From Boswellia sacra (Eukaryota; Streptophyta; Magnoliopsida; Sapindales; Burseraceae): 64,000 bases of DNA. The notes under the pieces are model-generated. The model saw only the letters and a program-made list of their open reading frames with translations. It did not search any database and was not told where the DNA came from. A program made the position numbers and the translations under genes. Below, piece after piece: positions 1 through 64,000 of the stretch (positions are counted from its first letter, which is position 1; each line of letters opens with the position of its first letter). Where the stretch lies: assembly GCA_013180625.2 (NCBI GenBank), contig SNVD02015055.1, positions 33,257-97,256 of the forward strand. The letters are read 5' to 3'.

Positions 1-3000
1 GCAGGAAGGACACCGCATAAGCAAAGTCCCTGTAGTGCTTAGCTCTCATGCAATAGCCATAGTCTTGGGTTTTGTAGCTACCGGTTATATAGTAACAGGC
101 CACATACTCCATGTTCCTCAGCATTGGAACCTATACAAATATTCAAAAGTACTACTTAGTGAAATTATTGATGAGAGTTCATGAATTTTTCAGCAATTTT
201 ATAACTAATTACACTTAATTAGCTCATAATTAACCTGACTACAGAGTTGATCAGCCATGAAGAAGTCCAGCATGAAAACCTGTACGGATAATTTAGTGTT
301 GATTAGAGTGAAAGATTAGCAGTTTGCTCAAGCCTATCGAAACCATCTAAATCTATTTGCAGTGAAATTGTGTTGGCAGTAAGTACCTTGTAGAGAGGTG
401 ATAGAATGATATTTCGTATAACAGAGAGGAAACGATAACGGCTTGATCGGTAGAAAATGTTGAAAGGGCACACAAGTAGCACTAAAAAGATCTGTACATG
501 TAGACATGTTAAAAAGCTTTAGAGAGCCGAGCCAAAATTGCTTGTATAGAAAAGGTTAATTTTGTATGTAATGAATAATATGCCTAAAAAATTACCAGTA
601 ATAGAAAGCCTGGAATTGCTTGAACTTGGGTATAAGAATACCCTTTCATCACTAGCGACAAATGAATAAATAGGACCCCCACTACAGCAGTCATTGAGGT
701 GGTACATATCAAGAAAACATCTCTGTACTTAAGCTCCTTGGTAGGGGCCAGCTCAAAGATGAAGCTGTAGTTTATACGAGTCTTCCTCCACATAAAAATG
801 TTGCAACCATACAGGAAGAAATGTAGAAACATTAAGCTGAACATGCTGCAAATATAGAAATTTATGTGAGCAACCATTAACAAATTATAAGAGTTACATG
901 AATGATTTTTAAAGCTGGTGGCAAGAGGATCAAACTGATGGGAGCTACTTGCCTAAGTACGGGATATACAGTTTCCATGTAGATTGTATCCGATTGTGGT
1001 CTGTACATTCCTGCGATGTGAGCCATAATAACATATCCAACTAGGAGAGCAATGAAGCACCCAGTGAACAGCCCTGAATGAATTTGAAGAAATTAAGTTA
1101 AGATAAATACTCATATTTATGTATAGCAATCGCATGCTATGAAATTTTCTCTTGGTAATCTAGTATTAGCACCAAACACTAGATTTTGTTATGAATTTGG
1201 ATGGTTAGCATTAAGATACACATAAATGCACAATCTAATTTTAGATTATGTAAAGCAAATCGGCAGAAGGCCAAATTTCTGAGCCAGGTAGTGAAGTTGC
1301 CATCCAACATAGCTTAGCACTGTTTAAAAAAAAAAAAAAAAAACTAGTGCCGGGCCTGCTGGCTTTAGGTGTCTATATATTTCTTTTTTTTGGTGGTTCA
1401 ATCCTTGTACGGTCCAATTTGTCTAAAACATTGTAAGGTTGATTATGGGACCTGTGCTTTATTTGTCCACCACGAAAAAGTGAACCAGGTGCAGCCCTTC
1501 ATTTTGAGTGTTAGTGGCCTAATGGGTCCATACTTTTGTTTCTTTAAAGCCGATATTATTTGCCACAAAGTGAACTAGCCGAAAATCTCTCCTTAAAAGG
1601 GCTGATTAAAATATAAGTACTTCAATTGGACATGTCATTTATCATGGAATTTTAAGCTGTTAAAATGAAAAATTTACGAGTAACTTACCAATGAAGAAGG
1701 TCACAGAATGTGATTCTTTGCGGTGATGAGGCCTGAGATATTTCATGGCCTTTCTTCGATCTTCATCAGCAAAGTGCTTGATGAATATCTCCTCAACTTC
1801 ATCTCCTAAATTCATTGCCTGTCATTTCTAAGACTAGTAAGCAAACTCAACTGCTTTACGAAGTTGTACTCCAATATAGCAAGTAATAAGACAAGCAAAT
1901 CTAAATAAGATTTACATTAATGTAAGGCATGCTTTGTGCAGACACAAACTACAGTATCAATGGCCACTTTAGATTGTCGGCACCGAATCAGATTAAAGGA
2001 TAGAAAGTGGCCAACATCTAAAAAATCCTCCCATATCATAAGTTCATGCGGGCATGATATGCAGCAACCTATGCATGAATGACCATAAGCACCAAAACAT
2101 ATTAACTTCATTTATTTAAGGCTTCTGCTATTTACCTTATCTGAGCTATTGAAATAGGAGCTCTCTACTACTTTTAGATAAATGGGTAGAACTTGTTTTC
2201 CTGTAACCTGAATAAAGAACCCAGAAATTTTTATTTTTATTTTTAAATTATTAGTTACATACATAAACCATAATAAAAAGTTTATTGAAGACATACAAGC
2301 CCTTTGTTTACTTACTTTGTCAAATTTCTTCAAAATCTTTATAAAAGCAAGCATGTTCAAGTTCCTGGAAAACATATTAACTGTGAGCAAGTAATATTCT
2401 TTCTTCAGTTGAATTCAATAATGTAACAAGTTTGATTTGACTTGTTAAGATCTTTGAAACTGGTACCTGTAGGTCTTGAGATATCCCAATCCTTTATAGA
2501 GCTCAGTGAGAGCTCCTTTTATCATCTTCTCTGCATGATGCAACTTTGTTTTGTTGATGTGCAGCTTACTTCCTTCAGGAATTTTATTTGAGGATTGGTT
2601 AACTAAATCTCCCCAAAGTAGGTCACTAATTGCTGAGAATTTGCGAGATGGTGTTGTTAGAGGAATATTTATTCTTAAGTTTTTCCCTTGGCAATGGAAC
2701 ACACCACTCGAGAGAGTCCTAAGCTTGCTTTCCTCTCTTCTCATTCTCATTGATTTTCCAGTCTCATCTGATCTTGAGGAGTCTTCCAACGGTACGTCAT
2801 TTTTCTCCAAGTCATCTGTGCTGTTGTCTTGTAATTGTTCTTGTTGGGTTCTGTCCTTCACAGAATCCTCCTCTGTATCCAAGGAAAATTAAAATTGATA
2901 TACATGTAATATTATAATAACTGGCTAATTCAATCATCAACTGAAAAGAGGAGAAAAAGTACCTATAATTCCCCCTAGAAAAAAAATTCTGTTTGTTTGT

Positions 3001-4025
3001 TTTGGACTCAATATTTTGGTTTGTACGGATTCACATTGATCAACAATAAGAAAATCCATGTATTGAAAAATTTTGAGGCCTCTTTTTTAATTGTATATTC
3101 GTGGGGGAAAATATTAGTATTCAAGTATATAATCCGTCCGAAATAATCTGCTCAATTGTATGATGTATGTGTTAAGCTGCAGTTTTACATGCAAGTATAT
3201 GCAAAAGATGCATGTACATATGTAGTCATAGAAATAAGCATTTGTTGATTTATGTGCTGATATGATAATGCTCTAGGTTGTAAGTAAAAAAGTGATATTT
3301 ACAGGTAATAGTGAAAAGTAAAACTTGTTTTTCATTTTAATAAATTCGATCAAAGACAGAGATAATTGCATACCACATGAAGAAATGGTGCATGAAATTG
3401 AATCTTCTTCCTTGGAGTCCTGAGAAGAAGCTCCCTTGCCACGCTGCTGCTTGATTGCAGTTTTGAGTTCAATGAGAATCTCAATCTGTTTCTTCAAGGT
3501 CTCTCCTCTGTCCAAGAACTCTTTCTCCTTAGTCTTGTAGAAATGGTTCACTTTGTTGAGTTGCAAGTCGAGGCATGTAAAGAACTCTTTGGCAGCATCA
3601 GTATCAGCAAATTGGTCAAGCAATTCCGTCTCATAAAAATCAGTCTTGCTAGCTGAACTAGCAAGTTTCTTATGGACCTATTGACACCAAAACAAACAAC
3701 CACTTAAGATATAAAAATTTAGTCAAATAAAGCATAATGCATATAGATATCAACTTTGAAGAGTGAGAGAGAGGTGGGAGGGAGAGAGTAGTACTTGAAT
3801 GGCACCATGTTCTCTACGTTGGTGATGCCCAAATAAAGAGAACTTCCCTATAGAAGAAACTAAGGTGTTGGCCAAGGTGCCATGTTGGTTCCCGGTGCTG
3901 GTGGGGGTGGTGTTATTATTAAGAAGAATTTTCTTGAGATCTTTCTTGAGTTGCCAATAATCAACAAAGGCATCTTTCCATTCAGGAACAAGCTGACCCT
4001 CAAACTGCTTAGAGAACTTCACCAT
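1..4025 (-). CDS. PHO1: PHO1-family phosphate exporter (SPX-EXS), 3' end outside window
   Basis: Membrane protein of the PHO1 family, which exports inorganic phosphate (root xylem loading) from Golgi/endosomal membranes. Exons read from splice sites: 4025-3795, 3677-3374, 2872-2467, 2364-2316, 2207-2136, 1818-1689, 1073-953, 845-596, 491-387, 279-235 and 130-1 (continuing outside). Phases join without a break for about 614 codons; the family is usually near 780, so about 165 C-terminal residues are missing. The N-terminus [20 protein letters not shown] is the SPX start. The SPX lysine-rich motifs YKTKEKEF and KILKKFDK, which bind inositol pyrophosphates in the family, are present. EXS-region segments follow ([41 protein letters not shown]). 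The N-terminus looks closer to the PHO1;H1 type than to PHO1 itself, but that is from memory. The intron after exon 7 uses a GC donor. The exact paralogue is uncertain; the family is very likely. Confidence 0.93.
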
Positions 4026-4141
4026 GCTTGATATTAGAAAATGAATGAAGACGAGATAGCAATGATATTGGATGTTGTGGTGTAGCTATAGGTAGGCCTT
4101 AATTGTGAGTTGTGAGTGTTCAATTGAACGCCATGGCAGTG

Positions 4142-4150
4142 TTATTTATG
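4142..4150 (-). promoter_or_regulatory. TATA-like box of the PHO1-family gene
   Basis: On the minus strand the sequence CATAAATAAC lies about 120 bases upstream of the PHO1 start codon, a plausible distance for a TATA-type core promoter with a short 5' UTR. No transcript data support it, and similar AT-rich words are common here. Confidence 0.25.
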
Positions 4151-6643
4151 GGCCTAAGAAGGAATATGATTGATGTGCCGCTTGACAGCACATTCTAAAA
4201 TATCCTTGGCACTTATTCTATCCTATGCTTCCTCCACTTGAGCATCTAAAGTGGCCAGGTTCGCCGGAGAATCACCAAACCGCTACCGGATGTGATCACT
4301 TCTAGGCCAACATGTTCTCATGGGCATTTTGAAGTGCTTGGGAATTTAAAGAGGATAGCAGTGGGACGTCATCATCATCTATTATTATATTTTAATTTAT
4401 TCTCAAAGCGCATATATATATATGAAAAAGCTAGCAATTCGTAGTTTGTCATTTAGGAGAACTTAAACAACAAAGTTTTCCAACATAAAAAAATTACTAT
4501 TAAAGCCTCATTTTTAACATGAAAAATGCCGCAAATAAAGGGCAATATAGATAATTGGCAACAAACGTCCTACTAGTAGGTCAAGAGCTGCTCATTTGCG
4601 AAAGTGAAGCTAATTGGCTACTTAATCAACAACACACGAAGATGAACTCTAATTAGACCACCCGGATTTCCACTAATTTAGGATAATAAAGGTTTCCATT
4701 ATTTCCCATCGCCATTTTAATTGAGAAATATTTTCCGTTAATTTTACATATAAACTAAAAGATAATAATATATGATGTATCTGCAAGGTTATATAATAAA
4801 GATAAGCAGCTATCATATTCACATAAATTAATTAGTAGTCATATTCATTATAAAAAATTTATCAAATCTTTGACTATTTATGTATACCGATTGATTGCTG
4901 GAAGACCCTTGTTTCAAAATTTTTCTCGTACAATGTAAACATTTTAACTCTTTGGCTAGAAATCTGAATGATATTTGCATCTCTCAAAACTGATATTAAC
5001 TTTGCATCTGTTGGAGACGAGATGTGACATCATGACCTCAAATTGGCAAGAAAAAGTTTCAGTTAACCAATGCGTGATACATGTAATAATTTAATACTAG
5101 AATATCTTTTTATACTCGGTATTCACCTTTCTGGGTACCATTCTTGTAGATAAAAGTAGCTAAGAAACATATTCCCGTGCACAATATCTACACGTAGGAT
5201 ATGAGATAAAACTGTATAATTACGAAATAACGTACTTGGAATAAGTTAAAAAGTACTTAAAATTAATGGAAATACTGCTAGAGTGTCCAGAAGTTGAAGA
5301 AGTAGAGATGATAGTATTATTATGAGTGACAAAGGTTCGATGTTCTCTTCTCTCTCTCTTGTTGTTCCGCTCCCACTTTCACCTTCAACTTGTCAATACG
5401 AGAACTTCCACCAAACAATTTTTCTTTTTTCCAAAACCCAAAAGCAAAGTTTGGTTTCTCTCTCAAAAATGTTTTCATGTATTTTCTTTCTACATAGACA
5501 TGGATCGCAACACCAACATCGCAATTGTGGAAAACTGACAGCGTGCTTAGGGTGGCTGACTCAAAGATACGCCCCGGTCACATCCATCTCTTCTTGTCTC
5601 TTTTAATTTCCTTGCAACAATAATGCAATTAATTTATTCGTTATGTAATCTAATAATTTATCATTCAAAGGCCATTACTAATTAACTAAAACTATTTTGG
5701 GACACTTAATTTATCCTATGCCAAATGTAGAATAATTGCTATGAAAAGCATATTTTAATTTGTTACCAACTATATCAATTACGCAAAGCATGAAGAAATT
5801 AATATATCGTTTTAAGACTATCATACATGTAATTTGTGTAGTTTAATTAAGAAAAAAATTAATTTCCACGTCGAGTAGTGTGACTTAAAAGAGAGAAAAG
5901 AAAAAGGGTTCCCACCAAATCCAAGGTCTTTGATTTATTGGACCAATTACGAGCCATGAAAATGATGGTCTGATTCGGATTGCAATTTTGGGTGCGCCCT
6001 TGTATGCTACCCACCTTTTCCTTTTTTTTTTTTTCTTAGTCTTTGATAACATTATCATTTCATAGTCTATGTTGTACAGATTAAAACTTCGACCCCACTG
6101 CATGCCCAATCATGAAAATTGAAAAATAAAGCACAAAGATTGCATCGATCTATTATATATATATATCAGTGATCAGCCTCAAGATAGTCAATGCATTATA
6201 CGCAATCATATATGTTGATCACTTATTATATATCATGTCATTTATAGTAATATCAGTTTGTGATTATGACATTAATTTATGAGATATATAATTAAATGAG
6301 GTTATAACTTGATATTTAGCACTATAAGTGTATAAAATGACATAAATCCTCTCTAACACAAACCAATATATTGTTAGGTTGTGTTTGTTCCTGTGTACTT
6401 TTATGTAACAAAAAAATTAGCTTGGAAATTGAAGCATTTTTTTTTTGGGTGAAATTGAAAACTCTGAGAATCAGGTTAGGACAAAATATATGCTCTCCCG
6501 TCAATTTCCATCATCTTAACTTTCCTTTTTAGACTTCCGAGGACATGTGTTGAGCACTTCAACTCGATTTCTGGTCTTGAGGCTTCTCTAGCTATAAAGC
6601 ATGAATAAATATTGTACTAAGATTCAGTTGACAAATATTGACC
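4151..6643. other. Intergenic DNA, no supported gene
   Basis: AT-rich sequence upstream of the PHO1-family gene. Short open frames near 5322-5606 (plus) and 5885-6109 (minus) have no recognisable domain, no splice-supported continuation and low-complexity composition, so I treat them as chance. It probably includes the PHO1 promoter in its left few hundred bases. Confidence 0.5.
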
Positions 6644-6787
6644 TTATTTCAATGGGTTCAGTAGTGAGCTAGCCATCCATTCTTGACAGGTTTCAATTAT
6701 ACTTGCACGAGCTTTGAATTCCAAATCCTTGCACCTCTGAATAATATGCTTTAATGGAAGAATAAGATGCCACTCTTCAATTCCACA
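6644..6787 (-). pseudogene. Possible terminal exon or gene relic, unknown family
   Basis: A minus-strand open stretch of about 48 codons begins next to an acceptor-like TAATGCAG and ends in TAA (6644-6646). It contains GIEEWHLILPLKHIIQRC and is followed by EFKARASIIETCQEWM, a composition that looks coding. Upstream on the same strand other open pieces occur at about 6953-7050 and 7180-7270, but they contain stop codons and do not join cleanly. I do not recognise the protein. It is either a decayed gene or a gene with exons I cannot assemble. Confidence 0.25.
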
Positions 6788-7848
6788 CCTGCATTATATA
6801 TACAATAATTTCTTCAAAGTATAATTCTTTTTTAGAGTAATATTCAAATATAATGTTAGGTTTAAAATTCCAAAAGATGGAAAATGATTCTAAGCATATG
6901 ATTCTGGATTACGGTTCCATATACATGTAATGCACTTCAGTCATAAAATTCCCACATTGCTTCCTTCAAAATAGATTGAGAACCCATCTCTTCCATTCCT
7001 TCATTATCCTTTTTGCACAGCTTGATGATTCAGTTCAGGGCATATTCTTCTGTAAGAATAATGATACTCTAACAATAACAACAACAATAATAATAATAAT
7101 ATTAAACTATATTTCTATATATCTATATAAATATATATGACACCTAAGGATATTTGGCGAGTATATGCTTTACTTGGCATCTTCCATGTCTGATTTGATC
7201 ATTTCTCCTAGTTTCGATTTGGCCCTGTAACGGATTCTGATTCTTTTGAATGTATTAGGCACCACAATCTTTGGGAGATATAGTTGAGAAGGGAATAGAA
7301 AAATGTTTGGAAAAGGTTGGTATAGATGTAAGTGATGTGTACCTAAGTATTGATACTATGTATATATATGCTCTGTGTTTAGCTTATATGAAAATTATTG
7401 AATGAATTAAAGAAAAATACTTTAATTGGTAATCCAATATTGTTCGATTTCTAGGGTTTATGCTCGAATTAACTTTACACGGGGTTGGATTTGGATTCTC
7501 ATGACGTGTTAGTTAGGAATCAAAATCTTCCTGAGTTTTTTATCAAAAGAAGATCATGGAGATGGTTCATCATCTAATTTGGGTTCTTGTCACATAAAAT
7601 GAACTAGTACCTTATGTCCCCCATTTAAGATTAATACAAAAAAAAAAAAAAATCATGGAGAAATCTAGTGACATTGGAAAATTTTATTTATCAAATAAAA
7701 AAATATAGATAATTTTTGTGCATATCATTTTCCCCATGAGGAATCATGCATGGATGTACTTTTATGATTTGTTTATTCTTAGCTAAGAAACTCAAATGAT
7801 AATTTTTTGTCTGTTCTTGGACTGTAAAACAGTAGATATGGCTCGCAG

Positions 7849-7982
7849 AGGCCGGGGAATCAAATTCAGAATCTCTTTTCTCTCCTGATTTGGATGATTA
7901 AGATGATGTTACGTCAATGGAAATTATGGAAAAAGACTGGATGGTTCTTAATTCGTTATGCAAGTTGGGTTTGGAGCTTACT
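7849..7982 (+). pseudogene. Possible exon relic on the plus strand
   Basis: An acceptor-like CTCGCAG precedes a frame that is open except for one TAA (7899-7901) and ends at a donor-like GTAAGAT. It reads AGESNSESLFSPDLDD, stop, then EIMEKDWMVLNSLCKLGLEL. The acidic, serine-rich composition is exon-like, but no partner exons were assembled and no family was recognised. It may be chance. Confidence 0.18.
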
Positions 7983-7999
7983 GTAAGATTATAATAGAT

Positions 8000-10900
8000 T
8001 AACGTTCTACAGAACAGAATTGAACCATATATATCGTGCATGTGTATCACTGGACTACCTTTTTTTTTTTTTTTTTAAAGCATAATAAATTCATCTTGGA
8101 GAGTACCTTTTAAACTCCATTGAAGCAATACTGAAGTTCCCTAATTTCATAGGAACCTCGATACATATTATATTTGGCGTTGTCATCCTTTGTCGACCAT
8201 CATTATATATAAAATAAAGGAGTGGCAGAGCCACTCTCAAAGCCTACAGGGCGTCAGGGCCAGATGAGTGGCTCATTTTCTATGCGTGTTTTAAGTGGCA
8301 AAAATGGCCATGCATGGCTTATAATTAATTCATTCGTTTCTTATAAGTTGACTTTAGCTAATTAAATTATTTCTTAATAATTAATTTGTTATGTATAAAT
8401 TGTTTATAAAGTATTCTTAACTTTTGTCTAAAAGCATACATATATAATAACACTTCAAAAACTATGCAGAGTCCGTTGAAAATGATGTAATTAATTTTAT
8501 TGTAAAAATTATTTAATTTAGTACCGCATTCAATGATTTTTATCAAAAAATTCTTTTGATAAATTTTCAATCGCTTAATACAGTATGAAATAAATATCGA
8601 TTGATTTTTACAACCAAACAGTACAGATTTCGAGATATTAATGCGAAGAATACACATTACGAGCTACTCATTAATTATTTATGGATGTGGCTCTCCTTGA
8701 CTCAAAGTCCTGGCTCCACCCTCATCATCAGAAGTGTTGTTCGTTGAAAATTTGTGGCGAAATTTAAGTGGAATATTGAGGGTAGGATAATTGGACAAAA
8801 TGTGTCATGTACAGCACGCCAAATCAATACTAGACGACTGAACGATTGTTAACAAAATGAAGAAGGAAAGAAACTTGAAGAGGATTGCTGCACATCGAGG
8901 AAGGGTTTTTCGCCATGGTTGTCTTTCCTAATTAAAGAGAGATAAAATACTTGTTCGACAAAACAAAAACACCAAAAAGTTATATATGTAGTTTGGTCAG
9001 TTCCCACCATGCATGTTAATTAATTCAATTGAAAATATAGGGTCCCAAAACCCCTAGTTAGAAATCAACGGAAAAAGAAAAAAAACCCCCCAAAAAAATC
9101 ATAATATTGTGAATATGTATACATAATGTTTAATGACCTACTTAAAAAAAAAAAAAAAAGAAATCTGAGAACATATGTAGAATATCAAATCATTAAGATG
9201 CAAACTACTAGCACATAATTTTATAAAATTAAATAAAATCAACATGCGATAATCCTACTTTAATCAAGTAACAACAAACGGCATCATGTTATGTTGGTTA
9301 GTGGATGTAAATCCGCATGCGTAAATAAATATTTCGTGTACGTATCATCAGACGGAATATAATCTATCGATAGGATTTCCAGGAAAAGCTGATAGCAGTT
9401 TTAGCTCACTGGAGCTCCAATAAATTATTATTTATAATCTCTATTGTCACCTTATTATATACAATCCCAATTAATTTGAGAAAAGTATATATATGATTAG
9501 GATTACGATTTGTGTTAGGAAAATCCCACTACAAAGGTGACACATTAAGCTACGGCAATTTAGAAGAGGGCACAGGCACAGCGACCTCAATTGAATTAGC
9601 ATGCCGGCTCATCGGGTGGGCTGCACTGTCCTGGAGCCTCCTCCACGATACTGCAAGAATAATTAAAGTATAGATCAACAATAAAAGTCAATTTTAATAA
9701 TAACGTTAATGGTATACAGACTAAGATTCCATTAGAACAGTATTTATAGTAATCTGATTCTGATCGATGTTATGATTGTATTATTAACTCTATATGGTTT
9801 GTGCTGGAACTATTATATTTTCTGTGATTTTTAACACGAGGTGGCTTGCATGCTAGCTAGCTATTATTATTCAATTAGTTTAAGAAACTCTATAAAGAAT
9901 AATAATATATTAGGAATATTATTTAGTACTAAAATTAGCAACTTTGATTAATTTGTGGAGAGATAGATTTGGACTTATCTAATAATATTAATGGGAGCAA
10001 AATATTCTCTTTGGATGTGTTAAATTTTCTAATTTTATATACTTATCTTATCATGGGAAAGCGTATTCTTTAAACTAATTAATGTTAATCCAAATCGCTA
10101 ATTATAAGAAATTACCCAACTTGCAAGTAGTCTTTATCATTTGAACATGCATGATTAATTGATAATGGAACCCTGATGATCATATTCATTTGAAATTGTG
10201 CTAGATCCTGTTAAAGGCAAGAAGCGTGGCACTACATTTCACCGGTGACCACGCCGAAGAAAGTGAAAAAAGAAAAAAAAAAGTGGAAAAGTTTCATGCA
10301 TTGACTGGCTATTATTTCGATCGTGAACCAGAAATTTTCGGTTCCCAAATTGTAATTAAATCAATAATTCTACTTTACAAAAGAACGTTCAACAACTAAA
10401 GCAATTTAAGCAAACAAACAAATTAGCTAGGCTAATCAATGATCGATATTGCAAGTCTTTATCAACCACATATGCAACATTTACACTCTTTGGCTTCCCA
10501 AAAAGAAGAAGCAAATCTTACCATATAAAAATGCATTATGTATATGATATAAGAAATAATCCAAGTACTGGGTCGAGTCTCAGCCACAAACCTCACATAT
10601 GCGGAGAAACTTGTTTGCTTTGTAAAGTAAATTTATGGTAAAAGATTCACAAAAATGTGCATATCCATGCCAAGTCCCTTCAAAGCATAGCATAGTTACT
10701 TCTCCCATCAACCACGCCAAGTTAAAAGCCAAACTCAAAAAGATTACGTGACTCTCTTTAATATATGATATCACCGCGGAGAGAGTGTCAACGAGTACTC
10801 CTTCGTTTGAGAGCTGCAATATAAAAGTAATTTAATACAATTAACCTGTGTAGGAAAGCGAATCTTTTCAAGGATCTACCACTTTATATATATAATAATA

Positions 10901-11579
10901 TCAAGCCCTTCCCTTTAGTTGATAAGCTAATTAAGTCATGAATTGAGATCACTCTATAGACTTTCTCAGCACCCATCACTAGCACTACTTTTTGGATGTG
11001 CTTTACACAGAAAAAGGGAGACCCAAATCATCGAATGCTAGCAATCAATTTTATCGTTAATCTTTAACTTTTATATATATATATATATACATATTTTTTT
11101 TTTTTTGCTTGAGGTACTCGATATGAAGATCATTAATTAATTTTGCTACATAAGTTTTTGTGCATTAATATTAATTTAGGAGTGATATATATCTATATAT
11201 ATGCATGCTTAATTAGCGGGCTGGCAGTGCATCATTGTTATCTTAGAGATCATCTTATCTTCTCCGGTTTGGAGATTGATCATAAAATCCGGAAAAAGGG
11301 TATCAAGCTATTTGCCCGGCTGCCAATATTACTTGAATATATAATTTAACATTAAGGGAAATATAGTAATAACAAAGTAATAATGGAGATCTATTTTGAG
11401 TTTTAAATGTATGTTTTAATTTACCATACTAGATTTCTTTTGAAGCACATTATCGAGTTGTTGAACATTATAACATAAGCAATCGAAAGAATGCAAATGC
11501 ATTTGTCACAGTGATTACGTTGAACATGAGATTAAAAAATCAAATCAAATTAAGATTCGATGAAAACTTGTAACAATCA
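8000..11579. other. Intergenic DNA, no supported gene
   Basis: AT-rich sequence with short poly(A/T) runs and TA dinucleotide tracts (for example about 11075-11088). Open frames at 8367-8657 and 10580-10819 (minus) and 11143-11349 (plus) lack recognisable domains and splice context. A small exon-like piece on the minus strand (about 9597-9651, after TTCTTGCAG) cannot be connected to anything. Confidence 0.45.
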
Positions 11580-11581
11580 TA

Positions 11582-11740
11582 TGTTACGATCCACATCAAC
11601 TAAATATGGGATTAGTTGGTGGTGTTGCTAGGATCCCACATCGACTAAGTATGGGATTGGTTGGTGGTTTATAAGCCTATGTGCACCCTCCTCTTAGAAG
11701 CCGGTTTTTAAGGGTGAGTTCTACCCATGGGTTTGTAACA
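11582..11740 (+). repeat. TRIM 5' LTR
   Basis: 159 bases, TG...CA ends with a six-base inverted terminus (TGTTAC/GTAACA). It is internally repetitive: a unit with GATCCACATCAACTAA is followed by a second with GATCCCACATCGACTAA, each leading into TATGGGATTRGTTGGTGG. Confidence 0.88.
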
Positions 11741-11878
11741 ATTGGTATCAGAGCTAGCCCACGCGAGGCCCACGTTGCCTATGTGCACCCTCCTCTTAGA
11801 AGCCGGTTTTTAAGGGTGAGTTCTACCCATGGGTTTGTAACAATTGGTATCAGAGCTAGCCCACGCGAGGCCCACGTT
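11675..11878 (+). repeat. 102-base tandem duplication spanning LTR end and PBS
   Basis: Units 11675-11776 and 11777-11878 are nearly identical. Each holds the last part of the LTR plus the primer binding site TGGTATCAGAGC (11743-11754 and 11845-11856) and the start of the internal domain. The element therefore carries two potential primer sites. Confidence 0.85.
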
Positions 11879-11975
11879 GCGGAGGGGGCGACCTGGGAAG
11901 GGACGACCTAGAAAGGCTAGAGTGGGCCACCCAGAGTGGGCCGCCGTGGACGTCGGTGTCGGAAGCGTGGTGGTA

Positions 11976-12134
11976 TGTTACGATCCACATCAACTAAGTA
12001 TGGGATTAGTTGGTGGTGTTGCTAGGATCCCACATCGACTAAGTATGGGATTGGTTGGTGGTTTATAAGCCTATGTGCACCCTCCCCTTAAAAGCCGGTT
12101 TTTAAGGGTGAGTTCTACCCATGGGTTTGTAACA
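11976..12134 (+). repeat. TRIM 3' LTR
   Basis: Second copy of the 159-base terminal repeat, preceded by a purine-rich stretch (GGAAGCGTGGTGG) that can serve as polypurine tract. It differs from the 5' copy at only a few positions, so the insertion is fairly young. Confidence 0.86.
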
Positions 12135-13014
12135 CAATCACTCATCTCAGTTACCTTTTGGTATCTTTCTTAATTACATCTACAATTGGAAGCCGCATGC
12201 GGCTTTGTGGAGAGCTAACTTGTGCAACTTCTTACAAAGGCACAGCACTATCAATTCTTCTTTCCTTTTCGGTTCAATGTACCAAATTGCTAGTCATGAT
12301 CATTTTATAGTTTAATTATTATGGTAAGGGCTTTTGGCAAAGTACATGTTGCATTTTACTACTCAAATATCAAAGCTTTTCCGTTTGCAATTTCTGAAAT
12401 TCAGACACACGACAAAGCATAATTATAATATAACTCCACCTTTTATATTCCATAAAAGGGGAAAGAAAATAGCTGCTCTAAAGAAACTTTAAGCCTTTTT
12501 TGACCAGTCATCTTTAACAAAAAGCTTAACAATCACTTGTGTCAGATTAAAGCAAACACTGAAAGCCAAACAAAGCGGAAACATGAATGATAAAACCCTC
12601 TTGGTTTTAGTTGGAATTGTCTCTTCCGGGTCTTGAATTCAATATATATAACTTAAAAGAGTGATTATTAAAATCATTAATTTATTGTTATATCTTTAAA
12701 TTAATATAAATCAATAGTTAAAAATTTAAGTGGAAAATGTCTTAAATTGTATTTGTATATTCCTTATCTAGTACTTCATGCAAATTAAATATCTATGTAC
12801 AAGTATCTACACATGTTATTAAATATTTTTTCATTACTCATGGGTAACTTACGATGAGAAGCGGATCCAAATTAATTTCAGAAGTGTATCCTTTGTGAAT
12901 GTGAAAAATATAAAGTGGTTGATTTCATTAAACTTAAACTAAGATCTGCACGAATTGCTTTTATGGGATAAAAAATTTGACAAAATAATATCGTCGTCCA
13001 ATATATAGATAGAT

Positions 13015-13400
13015 ATCGGACAGGTGTTTTCTAGCTAATGGTAGAAGTGTAGTTCAATCTATCCAGGCCCAATAAACATGGCCATGCTCCACGAGGCCTG
13101 TTGACGCAATTTGGGCTTAATGACGCACGCCACCAAACAAAGGACGTGAACAAATCTCCTCTTATCTTAAAAAAATAAAAAAATTTCCCATAAATTCTTA
13201 AGGTTTCATTAAAACAGGGTTCTATGCCTATTTTGAAAATTTCAAAATTAAGCATTGTAATGTGCCCTTTTAGTAACATATTTTAAATGAGGATTTTATC
13301 TCATTAGTTCTTGCTCAAATAATGTTACATGTTTATTTAATTATACCATTTAAAAATCATATTTCAATATGAACAATTGCTTTAAGTTTCACAAATTGCT
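13015..13400. repeat. Local segmental duplication, copy 1
   Basis: Matches 13668-14035 in the same orientation with many substitutions and indels. Shared landmarks, in order, are CTAGCTAATGGTA, GAGGCCTG, CAATTTGGGC, CCAAACA, AATAATGTTACAT and TTTCAATATGAACAATT. No coding capacity was recognised. Confidence 0.65.
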
Positions 13401-13667
13401 TTAAGTTTTTCGTCCTCTTTTTTTTTTTTTTTAATTTTGTTGCTTTTAGTTTCAACTCTCTTCAGGTAAGTGAGCTTTGCGCACAAACGTCATCTATATT
13501 CCACTTCAGAAAATATTGAAATCAAACAAGCTGACTATAAATCAAAGAGACAGTAATAATGGTATTTTCGGAATAATAAAGTTATATTTATAATATAATC
13601 TTTTTGTTAAATTTTATTTAAGAAAGGGCTTAGAAAAAGTTTTGTGGGCTTACATGACAACACTCTA

Positions 13668-14035
13668 TTTGATATGATTATTGGACTGGATTATGCTAGC
13701 TAATGGTACATCGTCGTTAAATCTCTCCAGCACAATAATCCGGGCCATGGCCCATGAGGCCTGCTGAACAATTTGGGCCTTTTGATGTCCACGACCAAAC
13801 ACAGGAGGTGATATTCTCTTATTTGAAAAAAAAAAAAAAGAACAAATAAATTCTTTAAAATATTATAAGATTATATGGTTCTGATTCCTATTCGGGAAAA
13901 TTTAAAATTATGCATTAAAGTGTGCTCTTTTGATAACATATGTTCAATGAAAATTTTGTCTTGTTATTTTTCGATCAAATAATGTTACATACTTATATCT
14001 ATTTGAGAACCAAATTTCAATATGAACAATTCTTC
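13668..14035. repeat. Local segmental duplication, copy 2
   Basis: Diverged direct copy of 13015-13400, about 650 bases downstream and carrying the same ordered landmarks. It could be an old tandem duplication or two copies of an unrecognised non-autonomous element. Confidence 0.65.
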
Positions 14036-14966
14036 ATCTATACAATTTTTTTTTTTGTTTTCCGTTAAAAAAAGAATCAAATTTCAAAATAAACAATTGT
14101 TTTAAGTTTCACATATTGGCTTGGCGGTAAAGCAAGTTAAAGACGAGATACACTGAAGTTGTGCAATGAGAAGCTGTGTCATGAGTTTATTTCTTGGAAG
14201 AAAGTTGTAGTTGTGATTACCACAATTTACCCCTGAACAAATGCCAATTCTGACTCTTACGTTGCCTTTGAGGGATTTGTTAACATAAGGTCTCGGGTAC
14301 ATCTAATTATCAGTAGATTATAATCGAAAATTTCAACTGTTATAATTTAATCCCATGAAACTGTACCTCCATTCTTCTCATAATGATATTTTACCTTACC
14401 AATGAAGCGAACCATTGCCAACTAATGTTAAAAGTCTCTTATGTTATGTCTAATTTTTTAGTGTAATCATTTTTGTCTGTTGATCAAAGATCGAACCATT
14501 TTGAATTTAAGTCAAGTTAATAAGTTTTTTTTTGGTAATTTCTTTTAATAAAATCTAAATTATAAAAGATGTTTTACTAATTTATCGAACAGTATAATGT
14601 TTATGGGTAAATCTATACATCCCTATAGTTATTATGTCTGAAATCTCTTTGTTACAGAATTAGTTATTCACACCCGCACTGTTTGTTTTTTTTTTTGGTT
14701 GATTTTAAGATTTGATTAATATTGACAATTAAAATGATTACTTTATAACTAAAATGATATTTGATATATTCTAGATTTTTATCAAAATTATTCATTTTAT
14801 TATTTGAATATTTTATTATTAAAATATGTTCAGATAAAAGATGAAAAAAATTGAGATATTTCTCTTAAATAATCAATCATTTTAAAAGCTTCAAACATAT
14901 ATCGCATAGTTTATTATTTATTCTATAAACCCAAGAAATAATGATACATATTATATTGTATATGTA

Positions 14967-15942
14967 GGCCCCGTTTGACAGTCGGGATTGGACTGGACTG
15001 GACTGAGATTGGATTAAGATTGGGATTAGATTAGATTGGACTGGACTATAGATAGTACTGTTTTATGTTTGGTGTAATATGGGACTGGATTATATTAATA
15101 TATAATAAATTTTTAAGAAATCAATCTTTAAATATAAAATAATTATTTTTATTCAAGTTTAATTTGAATAAATATTAATTTAATATTCAGATTAAAAATA
15201 TTCAAGTACCTTTATTTTTTTTAAAAGTAATAATTCAAAATATTATATTAATTTTAATTTTAATATTATTGGTTATTTAATATTATTAATGCATTATTTT
15301 ATAATTAAACATTCAATATGAATTATAGATTAAAATATAATTGAATTAAAAATTATTAATTATTAATTATAACTATATTATAATGTATTTTATATGTATT
15401 TTTCAATATTTTATACTCTTACATTTATATTTTCTTAATAATCCTTTATTTTATTATAGTAAAATTTATTATTATTTTTTATTATATCAAGAATTATTTA
15501 TTTTATTTATTATTTTATTAGATTTAATAATATATTGTTTATAATATTTCTAAATTATTTATATATTATTATATTAATATTTGTCTAATAATATAATATT
15601 TTATTATATTAATTTCACTAATATTATAACTTATATAATATAATTAATAATAATATATACAATTATTTATTATTATTTATAATTTATCTTAAATTATATT
15701 TATTTAGTATTATATCATTTTTATATTATTATTAATTAAATAAAATAAAAAAACCATTTGTCCAAGCTTGAGACAAGTAATCCCATGGTTCACCATGGGA
15801 CTGTTAGTCCCAAGGATTTGCTACTATTATGACTAAGATTAGTCTCAATCCCAATCCCTTGAAATACTCCAAACAAAAGACGAAAATTATTAGTCTCAAA
15901 ATCTTGTCCAGTCCCCTTTATGTCTTGGCAGTCAAACGGGCC
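14967..15942. mobile_element. AT-rich non-autonomous DNA transposon with short TIRs
   Basis: The left end GGCCCCGTTTGACAGTC and the reverse complement of the right end (GGCCCGTTTGACTGCC) form an imperfect terminal inverted repeat of about 16 bases. Just inside are opposed copies of GGATTGGACTGG-like words on the left and their complements (CTCAATCCCAATCCC, CAGTCCCC) on the right. The core is almost pure A/T with no open frame. The TIR start resembles PIF/Harbinger or hAT MITEs. The flanking trinucleotides gta/tta match only at two bases, so the target duplication, and hence the superfamily, is not secure. Confidence 0.7.
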
Positions 15943-16996
15943 TTATAGTACTATTTATCCTTGGAAGAAGAAGATGACAACGAAGGGGTCTATAGACGCC
16001 ACAAGTTTTGGAAACTAATAGGCTGATTGTTTTTACATCTAAGACTAAATACGACTTTTTCTCAATTATTCAGATATCTTGATTGATTTTCTAACTTAAA
16101 TATGAGAATAACATAATATCATTTAAATAAAAAAAGCTAAAATCTTTAGTTTTTATCTGAATGTAAAAATATATGAATGCATATATTTTATTTATTTCTT
16201 AAATTATCCTTATTATTTGTATTCTCCTCATTTGTATAACATTTTTATTTTTATTTTTATTGTAATTCACTCATCTAACCTATTAGATATTCTATTCATA
16301 TATTTTTTTAATTTCGTAATTATTAATATGTTGTTACAATTATCTCATTCATATTATAAAATTACATGGTTATTTTTAGGTCATGCTAAGGTAGTCGATG
16401 TACCGTACATCAATTTTAAAAAGTTATATAAAAGTTATAAATGACTCGTAGCCACACCCTCGATATATATATTATTTTCAAAATTTTTGCATTATTTATA
16501 AGAAAATAAATTCAAAATATATTATTTTTTACCTATCACTTACATAATTCAATTTTAACTTTTTTAAATTTTATATGCATATGTTTATAACTTGTAAATA
16601 TAAAACATATGTATGTATATATCATATTTAATAAAGACAAATGTGTCAATTCAACAATTTTAAGATATTTTTAGCTTAGAAAAACAAATAATTTAAGACT
16701 TAGAATTAGATATGAGTAAAAGAAAAATAAATATATTATTCAGATTTTTTTATTGAGATCTATTTAGATTTAAGTTAAATTCAAAGTTATTCAAATTTCG
16801 GATTAAAAAAACGGCTCCTAACACTTAGCACTCTGCATTTACTGAATAATCATTTATCCGACCCCTTAAGTTTAAAATATGGTAATAAACCCTTGAATGT
16901 TTCATCAAATGATAATTTAATACCTTATAATTAATCCTCATCAGTAGATGTGAGCAAACATTTAGTTATCTCACTAAATTTATAAGATAAATTAAA
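15943..16996. other. AT-rich intergenic DNA, nothing recognised
   Basis: No gene or repeat recognised. A 75-codon open frame (16217-16444, plus) is low-complexity and Ile/Phe-rich, as expected by chance in A/T-rich DNA. Confidence 0.5.
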
Positions 16997-17570
16997 TGGT
17001 TAATTCCCAGACCCCCATTGAGATTTGCTAAAATTTTTATGACCACCTTTGATTCTGAAAATCTCATATACCTCCCTTTTCCATTGAGAATAATTAAAAA
17101 TTCTGTTAAAAAATATAAATTTTCACAAATTACCCTTAATTGGCTATTTAAAAATATTCTAAATTTTAATATAAAAAATAAAATAAACCTAAAACTTTCT
17201 AGTAGTCTTCCATTAACCCTTATACTAAAAAGTTACAAAAAAAATACCATAATAAATGATACATAAACTAAAAAAATATTTTATTAAAAATTATATTAAA
17301 ATCAAGAAATAATAAAAAATTTGTAATATTTGTGCCTGTAAAAAAATTTGTTACAAAGTTTAAGTCTTTCAATGTAATTTATTTATTTTTCTAATTTTAA
17401 TTTTTTAATTTAGAATTTAGAATTTTTTGAATAGCCAATTAAGTGTAATTTGAAAAAATTTATATTTTTAATGGTTCTTAACGAGGAGAAGATGCACATG
17501 AGATTTTCAGAATTAGAGGTGATCATAAGAATTTTGATAAACCTTAGGGGAGTTTTGGGCAGTTGACCCT
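16997..17570. mobile_element. Mutator-like MITE with long TIRs
   Basis: The two ends are inverted copies for about 165 bases. Left landmarks ATTCTGAAAATCTCAT and TACCCTTAATTGGCTATT recur on the opposite strand at the right end as ATTCTGAAAATCTCATG and TACACTTAATTGGCTATT. The element is flanked by an exact eight-base duplication, AAATTAAA (16989-16996 and 17571-17578), possibly nine with one mismatch, which suits Mutator-like elements. There is no transposase, so it is non-autonomous. It ends about 500 bases upstream of the ICME start codon. Confidence 0.85.
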
Positions 17571-18070
17571 AAATTAAAACATTAAAAATTCTTTATTTGG
17601 AACAAAAGGGGTTTTTAAATTATTTTTGAAACTCCGAATTAATTTGGTGTTCTTCATGAATGTTAATTATGTAATGAAACACCGTCAAATAGAGGAGGTA
17701 GAGTACTATTTTGTGAAATTGCTGGAGTTTATGGAACATTTAATAAAACCATAGTGGTGCAAGAGAATCCGACAAAGAAACCAGGCAAAGCAAGGAATTA
17801 CAAGGAAACAAACAAGAAAGCAAAATAAAATGATCGAATTCGAGATCTGTAAATAAAATAAAAAAAATTCACAAGTTTCAAAATTAATTCCTCAAAGTCC
17901 CCATTTGGCTAACAGCAATTGGTCCCGCCTCCCCATCTGCCACCCATCTGCATTTCTTATTCCTCTGCAGCGACTCTTTTCACTGAAACGAACCAATTTG
18001 GTTACATGTTTCGCACGGAAGCCAATTCAACATAAAACCAATTATTATTATTATTTTTTTATAGTTGAAG
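17571..18070 (+). promoter_or_regulatory. Upstream region and 5' UTR of the ICME gene
   Basis: The stretch between the Mutator-like MITE and the ICME start codon must hold the promoter and leader if the first exon is as called. A short ATT run (ATTATTATTATT) lies just before the start codon. No clear TATA box at a sensible distance was found. Confidence 0.4.
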
Positions 18071-21000
18071 ATGCCGTCGCAGATCTTGCCCATAACTCAT
18101 CGCATTTCAGATTCCACTCTTGAAGCCTCAGCTCCCGCAGCAGCCGCCACAGCTGCAGCTTTGATCAAAGCAGAGATTGAGCATGATGACCCAACAACTA
18201 GTCTCATCATTTCTTCTGAATTTGAAGACGACGACAAGTCCCTCAAGCCCCTTCTCTCTAGAGCATCTAGTTATTCTAGCGTTAGCTCCGCTCGAAGCAG
18301 TTACCATCAACATCGGCGGCGAAGAAGCGCCAGCGATAACTCTCTTCCTTCGCTCTCTGATGGGTCCCCTCGCCGGTCTTTTAGCAAGGGTGTGGGCCAT
18401 GCTGCTGCTGAAACTTTCTTGATTACTCGGTTAAGCTTGAAGCTATTAAGATATCTCGGGTATAATCATTCTCACTTTTTTCTTTAAATTTTTAATTTTT
18501 AATTTTTGATTTTTATGTTTATGCATATCTTGGAATACCCATTTTGTATGAAATTAGATATAATTACGTTAGTTCATTTCATATCAAAAGGGCAGCATGC
18601 CGGCATGGAATTAGGAAGCGGAGTTTTTTAAGGCTAAAGCTCTGAAAATAATTTACAGAGAAGAAGATTGTATGGTAAGTGTAGAATATTTGGAGAGTGA
18701 TTATAGTCAAACACTTAAACTAGATGTTGAGAAAGTTCGGGATCGGAAATTTTGAGTTTGCTCGTTTCTGTGAAAGTGAAACACTCTGCTAAAATCTGCT
18801 CTTGCCAACTGAAAGTTGGTCCAGGTTATGAGGTGGAAATTTGACAACCTCTTGATTTAACTGAAAGTGGCACTTGATAGAATTTAATCTGAATGGCTAC
18901 TAAAGTGTCATTGCTTGGTTGAATTAAGGGGTGTTATGATTGCAAGGACATTACAAGCTGCTTCTCTCATCAAATCACTCCTGCAGAACATGTCCAGTTG
19001 TTGTGGGAGATTGGCACAATTTCATGAGTTTGCTTGAGGCATTTTATTGTGTTTAAAACGCTAAGTTTGGAAATTACGTGCATAACTGAAGTTTGGTGTG
19101 TCTGAGTGGAAAACGTACTTCAACAGGCTGGCATAAAAAAAATCTTAATTTGTAAAAATCATAACGCTGGTTATTCTTCTGATTTGACTTACATGAGATT
19201 CCTTGTTTTTAGAAAGTCAAGTCTGTGGAAGATTTCGACTGTGCTAACGGGCTAGCAAATTACATCTCTCTCCTTTGCCATTGTATTTTGTTATTCTTTG
19301 TTAGTTTCATGTCCCTTCATACCTTAGGGGCCAAGATTTATGTAAGCTAGCTTATATATAGTTTATATTTCCAAAATCTAGTAAACAGAAATAAATTTCC
19401 TTTTATAGGACCAAGTTCTTTTTTATGATTTTTTATTTCTCTTTCAAGATCAGAGCCAAGACAACAGTAACTGTCGCTGTCTTTAACTGCCTAGGATCTG
19501 CGTATTTGTCTGCAACTCCTTCTTTTTACGACTGTCATAGTAACTGATTTATTAGAATATGATATGATGCTTTCCTGGTTTTATGAGAGCCACTGTTTCT
19601 CTGGACTAGCTTTGTATGCTTATGAATTCATGAGGCAAGGAGACATGATTTCAGAACCCTTCTAGTTTTGCCTTCCTGTTTTTGCACACCCCTATTAGTG
19701 GAAATTTATGAGACTAAAGCACTAGTTCTAGATCGTACTCCTTTCTGCTCTGTCCTATTTAGTATATTAACAAGTAATTGAAGGATTTATTACATGCAGA
19801 TGGATTAACTAGGCCTGGAGCTCCCGCATGCTCTGAGGCGAGACGATAGAAAAATTACTGCCAAAGTATATGATATCTTTTTGTTGTAGCTATGCTCTGT
19901 AATTGGAACATACATTGTGCTTTTCAATTGTTGGGTGAGAATCTATGTGACATCTGCATAATTTTAGATGCTTGCTGATCATTCAGTTTTGTTCAGGGTA
20001 GGCTACAGATGGATCATGAGATTTCTTGCTCTTGGTTGTTATGCATTTCTGCTTATGCCAGGTTTCATTCAAGGTCTGCAACATTCAGTAGTCTGATATT
20101 ACTTTTATGCGTAAATTTCTAATTGATCAACTGCAAACCTTTAATCTTCATTAGTGAGTTTCGTGTGATATCTGTACCTATGAAATTATGGTGGTCATAT
20201 CTGTAGGATTGTAATGTATCATCCGTTTTTGTCAGATCATAATTAGGTTGATTGTTTTTTGCAGTTGGATATTACTATTTCTTCTCAAATCAGGTTCGCA
20301 GAGGTATAGTTTATGGTGATCAACCAAGAAATAGGTAGGTAATATAATCTAATTAGCTTATTTCCTGTGCTTTCATTTGAATTGATCCAATTCTTTCCAT
20401 TTCTTGAGCTTGATCAGCTGAAATTTTCAAAGTACAGGCTTGATCTGTATTTACCTAAAACTAGTGATGGGCCAATGCCGGTTGTTGCATTCGTAACGGG
20501 TGGAGCCTGGATTATTGGGTGAGTAATTTATTTATTGACTTCCTATGTTTGATTTTGTAGTGAAAAAACTCTAGCTAGTAAGAGCATACCTGGAAGTCAA
20601 AGTTAAACATGTCGACCTTAGGCCTTAGGAAACAGATGGTAGCATCTGTATTACTTATATGGTGATGCTAATAAACTTTTTTCTAACCGTACTTCACAAT
20701 GAAAAGTAATTGACAAAAGTGGAAGAAGATAAAACAATTAAAGCAGCTAGACCTGGATGTATGCTATAAGTTGACATTACTTTTCTAGTTTCCGTGATCA
20801 TAAATCTTTTTATTGTTAGGTTCATGGTAGCATATACGAAAGGAAACAATCTTGATATTTCTTCTTCTTCTTCTTCTTATTATTTATTATCATTATTACT
20901 TGATTGGATATGAAATACCAGGCTGTCTCCTCTGATTCTGTAAATTTCACATTTACTTACGTGCTATTTTCTTTATTTGTAATGTTGATGCAGTTACAAA

Positions 21001-24000
21001 GCGTGGGGTTCTCTTTTAGGGCAACAGTTATCAGAAAGGGGGATCATTGTTGCTTGCATAGATTACAGGTAATATATTTTAGCAATAATAATTGTTATAC
21101 ATATCATCTATTGTCTTGCCAAGTGAAAAGCTCTGCTCTTGATAATGATCGCATTGGTTTTAAGTTTGTGTGCTATGTGTGTTTATGCTATTCAGGAGGA
21201 TTCAAGCACAACCCTTATAGCACTTCTTGGCTGTCTTCTATCTTTACACATAAAATAAAACCATCTTGTCCTTCACTTAGGCATTAATGTTGGCTTAGAT
21301 AAGCGCTCTGTTTTGAATAACATTTAACCTTGAGACTCACAGCTCCTGCTTTTCTGTCTTGGAGGTGCCTTTTGAAATCAGATATCTCTATAGTGCTTTG
21401 CTGGACTACCTGCTCCTTGAACCACCTTAGACAACTTCCTTTGTAATGTATCATCTCTGATATTCTTTGTGATAATGCTTCTGTTCCCATTTATTTATTA
21501 AAATGCACTGTGAAACACAATGGTCTTGTATGGTTTATTTCAAGTAATTAACCCCCTTAAAACAATGAACCTGCATTTTGCATTGTCCTCGCAAGAAGCA
21601 CTTTTGATTCATCAATTTATTTATTTTCAATTAAAATGTCCCGCCTGGAAATATAAATGAAATCTCATATATCTTTCTGTTGTCTGAGACAAGTTATGAG
21701 GATTCTTGACCACTTCTATATTTGCAAAAGGATGAAGCACTTTTGGTGAATGTCATGAAGAATTTCATTTTTTAAATTTTGGTCTTAATTATCCATTATA
21801 TGATCAGTCTATGTGACGTTCAAATCCTACTGCTTTAATTACCATGGGTATGTACTTACTTTCTGAATGTCATTTTCTATTGAATGACACCCAGAAACCT
21901 GTGACTTTGGTCTCATAATTGACATATGCATGCAGAAATTTTCCTCAGGGAACCATCAAGGACATGGTGAAGGATGCTTCCCAAGGTATCTCTTTTATTT
22001 GCAATAATATTGCTGAGTATGGAGGTGATCCTGATAGGTAAGATTTGCCTCTCTGTTTTCTATCCCCCCAGAATTATCTCATGAGAATATTTCATTCTTC
22101 CTCTGCTTTTGTTGGATAGGCTATATCTAATGGGACAGTCAGCTGGTGCGCATATTGCTGCATGTGCACTCTTGGAGCAAGCAATCAAAGAGGCTGGTGA
22201 AGGAGATAGCACGACTTGGAGTGTCTCCCAGATAAAGGCTTATTTTGGTTTATCTGGGGGGTAATATTTCATCAGAATATTTCTAAATCATGAAGTCTTT
22301 TTCATTGCATATTAATGATTATAAAATATATGTGTTATACTGAGAATAAGAGCTATAACTTTATTATATCTTCTTGGAATAAAAATGGCTTACTGGTTTA
22401 ACAAATATCCAAAGGGAGATGTGTTTTATGTGGTATGATTACAATTAAAAACTTTTATATCATATTTCCCTGACCAAATTCCTCTGCAGCTTGGAAGTCA
22501 TTTGTATCATATTTAATTCTGATTTTGGAGTTGCAAAATTTGGCTGATGCAACATCGGTGTTCCTTTAGATAAATTTGGTTGACACTGTCTTTGCCCTTT
22601 AAGTGTAGCTTTCCATGATCATAGTACAACTATTGTTTCACGACAATGAAATTCTTTATTTAACTGAAAGTTCCATCAATATCTAATGTAATTTACTGAA
22701 AGACAGAGAAGAAAGACACATAAACTTCAGTATATGAAAGCTATAGTTTAATGAACAAATAATACTTCCTCTATTAACGATATGATGCTCATCCCTTAGA
22801 TGTGCTGTAGTTTTCATTTTTCTATTATTTTCCCTGGATTGCATCAGAATGTCTTTGATTTTATCTCACAGTTTTGTACACATCTATGAACAGATACAAT
22901 TTGTTTGACCTAATAGATCACTTTCATAGTCGGGGTCTGTACCGTTCCATTGTTTTAAGGTACTGGTTTATTCATTTTATAATTACTTTTGGTTATACAT
23001 GCATTATCCTTTTAAAAAGCTTAATTTTGGGCTTTCAATGGAATGGCTACAGCATAATGGATGGGGAGCAATCATTGCGTCTGTACTCTCCTGAAGTAAT
23101 GGTCCAGGATCCAAACATTAAAAATGCAATTTCCCTTCTGCCTCCTGTTATTCTTTTTCATGGTACTGCCGATTATTCTATTCCGGCAGATGCGAGGTTC
23201 GAATCTCCTCCAAAATTAAACGTGTGATCACATATAACTATTCTAATTGCAAATTATGTTGAACTGTGTAATTGCTTATAACTATCTCAGATGCAAATTA
23301 TGTTTTATGTTTTTTCAAACTTACTGAGAACAATTCTGATGTGTGATAAGTGATAGAATTATATTACTGAATTTGACATTCTTGTTTGACGTACTAGTGT
23401 AAATTGTTCTTCTGTTTACTTATAGACTATGGTTTAGCAAGTCTGCTAATAGTCAAACAGTGATTATAATGTTGTTGAAAATTGAAATATAAACTATGTG
23501 GTCCCTTTTTGGATTTATTAATATATGCCTTTTTGTTTTTCTATCAAAGAATCAATAGATAAATAAACAAACTATACGCCATTACTTAACACTCTTCGTA
23601 ACTATTTTGTTACTATGACTATATCTTTTGTTGGACTAGATGAAACTTGCTTCTAATTCTCATGCTCCGAAAAGGTGAATTAGTCTCTTAAAATTAGTTT
23701 TTTGTTATGAATTATGGCTCACTATAGCTGTTAATTGTTTTAAGAAGGATACTTCTGAACTGTAACTTTTTTGTGAAATACGAATATCATTGTGGGTGAT
23801 ACATAGTGATAATTTGTGAGGCAAGTATGCCAAGAGGATGTTAGAAAGGATGAAATATAAATCCTCTAAGAGTAGCTTTATTACAGATTGTCAGGACCCT
23901 TCAAATGGATATACTTCAGTTACATTAGGGATAAATTTATGGATTTTCTTTTCAGAAGATATAATAGAGGTTGAAGGCTCATATGAGGGGAGTGATAGGT

Positions 24001-25691
24001 CAAACAGAACAGTGTAACACTAACAAGATTCAGAGATTGGGGGTCAAACAATGATGCTGTCTCCGGTGATGAAAAATTGTATGCAGGAATTTGTGTTGAT
24101 GAACATTAGATTATGTGTATGTTGCACAATGGAGTATCGGTGGTGCAACTATCACATAGCTTTCGTTGCCTGAGCTGTTGCCAGTTTGAGACAATCTAGC
24201 TACCCTTGGACAAATTTAATTGCAAGTGCTTAGCTTGAAACAAATTCACTTGGGATTAATAATTCCAACTGGTTTCAATGTTATCCATGTTATATTATTG
24301 GAAGGTCCATTTTTAAATAATGTTCTGCACTCCAGCTGAGAACTTATAAAATTTAACATGTTATAAAATCTTGATTGGACATTATTCAGTTCATGAGTGT
24401 TGTTTTTTTCCTTAATTTCTTTCCGTAGCTCCAGCTTTGTAGATGTATGTTGATAGGCAATTGATAGGGCATAAATGCTTTGTACTTTTTTCGTGCAGTA
24501 AGAAATTTGCACATACGCTGCAAAGAGTTGGAGGGAAAGCTGAATCAATGTTATATGAAGGAAAGACTCACACAGATTTGTTTCTTCAGGTAAGGGAGCA
24601 GTCTGACACCTTCTTTCTGGTTTTTCTTTGCCAGTCATTCATTTGTCACTTCAGAAATCATGGGGTTCTGTTATAGTTTTGCCATTTTTTTTGGTTTCTC
24701 TGCATCAGATTATTGTAACTAGGATATTTTTGACATGATTGGATCAAAGTATTTGGAAGTGAAATGTACTATACATGATTTTCAAGTTACATGAAATTAT
24801 TTGGCATGAATCGAAACTCCCAACTAAGTCAATCTAAATTGAGAAAACATCAAAATGAGATGAAAACTAGCCATAAAAACAGTCCTGACTCTCCATAAAA
24901 GCGTAGAAAAAATGCAAGTATAGTAACCAGCAAGAAACATAATTTAGTATATGCAGCTACTCTTGCATAAACTCTTTATTTCTAATCTGTACAAAAGGCT
25001 TTTTTTGTTCTAGTAAGTCAATTCTCAATATTTTGCAGCTCCATGTTCAGATTTTATCTTGTTTTTATCTATTGCATTTCTTGGAAAGGTAGTAATTCCT
25101 GAAGAACTCTTCGTCTGTAATTTCCTATGGTATGGCTTTCTTCTTTCTCCAGCAAATATCTGTCTCCAGCAAATATCTGTTGCATGTCCACAAAGTGATT
25201 GTTTCTGTAATCTTGAATGATGCATTTATCTTCCCCTTGTCAAGAATTCTCACTGTTCTTCTAGACTTGGAATGAGCTTTCCATATGTCGGAAAGACTAA
25301 TGCTTAAACAACCAGCCCTACTTTCTGTGTCAACTGTAAGTGTTTTTATTTGACTATCCTCAGTGACAAAGATCTAAGGGCTGATGGAGAACAACACCAC
25401 TAACAAGAAGAAGAAAAGGAATTAATACTTGAAATGCATCTAGCTGATGATCTAACATATTTTTTCATGAAAAATTAGCACTTATAAAGACCTGCATTTA
25501 TCCATTTATTTGGCCAATATGATGTACAGGATCCTATGAGAGGTGGCAGAGATGACATGTTTGAAGACTTAGTTGCCTTCATTCATGCTGAAGATGGAGA
25601 AGCCCTTGCTAAAGATGCAGCGGCTCCTCCAAGAAGACGTCTTGTACCTGAATTCATGTTGAAGTTAGCTCGCAGTGTTAGCCCATTCTAA
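18071..25691 (+). CDS. ICME: Isoprenylcysteine alpha-carbonyl methylesterase (ICME family)
   Basis: Alpha/beta-hydrolase that removes the methyl ester from prenylated C-terminal cysteines; in Arabidopsis the family works at ER/Golgi membranes and affects abscisic acid signalling. Eleven exons: 18071-18459, 19997-20073, 20265-20334, 20438-20518, 20994-21068, 21936-22037, 22120-22260, 22894-22959, 23053-23196, 24499-24589, 25530-25691. They sum to 1398 bases, 465 residues, with every phase matching and GT-AG introns. Visible motifs are the oxyanion region TGGAWIIG (about 199-206), nucleophile GQSAG (Ser272), HGTADYSIP (Asp374) and GKTHTD (His406). A hydrophobic segment [20 protein letters not shown] follows the conserved HAAAETFLI. 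The N-terminus is Ser/Arg-rich and low-complexity. The start is the ATG of MPSQILPI. Which paralogue (ICME or an ICME-like) cannot be settled here. Confidence 0.96.
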
Positions 25692-26986
25692 TTATTTTTC
25701 ATCCCTCAGGTGTCAACCGATAAGTTTGTAATCCTCATGTCACTTTCCAGATTAAGGAGAATTAATCTAATCATATAGATATTGCATCTTATCTCAGTAG
25801 AAATCTTGCATGATATTGTGATTAAATATACTACTGTCTGATCGGATATGGTTCAAGAAGGGAAGGGAAGTCGGATGCTCTTGCCTATTGGAAATGATTA
25901 TAGTCATAATTTTGCTAACGCTGGGGATCTTTCAATTCACTTTGGGTTATATCATTAGAAGTTCATGATTTGAAATATTCTCATTATCCAGGTCGATGTG
26001 AAGTTCAAAGTATCTTTTATCATTGAGGGTCATTATTATTAGTTATCTAGGATGTGCTTTTCTTTAATTAATTATCAATCAAACAAATTAACATCAACAT
26101 GATATAAAATTGAGTAAAACTTGGATTAGAAGATTATCTAGTCCTTCGTGAACAGAAATTCATTATTTTCGCAATTTATTCCACACATTACTTAAATATT
26201 ATTGCAGCCTCATTAAATCAAGAATGAAATTCCGTTGTACCGGAATACAATCTTGAACCGACTCGGGTTTTGTTTACTTCGTAAAGCCATGTGTGACGCA
26301 AGTTTTTAGCTAAAGGATAGGTTGAAGCCCCCAAAGAGAGCCAACCTGGTAAAACCGTCTTGGGCCCTTGGTCGTCAAATATCATGAACTGTACGAAGTC
26401 CTGGTTAATATTCAAATGTTCCCCCCCAAGAATTGCAATCATCGATAAGCTTGGGCCCAGTGAAGTAGACATCTTCAAAGATGCTGGAGACAGAGTTGAA
26501 GGAATTTGCTACAAGAAATTAACTTGGACGCACACGGAGAGTCTTTCGACTCGGAATAATTCAATTAGGTCCAAAAACTACATGTGTATCAGATCAATTA
26601 CAAGGGTGATATTTTGCTTACAATCACGAAGATAGCTCTAAACGTTAAAGAATCATGCACGACCCTTAAGCGGTGAAGAAATATTAGTAAATAAACAATC
26701 AATCCAACTATAAAGAGCAGAGAGAATAGCATGCGATCAACGTTTACTCTTGTCTTCTGTTGCTTTCTTTTGGCATCGATTATCTTCGTTACACAAGGAC
26801 CAGTTGCACGCAATTGGCAGATGTTCATAGTCAGTGACCTAGCCAGAAATTTTAAAAGATAGTCAATAAAACTTAGATGACACAAGCAAATCTTATTAAT
26901 TGAAAAAAAAAAAACATCTATCAAAGGAATTGTGTATGTCTTACTTTTTAAAATAAAAATTAACAATTATAAAACAACTTATAAAA

Positions 26987-27037
<51 letters not shown>

Positions 27038-27483
27038 CAATACAATATAATATAATATAAACTGAAATCAAAGTTCATCAAAATTTTATTTTAATATACT
27101 TAAAAAAGTAAAAATCATCTATCATTTATAAAAAGAGAAAATTTTCCTATGATGTATGAAAAAGTGAGAGAAAGCCTAAAGTGTAAGAGGTATATATGTG
27201 GGGACTTAAAGGATTGGGAGATAAAATATTACTAAGTTTTCCTATATTATTTTCATGAATTAAACACAAAACCGAAAATCAAAAAAGAAATAATCAAATC
27301 TCCAAGAACATTTTTCACCGATTACTTAGTAGTGATGGTGCACCTGGATATTAGCCATTAAGGTTAATTAATTAGGTGATGTGCATTGGGTTAAGGTTAA
27401 TAATAAAGTTATTTAATCATTTTTGAAATGGAACAATATACAGATCTCCACTACCTTCAGGTTTAATATTAACAATATGAACC
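25692..27483. other. ICME 3' flank and intergenic DNA
   Basis: The first few hundred bases should hold the 3' UTR. Overlapping open frames on both strands at 26218-26966 have no recognised domain and I do not support them. Otherwise this is ordinary AT-rich sequence with a long TA microsatellite. Confidence 0.45.
26993..27034. repeat. (TA)n microsatellite, about 21 units
   Basis: Uninterrupted TA dinucleotide run followed by a degenerate ATAATACAATACAATATAATATAA tail. Likely length-polymorphic. Confidence 0.95.
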
Positions 27484-28119
27484 GTTTATATTTTTTTATA
27501 AATTTGGTCCCTATATTTTAGAAAACCATCACAGACGGCCCGGATACCTCAATTATTAAAAAAAAAAATCACAGACACTCTTTTGTTAAAAAATACGTTA
27601 AATAATGATAAATAAGTTAATTTTAAAGGGTTAAGTTGATCATTTAACTTTCTTTCTATTATAATATAAAAATTAAAATTTCTTTCCCTCTACAAGTTCC
27701 TCTTCTTCCTCTCACTTTCTCTTTCTTTTCTTTTTCCCGATACCACTGGCAACACAATGGACCCATAGAAAGCCTAGAAAACTAACAAAACCCAGAACAA
27801 AACCCAAAAATTTATAGCATGAACAGAAATTTTCCTTTCTTCTCTCTTTCCCAAAGCCACCACCGTATTAGCATCAATAGCCCCTCACAATAATATTTTT
27901 TTTTTTTAAAGAAAACCCAAAACGCAAAAAAATTTGAGAGGCTTTGCATTCAGGTTATATTATGATTCTCAAACATATACTTTAGTAGCTTCTTTCCCTA
28001 CAATATGTTGCCCACAAAATCTTCAAGATTCAAAAACACTTACCGACCCTTGGTGGCGAACGGTTGATATCCAAAGATCAGCAAGCAGGCTATGCAACTT
28101 CTTTCCAGCTAATCCTACC

Positions 28120-28192
28120 CATTTGATCAAAGTTGAAATAGAGTTTTGCTGCCACCATATGCGTTGAACCCTGCTAGAAAAACCAAGTTATG
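28120..28192. repeat. Direct repeat copy 1 inside the possible Mutator-like element
   Basis: Shares ordered words with 28622-28691: GAAATAGAGTT, CCACCATATGC, TTGAAC and GCTAGAAAAACCAAGTTATG, in the same orientation about 500 bases apart. Confidence 0.7.
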
Positions 28193-28621
28193 TTGAGCTT
28201 CATCTTTTTTATCCCAAACTTCTAAGCTTCATACAGAATCGTACTATAATGCAAACACATCGCCAGCCACCGGTAGAATTCAAGCTAACACAAAACAGTT
28301 CAAAAATAGAATCAAATAAAATTAACACAAAGGTTTTCTAGCCCTATTCCATGTACTTTATATTTAAAATAATAAAATTTGTATAATAATTTGATTATAT
28401 ATTAAGAGATAACAAATTAAAATCCAAAAAATAGGAACAATTATTGATGGAATTCACACAAACATCTTGTGAATGTTAAAGCAGAGCAATCAAAATTAAA
28501 ACAATTAATAATAACAATTTAATTTCTCTATGCTGGGTGCACAGTATTTCGATCGGACGTAGCCCTGATCACAAACCCACGAGCAGCTATGATTACTAAA
28601 AATTTTCAGGATAATCGCCGC

Positions 28622-28691
28622 TTGCTCAAAGCTGGAAATAGAGTTGCTACCACCATATGCATTGAACTCGGCTAGAAAAACCAAGTTATGG
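28622..28691. repeat. Direct repeat copy 2 inside the possible Mutator-like element
   Basis: Second copy of the 70-base segment, here overlapping a minus-strand open frame that begins with an alanine run encoded by GCC/GCG-type codons. Confidence 0.7.
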
Positions 28692-28718
28692 CAAGTCGTT
28701 GCAACCATGGCTGGTTCA

Positions 28719-28930
28719 TCTCTAACCGCCGCCGCCGCCGCCGCCACTAGATCGACAACAATTTCTTCAAAGTCAGAGATGACAGAGGAGATGTCAAGGA
28801 GGCGATGGAGATGACGGAGTAGATGGAAGGCAATGGAGATGGCGGAGGAGATGGGAGCAATGGCGATGGCAGAGGAGATGGGTGGCGATGCAGGGCAGTG
28901 GAGATGGCGGGAAACGACGGAGAGGAGGTG
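28719..28930. repeat. GCC run and purine-rich degenerate repeat
   Basis: A (GCC)n tract at about 28728-28745 is followed by an imperfect array of GATGGAGATGGCGGAGGAGATGG-like words. It is GC-rich against an A/T-rich background and contains no recognised gene. Confidence 0.7.
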
Positions 28931-29157
28931 AAGATTTGGGAATTAGAGTTCTAAACCTAATTATATTATTTTTATTATTTAATTAATTATATTATTTAGT
29001 AAAAGAAGGCAAAATAGATAGAAATCTAATGTCACGTAATGATAATTTTAACATAAATTTTAACGTAAAAGAGATTTATGACCTATTTTTTAAAATATAG
29101 GATAAAATTTACGATAAAATATAAATAGTAATATTAAGTCAAAAGATAAGGATACAG

Positions 29158-30377
29158 ATTGGGAAAATGACAGAGGTGGATATTCAGTTAAAGCTGAATA
29201 ACTATTTACAATAGGAACTTGGTCCACACCTGTAACTTGAATAGGTTGATTTGTTTTAGCCATGACATAATCAGTGGTCTTCATAATCTTTTTGTCTGTC
29301 ATTTTGACTATTCTCACGGAGTGTTTCACTCTTTGATCTTGTTATGTAGAAATTCTCTTGTTAAGAAATCTTGAATAGAATTATCTTCCTCTTTGATAAA
29401 TCAATTTCAAAATCAAATACGGATAAAATTGCTTACCATCTTGCAAAAATTTATTTAGAAACTAGATTTTTAACATCTTTTTGTAAAACTTCTTTTGCAG
29501 ATTTGCAATCAATACGAAGCAAAAACGTTTTATTGAATAAATCGTCTTAAAATTTAGTGATGCATAAAACAATTGATAAAATTTCTTTTTTAATAGTTGA
29601 ATAATTCTTTTGTGCATTGAGCCATAATCCTGAATGATACCTAAATAATTCTTCCTTACTTGATTCTGGTAGTTTTTACTTAAGAGTACCTCCATATCCT
29701 ATTTCAGAGGCATCTGTTTCTACAATCATAAAGGCTTCAGGATGTGGAATTCCTAAACAAGGAAGTGTTTTGACTTTTTCTTTTAGAATTTTGATTATCT
29801 TAGTATGTTCATCTGTCTATGGTAAAGGATTCTTTTGAAGTCTTTAGTATAAAGGTTTGCATAATTTTCTAAGATTTGGAAAGAAATCTGAAACATAATT
29901 TAAAGATCCTAAGAATCTCTGTAACTGATTTTTATCCTTAATTTCATCAGGAAATTTATCAGCAAATTCTATCGATTTTTGAACAGGTTTTATTGTTCCT
30001 TGATATATGTCATATCTTAAAAATCTTATTTTTGTTTGAAATAATTTCATTTTGGAGGCAGAAATTACTAAACCATTTTTCTTAACTATATAAAATAATG
30101 TTTTTAAATGTTTGAAATGTTGTTCTATAGCTTCAGAAAAGACTAATATGTCATCTATATAAACCATAATGAATTTTGTATAAGGGTTGAATATATCATT
30201 TATTATATGTTGAAATTCAGATGGAGCATTTTTTAAACCAAATGGCATTACGTTCCATTCATAATGACCAAATGGCACTGTAAAGGCTGTTTTATACCTG
30301 TCTCGTTCTGCTATTTGAACTTGCCAAAATCCACTTTTCATATCAAACTTTGAAAGTAAGCCTAATACTCCATCCAA
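29158..30377 (-). pseudogene. Endogenous caulimovirid fragment A: RT and RNase H
   Basis: Remnant of a plant pararetrovirus polymerase. A minus-strand frame (30377-29844) shows reverse-transcriptase landmarks FDMKSGFWQ, MPFGLKNAPSEFQ and the catalytic YIDD (about 30150-30161). Past 29844 the frame is broken by several stops, but the sequence is clearly homologous to the RNase H frame at 40491-40100. It ends in the beginning of the ORF that follows RNase H (29329-29158). The left limit is where homology with fragment C stops. The right limit is an inverted junction near 30361-30377, where the strand of the viral sequence flips. Dead copy. Genus unresolved; separate ORFs rather than one polyprotein argue against a Petuvirus-type layout. 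Confidence 0.85.
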
Positions 30378-30378
30378 A

Positions 30379-30573
30379 GTGGAAGCCCAAACTCAAGACA
30401 AATCAACTTCATCAAAAAGTTCAAAAAAGAAGAAGTTAAAAAGTGAACAACTCAAGCAACTGATGGCAACAATTATTCAATATATTTCAGACAGCTCATC
30501 TGATACTGCTCTAGAAAATCCAGAACAGGATCCATATGGTGGACCATTTTCTCAAGACCCTTTTGATCTGTAA
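30379..30573 (+). pseudogene. C-terminal piece of the last viral ORF
   Basis: Sixty-odd codons with a lysine/serine-rich stretch and the ending FSQDPFDL. It is the same sequence as the end of the minus frame 39346-38852 with a few substitutions. The original start is lost at the inversion junction. Confidence 0.75.
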
Positions 30574-31055
30574 AAGGATAAAGACAAGCATTCTTATCTT
30601 ATCCAAATCCTTCTAGAATATCAGAGTATAAGCAAATCAAGCATGTGTTATTCAAGCCTCTACGTATTCTTACTTTTATCAAGAATAGTATATGTTGATA
30701 ACCATTGTCAAAAAGAAAGAATTATTATGTTTTGTATTTAGTCAAAAGTAAATAGTAAGTTATAATGACTATGGATTTGTAATAGTTTCAAGTCCGTGTA
30801 TCAAGTCTATATAAGCACTCTTATATGAAAAAGAAAGGCATCGGCTGAAAAATCAGCTAAGTCCTTTCTCTTGTTCTGTATTTCAACTTTTCAATAAAAA
30901 TAGTTTTATTCATCTGTTGTGTTGATCTAATTTTGCAATTTCTTATTTTCAGCTTCAATTATTTGATTTCCTGCAAAAACAAGTAAGTTATTTCTCAATA
31001 ATTTTCTTCTTTATATACATATTTTGCATGTTTATTTTTGATCCCATGAGAGAAA
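30574..31055 (+). promoter_or_regulatory. Pararetroviral intergenic region: promoter, poly(A) signal and leader
   Basis: The region has a TATA box TATATAAG (30808-30815), a poly(A) signal AATAAA (30893-30898) about 80 bases further on, and a leader running to the primer site. This close TATA-to-AATAAA spacing is typical of caulimovirid terminally redundant transcripts. An inverted copy lies at 38773-38870 plus 32829-33224. Confidence 0.75.
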
Positions 31056-31067
31056 TGGTATCAGAGC
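31056..31067 (+). other. tRNA-Met primer binding site of the pararetrovirus
   Basis: TGGTATCAGAGC, complementary to the 3' end of initiator-methionine tRNA; the conventional origin of caulimovirid genome numbering. The first ORF starts two bases later at ATG 31069. Confidence 0.85.
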
Positions 31068-31068
31068 C

Positions 31069-31293
31069 ATGAATAGAAATAGATGTCCCACTTTAAAACA
31101 TATAATAAGAGAACAAATTAGAGTACGTAGAATTCAACTTAAGATTTGGAAAAAATATTTAGAACCTAGTAGGTATAATAAATTAGAAGAATCTGAAAAA
31201 ATAAATCTTCAAAATCATTTAAATTTTATAAAAGCACATATTTATGAATTAGAATTAGAATGTTGGATGTTAAATAATAAAGGTAGAATTTAG
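31069..31293 (+). pseudogene. Small first viral ORF, unknown function
   Basis: 74 codons starting right after the primer site, rich in Lys, Glu, Leu and Arg and probably helical or coiled-coil. Its position matches the small ORF upstream of the movement protein in several caulimovirids. It is open in this copy, but the surrounding genome is dead. Confidence 0.6.
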
Positions 31294-31530
31294 AAAAAAT
31301 TCTAATCTTAGAATTCATTTGAGAATTGTTATTAACGTAGAATTTTAGTAAACAAAATTCTAAGGATAGAGAAGGGTAGCAGTGAAAGCTGTGCATACGT
31401 TGGCAAGCCAGGTGTTCTCGGTAGCTAGAGGTGAAAAAGCGTAAAACCGTTGGTAAGCCTAGGTGTTTCCGTAGCCATCCTGTCCTGAGAAAATTGTGTA
31501 CTAGAATTTGAAGTTATTAATAATTCTAAA

Positions 31531-32400
31531 ATGGCATCTACAGTTAGAAAATATCTAAATTCTAAATCTAGAAAAACGTTCAAAGTAATTAGTTCAAGAG
31601 AAATAATGACAAAAATTACTAATATTAAACAAAGTTTAAATAAAAATACATTACCCAGCATTCCACCAAACAGTATATATGAAATAGGAACATTTGATTT
31701 TAAAACTGCCTATTCAATAAAAGAACATGAAAAAACTTTAACTTTACAAAATGAATTTGAAGAAATAAGATTACTAAGTCAATTAGCAATAGAAAATTAT
31801 AAACAAAAAGGGTTTAACTATATACATTTCAGACTAATACAAATAGCTATTAAGCCGTTATAAAAAATTGGAATAGATTCCCCAGTATTAATGTTATTAA
31901 GAGATAAAACATTACTAAAATTTCAAGATTCTTTATTAGGAGTAGTACAATCAAACTTATGTAATGGTGCTATATATTTTAATTGTGCTCCAAATTTTCA
32001 AGTTAGTTTGCACGATCTAACAATATTAGATACATTAGTACTAAATATTCATTTACCAGAATCAATTTTTACACAAAATAGGCACGGATATTTATTACTT
32101 TATAGAATATATTTCAAACAAACTAGTTCAGAGTTTAATCCAAGATGTAGATTACAAGATACTAGAGGAGAAACTACAATATTGACAGAAGAGAATACTC
32201 CAACATCAACTTATACTCCAAAATCATTAAAATGGAATGAAATCACTATACCAGAAGTATGGATAATAGATAATCCATTACCGCCTAGAAATATAGCTCA
32301 AAAAGAAATAGCACAAATTACTCAAAATCCAAAAGAGAAAATATTATTAAGATTTAATTCCTTAAGAATAGGAGAAACTTCATCAAGTTATTCTATATAA
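31531..32400 (+). pseudogene. Caulimovirid movement-protein-like ORF, with one stop codon
   Basis: Read in one frame from ATG 31531 to 32400 with a single in-frame TAA at 31861-31863. Its position directly after the leader ORF, and the segment with LTILDTLVLNIHLPE, fit the 30K movement-protein superfamily, but I recognise it by context more than by motif. Downstream viral sequence to about 32829 is frame-broken. The open frame 32625-32885 runs from viral sequence into the inverted leader, so its C-terminus is an artefact of the junction. Confidence 0.6.
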
Positions 32401-32828
32401 ATCTGCTAGAAGTTCATTTTCATTACCAAAATCTAGTAATTTTAATATTAGGAGTACACAAGCAAGTGAAATAAATAATAACTCTAACTTCTCAATAAAT
32501 TATACAACACCTGTAGCAGAACCAGTTAATCAATTACCACCAATGTCACCTACATAATCAGATTTTCAAACCATTAATACTATTCAACAGGAAGGCTTTG
32601 AAATAAATAAAGAATATTTAAAAAATGATTTTTTGCAAGAAGAAAATAATTTTAAAAGAAAATGGTATTTTAGTACATTTACAAAACAAAAAAACTGAAG
32701 AAATTAGAGAAGAATGGTATAATGAAATGAAAAATTTAAAAATCAATATTCCTTTCTTTATGTGGTTTAATATGTATGCATCAAAACATAATATTAAATT
32801 ACCTTATGAAAGTTTATTTCTCTTCACA

Positions 32829-33224
32829 GGATCAAAAATAAACATGCAAAATATGCATATAAAGAAGAAAATTATTGAGAAATAACTTACTTGTTTTTGC
32901 AGGAAATCAAATAATTGAAGCTGAAATAAGAAATTGCAAAATTAGATCAACACAACAGATGAATAAAACTGTTTTTATTGAAGAGTTGAAATACAGAACA
33001 AGAGAAAGGACTTAGCAGGTTTTTCAGCCGATGCCTTTCTTTTTTATATAAGAGTGCTTATATAGACTTGATACACAGACTTGAAACCATTACAAATCCA
33101 TAGTCATTATAACTTACTATTTACTTTTGACTAAATACAAAACATAATAATTCTTTCTTTTTGACAATGGTTATCAACATATACTATTCTTGATAAGAGT
33201 AAGAATACGTGGAGGCTTGAATAA
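32829..33224 (-). mobile_element. Endogenous caulimovirid fragment C, leader part
   Basis: Inverted copy of the leader/promoter region 30648-31043, including the complements of TATATAAG and AATAAA. It is contiguous with 38773 onward once the copia element and one copy of its target duplication are removed. Confidence 0.85.
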
Positions 33225-33623
33225 TGTTGGGATGTAATAAGAACTCAGAACAGAATTTGGGAGAAAAATTACTTGTATTAACAGAGAAAATTAATGTACA
33301 AGAATTATACAAAAACTCCCCTAAAATTTCTGGAGCTCTCCTGGCTCTTTCTCTTAGTCCTAAACTCTCTGGTTTAGACTTTGGACTCTCTCTGGAATCT
33401 CTGTGATACTTAGACAAGGCAGAATTCGTCCCATATTTATAGGAAAAATTCTGCATACAAATTCAAATCAAATTTGGCTACTTCCTTTGATTTTCAAAAT
33501 TGGAGGTGCCTAACTAATTTGACTCTCAATGCATTCACATGGGAGGGATTCTGGAAGCCATGCATGTCATGCATGAGCTCAGCAGAATTCTAGAACTCAT
33601 GCATGTCATGCATGAGCTCATCA
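33225..33623 (-). repeat. Copia 3' LTR
   Basis: Same length and ends as the right LTR. Most of the roughly ten differences are transitions, as expected from methylation-driven decay. Confidence 0.95.
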
Positions 33624-33640
33624 ATTCTCCCCCTCCATCC
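33624..33640 (-). other. Copia polypurine tract
   Basis: GGATGGAGGGGGAGAAT on the minus strand, immediately before the 3' LTR. Confidence 0.8.
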
Positions 33641-33669
33641 CATGTGAAAAGGAGTAACAACAAAAGTAA

Positions 33670-36600
33670 TTAGACAGCTTCTAATCCAACTATGTCTCTG
33701 CATAGTTCTAGCTTGTCTCTGGTGACCACTTTTGTTATCATGTCGGCTGGATTCTCTTTAGTATGGATCTTCACTAGTTTCAACAGTTGCTTGTCCATCA
33801 CCTCTCGTATCCAATGATAGCGGATGTCGATATGCTTCGTTCGAGAATGATACACTGAAGTCTTGCTCAAATCCAGAGCACTTTGACTGTCACAGTGTAC
33901 TTTGTACTCCTTTTGCTCAATCCCAAGTTCTTAGAGAAACCGCTTCAGCCACAACATTTCTTTTCCAGCTTTCGCTGCGGCAATGTATTCTGCCTCTGTC
34001 GTGGATAGCGCAACACACTTCTGTAGTCTTGACTGCCATGATACAGCTCCCCCTGCAAAAGTGTAAACAAAACCTGATGTAGATTTCCTACTGTCAGGAT
34101 CTCCGGCCATATCTGAATCTGTATAGCCTTCCAAGATTGGATCAGCTCCCCCGTAACACAAGCATATCTTCGAAGTACCTTTAAGGTATCTGAGAATCCA
34201 CTTGACTGCCTCCCAATGTTCTTTCCCTGGGTTGGAAAGAAATCTGCTCACGACTCCTACAGCATGAGCAATATCTGGCCTTGTACACACCATGGCATAC
34301 ATCAAACTTCCTACAGCAGAAGAATAGGGCACCGATGCCATGTCCTCTATCTCTTTCTTGGATGAGGGACATGATCTCTTGATCAGCTTGAAATGATTAG
34401 CCAGTGGTACACTAACTGGCTTAGCACTATCCATGTTGAACCTTTGAATCACATGTTCAACATATTTTTCTTGAGACAGCCATAATTTCTTTTGTTTCCT
34501 GTCTCGACGAATGTGCATCCCCAAGATTTGCTGAGCTGGTCCCAAGTCCTTCATATCGAAGGTTTTTGATAGTTCATTCTTCAGCTGCTTTATTCTTGTT
34601 GCATCTTTTCCGACGATCAACATGTCGTCCACATATAACATTAATGCAACAAAGTCTCCACCTGGAAGTTTCTGAAAGTAGACGCATTGGTCTGCAACGG
34701 TTCTTTTGTACCCATGACTCACCATGAAAGAGTCAAACTTCTTGTACCATTGCCTTGGTGCTTGTTTGAGGCCATACAAGCTCTTTTTGAGCTTGCACAC
34801 GAGGTGTTCTTTTTCTGGAACCTCGAACCCTTCTGGATGCTCCATGTAGATTTCTTCATGCAAGTCTCCATGAAGAAATGCTGTCTTCACATCCATCTGT
34901 TCAAGCTCCAAATCAAGGCTTGCTGTTAATCCGAGGATGACGCGGATTGAGGACATTTTTACCACCGGTGAGAATATTTCATCAAAGTCAATTCCTTTCT
35001 TCTGAAGGAATCCTTTTATCACCAATCGGGCTTTGTGCTTTATCACCTTTCCTGTTCCATCTTTCTTGAGCTTGAATACCCACTTGTTCTTCAGTGCCTT
35101 CTTTCTGTCTGGGAGTTTGACCAGTTCATAAGTTTTGTTCTTCTCTAGAGAATTCATCTCATCTTGCATTGCATGCAGCCATCGTTCTTTGTATGGATGA
35201 GATAAAGCTTCATGAAAGATTTCTGGCTCCCCCTCATCAGTAAGCAGTGTGTACTCTGATTCCGGATATCTCCTCGACGGAATCCGACCTCGCTAAGATC
35301 GTCGTAGCTGAGGTTCTTCATTTCCAGGAGGTATAGCAGCTTCTATAAGTGATTGTGGCTCCCCCGGCTCAGCAATCACTTCATTTTCTTCCTCCTGATC
35401 TGCTTCTGGAACTTCGTCTGGTACCTCGTCATTTCTTGTAGCATTTGGTGTTGGGGTAGAATCTGCAACAATATCTGGGGCATTGCTAGTGGGATTTGTA
35501 GATATTGTTGTCTTTTCAGCGTCTTCATATGTTTGGTCTTCGTGAAATACGACATCTCTGCTCCGGATGACTTTCTTTTCTTTGGGATCCCATAATCTGT
35601 ATCCAAATTCTTCATCTCCATAATCGATGAAGATACATGGAACAGTTCTTGCATCGAGCTTCTGTCTGAGCTCCTTGGATACATGTACGAAGGCTAAACA
35701 ACCAAACACTTTCAAATGATTATAAGAGGGCTTTTTGTTAGACCATACCTTTTCTGGAATCTCGAAGTTCAGTGGTGCCGATGGTGCTCTGTTGATTAAG
35801 TAACAGGTGGTGCGAACTGCCTCCCCCCAGAATGGCTTGGGTAACTTAGCCAATCTGAGCATGCTTCTGACTCGTTCCATGATGGTTCGATTCATCCTCT
35901 CGGCCACTCCATTATGTTGTGGTGTGCGTGGGACTGTTCTTTCATGTCGAATGCCATATCTTCGACAGTAAGCATTGAACTCTCTGGAGGTATACTCGCC
36001 TCCGTTATCTGATCGAAGGCATTTTAATTTCTTACCGGTTTCACGTTCTACCATGGCGTGAAACTTCTTGAACTTCTCCAGAACTTCATCCTTCGTCCTG
36101 AGGAAATACACCCACACTTTCCGAGATGCATCATCAATGAAGGTCAAGAAATACCTTTTACCGCCTAGACTTTCCACTTCGAGAGGTCCGCATACATCAC
36201 TGTGTACTAGCTCCAACAGCTTTGATTTCTTCACTGATGAGGAGCTGAATGACACCCTCCATTGTTTCCTGTACAAACAATAGTCGCAAGGATGAGACGC
36301 TGCATCCTTGGAAACAGTGATTAGCTTCTTTTTCTGAAGGGTTGATAAACCCTTTTCACCCATGTGACCAAGCCTTTTATGCCACAAATCTAGAGGTACC
36401 ATGTGCTCTGCTACATGAAGGCTCTCTCCGTTTATCTTTACATGAGTCCTGTAAAGATTGTCACATAATTTACCTCGAGCAACCACCATGACCCCTTTCA
36501 ACATCTTCCATGTACCGTTGGTGAAGCAGCTCTCATAACCTTGCTGATCCAAGGCTTTTACCGAGAGCAAGTTGAGTCGAAGATCTGGCACATGACGAAC

Positions 36601-37659
36601 GTCCTTTAAAGTTATTTTGCATCCGACGTTTGTTTGGAATTGAATATCACCAATTCCTATAATTTTGGCGGTGCTGTTGTTTCCCATCTTCACTATCCCA
36701 AAGTCTCCTGCTTTGTAAGTGGTGAAGATTTCTCTGCAAGGAGTGACGTGGCAGGAAGCTGCTGTGTCAATGACCCATTCTACTCCTTGATCTGCTGTGT
36801 GGAAGCACGTCTCTTCTGCACAGATGGTTACATCTTCTACCACTGTAACTCGTGGTTCTTCGTTGCTTTGTGCCTGTGAACTCTCCTGGTTCTGCTTCCG
36901 AAGACTACGACAATTTCTCTTCAAATGTCCCTCTTTGCCACAGTTGTAGCACTTGTATGTAGGTCTCCGCCCATCTGATGACCTGCCCCTTGATCTGCCT
37001 CTGCTTGTGCTTCTACCTCTTCTCCAGTCTTCACCTCGAGACTGTCTTCCTCGATTTTCTGTGATATAGGCTTAATCTTGACTGGTGCCTGCATCTTTTC
37101 TTCTCGCCTCCTCGTTCATTAAGGCATCCTTAACCATTGATAGGGTAAGTGTGCCTCCGGGTGCTGAATTACTGATGGAGACCACTAGTGTCCCCCATGA
37201 ATCTGGAAGGGAACTGAGAAGTAGAAGTGCTTGTTCCTCGTCTCCAAGCTGTAACTCGACTGCTGTCAACTGATTCACTAAGTTCTGGAACTCACTTGTA
37301 TGTTCTGCTACAGGAGTTCCACTCCGCAACTTCAAGTTCACAAGCCGTCTCATCAGGATGGCTTTGTTTCGTGCTGACTTGGCTTGATACATACTCTTTA
37401 ATTTTTTCCATAGAGTATATGCATCTGTTTCTTTGGCTACATGGTGGAAGACACTATGATCGATCCATTGTCTGATCTGACCGATGCACTTTCTATTAAT
37501 TTTCTTCCACTCTACCTCTTTTTCTGTCTTAGGTCTCTACCCTTCAAATTCTATAGGGTCATATAGATCCTTACAACTAAGGAGATCCTCCATCCTGGGC
37601 CTCCATAGTGTGTAATTGGTAGCAGTCAATTTTATCATGGCTCCGAATGATTCTTCCAT
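33670..37659 (-). pseudogene. Copia gag-pol polyprotein with four stop codons
   Basis: A single frame of 1330 codons from ATG 37659 to the final stop 33670-33672 has no frameshift, only four internal stops: 37537-37539 (TAG), 37072-37074 (TAA), 35293-35295 (TAG) and 33931-33933 (TAA). Order: gag core, zinc knuckle CYNCGKEGHLKRNC (about residue 235), aspartic protease IDTAASC (about 290), integrase zinc region HKRLGHMGEKG with CDYC and the catalytic landmarks HSDVCGPL, LRSDNGGEY and PQHNGVAERMNR, reverse transcriptase with YVDDMLIVG (about 1005), RNase H GYTDSDMAGDPDSRKSTSG. Each stop is one C-to-T step from a glutamine codon. The element is inactive but barely decayed. Confidence 0.93.
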
Positions 37660-37989
37660 TTTAGAATAATTAATTCACTAAAATGGAAATTGAATTTCAA
37701 AAATCGAAGCCTACCGTTACGTCCGGAACGGTCAAATTAGGTGGAATAGCCTCTTCCGGGGCTCAAAAATTCTTTTTATACAAAAAATACTAAGTTTGGA
37801 AACTTTAAGGACTAAACTGAAATTTCTTAAGGGCTAAACTGAAATTTCAGAAACTAAAAAGGGGCATAATGTATTTATCAGAATTACAAGGGCCAAACTG
37901 ATATTTTCTAAGGACTGAATGTAAATTTCAGAAATTTAGGGGTCAAAATGTAATTACCCAGAAATACAGGGGCCAAAATGTAATTTTTC

Positions 37990-38090
37990 AACGTTTTGCT
38001 GACGTGGCAGGTGGGGTCCACTATGCTGACGTGGCGACACGTGGCACGTTGACGTGGCACGCTGACGTGGCTTTGCTGACGTGGTCGTCT
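37990..38090. promoter_or_regulatory. Array of TGACGTGG elements in the copia leader
   Basis: Five copies of TGACGTGG (starts 38000, 38027, 38050, 38063, 38077) and a G-box CACGTG (38038-38043) lie between the 5' LTR and gag. ACGT-core sites of this type are bound by plant bZIP factors. Whether they act as enhancers here is unknown. Confidence 0.6.
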
Positions 38091-38358
38091 TCTTCCTTGG
38101 AATGGCGCGTGCAGCGCGTGGGGCGAGTGACGCCCACTAGCAGACCAGGTCGGTGGCGCGTGCGGCGCGTGAGGCCTCTCTGGACGTCGGATCGGTCGCC
38201 GAAAAATTGCAGAATGATCAGGACGACGTCACGAACACACTGGACACTTCAAATTCGAAATTCGATGACTTTCCGAAAAATCGAAATTTTCCAGAAACAG
38301 GGGACAAATTTTTTTCTGAATTTTTTCTCTCTGTTCTGACGTTCCAGGAGCTCAACGA

Positions 38359-38371
38359 GGCTCTGATACTA
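38359..38371 (-). other. Copia primer binding site
   Basis: On the minus strand AGTATCAGAGCCT lies two bases inside the 5' LTR, one mismatch from the initiator-methionine tRNA complement TGGTATCAGAGCC. Confidence 0.75.
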
Positions 38372-38373
38372 CT

Positions 38374-38772
38374 TGTTGGGATGTAATAAGAACTCAGAAC
38401 AGAATTTGGGAGAAAAATTACTTGTATTAACAGAGAAAATTAAGATACAAGAATTATACAAAAACTCCCCTAAAATTTCTGGAGCTCTCCTGGCTCTCTC
38501 TCTTAATCCTAAACTCTCTGGTTTAGACTCTGGACTCTCTCTGGAATCTCTGTGATGCTTAAACAAGGCAGAATTTGTCCCATATTTATAGGGAAAATTC
38601 TGCATACAAATTCAAATCAAATTTGGCTACTTCCTTTGATTTTCAAAATTGGAGGTGCCTAACTAATTTGACTCTCAATACATTCACATGGGAGGGATTC
38701 TGGAAGCCATGCATGTCATGCATGAGCTCAGCAGAATTCTAGAACTCATGCATGTCATGCATGAGCTCATCA
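38374..38772 (-). repeat. Copia 5' LTR
   Basis: Upstream LTR in element orientation. Near its end are two copies of a CATGCATGTCATGCATGAGCTCA palindromic block separated by GCAGAATTCTAGAACT, which could fold into a stem. Confidence 0.95.
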
Positions 38773-38851
38773 AATAACACATGCTTGATTTGCTTATACT
38801 CTGATCTTCTAGAAGGATTTGGATAAGATAAGAATGCTTATCTTTATCACT

Positions 38852-39346
38852 TTACAGATCAAAAGGGTCTTGAGAAAATGACCCACCATATGGATCCTGT
38901 TCTGGATTTTCTGGAGTAGTAGCAGATGAGCTGTCTGAAATCTGTTGAATAATTGTTGCCATCAGTTGCTTGAGCTGTTCACTTTTTGACTTCTTCTTTT
39001 TAGAACTTTTTGATGAAGTTGATTTGTCTTGAGTTTGGGCTTCCACTTTGGATGGAGTATTAGGCCTGATTGTTATTTCTTTGGGCTTAGCTTGTGCTTG
39101 AATAGGTTTTTTTTTGGATTTTAGCCAGTTTTGAATACTTTGGGCTGAACATCTTAAAATATCATACTTATCCCACCACTTAATTCTAAATTCTTTAACT
39201 AATGATAGATAATAGTTTGAATAATAAGGTTCAATGGTGTAAGACCAGGATAGAATCCAAGGAATTTGGAAATCTATATGAAAACTAATTTGTTGAACAT
39301 AGGGTTGGTCTGTAGTAGAATGTTTTTTGTAATAAGGGAAAGACAA
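38852..39346 (-). pseudogene. C-terminal part of the last viral ORF
   Basis: 164 codons, aromatic-rich at first (for example IPWILSWSYTIEPYYSNYY), then a Lys/Ser-rich linker and the ending FSQDPFDL. The same ending is seen in fragment B. The original start is not identifiable because upstream frames are broken. Confidence 0.55.
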
Positions 39347-39626
39347 TTGATTAATTTGTTCTGGGTAAATTGCAGGATTGGGTCCTAGATAGTACCACCA
39401 TTCTAAGAACCAGGATGGATAAAACTTTTGACACCTATTATCAAAATGAATAAACCATGAATGATCAAAAGTCCTAAAACATATTGAACCAAGCTTTTTG
39501 ATAATCTACATAATTGTAACAATCAGGTTCATATGGAATTGAAAAGGAAACATTGGTCCAAATAGATTGAGTACCGAATTCTCTAGGGGTTTTGACTTTC
39601 TTAATTTTACAAGTTAAATATGATAT

Positions 39627-40103
39627 TTAGTCTGGATTTTTAGGGTCTTTACGATGGACTAATTCTACACTATCAGTATCTACTAGAATTAACTCATAAA
39701 ATTGACGATTTTTCTGCGGATTGTCAGTAATACATTGGCAATCTAGAAGGGATAATATTTGAGTAAGAGATTTCAGTTCAGCTAAGGATACTGACTTGGT
39801 ATATTGAGTAACTTGAAGGCGTTGACGTTGACTTTTTGTTACATAATTGGATTTTTGAGTGGATGAACCTATATGGGTAGATGACCTAGAAGCTATTTGA
39901 GTATTGGGTTGGGTAGAAGACCCAGGTATAGCTTGGGAAAATGACAGAGGTGGATATTCAGCTAAAACTGAATAACTATTTGCAATAGGGACTTGGCCTA
40001 CACCTGCAACTTGAATAGATTGATTTGTTTTAGCCAAGAAATAATCACTGGCCTTCATAATCGTTTTGTCTGTCATTTTGACTATTCTCATCGAGTGTTT
40101 CAC
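39627..40103 (-). pseudogene. Viral ORF following RNase H, unknown role
   Basis: Overlaps the RNase H stop codon. It is Ser/Thr/Gln-rich in the middle with no domain I recognise. By position it could correspond to the ORF downstream of pol that encodes a transactivator or inclusion-body protein in caulimovirids; this is inference. The frame stops at 39627, and homologous-looking coding sequence continues in other frames to 39346. Confidence 0.5.
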
Positions 40104-40491
40104 TCTTTGATCTTGTCCTGTAGAAATTCTCTTGTTAAGAAATCTGGAATATAATTATCTTCTCCTTTGATAAATTCAATTTCAAAATCAAATACGGATA
40201 AAATTGCTTGCCATCTTGCAAAAAATTGTTTAGAAACTAGATTTTTAACATCTTTTTGTAAAACTTCTTTTGCAGATTTGCAATCAATACGAAGCAAAAA
40301 CGTTTTATTGAATAAATCGTCTTGAAATTTAGTAATGCATAAAACAATTGATAAAATTTCTTTTTTAATAGTTGAATAATTCTTTTGTGCATTGAGCCAT
40401 AACCCTGAATGATACCTAACTAATTCTTCCTTACTTGACTTTGGTAGTTTTTGCTTAAGAATACCTCCATATCCTATTTCAGAGACATCTG
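40100..40491 (-). pseudogene. Caulimovirid RNase H, truncated N-terminally
   Basis: Contains the RNase H core landmarks YGGILKQKLP, NYSTIKKEILSIVLCITKFQ and LRIDCKSAKEVL, and ends TREFLQDKIKE. The open frame formally extends into the neighbouring LTR (to 40546), so the first residues are not viral. It is better preserved than the homologous part of fragment A. Confidence 0.8.
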
Positions 40492-42398
40492 TGTTAGCCC
40501 TAAGCCTACATAATAATTTTGATGATAACAATACACATTGATTCATTGAGATTTACTAACATTTTTATTTATGTGCAAGAGTAATATCATTGAAATAATT
40601 GTAAAAACAAGAAAAGGCTTATTAAAATGAAGTGTTGAAGCTAAGGAGAAGACTACATGTTAAAGGCACCAAAGTTTAAGAACAATGATTGACTTAAGGA
40701 ATGTGACATATGAGCAATGTTCAATCAATTGGTCATATATATCTCTACAAATATCCAAATGACGTGATTTTTGAGCCTTTGGAAATCTTACTCAATTTAT
40801 AACATTTCATATGTTTTAATGAAATTCAAATTTCAAGTGCAAGGTTGTCCAAATCTTCATGCAAGTTGAAAGACAAATGGAAGCAGCTGACATGAGCACC
40901 GAATACTCCTTTGGACATATCTTGAACTAGAAAAATCAAAATGACCTGATTCTTACGGCATTGGAAAGATGACTTAATGAAGACACATTTCATATGTTTT
41001 GAAGAAATTCAAATTTCAAATAGAAGGCTGACATAATTGACATGAAATTTGGTGGACTGACACAAGGAAGAAAAATCAACTCACATGAGCACCGAATGGT
41101 GTTTTGGCCATATATTGAGATAGAGATATCCAAATTCCTTGATTCTTAATGTTTTGGAAACATTATTCAAATATACAGATCTTTTATGTTTTGAAGAAAT
41201 TCAAATTTTAAATGGAATGCTGACAGAATTATCATTCAATTCGGTGGACTGACACAAGGAAGAAAAATCAAGTCACATGAGCACCGAATGGTGTTTTGGC
41301 AATATCTTGAGCTACAGATATCCAAATGACTTGATTCTTGATGCATTGGAAAGCTTATTGAAATGTACATATCTTTTATGTTTTGCAGATTTTCAAATTT
41401 CAAACGAAACATTGACAAAAATGGCAGACAAGATTACAGTTTTTATGGTGGGCAGAAAATTTGGAGTTGGTGTCTTCACTTGATTAAGTTCATCCCATTT
41501 GCCTATAAAAGGAGCCCTTCTCCCTTGCATTCAAAAAGAGCAAGAGAAGCATCTATCAAGCAAAAAACTAGAAAAATATCAAGTCTAGAGAGCTTTTATA
41601 TTCTTTATCTACTCTTTGAAGAGAGTTGTACTTTTGTTGTAAAAATTTTCTTTGTTCTTGTATTGTGGTGAGAGTGAGATCTACTTGTAAAGGATAAAAG
41701 TTATCATTGAGAGAATTCTTTCCTTGGTGAGCTTGTCATCAAGAAGAACTCTTGGTGTGGTGTTATCAAGGGTTGAAGAAAGTTGCCTTGGTGAGGTTGT
41801 TCATCAAGAAGAACTCTTGGTGTGTGTTATCAAGAGTTGAGGAAAGTTGCCTTGGTGAGGTTGTTCATCAAGAAGAACTCTTGGTGTGGTGTTATCAAGA
41901 GTTGAGGAAAGTTGCCTTAGTGAGGTTGTTCATCAAGAAGAACTCTTGGTGTGGTGTTTATCAAGGGTTGAAGGAAGTTGCCTTGGTGAGGTTGTTCATC
42001 AAGAAGAACTCTTGGTGTGGTGTTATCAAGAGTTGAAGGAAAAAGTCTTGGTGAGTTTGTTCATCAAGCAAGTTGTAAAGATTCTACAACTTAGTGGAAA
42101 GTTTAGCTCGTGGAGCTAGGAGCCCGTGGACGTAGGCAAGGTTTGCCGAAACACGTAAATTGAGTTTGCACTCTCTCTATCCCTTTCCTCTTTACATTTA
42201 CTTGCACTTGTGATTGCTTCATACATGATTATTCTTTTGATTGCATCTTGGGATAAAATTCTAATTTCATCTTCTTCACTTCTATTCTCAAAAGAAAAAG
42301 TGAAATAATTTTTATCTTTCAAGAAAAGTTTTATAAATTCGTTTTGATAAATAAAACCCAATTCACCCCCCCCTTGGGTTGTCATACCTGGGTCAACA
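40492..42398 (+). repeat. Element 1 5' LTR
   Basis: Contains four imperfect units of about 190 bases (landmark GAGCA at 40712, 40894, 41087, 41279) and then a 65-base tandem array. A TATA-like CCTATAAAAGGAGCC (about 41502) lies between them and is the probable promoter. Confidence 0.93.
41722..42068 (+). repeat. 65-base tandem array in element 1 5' LTR
   Basis: About five units of GTTGTTCATCAAGAAGAACT, CTTGGTGTGGTGTTATCAAG, AGTTGAAGGAAGTTGCCTTG, GTGAG (65 bases). In the transcript this would lie downstream of the TATA-like box, in the R/U5 part. Confidence 0.93.
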
Positions 42399-42455
42399 AG
42401 TGGTATCAGAGCAAGGTTGCTCTTTTTTTTTTTAAATCTTAACCGATTTTGAGCT

Positions 42456-45400
42456 GTGGCAACTTTTAATTCAACTTCATATGTTGAGGGGCTTTCTATT
42501 TCTAGACCTCCATTTTTTAATGGAAGTGATTACTCTTATTGGAAAACTAAGAATGAGTATTTCTTGAAATCTTTGGCTTATGTGATTTGTGGTCTAGTGT
42601 TTTGGAAGGACCTTTTGTTCTACCAAAATTGGAAAATGGGAATGCATGCTCTAAAAGCACTAAGAGTTTAGTGAAGATGATAAAAAGAGAGAAAATTGAT
42701 TTTGAATGCTAAAGCTATGAATGTGTTATATTGTGCTCTAGATAGTAATGAGTTTAATAGAATATCTACTTGTTCTACGGCACAAGAAATATGGCACACA
42801 CTTGAAGTAACTCATGAAGGAACTAGTCAAGTTAAGGAATCCAAAATTAGTATGCTAGTTCATAGTTATGAGCTTTTTAAGATGAAATCGGATGAATCAA
42901 TTTCTAAAATGTTTACTAGAATTACGGATATTATTAATAGTTTGAAATCTCTTGGTAAATCTTATTCTAATGTTGAAATGGTGAGAAAGATTCTTAGATG
43001 TCTACCAAAATCTTGGGAGCCAAAAGTGACGGCAATTCAAGAAGCAAAGGACCTCACCAAACTACCATCAGAAGAACTTGTATGGGTTCTCTCATGGGAC
43101 TCATGAAATCACCTTGAAGGAAGAATGAAGGAAGAAGATTGCGAAGTCGGCACATAGTGCGTCATGCTTAAGAGAAAATGGAGCTAAAGTATTCTAACAA
43201 TGATCCTAAGATTTAATATGATGGAAATTACTGGAAGCATTCCAACAATTTAAGGTGCAAGTTGATAAACAAAATTCAAAAATCAATGCTTTCAAAAAGA
43301 AGTCAAAAATCATGTTATCTCAATTAGAAGAGTTGGTAGAAATAAATGAAGTTTTAGAAAATGAAAATGAAATTTTAAAGCAAAAAGATTTTGAAAATTT
43401 GGAAAGTCAAATATATTTTTTAAAAACTGAAAATGAGATTTTAAAACAAAAGGATTTTGATAAATTAGAGAAAGAACATGTTATTTTGAAAAAGGAAAAT
43501 AATGACTTAAGAAATATTGTTGATAGTTTTACAAAAAGCACAAAAAATTTGAACTCTATGTTACAAAACCAAAGGTGTGTATTTGATAAAAGAGGGTTAG
43601 GATATAAAACTCATAAAAATCAAAAGTATTTTAAAAACTATTTTGTTCATGCATCTTCTAGGAATAATCCTAATCATTCATGTACTTATTGTGGAAGAAA
43701 AGGACACAAAGTATATTCTTGCTATGTTAAGAGAAATCCTAATTTGAAACAAATATGGGTTCCAAAAAGTACCATAACTAACCCCAAGGACCCAAGAACT
43801 TTTGGGTACCAAAAAGTTACTCCTTGAATGTTGATTGTAGAGACAAAGTGGCAAACACAAGTGGTACTTAGATAGTGGATGCTCAAGGCATATGATCGGA
43901 GATGCCTCCAAGTTCTCAAGATTAATCATGAATAAAGGAGGATATGTGACATTCGGTGATAATGCCAAAGGAAGGGTAATGGGACATGGTGATATTGGTA
44001 ACCCTTCTTTACCTATTATTAAAGATGTTTTGCTTGTTCATGGTTTAAAATATGATTTGATTAGCATTAATCAATTGTGTGATAAGGGATATTTTGTTAC
44101 TTTTGAGCCTAATAGATGTGTGATTAAGGATGTTAGTAACAATAAGACATTATTTGTTGGTAATAGATGTGGTAATATTTATACAATTGATATTGATGTT
44201 AATGATCATGTAGAAATTTGTTTCTTTGTTAATGATGATGCTTGGTTATGGCATAGAAGGTTAGGTCATGCTAGCATGGACACAATTTCAAAAATTCTAA
44301 AAATGATTTAGTTGATGGTCTTCCAAAAATAAAATTTGAAAAGGATAAAATTTGTGATGCTTGTCAATTTGGAAAACAAGTGAGAACTTCTTTTAAACAA
44401 AAGAAATTTATTTAAACAAATAAACCTCTACAATTACTTCATTTGGATTTATTTGGACCATCAAGAACTCAAAGCCTTGGTGGAAAGTATTATGTTTTTG
44501 TTATTGGGGATGATTATTCAAGATTCACTTGGGTATTATTCTTGAAAACTAAAAATGAGGCCATACAAGCTTTTTCAAAATTTGCAAAAAAGAGTCCAAA
44601 ATCAAAAAGGGTATTTAATTGTGTCCATTAGGAGTGATCATGGTGGTCAAGTAGATAATGTTGCATTTGAAAATCTTTGTGATGAAAATGGTTTTGAGCA
44701 TAATTTTTCGCACCTAGAACTCCACACAAAATGGTTGTGGTGGAGAGGAAAAAAAATAGGACCTATCCAGAAATGCTAGGACCATGTACTTGAAAATAAT
44801 TTGCCAAATATTTTGGGGCGAAGCCGTAATACCGCTCATGCTTTATAATCAATTAGAGTCCATATAGAACTGTTAATGAAGAAACTCCTTATGAACTTTG
44901 GAAAGGAAGAAACCCAACATTGGATTTTTAAAAGTTTTTGGATGTTAAATGTTTTATTTAAACACTAAGGATAACCCCTGAAAAATTTGCATGCAAAAGC
45001 CGATGTTGGAATTTTTGTGGCTACTCCAAACCATAGTAATAGCATATAGAGTTTTTAACAAAAAGACTCTTACTATTGAAGAATCTATGCATGTTGTATT
45101 TGATGAAACTAATGTGATTTCTTTAAAGAATTTGGATGATGATATTGTTGAGGTAGAAAGGCAAATCAAGGAATCAAGGCTTAATGAAAAGAGCCAAGAT
45201 GAATTACAACTTCAACAAGAAAAGCTTGAGGAAGAAAATGATTCTTTCCAAGAATTACCAAAGGAATGAAGGAACGCAAAAGCTCACCCTAAAGATCTCA
45301 TTATTGGTGAACCATCACAAAGTATGAGAACTAGATCTTCTTTTGGGAACTTTTGTAATCATTTTGCATTTGTCTCTCAATTTGAACCAAAATCTTTTAA

Positions 45401-45506
45401 AGAAGCCGAAAATGATGAAAGTTTGATTTTGGCTATCCAAGAAGAATTGAACCAATTTGAGAGAAATCAAGTTTGGGAATTAGTCCCTAGACCCAAATAT
45501 GACTAA
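42456..45506 (+). pseudogene. Element 1 gag-pol remnant
   Basis: Gag homologous to element 2, but the start ATG reads GTG (42456) and frames change repeatedly. Visible are the gag landmark FNGSDYSYWKT, coiled-coil-rich middle, zinc knuckle CTYCGRKGHKVYSC (about 43682), integrase pieces ([36 protein letters not shown]) and the first part of RT, ending VWELVPRP. Directly after, the sequence jumps to the end of RNase H (CCCCTTAGTCAAGATA), showing a deletion of about 1.3-1.4 kb relative to element 2. Confidence 0.88.
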
Positions 45507-45819
45507 ACCCCTTAGTCAAGATATATTTTGCATAATAAGAAGAGAAGTAGTTATGTTGGATATGCCTTAATTTTTCTTTTATATGATAATCTTTAAATGG
45601 TAGCATATGTTAAGGGGGAGAGTATATTTAGGGAGAGTAATTAATTTGACTACATCTTTTTGACGATAACAAAAGGGGGAGAAATGGATGGTTTGGATGG
45701 TTTGCTTATATTCATAACAATTGCTTTCTTTTTGCTTATTGTTGATTTTATTTTCATTCTTGATTTTAGATTATATTTTAAAGCAATCAATAGTTTGTCA
45801 TCATAAAAAAGGGGGAGAT

Positions 45820-47561
45820 TGTTAGCCCTAAGGCTACATGATAATTTTGATGATAACAATACACATTGATTAATTGAGATTTACTAACATGTTTCTTTAT
45901 GTGCAAGAGTAAGATCATTGAAATAATTTTAAAATCAAGAAGAGGCTTATTAAAATGAAGTGTTGAAGCTAAGGAGAAGACTCCATGTTAAAGGCACCAA
46001 AGTTTAAGAAAAAGGATTGACTCAAGGAATGTGACACATGAGCAATGTTCAATCAATTGGTCATATATATCTCTACAAATATCCAAATGACGTGATTCTT
46101 AAGCCTTTGGAAAGCTTACTCAATTTATAACATTTCATATGTTTTAATGAAATTCAAATGTCAAGTGCAAGGTTGTCCAAATCATCATGCAATTTGAAAG
46201 ACAAATGGAAGTAGCTGACATGAGCACCGAATACTCCTTTGGACATATCTTGAGCTAGAAAAATCAAAATGACTTGATTCTTACGGCATTGGAAATATGA
46301 CTTAATGAAGAACATTTCATATGTTTTTGAAAAAATTCAAATTTCAAACAGAAGGCCGACATAATTGACATGCAATTCGGTGGACTGACACAAAGAAGAA
46401 AAATCAACTCACATGAGCACCGAATGGTTTTTTGGCTATATCTTAAGATAGAGATATCCAAATGCTTTGATTCTAAATGTTTTGGAAAGCTTATTCAAAT
46501 ATACAGATCTTTCATGTTTTGAAGAAATTCAAATTTCAAACGGAAGGCTGACAGAATTATCATTCAATTTGGTGGACTGACACAAGAAAGAAAAATCAAG
46601 TCACATGAGCACCGAATGGTGTTTTGGCCATATCTTGAGCTACAGATGTCCAAATGTCTTGATTCTTGATGCGTTAGAAAGCTTATTCAAACTTTCAAAT
46701 CTTTTATGTTTTGCATATTTTCAAATTTCAAACGGAACATTGACAAAAATGGCAGACAAGATTACGGTTTTTATGGTGGGCATAAAATTTGGAGATGGTG
46801 TCTTCACTTGATTAAGTTCATCTCATTTGCCTATAAAAGGAGCCATTCTCCCATGCATTCAAGAAGGGCAAGAGAAGCATTTTATCAAGCAAAAAGCAAG
46901 AGAAATATCAAGTCTAGAGAGCTTTTATATTATTTATCTACTCTTTGAAGAGAGTTATACTTTTGTTGTAAAATTATCTTTGTTCTTGTATTGTGGTGAG
47001 AGTGAGATATTATTGTAAAGGATAATAGTTATCCTTGAGAGAACTCTTGTTGTGTGTTAGCAAGAGTTGAAGGGAGTTGCCTTGGTGAGGTTGTTCATCA
47101 AGAAGAACTCTTGGTGTGGTGTTATCAAGAGTTGAAGGAAGTTGCCTTGGTGAGGTTGTTCATCAAGAAGAACTCTTGGTGTGGTGTTATCAAGAGTTGG
47201 AAGAAAAAGTCTTGGTGAGGTTGTTCATCAAGCAAGTTGTAAAGATTTCTACAACTTAGTGGAAAGCTTAGCTCGTGGAGCTAGGAGCCCGTGGACGTAG
47301 GCAAGGTTTGCCGAACCACGTAAATTGAGTTTGCAGTCTCTCTATCCCTTTCCTCTTTATATTTACTTGCACTTGTGATTGTTCATCATTATTATTCTTT
47401 TGATTGCATCTTTGATAAATTTTAATTTCATCTTCTTCACCGTTATTTTTAAAGAAAGAGTGAACTAATTTTGATCTTTCAAGAAAAGTTTTCTAAATCC
47501 GTTTTGATAAATAAAAACCCAATTCACCCCCCCCTCTTGGGTTGCCATACCTGGGTCAACA
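45820..47561 (+). repeat. Element 1 3' LTR
   Basis: 1742 bases. The 165-base shortfall against the 5' LTR is explained by about two and a half fewer 65-base units (array at 47038-47238, three units). Confidence 0.92.
47038..47238 (+). repeat. 65-base tandem array in element 1 3' LTR
   Basis: Three units of the same 65-base repeat found in the other LTRs; the first is slightly diverged (CTTGTTGTGTGTTAGCAAG). Confidence 0.9.
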
Positions 47562-47790
47562 GCCATATGCTCATTTTCAGGCCATCACATATCAAAGCTT
47601 TAAGCACAATTTCGAACAAATCACATATCAAAGCCGGAGGCACCATTCCATGCCATTCACGTATCAAACCATAGGCACTCCATGCCATTCACATATCAAA
47701 ATCATATTTACAATTCTGTACCATAACACACCAAAGCTATAGGCACAATTTTATGTCATAACACATCAAAGATATAGGCATAATTCCATG
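47562..47790. repeat. Degenerate minisatellite of about 35-37 bases
   Basis: Six or so imperfect units containing CACATATCAAAGC and AGGCACAATT or close variants, with CCATGCCATT between some. No coding sequence. It lies between the element 1 LTR and the CACTA end, and may be a piece of a larger unidentified repeat. Confidence 0.65.
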
Positions 47791-48604
47791 CACTACAAGA
47801 AAAAAGCAAATATTTGACGGTTATTGCACGTCATATATGTCACCGTTAAATATGATAATAGTTGACCGTTAGTCAAACAGTCAAATATTCACTATAGCAT
47901 ATTTGACTCTTACAAAATAGTCAAGTTTATATACCTTTGAAATTCAAAATTTTGGCATTATTTGACATTTTATGGAAGAAATATTTGACATAAACCGTCA
48001 AATATGACAAAATTAACGGTCAAAATTTTTAAATTATTGTTAATAATACTTGACAGTAACCGTCAAATATTCAGTCAAAATTTTTCAACCGTCAAGTATG
48101 TGACAGTAACCGTCAAATATTATAAACTTTTTTTACCTATTTGATTGCTTTTAACCATCAAGTATGTGAGTTATTTGACGATTACTGTCACATACTTACC
48201 TTTAACCGTCAAGTATGTGAGTTATTTCACGGTTACTGTCACATACTTGATGGTTACTGTAATATACTTACTTTTAACCGTCAAGTATGTGACAATAACC
48301 GTCAATTATAAAGTAGCATTTTTAATACTTGACCGTTTAGATACTGCGAAGTATGACAAAATTTTTTGCTCATATTTGACTCTTTTTGATAGACAATATT
48401 TTCGGCTCATATTTGACAGTCAAATATTTGACTGTTTATTATACTTGTCCGTTTGATTACTGTCAAGTATGACAAAACTCATATGTGGTTGTTTATTTAT
48501 ATTTGTTACTGTCAAATATTACAGGATTTTTAACTCATATTTGACTGTTTATTGATACTGTCAAATATGATATATTCGTTCGGGTCATATTTGACGGTTT
48601 ATTA
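47791..48604. mobile_element. CACTA (En/Spm) transposon end with subterminal repeats
   Basis: Starts CACTACAAGAAAAAAGC, the canonical plant CACTA terminus, followed by about 800 bases packed with ACCGTCAAATAT / TTTGACGGTTACTGTCA motifs in both orientations, as in transposase-binding subterminal regions. The element is cut by Sirevirus-like element 2 at 48604. No opposite terminus (ending TTGTAGTG) was found in the window, so it is truncated or its other end is lost. Confidence 0.85.
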
Positions 48605-50508
48605 TGTTAGCCCTAAGGCTACATGATAATTTTGATGATAACAATACACATTGATTCATTGTGATTTACTAACATGTTTATTTATGTGCAAGAGTAATAT
48701 CATTGAAATAATTGTAAAATCAAGAAGAGGCTTATTAAAATGAAGTGTTGAAGCTAAGGAGAAGACTACATGTTAAAGGCACCAAAGTTTAAGAACAAGG
48801 ATTGACTCAAGGAATGTGACACATGAGCAATGTTCAATCAATTGGTCATATATATCTCTACAAATATCCAAATGATGTGATTCTTGAGCCTTTGGAAAGC
48901 TTACTCAATTTATAACATTTCATATGTTTTAATGAAATTCAAATTTCAAGTGCAAGGTTGTCCAAATCATCATGCAAGTTGAAAGACAAATGGAAGCAGC
49001 TGACATGAGCACTGAATACTCCTTTGGACATATCTTGAGCTAGAAAAATCAAAATGACTTGATTCTTGTGGCATTGGAAAGATGACTTAATGAGGAACAT
49101 TTCATATGTTTTGAAAAAATTCAAATTTCAAACAAAAGGCTGGACATAATTGACATGCAATTCGGTGGACTGACACAGAGAAGAAAAATCAACTCACATG
49201 AGCACCAATGGTGTTTTGGCCATATCTTAAGATAGAGATATCCAAATGCTTTGATTCTTAATGTTTTGGAAAGATTATTCAAATATTCAGATCTTTCATG
49301 TTTTGAAGAAATTCAAATTTCAAACGGAAGGCTGACAGAATTATCATTCAATTTGGTGGACTGACACAAGAAAGAAAAATCAAGTCACATGAGCACCGAA
49401 TAGTGTTTTGGCCATATCTTGAGTTACAGATATCTAAATGACTTGATTATTAATGCGTTGGAAAGCTTATTCAAACCTGCAAATCTTTTATGTTTTTCAG
49501 ATTTTTAAATTTCAAACGAAACATTGACAAAATTGGTAGACAAAATTACGGTTTTTATGGTGGGCAGAAAATTTGGAGTTGGTGTCTTCACTTGTTCAAG
49601 TTCATCTCATTTGCCTATAAAAGGAGCCCTTCTCCCATGCATTCAAAGACAAGAAGAGCAAGAGAAGCATCTATCAAGCAAAAAAAAAAAAAGAGAAATA
49701 TCAAGTCTAGAGAGCTTTTATATTCTTTATCTACTCTTTGAAGATAGTTTTACTTTTGTTGTAAAAATTTTCTTTGTTCTTGTATTGTGGTGAGAGTGAG
49801 ATCTTCTTGTAAAGGATAAAAGTTATCATTGAGAGAACTCTTTCCTTGGTGAGGTTTTTCATCAAGAAGAACTCTTGGTGTGGTGTTATCAAGAGTTGAA
49901 GAAAGTTGCCTTGGTGAGGTTGTTCATCAAGAAGAACTCTTGGTGTGGTGTTATCAAGGGTTGAAGGAAGTTGCCTTGGTGATGTTGTTCATCAAGAAGA
50001 ACTCTTGGTGTGGTGTTATCAAGGGTTGAAGAAAGTTGCCTTGGTGAGGTTGTTCATCAAGAAGAACTCTTGGTGTGGTGTTATCAAGAGTTGAAGGAAG
50101 TTGCCTTGGTGAGGTTTTTCATCAAGAAGAACTCTTGGCGTGGTGTTATCAAGGGTTGAAGGAAAAAGTCTTGGTGAGGTTGTTCATCAAGCAAGTTGTA
50201 AAGATTTCTACAACTTAGTGAAAAGCTTAGCTCGTGGAGCTAGGAGCCCGTGGACGTAGGCAAGGTTTGCCGAACCACGTAAATTGAGTTTGCACTCTCT
50301 CTATCCCTATCTCTTTACATTAACTTGCACTTGTGATTGTTCTTAATTTCTATTCTCTTGATTGCATTCTATTTTCATCTTCTTCACCTTTATTCTCAAA
50401 GAAAGAGTTAAATAATTTTGATCTTTCAAGAAAAGTTTTCTAAATCCGTTTTTATAAATAAAAACCCAATTCACCCCCCCCTCTTGGGTTGCCATACCTG
50501 GGTCAACA
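48605..50508 (+). repeat. Element 2 5' LTR
   Basis: Same architecture as the other three LTRs: four units of about 190 bases, CCTATAAAAGGAGCC TATA-like box (about 49614), then five 65-base units (49846-50192). Confidence 0.94.
49846..50192 (+). repeat. 65-base tandem array in element 2 5' LTR
   Basis: Five units with only scattered substitutions. Confidence 0.92.
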
Positions 50509-50563
50509 AGTGGTATCAGAGCAAGGTTGCTCAATTTTTTAAATCTTAATCGATTTTTGAGCT

Positions 50564-51962
50564 ATGACAACTTTTAATTCAACTTCATATGTTGAGGGAC
50601 TTTCAATCTCTAGACCTCCATTTTTTAATGGAAGTGATTACTCTTATTGGAAAACTAGAATGAGTATTTTCTTGAAATCTTTTGATTATGATTTGTGGTC
50701 TATTGTTTGGAAGGACCTTTTGTTCCTACCAAAATTGAAAATGGGGAATGCATGCTTAAAGAACCTAAAGAGTTTAGTGAAGAAGATAAAAAGAAATTGA
50801 GTTTGAATGCTAAAGCTATGAATGTGTTGTATTGTGCTCTAGATAGAAATGAGTTTAATAGAATATCTACTTGTTCTACTGCACAAGAAATATGGCACAC
50901 ACTTGAAGTAACTCATGAAGGAACTAGTCAAGTTAAAGAATCCAAAATTAGTATGCTAGTTCACAGTTATGAGCTTTTTAAGATGAAATCGGATGAATCA
51001 ATTTCTGAAATGTTTACTAGATTTACGGATATTATTAATAGTTTGAAATCTCTTGGTAAATCTAATTCTAATGTTGAAATGGTGAGAAAGATTCTTAGGT
51101 GTCTACCAAAATCTTGGGAGCCAAAGGTGACGGCAATTCAAGAAGCAAAGGACCTCACCAAACTCCCATTAGAAGAACTTATGGGTTCTCTCATTACTCA
51201 TGAAATCATCTTGAAGGAGAATGAAGAAGAAGATTGCGAAGTGGCAAACATATGCTTCATGGCTTTAAGTGAAGATGAGGTAAGTATTCTAAATTATGAT
51301 ACTAAGCTTTCATACGATGAATTACTTGAAGCATTTCAAAATTTGAATGTGCAAGTTGATAAACAAAATTCAAAAATCAATGCTTTAAAAAAGAAGTCAA
51401 AAATCATGTTATCTTAATTAGAAGAGTTGGTAGAAATAAATGAAGCTTTAGAAAATGAAAATGAAATTTTAAAGCAAAAAGATTTTGAAAGTTTGGAAAT
51501 TCAAATACATTTTTTAAAAACAGAAAATGAGATTTTAAAACAAAAGGATTTTGATAAATTAGAGAAAGAAAATGTTATTTTGAAAAAGGAAAATAATGAC
51601 TAAAGAAATATTGTTGATAGTTTTACAAAAAGCCCAAAAAATTTGAATTCTATGTTACAAAACCAAAGGTGTGTTTTTGATAAAAGAGGGTTAGGATATA
51701 AAAGTCATAAAAATCAAAAGTATTTTAAAAACTATTTGGTTCATGCATCTTCTAGGAATAATCCTAATCATTCATGTAATTATTGTGGAAGAAAAGGACA
51801 CAAAATGCATTCTTGTTACATTAAGAGAAATCCTAATTTGAAACAAATATGGATTTCAAAAAGGACCATAACTAACCCCCAAGGACCCAAGAACTTTTGG
51901 GTACCAAAAAGTTACTCCTTGAATGTTGATTGTAGAGACAAAGGAGTGTCAAACACAAGTGG
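50564..51962 (+). pseudogene. Element 2 gag, frame-broken
   Basis: Starts at ATG 50564 (TTFNSTSYVEGLSISRPP). A frame change near 50700-50760 leads into the long frame to 51417, where a TAA interrupts; another stop is at about 51601. The C-terminal part has the zinc knuckle CNYCGRKGHKMHSC, which binds nucleic acid in gag proteins. Gag forms the particle that packages element RNA; this copy cannot make a full protein. Confidence 0.88.
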
Positions 51963-54900
51963 TACTTAGATAGTGGATGCTCAAGGCATATGACCAGAGA
52001 TGCCTCCAAGTTCTCAAGATTAATCATGAAGAAAGGAGGATATGTGACCTTCGGTGATAATGCCAAAGGAAGGGTAATCGAACATAGTGATATCGGTAAC
52101 CCTTCTTCACTTATTATTGAAAATATTTTGCTTGTGAATGGTTTGAAACATGATTTGATTAGCATTAATTAATTGTGTGATAAGGGATATTTTGTTACTT
52201 TTGAGCATAATAGATGTGTGATTAAGGATGTTAGTAACAATAAGACATTATTTGTCGGTAATAGATGTGGTAATATTTATACAATTGATATTGATGTTAA
52301 TGATCATGTAGAAAGTGTTTTATTGTTAATCATGATGCTTGATCATGGCATGGAAGGCTAGGTCATGCTAGCATGACACCATTTCAAAAATTTCTAAAAA
52401 TGATTTAGTTGATGGTCTTCCAAAAATAAAATTTGAAAAGGATAAGATTTGTGATGCTTGTCAATTTGGAAAACAAGTGAGAACTTCTTTTAAACAAAAC
52501 AAATTTATTTCAACAAGTAAACCTTTACAATTACTTCATTTGGATTTATTTGGACCATCAAGAACTCAAAGCCTTGGTGGAAAGTATTATGTTTTTTGTT
52601 ATTGTGGATGATTATTCAAGATTCACTTGGGTGTTATTCTTGAAAACTAAAAATGAGGCCACACAAGCTTTTTCAAAATTTGCAAAAAAAGTCCAAAATC
52701 AAAAAGGGTATTCTATTGTGTCCATTAGGAGTGATCATGGTGGTGAAGTAGACAATGTTGCATTTAAAAATCTTTGTGATGAAAATGGTTTTGAACATAA
52801 TTTTTCCTCACCTAGAACTCCACAACAAAATGGTGTTGTTGAGAGGAAAAATCGGACTATCCAAGAAATAGCTAGGACCATGTTACTTGAAAATAATTTG
52901 CCAAAATATTTTTGGGCCAAAGCCGTTAATACCGCATGCTTTATAATCAATAGAGTCCATATTAGAGCTTTAATAAAGAAAACTTCTTATGAACTTTGGA
53001 AAGGAAGAAAACCCAACATTGCATTTTTTAAAGTTTTTGGATGTAAATGTTTTATTTTAAACACAAAGGATAACCTTGGAAAATTTGATGCAAAAGCCGA
53101 TGTTGGAATTTTTGTTGGCTACTCCAACCATAGTAAAGCATATAGATTTTTTAACAAAAAGACTCTTACTATTGAAGAATCTATGCATGTTGAATTTGAT
53201 GAAACTAATGTTATTTCTTCAAAGAATTTAGATGATGATATTGTTGAGGTAGAAAGGCAAATCAAGGAATCAAGGCTTGATGAAAAGAGTCAAGATGAAT
53301 TACAACTTCAACAAGAAAAGCTTGAGGAAGTAATTGATTCTTCCCAAGAATTACCAAAGGAATGGAGGTATGCAAAAGCTCACCCTAAAGATCTCATTAT
53401 TGGTGAACCATCACAAGGTATGAAAACTAGATCTTCTTTTAAGAACTTTCGTAATCATTTTGCTTTTGTCTCTCATTTTGAACCAAAATCTTTTAAAGAA
53501 GCCGAAAATGACGAAAGTTGGATTTTGGCTATGCAAGAAGAATTGAATCAATTTGAGAAGAATCAAGTTTGGGAATTAGTCCCTAGACCTAAAAATCATT
53601 CTATTATAGGCACTAAATGGATTTTTAGAAATAAAGTAGATGAAAATGGCACCATTATTAGAAACAAAGCAAGACTTGTTGCTCAAGGATACAATCAAGA
53701 AGAAGGTATTGATTATGAGGAAACCTTTGCACCGGTTGCTAGATTAGAATCAATTAGAATGTTGTGTGCATTTGCATGTTATAAAATTTTTACATTATAT
53801 CAAATGGATGTCAAAAGTGCATTTTTAATGGTTACATTATGGAGGAAGTATATGTAGAGCAACCTCTTGGTTTTCAAAATCATGATTTTCCAAACCATGT
53901 TTTCAAACTCAAAAAGGCACTTTTTGGCTTGAAACAAGCACCAAGAGCATGGTATGATAGATTAAGCAAATTTCTCATTGATAATGGTTTCAAAATGAAA
54001 AAAGTTGATACTACTCTTTTTGTTAAAACAAAAAATGATGATTTATTAATTGTTCAAATCCATGTTGATGATATTATATTTGGTGCTACTAATGTCTCTA
54101 TGTGTGTGGAATTTTCTAAGTGCATGCAACAAGAATTTGAAATGAGCTTAATGGGAGAATTAAATTTCTTCCTTGGACTTCAAATCAAGCAATCAATAGA
54201 TGGGATCTTCATTAATCAAGCTAAATACACAAGAGATCTTCTCAAGAAGTTTGGCATGGATAATTCAAGGACATATAACACACCTATGGTACATTAACCA
54301 AGCTTGACAAAGATGAGAAAGGAAAAGATGTTGAGGTAACAAAATATCGAGGTATGATTGGCTCTCTTTTGTATGTAACTGCTAGTAGACCTGATATTAT
54401 GTTTAGTGTGTGTATGTGTGCTAGATTTCAATCTTGTCCAAAGGAATCTCACCTTAAGGCTGTCAAAAGGATCTTTAGATATCTTCTTGGAACCATAAAT
54501 CTAGGTCTTTGGTATCCTAAGTGTGATAATTTTGATCTAATTAGTTATTCTGATTCGGACTTTGCTGGAAGTCTTCTTGATAGAAAGAGCACTAGTGGCT
54601 CTTGCCATTGTCTAGGACATGCATTAGTATCATGGTTTAGTAGAAAACAAAATTCTGTTGCATTATCAACCACGGAAGCTGAGTATATTGTAGTAGGAAG
54701 TTGTTGTGCACAAGCTCTTTGGATGAAACAAATTTTAAAAGACTATGGTGTGGTATTTGATCATATTCCTATCAAATGTGACAATACAAGTGCCATCAAC
54801 ATTTCAAAAAATCCCATACAACACTTTAGGACTAAGCATATAGAGATTAGACATCATTTTATTAGAGATCATGTGCAAAAAAGTAATATTTCTTTAGAAT

Positions 54901-55004
54901 TTGTTCCCACCGATAAACAATTAGCCGATATATTTACTAAACCCCTTAGTCAAGATAGATTTTGCATAATTAGAAGAGAATTAGGCATGTTGGATATGTC
55001 TTAA
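51963..55004 (+). pseudogene. Element 2 pol: protease, integrase, RT, RNase H
   Basis: Reading order with breaks: protease region around 51970, integrase zinc region near 52350, integrase core and RT start (52550-53857; landmarks [41 protein letters not shown]), RT continuation (53839-54297; FGLKQAPRAWYD) and RNase H (54354-55004; YSDSDFAGSLLDRKSTSGS, ending LGMLDMS). The normally YVDD catalytic box reads HVDDIIFGA here, a further sign of inactivity. At least three frame changes separate these pieces. Confidence 0.9.
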
Positions 55005-55245
55005 TTTTGCTTTAATATTATAATCTTTGAATGGTAGCATATGTTAAGGGGGAGAATATATTTAGGGGGAGTAGTTAATTTGATTACATTTTTTTGATGA
55101 TAACAAAAAGGGGAGAAATAGTTGGATTGCTTATATTCATAACAAGTGCCATTCTTTTTGCTTATTGTTGATTTTATTTTCATTCTTGATTTTAGATTAT
55201 ATTTTAAAACAATCAATGGTTTGTCATCATCAAAAAGGGGGAGAT

Positions 55246-57097
55246 TGTTAGCCCTAAGGCTACATTATAATTTTGATGATAACAATACACATTGATTAAT
55301 TGAGATTTACTAACATATTTATTTATGTGCAAGAGTAAGATCATTGAAATAATTGTAAAATCAAGAAGAGGCTTATTAAAATGAAGTGTTGAAGCTAAGG
55401 AGAAGACTACATGTTAAAGGTACCAAAGTTTAAGAACAAGGATTGACTCAAGGAATGTGATACATAAATAATGTTCAATCAATTAGTCATATATATCTCT
55501 ACAAATATCCAAATGATGTGATATTTGAACCTTTAGAAAGCTTACTCAATTTATAACATTTCATATGTTTTAATGAAATTCAAATTTCAAGTGCAAGGTT
55601 GTCCAAATCATCATGCAAGTTGAAAGACAAATGGAAGTAGCTGACATGAGCACCGAATACTCCTTTAGACATATCTTGAGCTAGAAAAATCAAAATGACT
55701 TGCTTCTTATGGAAATGGAAATATAACTTAATGAGGAACATTTCATATGTTTCGAAGAAATTCAAATTTCAAATGGAAGGCTGACATAATTGACATGCAA
55801 TTCGGTGGACTGACACAGAGAAGAAAAATCAACTCATATGAGCACCAAATGGTATTTTGGCCATATCTTAAGATAGAGATATCCAAATGCTTTGATTCTT
55901 AATTTTTTAGAAAGCTTATTCAAATATGCAGATCTTTTATGTTTTGAAGAAATTCAAATTTCAAACGGAAGGCTGACAGAATTATCATTCAATTTGGTGG
56001 ACTGACACAAGAAAGAAAAATCAAGTCACATGAGCACCGAATAGTGTTTTGGCCATATCTTGAGTTACAGATATCCAAATGACTTGATTTTCAAATTTCA
56101 AACGGAACATTGACAAAAATGGTAGACAAAATTACGGTTTTTATGGTGGACAAAAAATTTGGAGTTGGTGTCTTCACTTGTTCAAGTTCATCTCATTTGC
56201 CTATAAAAGGAGCCCTTCTCCCATGCATTTGGTAAGACAAGAAGAGCAAGAGAAGTATCTATCAAGCAAAAAACAAGAGAAATATCAAGTCTAGAGAGCT
56301 TTTATATTCTTTATCTACTCTTTGAAGAGAGTTGTACTTTTGTTTTAAAAATTTACTTTGTTCTTGTATTATGGTGAGAGTAAGATCTTCTTGTAAAGGA
56401 TAAAAGTTATCCTTGAGAGAACTCTTTCCTTGGTGAGTTTGTTCATCAATAAGAACTCTTGGTGTGGTGTTATCAAGAGTTGAAGGAAGTTTCCTTGGTG
56501 AGGTTGTTCATTAAGAAGAACTCTTGGTGTGGTGTTATCAAGAGTTGAAGGAAGTTGCCTTGGTGAGGTTGTTCATCAAGAAGAACTCTTGGTGTGGTGT
56601 TATCAAGAGTTAAAGGAAGTTGCCTTGGTGAGGTTGTTCGTCAAGAAGAACTCTTGGTGTAGTGTTATCAAGAGTTGAAGGAAGTTGCCTTGGTGAGGTT
56701 GTTCATCAAGAAGAACTCTTGGTGTGGTGTTATCAAGGGTTGAACGAAAAAGTCTTGGTGAGGTTGTTCATCAAGCAAGTTGTAAAGATTTCTACAACTT
56801 AGTGGAAATCTTAGCTCATGGAGCTAGGAGCCCGTGGACGTAGGCAAGGTTTGCCGAACCACGTAAATTGAGTTTGCACTCTCTCTATCCCTTTCCTCTT
56901 TATATTTACTTGTACTTGTAATTGTTCTTTATTTGCCATTCTCTTGATTGCATTCTATTTTCATCTTCTTCACCTTTGTTCTCAAAGAAAGATTTAAATA
57001 ATTTTGATCTTTCAAGAAAAGTTTTCTAAATCCGTTTTTATAAATAAAAACCCAATTTACCCCCCCCCCCTCTTGGGTTGCCATACCTGGGTCAACA
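55246..57097 (+). repeat. Element 2 3' LTR
   Basis: 1852 bases; shorter than the 5' LTR through a deletion of about 55 bases in the last 190-base unit (around 56090). Five 65-base units are present. Confidence 0.94.
56429..56780 (+). repeat. 65-base tandem array in element 2 3' LTR
   Basis: Five units, matching the 5' LTR in number. Confidence 0.92.
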
Positions 57098-57102
57098 TAT
57101 TA

Positions 57103-57175
57103 TTGTTCAGTTTTTGGGAATGGTATTTCTTAATTAATCATATTTGTTTTGAACCGTCAAATTTGAATATATATA
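57103..57175. mobile_element. Continuation of the CACTA fragment after element 2
   Basis: Right of the duplicated TATTA the sequence again holds a subterminal-type word, GAACCGTCAAATTTG (57151-57165). The end of the CACTA remnant cannot be placed; up to about 57475 the sequence is AT-rich without recognised features. Confidence 0.55.
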
Positions 57176-57475
57176 TTTATAAATATTTTTCAAAAAAATT
57201 ATTTATATTATATAGTCTTTCTTGAAAACATAATCAGTACATAGAGAGTTAGGTACCAGGTCCACTGTTGTTTCACCTTTACATAGAATTTATATAGATC
57301 TTATATTTCATATCAAATACATAAATAAATAAATTACATGTCCGATACATCATAAAATCAACTTCTCTGCTGAAACAGAAAATTCTCAAGACTAGAAAAT
57401 CCACATGCATGGGATCTAATCCCTGGTAACAATAATTTTATAAAAAGAAAACTGAAGGTTTAAGTCATAAGTATC

Positions 57476-59005
57476 TGACACATCCGAAAAAGGATTGTCT
57501 CCCAAGTATAGGAGTGTCGAAGTAATAAACCTGGTGAGTCCGAGGTCGATCCACGAGGAAGGGGATTTTAGCGTTACAAATTATAAGTTAAGCAAATATG
57601 ATATGAATAATTGAAAGAAATGATAAGATAATCTCAACAAATATGTAAAGATGGTAGGTGATATTACCGACCATTCAAATATAAAACAAAAGATAAAAGG
57701 AGGTAAAACCATCCATGGAAATAGGTGGTATAACCAACCATAGTAAATTAAAGAATAATTTCATAAGGTGGTAGAACCTACCATAGTAAATAAAATAAAA
57801 AGTTCATAAACAATAGAATAATTAAAATATAAGAGGAACTAACACAATAATAATGAAAGCTAAGGTTAGGGGATCCGCCCTTGATATTTCGAATAAGGAT
57901 AATTAGCCCATTTTAGTTATATGATTTATATTTGTTTCATTACCAACATTTATACCACTTCTTGTAAATGGGTTCAAGCATCCAATGTGCCAATCATTAT
58001 ATGTCTACAACAAATCAAGGTTCCTCACTAGATTCGTGTCGGTAAAGAAGAACCATACATCATCTAGAAAGGATCCAAGCATTTGATGTGCCAAGGATTG
58101 TCGACAATGGAGCAAGACCTCCACTTTACGAGTGGTGTCAAGATTGATTAAGAAATTAATATAAATCATATTGAATAAACATTATAAGATTAAGATTATT
58201 AAGCACATATAAAGGGTTAGAGAATCCTTAATCTCATATCAAGGGTTTCACCCTTTCACCTTAGCAAAAGAGAAATTAGAAGAACATTATAATAGAAAGA
58301 AAATAAAATGCAAGGAAAAGGAAATTCATTAATAACATAAACACACAAAACACAATACAAGATCCTAGCCAAAGCCAAAATGTTCCAGCCAAGGCCAAGA
58401 TGCCCTAATGGGTCACAAGGCACCTCTATTTATAGATACATCCAGGGGCAAACTTGTCAAATTACAAGGGCATAATTGTCAAATATTAGTTGTAAATATC
58501 TTTGACAATTGGGATCATTAGGCACCGACTTTGACCATCAATTTTGACATCGAAATGTTGTGAATTTTAATCACATGTCTTCATGAAAGTTGTAGATATT
58601 TCTCTCAGCTTTCTAGAACATATTGATTTGCACAATTTGGATACGTATTTTGAGAGATACGGTCCAAATACTGAGGCCTGGTCAGACTGGGCCGCGACTA
58701 TAGATGGGTTCACTTCAAGCCCAATTTTGGTCCACTAAGAGCCCGAATTTGATGATTTTTGTGAAATGCAATCTTGTAGACAATTGAATCAGCTTTCCAA
58801 AACATTAAGAATTGCACCATTCTAATCTATAAATAGAGAGTTATGACCATTTTACCGAACCTGTAACAAAACCCAAATTAAGAGAAATTAATTCCAAAGA
58901 TGCAAATGCTACAAATATGCTTAAGTTGAGGAATTTAATGACACTATTAATGCAATATGATGAACTAAACTCTTATTAAACATGCATATTTAAGTGTTCA
59001 TCACA
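57476..59005 (-). repeat. Probable 3' LTR of the gypsy element
   Basis: The inner edge is well supported: on the minus strand GCTAGTTGGGGGG is directly followed by TGTGATGAACAC, the usual polypurine-tract/LTR junction of this group. The outer edge at 57476 (TGACACATCC on plus) is a guess from the TG...CA rule. The other LTR is not in the window to compare with. Confidence 0.5.
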
Positions 59006-59019
59006 CCCCCCAACTAGCT
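59006..59019 (-). other. Polypurine tract of the gypsy element
   Basis: GCTAGTTGGGGGG on the minus strand, adjacent to the inferred LTR start TGTGATGAAC. Confidence 0.7.
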
Positions 59020-60273
59020 TATTGCTAGTCCCTAGCAATTAAAGCGTTATTATTTAGAAGTGATTTATAGAATTTTACATCCAAGGTGGTCATTATTGCA
59101 CTCTCCTTGATTTTATCCAAATAAACAAACTCTCAACCAATTATTATTATTATTATTTTTTTATGACTCATGTACCCTTTAGTCAAGATATCAATAAACC
59201 TCCTGTTTGTGCTCAGTCAACACATGACTATGGGGCTTATTAGAAAGAAGCCATATCGGTTCTAATATTTGTTAAGGGTAACAACCTTAGGTAATGGGAT
59301 ATTTCATTCATTTTATACATTTTTCTTTTTTTTTTTTGAAAGAATGCATCTTAACCCATGTAGCGAGCCTTAGGCTAATGACTCACAGACCAGTTGGCCT
59401 TAGGGCATTAGGTGTTAAGACACACCTACGAGCTTAACGACTCGTGCCAATACTTATTTTTGCTTAGAAACTTGTGGATAGTGCAATGTTCAATCCCATT
59501 AAGCTGTCTCCTTAATCCATGTAGCGAGCTTTGGGCCAATAGCTCCCAAACCAGTTGGTCTTAGGGTATTAGGTGTTGAGGCACCCCTCGGGCTTAATTG
59601 CTCGAATTAAGGAGGCTACAAGACAAAACTTATCCACCGTTGCTTTCTCCCTTTTTTTTCTTTTTTTTTTCTTTCATTTTCTTTTTTCATTTTTTTACTT
59701 TCCCCCTTCTTTTGTGTATCAAACAAAACAAAAGAACCCAAATATTACAACATTTCATTTTGCCATCCACAATCATGCATCAAGGTATGTGTGTGTGTGT
59801 GAAGAAAGGTTCATGAATACTTGCTTAATGAGTATATAAGCACACAATTTTTTTTATTTAAATGATAAGGTCGTGAGAGTTCATAGATTTCCTTCAAGTG
59901 GATTCAAAGTTATAAGCACCAATAGATTAAGAATCTCTGATTTCCAATAATTTCAATCAATCATCAAGATGGTAAGAACATTAATATTCGAATATATTAG
60001 TTTAGCGTGTACACTAAGATTTTTCAGATTTCTAATAATAAATATGCACTACCTTATGTGTTCTTTAGTCACGGTCTCCTGGTTGACTCAAGTACGCTGG
60101 CCAACCCAACTGGCTCTCGCCCCTAATTGCAAATTTCACTGCTGTATCTCCAGATTATGGCTTCCTCAAGAGCGATTGAACTCCTTACACCGCACTCTGA
60201 ATCGAATTACTAACTCGCTTTTTTTTTTTTTGCAAGAAAAAATAAAATTTCAACACACACTTATGTCTACTAT
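59020..60273 (-). other. Gypsy 3' spacer
   Basis: Non-coding spacer between the conserved block and the 3' LTR. It has an approximately 50-base repeated phrase (AATCCATGTAGCGAGC... with ACCAGTTGG and TTAGGGYATTAGGTGTT), seen at about 59354-59420 and 59514-59580, and a pyrimidine-rich run near 59650-59710. The plus-strand frames here look like chance. Confidence 0.5.
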
Positions 60274-60310
60274 CCTTCCCCCCCAGCCAAATGAAACATT
60301 GTCCTCAATG
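60274..60310 (-). other. Conserved 3' block of Athila/Tat elements
   Basis: On the minus strand CATTGAGGACAATGTTTCAT is followed by TTGGCTGGGGGGGAAGGATA. Blocks of this form are recurrent just after the pol region in this gypsy group (from memory). Here it lies downstream of the LOG frame rather than next to integrase. Confidence 0.6.
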
Positions 60311-60432
60311 TTTAAATGTAGAGAGATAAAGTATAGGAGACATTACCTGAAGCTTATGTTATTCAAGAGAGATGACCTGAAAGACTCATAAAATAACATG
60401 CTAAAAATAAAATAAAATAAAAGACAAAAAAA

Positions 60433-61083
60433 TTACAAACAGAGATTCAGATCCAATTTGCACTTTTTGTTTTGCCTTCCTGCCCAATTAATTTGAGTAC
60501 TAACTGGATCAGGTTCATACTCAACTTCTTGTAATTTGTCAAGTAACTCACCAGCAGAAGTGGCAGAAACAAGGATCTTTCTCGCCCAATGTGGGATAAA
60601 ATTTTGTTTTACAGCTGCATCAACAAAACTTATTAAAGGATCAAAGAAATTGTTAACATTCAACAAACCTATGGGTTTTTGATGGAGATTCAGGTGGGCC
60701 CAAGAGGCAATTTGAAAAATTTCTTCAAGAGTGCCAAAGCCACCTGGTAAAGCAATAAAGGCATCTGAATTGATGGGCATATGTGCCATGCGTTCATGCA
60801 TAGAGGAGACCTGTAACTCCTTCCCAACCGTTTTTCCAACAATACTTTCTACAGCCAAAGCTTTAGGAATAACTCCTAAAACTTGAGTACCTCCTACATG
60901 TGCAGCTGTTGACAAACAACCCATTAACCCGAGGCTACCTCCCCCATAAACCACATGAATCTTTCTTTCAGCCAGTAGCCTACCAAGATAATTCGCTACT
61001 TCTACGAACTCTTCACTTGTACCTGGTCGAGATCCACAGAATACACATATCCTTTGGATTCGACGTTTTGAAGTTCCCTCCAT
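60433..61083 (-). CDS. LOG: LOG-family cytokinin riboside 5'-monophosphate phosphoribohydrolase, intronless
   Basis: 216 residues, intact. LOG enzymes release active free-base cytokinin from its nucleotide in one step in cytosol/nucleus. Visible motifs: RICVFCGSRPG (residues 11-21), YGGGSLGLMG (46-55), VIPKAL (71-76), MHER (95-98, with the conserved catalytic Arg98) and PGGFGTLEE (113-121, with the catalytic Glu). The usual RKAEM after the arginine is replaced by RMAHM. The tail after about residue 186 is unlike typical LOGs and ends KLDLNLCL, an LxLxL (EAR-like) pattern. The frame has no introns, whereas plant LOG genes usually have several, so it looks retroposed; no poly(A) tail remains. 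It sits inside the gypsy element, same strand, between integrase and the 3' conserved block. It could be an expressed retrogene or a neutral passenger; the open frame argues for youth or selection. Confidence 0.88.
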   Translation of the reverse strand: MEGTSKRRIQRICVFCGSRPGTSEEFVEVANYLGRLLAERKIHVVYGGGSLGLMGCLSTAAHVGGTQVLGVIPKALAVESIVGKTVGKELQVSSMHERMAHMPINSDAFIALPGGFGTLEEIFQIASWAHLNLHQKPIGLLNVNNFFDPLISFVDAAVKQNFIPHWARKILVSATSAGELLDKLQEVEYEPDPVSTQINWAGRQNKKCKLDLNLCL

Positions 61084-61130
61084 GTCTATGTAACTCTTTA
61101 ACTATGTGTGAAGAAGAGAACAAGACATGT

Positions 61131-61140
61131 GGTATTTATG
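61131..61140 (-). promoter_or_regulatory. TATA-like box upstream of the LOG frame
   Basis: CATAAATACC on the minus strand, about 50 bases before the LOG ATG. This spacing would leave a very short leader. Possible but unproven. Confidence 0.3.
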
Positions 61141-61398
61141 GAGTGCAAAAAGGTATGCTAATGATGATATCTATCTAGGTAGCTCGATTGTTTGTTGAAA
61201 AAGTTGACAATAATGCCCAAAAATTCAAAAGAGGATGAAATAAGACACCATAAGTCAAACAAAAGATACAAATTCAAAAATGACAGCAATGAGGTATTAA
61301 AATTCAAAACTGATGGCACGCATGCATATGTACAGGTAGTTGTGACTGTGGCTCACATCTTCCTCTGGTTTTACGTCCAGAAACGGCTAAAACACCTT

Positions 61399-61700
61399 CT
61401 ATGAGTTGGGGATATGCTTCCCATCCAGTTTTCTTATAAACTGGCAAACAGGGTCGTTTTGAGTCAGATTCCCAAGACTATAGCGTTCCTGCTCATCTCG
61501 GAATTGTGTCCACAAATTAAAAATTTCACGCTGCACAAGTCCACAAGAATGCGTCTCAAGAGTCGTTAGGATATCATCCAAAGACTCCTTACTCAGTCCA
61601 TTCTTGATGAACTGTAGTTTATCCCCTCGATTGTTAGACAAATATCCCAAGGAGCGGCAACGCTGGTTACAAGTCCATCTTGCAGATCTGGGACAAATTT
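61399..61700 (-). CDS. Unrecognised open frame upstream of LOG
   Basis: An open stretch on the minus strand ends in TAG at 61399, about 315 bases before the LOG start. It includes CNQRCRSLGYLSNNRGDKLQ and later CGLVQREIFNLWTQFRDEQE. There is no clear ATG; the frame is open leftward past 61680. The composition is protein-like (balanced, few repeats), but I recognise no domain. It could be part of another captured host sequence, an extra ORF of this gypsy family, or a relic. Confidence 0.35.
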
Positions 61701-62110
61701 GTAACCTTTTCGCTCTTCGCTTTTTTTTTTTCTGGCCTAGAGCTTTTTTCCCAAACCTGGCAATATCGGGAAATGTCTAAAAAAAGAGGGAAAATTTTTT
61801 TAGATTATCTGAAAAATCACAAGAGAATCGAACCTTGGCTTCAATTAACCATCTTAAATCAGCAGGAATACCCTTACGCATCAACAACCTTAGTCTTTCT
61901 GCACGAGCTTTTTAAATTTTAAGCAAATCATTTTAAGGAAGAGAGGGAAAATGTTTGTGCAATTTAGAGAGAATGGTATCCATGTGAAGAAAATGAGAGA
62001 GAAGAAAAGAAAGTGGATGCAAGGTGAGCAACAGTTTTTAGGGAACTGAAAAACTGACTTTAATAGTCACGGAGTACCGTATCCGCCACTTGACCGGGAA
62101 AAATCAATCC
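61701..62110 (-). other. Post-integrase spacer of the gypsy element
   Basis: Between the integrase stop and the unknown open frame. It is largely non-coding with short coding-like fragments (for example a frame containing LLMRKGIPADLRWLIEAK) broken by stops. May be degenerate captured sequence. Confidence 0.4.
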
Positions 62111-63015
62111 TTAAAAAGGATCGACTAAAGCAATGGACTCTTCATTTTGGTCCAAATTTTCAAAGAATGGTTTTAACCGTTGTCCATTAACTTTAAACAC
62201 ATGACCATTCTTTGGGTTCTCAATTTCAACTGCTCCATGAGGGAAAACATTTTTAACAATGAAAGGCCCAGTCCAACGTGACCGAAGTTTACCAGGAAAT
62301 AAATGCAACCTTGAATCATACAAAAGAACTTTTTGTGAAGGTTCAAAAGATTTTCTAACAATAAAATTGTCATGAAAAACCTTCATTTTTTCTTTGTAGA
62401 TTTTAGAATTTTCATAAGCCTCATTCCTGATTTCTTCAAGTTCACTCAGTTGGAGTTTTCGTAACTTGCAAGCATCATTCAAGTTTGTGTTGAATGTTTT
62501 AATAGCCCAATAAGCTTTATGCTCAATTTCCACAGGCAAGTGACAAGGTTTTTCATAAACTAGTCTATAAGGAGACATTCCCAATGATGTTTTAAAAGCA
62601 GTTCGGTAAGCCCAAAGTGCATCATTAAGTCTTAAAGACCAATCTTTACGATTTGGGTTAACCGTTTTTTTTAAGATCTGTTTATCTCCCTATTAGCTAA
62701 TTCAACTTGTCCACTTGTTTGTGGGTGATAAGGTGTAGAAATTTTATGGGTTATTCAATATTTCTTCATTAAAGTTTCAAATGGTTTATTACAAAAATGG
62801 TACCCCAATCCCCACTAATAATTGCTTCGAGGAATTCCAAATCTACTCAAGATATTCTCCTTCAAGAATTTGACAATTGTTTTGTGATCATTGTTTCGAC
62901 ATGGAATTGCCTCGACCCATTTTGAAACATAGTCTACTGCAACACACAAAACCAAATGACGGTGGAAAGGGTCACATAAAATCAATACCCCAACAGTCAA
63001 AGATTTCAACAACAA
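62111..63015 (-). pseudogene. Gypsy integrase, frame-broken
   Basis: The core begins around 63015 (AVDYVSKWVEAIPCRNND, an Athila/Tat integrase landmark). It is interrupted by stops and small indels between about 62585 and 62815, where an HPQTSGQVE-like region is still readable. The C-terminal part is open from 62584 to 62111 (landmarks [20 protein letters not shown] and [18 protein letters not shown]). Integrase inserts the element DNA; this copy is inactive. Confidence 0.88.
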
Positions 63016-63076
63016 GAATGGGATTCAAAGGCATCATGTTTCTTTTTGAAATGGATCCCAATTTTTGACAATTTTC

Positions 63077-63922
63077 TTACGTTTTGCAAAATACATGTGC
63101 ATCTTTAAATAAGGTGGGCCAATAAAATCCACATTGCAAGATTTTAGCAGCTGTTTTTCTAGATAAAAAATGTCCTCCACATGCTTCGGAATGACAAAAG
63201 TTAATGACACTACTTACCTCATTGTCGGGTATACATCTTCTTATTATTTGATCTGGACAATATTTGAAAAGATACGGATCATCCCAGTAAAAATTTTTCA
63301 CCTCGGTTAAAAATTTTCTTTTGTCTTGAGTATTCCAATGAGGTGGCATTTTCCCTGTCGCAAGAAAATTTACAATGTTAGCAAACCAAGGTACAGTAGC
63401 AACAGAAAATAAAAATTCATCAGGAAAGGAATCATTGATAGGTGAAGTTTCAATTAATGTCTCTGTCGTTAGTCTTGAAAGATGATCAGCAACGACATTT
63501 TCGGCTCCTGTCTTATCCTTTATTGTGATGTTGAATTCTTGGAGCAATAAGATCCACCGTATCAATCTAGGTTTTGCATCCTGTTTAGTCATTAAATATC
63601 TCACAGCTGCATGGTCAGTGTAAACAATTGTTGGAGAGACAATTAAATAAGATCGAAATTTGTCCAATGCAAATACTACTGCAAGTAGTTCTTTCTCAGT
63701 TGTTGTGTAATTCATTTGTGCATCATTTAAAGTCCTACTTGCATAGTATATTACATAAGGCTTACCTTCTTTTCTTTGTCCTAAGACAGCACCAACGGAA
63801 TAGTCACTTGCATCACACATCAATTCAAAAGGCAAGGACCAATCAGGAGATTGCATAATTGGAGCAGTTGTTAAAAGCCCAATTAATGTATCAAAGGCAT
63901 TGACATTCTTGAGTCCATTCAA
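63077..63922 (-). pseudogene. Gypsy RNase H and integrase zinc-binding region
   Basis: Open for 281 codons. RNase H landmarks are [50 protein letters not shown] and [11 protein letters not shown]. Then comes the H2C2 zinc region ([26 protein letters not shown]). Right of 63922 the RT thumb continues to the window edge in a broken frame. Confidence 0.9.
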
Positions 63923-64000
63923 AGGAAGTATCTTTTATTAAGAGGTTACAAAGAGGTTTAGATATAGCACTAAAATTTCCTATGAACCTCCTATAAAATC

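What the first reader, a model, noticed from the sequence alone, without database searches (positions are those of the whole stretch)
60274..62110. Intact intronless LOG (cytokinin-activating) gene inside an Athila/Tat gypsy element
The LOG frame (60433-61083) is complete and lacks introns. It lies on the same strand as the gypsy pol gene, between the end of integrase (62111) and the conserved CATTGAGGACAATG block and 3' LTR that normally follow integrase. The simplest reading is that the element picked up a spliced LOG transcript, or that a LOG retrocopy landed in it. A hormone-activation gene moved by an LTR element would spread cytokinin-related copies through the genome.
Basis: partly seen in the sequence, partly recalled or inferred. 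Interest (0 to 1): 0.88.

Follow-up and report, generated by a model that had tools for sequence, protein, structure and literature searches.

The report
Retrotransposon carrying hormone and viral genes
This stretch is part of a plant jumping gene, present in dozens of copies, that carries next to its integration enzyme a broken relative of a plant-virus protein gene and an unbroken gene for a likely cytokinin-activating enzyme, a pair that would help the element by pushing its host cells to divide.

Summary
A complete, intron-free 216-codon LOG frame (61083-60433, minus strand) lies between integrase and the 3' LTR of a likely Athila-type Ty3/gypsy element, in sense with pol. It is no local accident: the same segment sits at 40 or more places in this genome (91-96% identical), and a second subfamily adds at least 150 one-exon LOG frames. 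Base changes private to one copy look neutral, changes shared by copies do not (N/S 125/43 against 21/30, p 2e-5), so LOG is under selection while the element spreads. LOG in such elements is in print for Citrus and Populus (PMC9289625). Beyond the texts I saw: (1) a second accessory gene between integrase and LOG, broken in this copy, whose relatives match the carlavirus-type cysteine-rich protein (CRP); (2) a related element, L001, with CRP but no LOG; (3) a basic plus LxLxL (EAR-type) tail on most element LOGs (131 of 148 retrieved), absent from 15 of 15 host LOGs sampled. Best reading: a lineage that took a viral-type gene and a host LOG and uses both on its host cell. Enzyme activity, TOPLESS binding and silencing suppression are untested.

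The parts
63077..63934 (-). RNase H and N-terminal (zinc-binding) part of integrase of the element's pol
   Evidence: PF17917 9.7e-37, PF17919, PF17921 1.6e-06; 71% identical to L001 over 203 aa
62111..62689 (-). C-terminal part of integrase; pol of this copy is broken (two frame changes and four stop codons over the stretch aligned to L001 integrase)
   Evidence: no Pfam hit for this piece alone, assigned by 77% identity to the L001 integrase end
61399..61983 (-). remnant of a carlavirus-type cysteine-rich / nucleic-acid-binding protein (CRP) gene; three in-frame stops and a change at a conserved cysteine column; unbroken copies exist
   Evidence: 299 homologues; 13 of 14 members of A2 match PF05515 and PF01623, all but the window piece; stops counted; a 182-aa frame in 15 of 39 other copies
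61337..61377 (-). conserved non-coding block right after the CRP frame
   Evidence: alignment with L001, coordinates
60351..61326 (-). segment present here and absent from the LOG-less relative L001 (about 975 bp against about 114 bp); holds LOG with its own flanks
   Evidence: blastn blocks and alignments of the two flanks
61131..61141 (-). TATA-like sequence upstream of the LOG start (predicted only)
   Evidence: sequence inspection
60433..61083 (-). intact intron-free LOG (cytokinin riboside 5'-monophosphate phosphoribohydrolase-like) frame, 216 aa
   Evidence: selection
60436..60468 (-). C-terminal tail of LOG: basic run plus LxLxL (EAR-type) motif
   Evidence: 131 of 148 full-length element-type LOGs have LxLxL in the last 10 residues, 0 of 15 host LOGs; 38 of 40 copies in this genome
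60297..60310 (-). CATTGAGGACAATG block, also in L001 and in 8 of 8 window-type loci checked (the window's own included)
59004..59014 (-). predicted polypurine tract before the 3' LTR
   Evidence: sequence inspection
57476..59003 (-). 3' LTR, 1528 bp
   Evidence: matches in six of six other copies; LTR pairs 94.5, 97.5 and 98.9% identical in three of six; 5-bp flanking repeat in one

Best explanation
The LOG frame is a selected accessory gene of a likely Athila-type LTR retrotransposon lineage, lying after integrase and a viral-type CRP gene and before the 3' LTR, and it would let the element raise active cytokinin in the cells where it is transcribed. Steps shown: LOG sits inside the element in sense with pol, and the segment recurs at 40 or more places of this genome; it keeps the residues and fold of type-I LOGs; inherited changes in it are strongly depleted of amino-acid changes; a related element lacks it; element-type LOGs are one clade; most carry a basic plus LxLxL tail that the sampled host LOGs lack; CRP lies next to LOG in 19 of 20 loci checked. 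Steps inferred: an ancestral element took a spliced host LOG transcript and placed it between CRP and the CATTGAGGACAATG block; the tail was gained, or lost in the branch with the Xanthoceras copies, later; the protein makes cytokinin bases; the tail recruits TOPLESS-type co-repressors in the nucleus; CRP suppresses RNA silencing and drives growth genes as some carlavirus CRPs do. Together they would weaken silencing and keep host cells dividing, which helps a retroelement reach the germ line.
For: Copies: 40 places at 91-96%; 150 further one-exon LOG frames of another subfamily, 145 without a stop, at other places. Neighbours: CRP in 8 of 8 and motif in 8 of 8 window-type loci (the window's own included), CRP in 11 of 12 and motif in 10 of 12 loci of the other subfamily. 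Selection: singletons N/S 125/43 (neutral expectation about 2.9), changes in three or more copies 21/30, Fisher p 1.9e-5; window against nine frames of the other subfamily dN 0.23-0.25, dS 1.12-1.29. Enzyme: PF03641; best structure match Arabidopsis At2g37210, TM 0.97 by target (model pLDDT 87); R98 in 165 of 171 and E121 in 167 of 171 element-type LOGs. Clade 90.8/97, stem 0.89. Tail: 131 of 148, against 2% in shuffled tails and 0 of 15 host LOGs; entropy 0.91 bits against 1.91 in the linker; 29 of 29 unbroken copies here; disordered in the model. LOG-less relative. Linkage in other species: equal contig lengths in three cases where 0.06 are expected by chance and consecutive Xanthoceras tags ACOSQ2_032186 (LOG) and ACOSQ2_032187 (CRP). 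Viral CRPs: silencing suppressors, and CVB p12 a transcription factor causing hyperplasia (PMC12172455, passages).
Against: No enzyme, silencing or TOPLESS assay exists here, and no expression data were seen. CRP and pol of this copy are broken, so this copy is not autonomous. 17 of 148 full-length LOGs lack LxLxL, nine of them in the branch that holds the Xanthoceras copies. 30 of 196 LOG sequences lack a perfect PGGxGTxxE; R98 is changed in 3 of 40 copies here. LOG misses NCBI's equivalog cut-off (111.7 of 300 bits). Integrase was found in only 5 of 8 window-type loci, and in none of the 12 loci of the other subfamily, within about 1.5 kb of LOG. A 5' LTR was found in only 3 of 6 copies examined. 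For most members of the clade in other species the genomic context was not seen. L001 cannot tell gain from loss of LOG. The places scored are those most like the query, which favours unbroken copies.
Confidence: 0.67

Rival explanations
1. Local retrocopy: a host LOG mRNA was reverse-transcribed and landed by chance in this one element copy, without any role for the element.
For: No intron; a LOG-less relative, L001, exists.
Against: The same segment sits at 40 places of this genome; nearest relatives form a long-branched clade; LOG/YgdH in gypsy elements of Citrus and Populus is in print; no poly(A) tract in the 190 bp printed around and after the frame's end.
Confidence: 0.01
2. Passenger: LOG was captured long ago and is carried along without benefit; its conservation only reflects recent copying.
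For: 11 of 40 copies here have a stop or frameshift in LOG; private changes are neutral.
Against: Changes shared by three or more copies are strongly depleted of amino-acid changes (p 1.9e-5); dN/dS about 0.2 between subfamilies; R98 and E121 in 35 of 35 non-redundant sequences.
Confidence: 0.04
3. Not a cytokinin device: the LOG body is a carrier for the basic plus LxLxL tail, and the protein acts as a nuclear TOPLESS-binding regulator or decoy, or on another nucleotide.
For: Tail conservation, tail disordered in the model, equivalog cut-off missed.
Against: Active-site residues are kept, and the branch with the Xanthoceras copies lacks the LxLxL tail yet has many LOG copies.
Confidence: 0.18
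4. Host use: this particular LOG has been kept by the plant as a new gene after the element died.
For: LOG intact while pol and CRP are broken; a TATA-like sequence lies upstream.
Against: 29 of 40 copies have an unbroken LOG, so an unbroken one is not special; the imbalance of lesions in this copy alone gives P about 0.06; LOG deviates at 2 of 60 conserved columns, controls median 1 of 60, and the surviving CRP part at 1 of 36, controls median 1 of 36.
Confidence: 0.04

Closest known systems
LOG/YgdH-bearing Ty3/gypsy elements of Citrus and Populus (PMC9289625, citing Steinbauerova et al. 2011)
   Same: A LOG-family (YgdH) domain in plant gypsy elements; the 2011 abstract, which I recall and could not open, speaks of two Athila-like elements similar to LOGL4.
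   Different: The text that I read describes no linked CRP gene, no EAR-type tail, no selection test and no LOG-less relative, and names only Citrus and Populus.
Carlavirus / allexivirus / mandarivirus cysteine-rich proteins (CRP, NaBP)
   Same: Relatives of the frame match PF01623 and PF05515 above the curated cut-offs; basic run plus zinc-finger-like cysteines.
   Different: 182 aa, carried in sense by an LTR retrotransposon, not by an RNA virus; broken in this window, and the window piece itself reaches neither Pfam family.
Endogenized betaflexivirus-like replicase in cucumber (PMC3136472, passages)
   Same: A piece of a betaflexivirus-like gene in a plant genome, with a retrotransposon-like sequence near it.
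   Different: Replicase, not CRP; in the passages seen it is not described as a gene of a retrotransposon family.
Orchid gypsy elements with an ALKBH5-like m6A demethylase (PMC9289625)
   Same: A host-type enzyme gene kept as an accessory gene by a gypsy family.
   Different: Different enzyme; in that screen found only in Phalaenopsis; no viral-type partner gene in what I read.
Antisense accessory ORFs of Retand-type elements (PMC11963269, parts 1 and 2 of 5 read)
   Same: Long pol-to-3'LTR region carrying extra ORFs.
   Different: There antisense and mostly TRP28; here sense, CRP plus LOG.
Plant host LOG enzymes (At2g37210, At5g11950, LOG7-named proteins)
   Same: Fold, active-site residues, length.
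   Different: 46-48% identity to the six host LOGs in A1; the basic plus LxLxL tail is absent from 15 of 15 host LOGs sampled; host genes have introns (recalled).

Membership tests
Type-I LOG (cytokinin phosphoribohydrolase) | Lysine_decarbox/LOG domain and PGGxGTxxE motif with the Arg and Glu known as catalytic (recalled) | tested here: met
   PF03641 4.2e-37; P113-E121 motif and R98 present
Type-I LOG (cytokinin phosphoribohydrolase) | LOG fold | tested here: met
   2a33_B E 5.6e-24, TMt 0.97
Type-I LOG (cytokinin phosphoribohydrolase) | NCBI equivalog model cut-off (NF058542) | tested here: not met
   111.7 bits against 300; the subfamily model TIGR00730 is met, 166.6 against 96.35. So: LOG family by sequence and fold; the equivalog name is not claimed
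Type-I LOG (cytokinin phosphoribohydrolase) | Releases cytokinin base from riboside monophosphate | not testable with these tools
   needs an enzyme assay
Ty3/gypsy LTR retrotransposon | paired LTRs with target-site duplication around RNase H-integrase | tested here: met
   in other copies: LTR pairs in 3 of 6 examined, 5-bp repeat in 1 of the 3; the window's own 5' LTR is off its contig
Athila (OTA, non-chromovirus Ty3/gypsy) | no second (archaeal-type) RNase H, which marks Tat | tested here: inconclusive
   Pfam shows RNase H followed directly by integrase; Tat marker per PMC6317226, where its position varies; RT not in the window
Athila (OTA, non-chromovirus Ty3/gypsy) | long pol-3'LTR region with extra ORFs | tested here: met
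   about 3.1 kb between integrase and the LTR, with CRP and LOG frames
Athila (OTA, non-chromovirus Ty3/gypsy) | lineage by RT/INT tree, PBS, gag | not tested
   outside the window; not built from other copies
Carlavirus-type CRP / Viral_NABP | PF01623 and PF05515 in relatives of the frame | tested here: met
   13 of 14 members of A2 match both at E up to 0.01; the four relatives given to lie above both cut-offs. One A2 member also matches SHQ1 at 0.0024, taken as chance
Carlavirus-type CRP / Viral_NABP | PF01623 or PF05515 in the window's own piece | tested here: not met
   no family; the window gene is therefore filed as a remnant of a gene whose relatives are CRP-type
Carlavirus-type CRP / Viral_NABP | basic run plus CxxC zinc-finger-like cysteines | tested here: met
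   108 of 120 relatives carry CxxCx4Cx3C, 109 of 120 a loose basic pattern; altered in the window copy
Carlavirus-type CRP / Viral_NABP | silencing suppression, transcription-factor activity | not testable with these tools
   known only for viral members
EAR-motif repressor | LxLxL motif | tested here: met
   KKCKLDLNLCL at the LOG C-terminus
EAR-motif repressor | binds TOPLESS / represses transcription | not testable with these tools
   needs an interaction test

The most novel reading that the evidence does not exclude
A retrotransposon lineage of flowering plants has assembled a two-gene host-manipulation cassette: a silencing-suppressing, growth-inducing regulator taken from an RNA virus and a host cytokinin-activating enzyme refitted with a TOPLESS-recruiting tail. 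With it the element behaves like a gall-maker or virus living inside the genome, making the cells it sits in divide and switching off their defences so that its copies reach the germ line.
Probability: 0.25. Interest if true: 0.92.

Novelty: new variant of a known kind. Interest (0 to 1): 0.75.

Why it matters
Accessory genes of plant LTR retrotransposons are mostly of unknown function. Here two of them have readable functions, both pointing at the host cell: a viral-type silencing suppressor/growth regulator and a cytokinin-activating enzyme whose sequence is shown to be under selection while the element spreads. If confirmed, transposons would manipulate plant hormones as gall-forming pathogens do, and the question why plant elements keep extra ORFs becomes testable. 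One genome holds at least 190 such LOG frames, so database proteins named LOG or LOGL10 in trees may often be transposon genes. Both frames fall below the 250-codon limit used for extra ORFs in a standard survey (PMC6317226, passages), which may be why the pair was passed over.

Tried and rejected
Rejected: an intron in the CRP frame. I first read the gap in that frame as an intron; relatives run through with no gap, so this copy is broken. Rejected: a local retrocopy and a passenger (see rivals). Led nowhere: three scans of viral contigs, with LOG, A1 and A2, gave no related locus; the CRP structure model (A2, first row P0204) is too poor to search (pLDDT 53.8); paper search gave nothing useful. 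The intron-bearing parent LOG was not found: a host LOG (P0145) as query returned only one-exon full-length frames among the 150 scored of 13253 candidates. Conservation of LOG against CRP within this copy gave no clear difference.

Paper searches for a carlavirus-type gene in gypsy elements: 7 of 7 listed; 0 found; 10 of 10; 25 of 100; for LOG in retrotransposons: 20 of 319; 1; 3. They gave PMC9289625 for LOG and none for CRP. Supplementary files and most subscription papers were not searched.

Dropped rows: 196 LOG sequences (195 retrieved plus the window) and two typed Arabidopsis segments; 10 outside 185-260 aa were left out before alignment; the tree kept 52 (35 element-type, 17 host) after removing element-type sequences 80% or more identical to one kept. 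The 17 host sequences were chosen by me from names and sequence before the tree: 12 named plants (asterids and monocots), three unnamed, two Arabidopsis; no rosid host LOG is among the 15 used for the tail count. 102 of 120 CRP sequences (140-200 aa) entered the column test, 52 non-redundant. Bases seen in exactly two copies were left out of the test.

The genome search answered for the first time, so I added, lowered the local-retrocopy, passenger and host-use rivals, and raised the main reading from 0.60 to 0.67, the third rival from 0.15 to 0.18 and interest from 0.70 to 0.75.
Full report
What is there. The window end holds the 3' half of a Ty3/gypsy element on the minus strand. In the element's direction: RNase H and the start of integrase (63934-63077; PF17917 9.7e-37, PF17921 1.6e-06), the end of integrase (62689-62111), a broken accessory frame (61983-61399), the LOG frame (61083-60433), CATTGAGGACAATG (60310-60297), a PPT-like run (59014-59004) and the 3' LTR (59003-57476). 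The contig ends at the window end, so the 5' half of this copy is not available.

LTR ends. In six other copies of the same segment I fetched the stretches where LTRs were expected. A 3' LTR was found in 6 of 6 (in two pieces in two of them), a 5' LTR in 3 of 6. The pairs are 94.5, 97.5 and 98.9% identical and the elements about 13.2, 11.2 and 11.6 kb long (lengths worked out by hand from its coordinates). One of the three has a perfect 5-bp repeat outside both LTRs, one has none and one is unclear.

LOG. The frame is complete and has no intron. It matches PF03641 at 4.2e-37 and solved plant LOGs (2a33, E 1.7e-60). The AlphaFold model (pLDDT 87) matches 2a33_B with TM 0.97 by target. The motif PGGFGTLEE and R98 are present. 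It stays below NCBI's equivalog cut-off.

Copies in this genome (638.6 Mb, 7431 contigs). The segment 60274-62110 matches 40 places, the window included, at 91-96% identity (the window itself 100%); 3362 candidates passed the first look and only 40 were scored. A host LOG used as query returned 150 more full-length one-exon LOG frames at other places, 145 without a stop, of 13253 candidates. The 12 of them fetched belong to another subfamily: 66-68% identical to the window LOG, and the nine whose 216-aa frame was printed end in KRR-type basic runs plus LxLxL. So at least 190 LOG loci are present. Scored places are the best matches, which favours unbroken frames. CRP was detected in 8 of 8 and the motif in 8 of 8 window-type loci checked (the window's own among them), integrase in 5 of 8; in the other subfamily CRP in 11 of 12, the motif in 10 of 12, integrase in 0 of 12 within flanks of about 1.5 kb.

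Selection. Of 40 window-type LOG copies, 29 have no stop or frameshift; LxLxL stands in 29 of these 29 and in 38 of 40; R98 in 37 and E121 in 39 of 40. Single-base changes seen in one copy only have N/S 125/43, as expected without selection (about 2.9 at a transition weight of 2, 2.5 at 4); changes shared by three or more copies have 21/30; Fisher p 1.9e-5. So copies decay freely once inserted, but the lineages that went on transposing kept the protein. CRP shows the same trend (97/33 against 21/21, p 0.004, 37 copies, frame taken from the window's broken copy and therefore rough). Between the window LOG and nine frames of the other subfamily dN is 0.23-0.25 and dS 1.12-1.29, a ratio of about 0.2. 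A 182-aa CRP frame was found in 15 of 39 other copies.

Relatives elsewhere. The 120 best database hits are not ordinary host LOGs: 42 are Reevesia pubescens genes on 18 numbered chromosome labels (my count); others come from Diplodiscus, Pterospermum (one cluster of 327 sequences), Xanthoceras, Melia, Populus and unnamed metagenomes. A second search from a Xanthoceras relative also reached host LOGs of Asteraceae, Solanum, Dioscorea and orchids, several named LOG7. In an IQ-TREE of 52 sequences, 35 element-type LOGs form one clade (90.8/97) with a stem of 0.89 among plant LOGs. Many inner nodes are weak, the host sister is not settled and no rosid host LOG but Arabidopsis was in the sample.

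The tail. Of 148 element-type LOGs of at least 210 aa, 131 have LxLxL in their last ten residues; shuffled tails give 2%, and 0 of 15 host LOGs have it. Of the 17 without it, six are Xanthoceras genes, three are unnamed sequences on the same branch, five have one change in the motif, and three end otherwise. In 35 non-redundant sequences mean column entropy is 1.04 bits in the body, 1.91 in the linker, 0.91 in the tail. The names EAR motif and TOPLESS are from general knowledge.

The second gene. The frame between integrase and LOG found 299 homologues; 119 of the 120 listed carry a precomputed PF01623 and many also PF05515 (my count). Run here, 13 of 14 members of A2 match both families, best 3.9e-07 and 1.1e-08; the window piece matches neither. 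108 of 120 have CxxCx4Cx3C. Named plants include Rhamnella, Populus, Xanthoceras, Acer, Parasponia and Orobanche. In this copy the frame has three in-frame stops and a change at a conserved cysteine column. PMC12172455 (passages, part of the abstract among them) says that viral CRPs suppress RNA silencing and that chrysanthemum virus B p12 acts as a transcription factor inducing hyperplasia.

Linkage elsewhere and the empty site. CRP and LOG hits share contig length and source in three cases (8723, 2128, 4511 bp); 0.06 are expected under a rough log-uniform null. Xanthoceras ACOSQ2_032186 (LOG) and ACOSQ2_032187 (CRP) have consecutive tags. L001, a 3330-bp contig binned in a bacterial MAG but plainly plant-element DNA, has integrase (77% identity at its end), CRP and the motif, but about 114 bp where the window has about 975 bp with LOG. 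Whether L001 lost LOG or never had it is open. CRP was seen in Orobanche and Rhamnella, which gave no LOG row in the capped lists; this only hints that CRP is the older partner.

State of this copy. The stretch aligned to L001 integrase has two frame changes and four stops, the CRP frame three stops, LOG none; at that rate 2.9 lesions are expected in LOG, P of none 0.06. LOG deviates at 2 of 60 conserved columns (controls median 1 of 60), the surviving CRP part at 1 of 36 (controls median 1 of 36). Between window and L001, NG86 dN/dS is about 0.09 for two pol blocks and 0.32 for CRP (dS in pol near saturation).

Prior work. PMC9289625 (section 12 in full, other passages by search) found YgdH/LOG domains in Citrus and Populus gypsy consensus sequences and cites Steinbauerova et al. 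2011, which I could not open. 'Carla', 'viral nucleic' and 'cysteine-rich' do not occur in its main text. PMC6317226 (passages) counted extra ORFs only from 250 codons, so both frames would be missed. PMC7264820 (first of three parts, and passages) notes, for antisense aORFs, a lack of similarity to viruses. PMC11963269: parts 1 and 2 of 5. PMC3136472: passages. Searches for a CRP in gypsy elements found none.

How it may work (inferred). Transcribed with the element or from its own promoter, LOG would release cytokinin bases in that cell; the basic tail would take it to the nucleus and LxLxL would recruit co-repressors; CRP, in unbroken copies, would blunt silencing and induce growth genes. 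A retroelement profits from dividing, meristem-like cells and from weak silencing. Each step is testable as listed.

Noticed in passing
window 45000-57100: Remnants of copia-type elements with LTR-like repeats near 45.7-47.5, 48.5-50.5 and 55.2-57.1 kb that hold internal units of about 65 and 192 bp; copia-type gag and pol pieces at 50695-53857.
   Followed up: partly
window 31891-32400 (+): Frame matching the viral movement protein family PF01107 (1.9e-07), suggesting an endogenous caulimovirid remnant; the RT piece at 29844-30377 (-) may belong with it.
   Followed up: no
L001 1799-2347 against window 61399-61776: Synonymous divergence of CRP (dS about 0.56) is much lower than that of the two pol blocks (about 1.6 and 2.0) between the same two elements, and the non-coding block after CRP is conserved too: an extra constraint on the CRP region, or exchange between elements.
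   Followed up: no
L001 (DAIEQH010000041.1): Plant retrotransposon contig binned in a Candidatus Nomurabacteria MAG: contamination of a public bacterial genome record.
   Followed up: partly
L006, L007, L009: Three of eight window-type loci show no integrase match within about 1.5 kb of LOG although CRP, LOG and the motif are there: possibly a subgroup that lacks integrase.
   Followed up: no
proteins P0052, P0075, P0111: Populus database proteins named LOGL10 fall in the element-type clade, so LOG family counts in trees may include transposon genes.
   Followed up: no
window 59350-59588: Two direct copies of about 80-90 bp (83% identical), 161 bp apart, between the CATTGAGGACAATG block and the LTR.
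   Followed up: no
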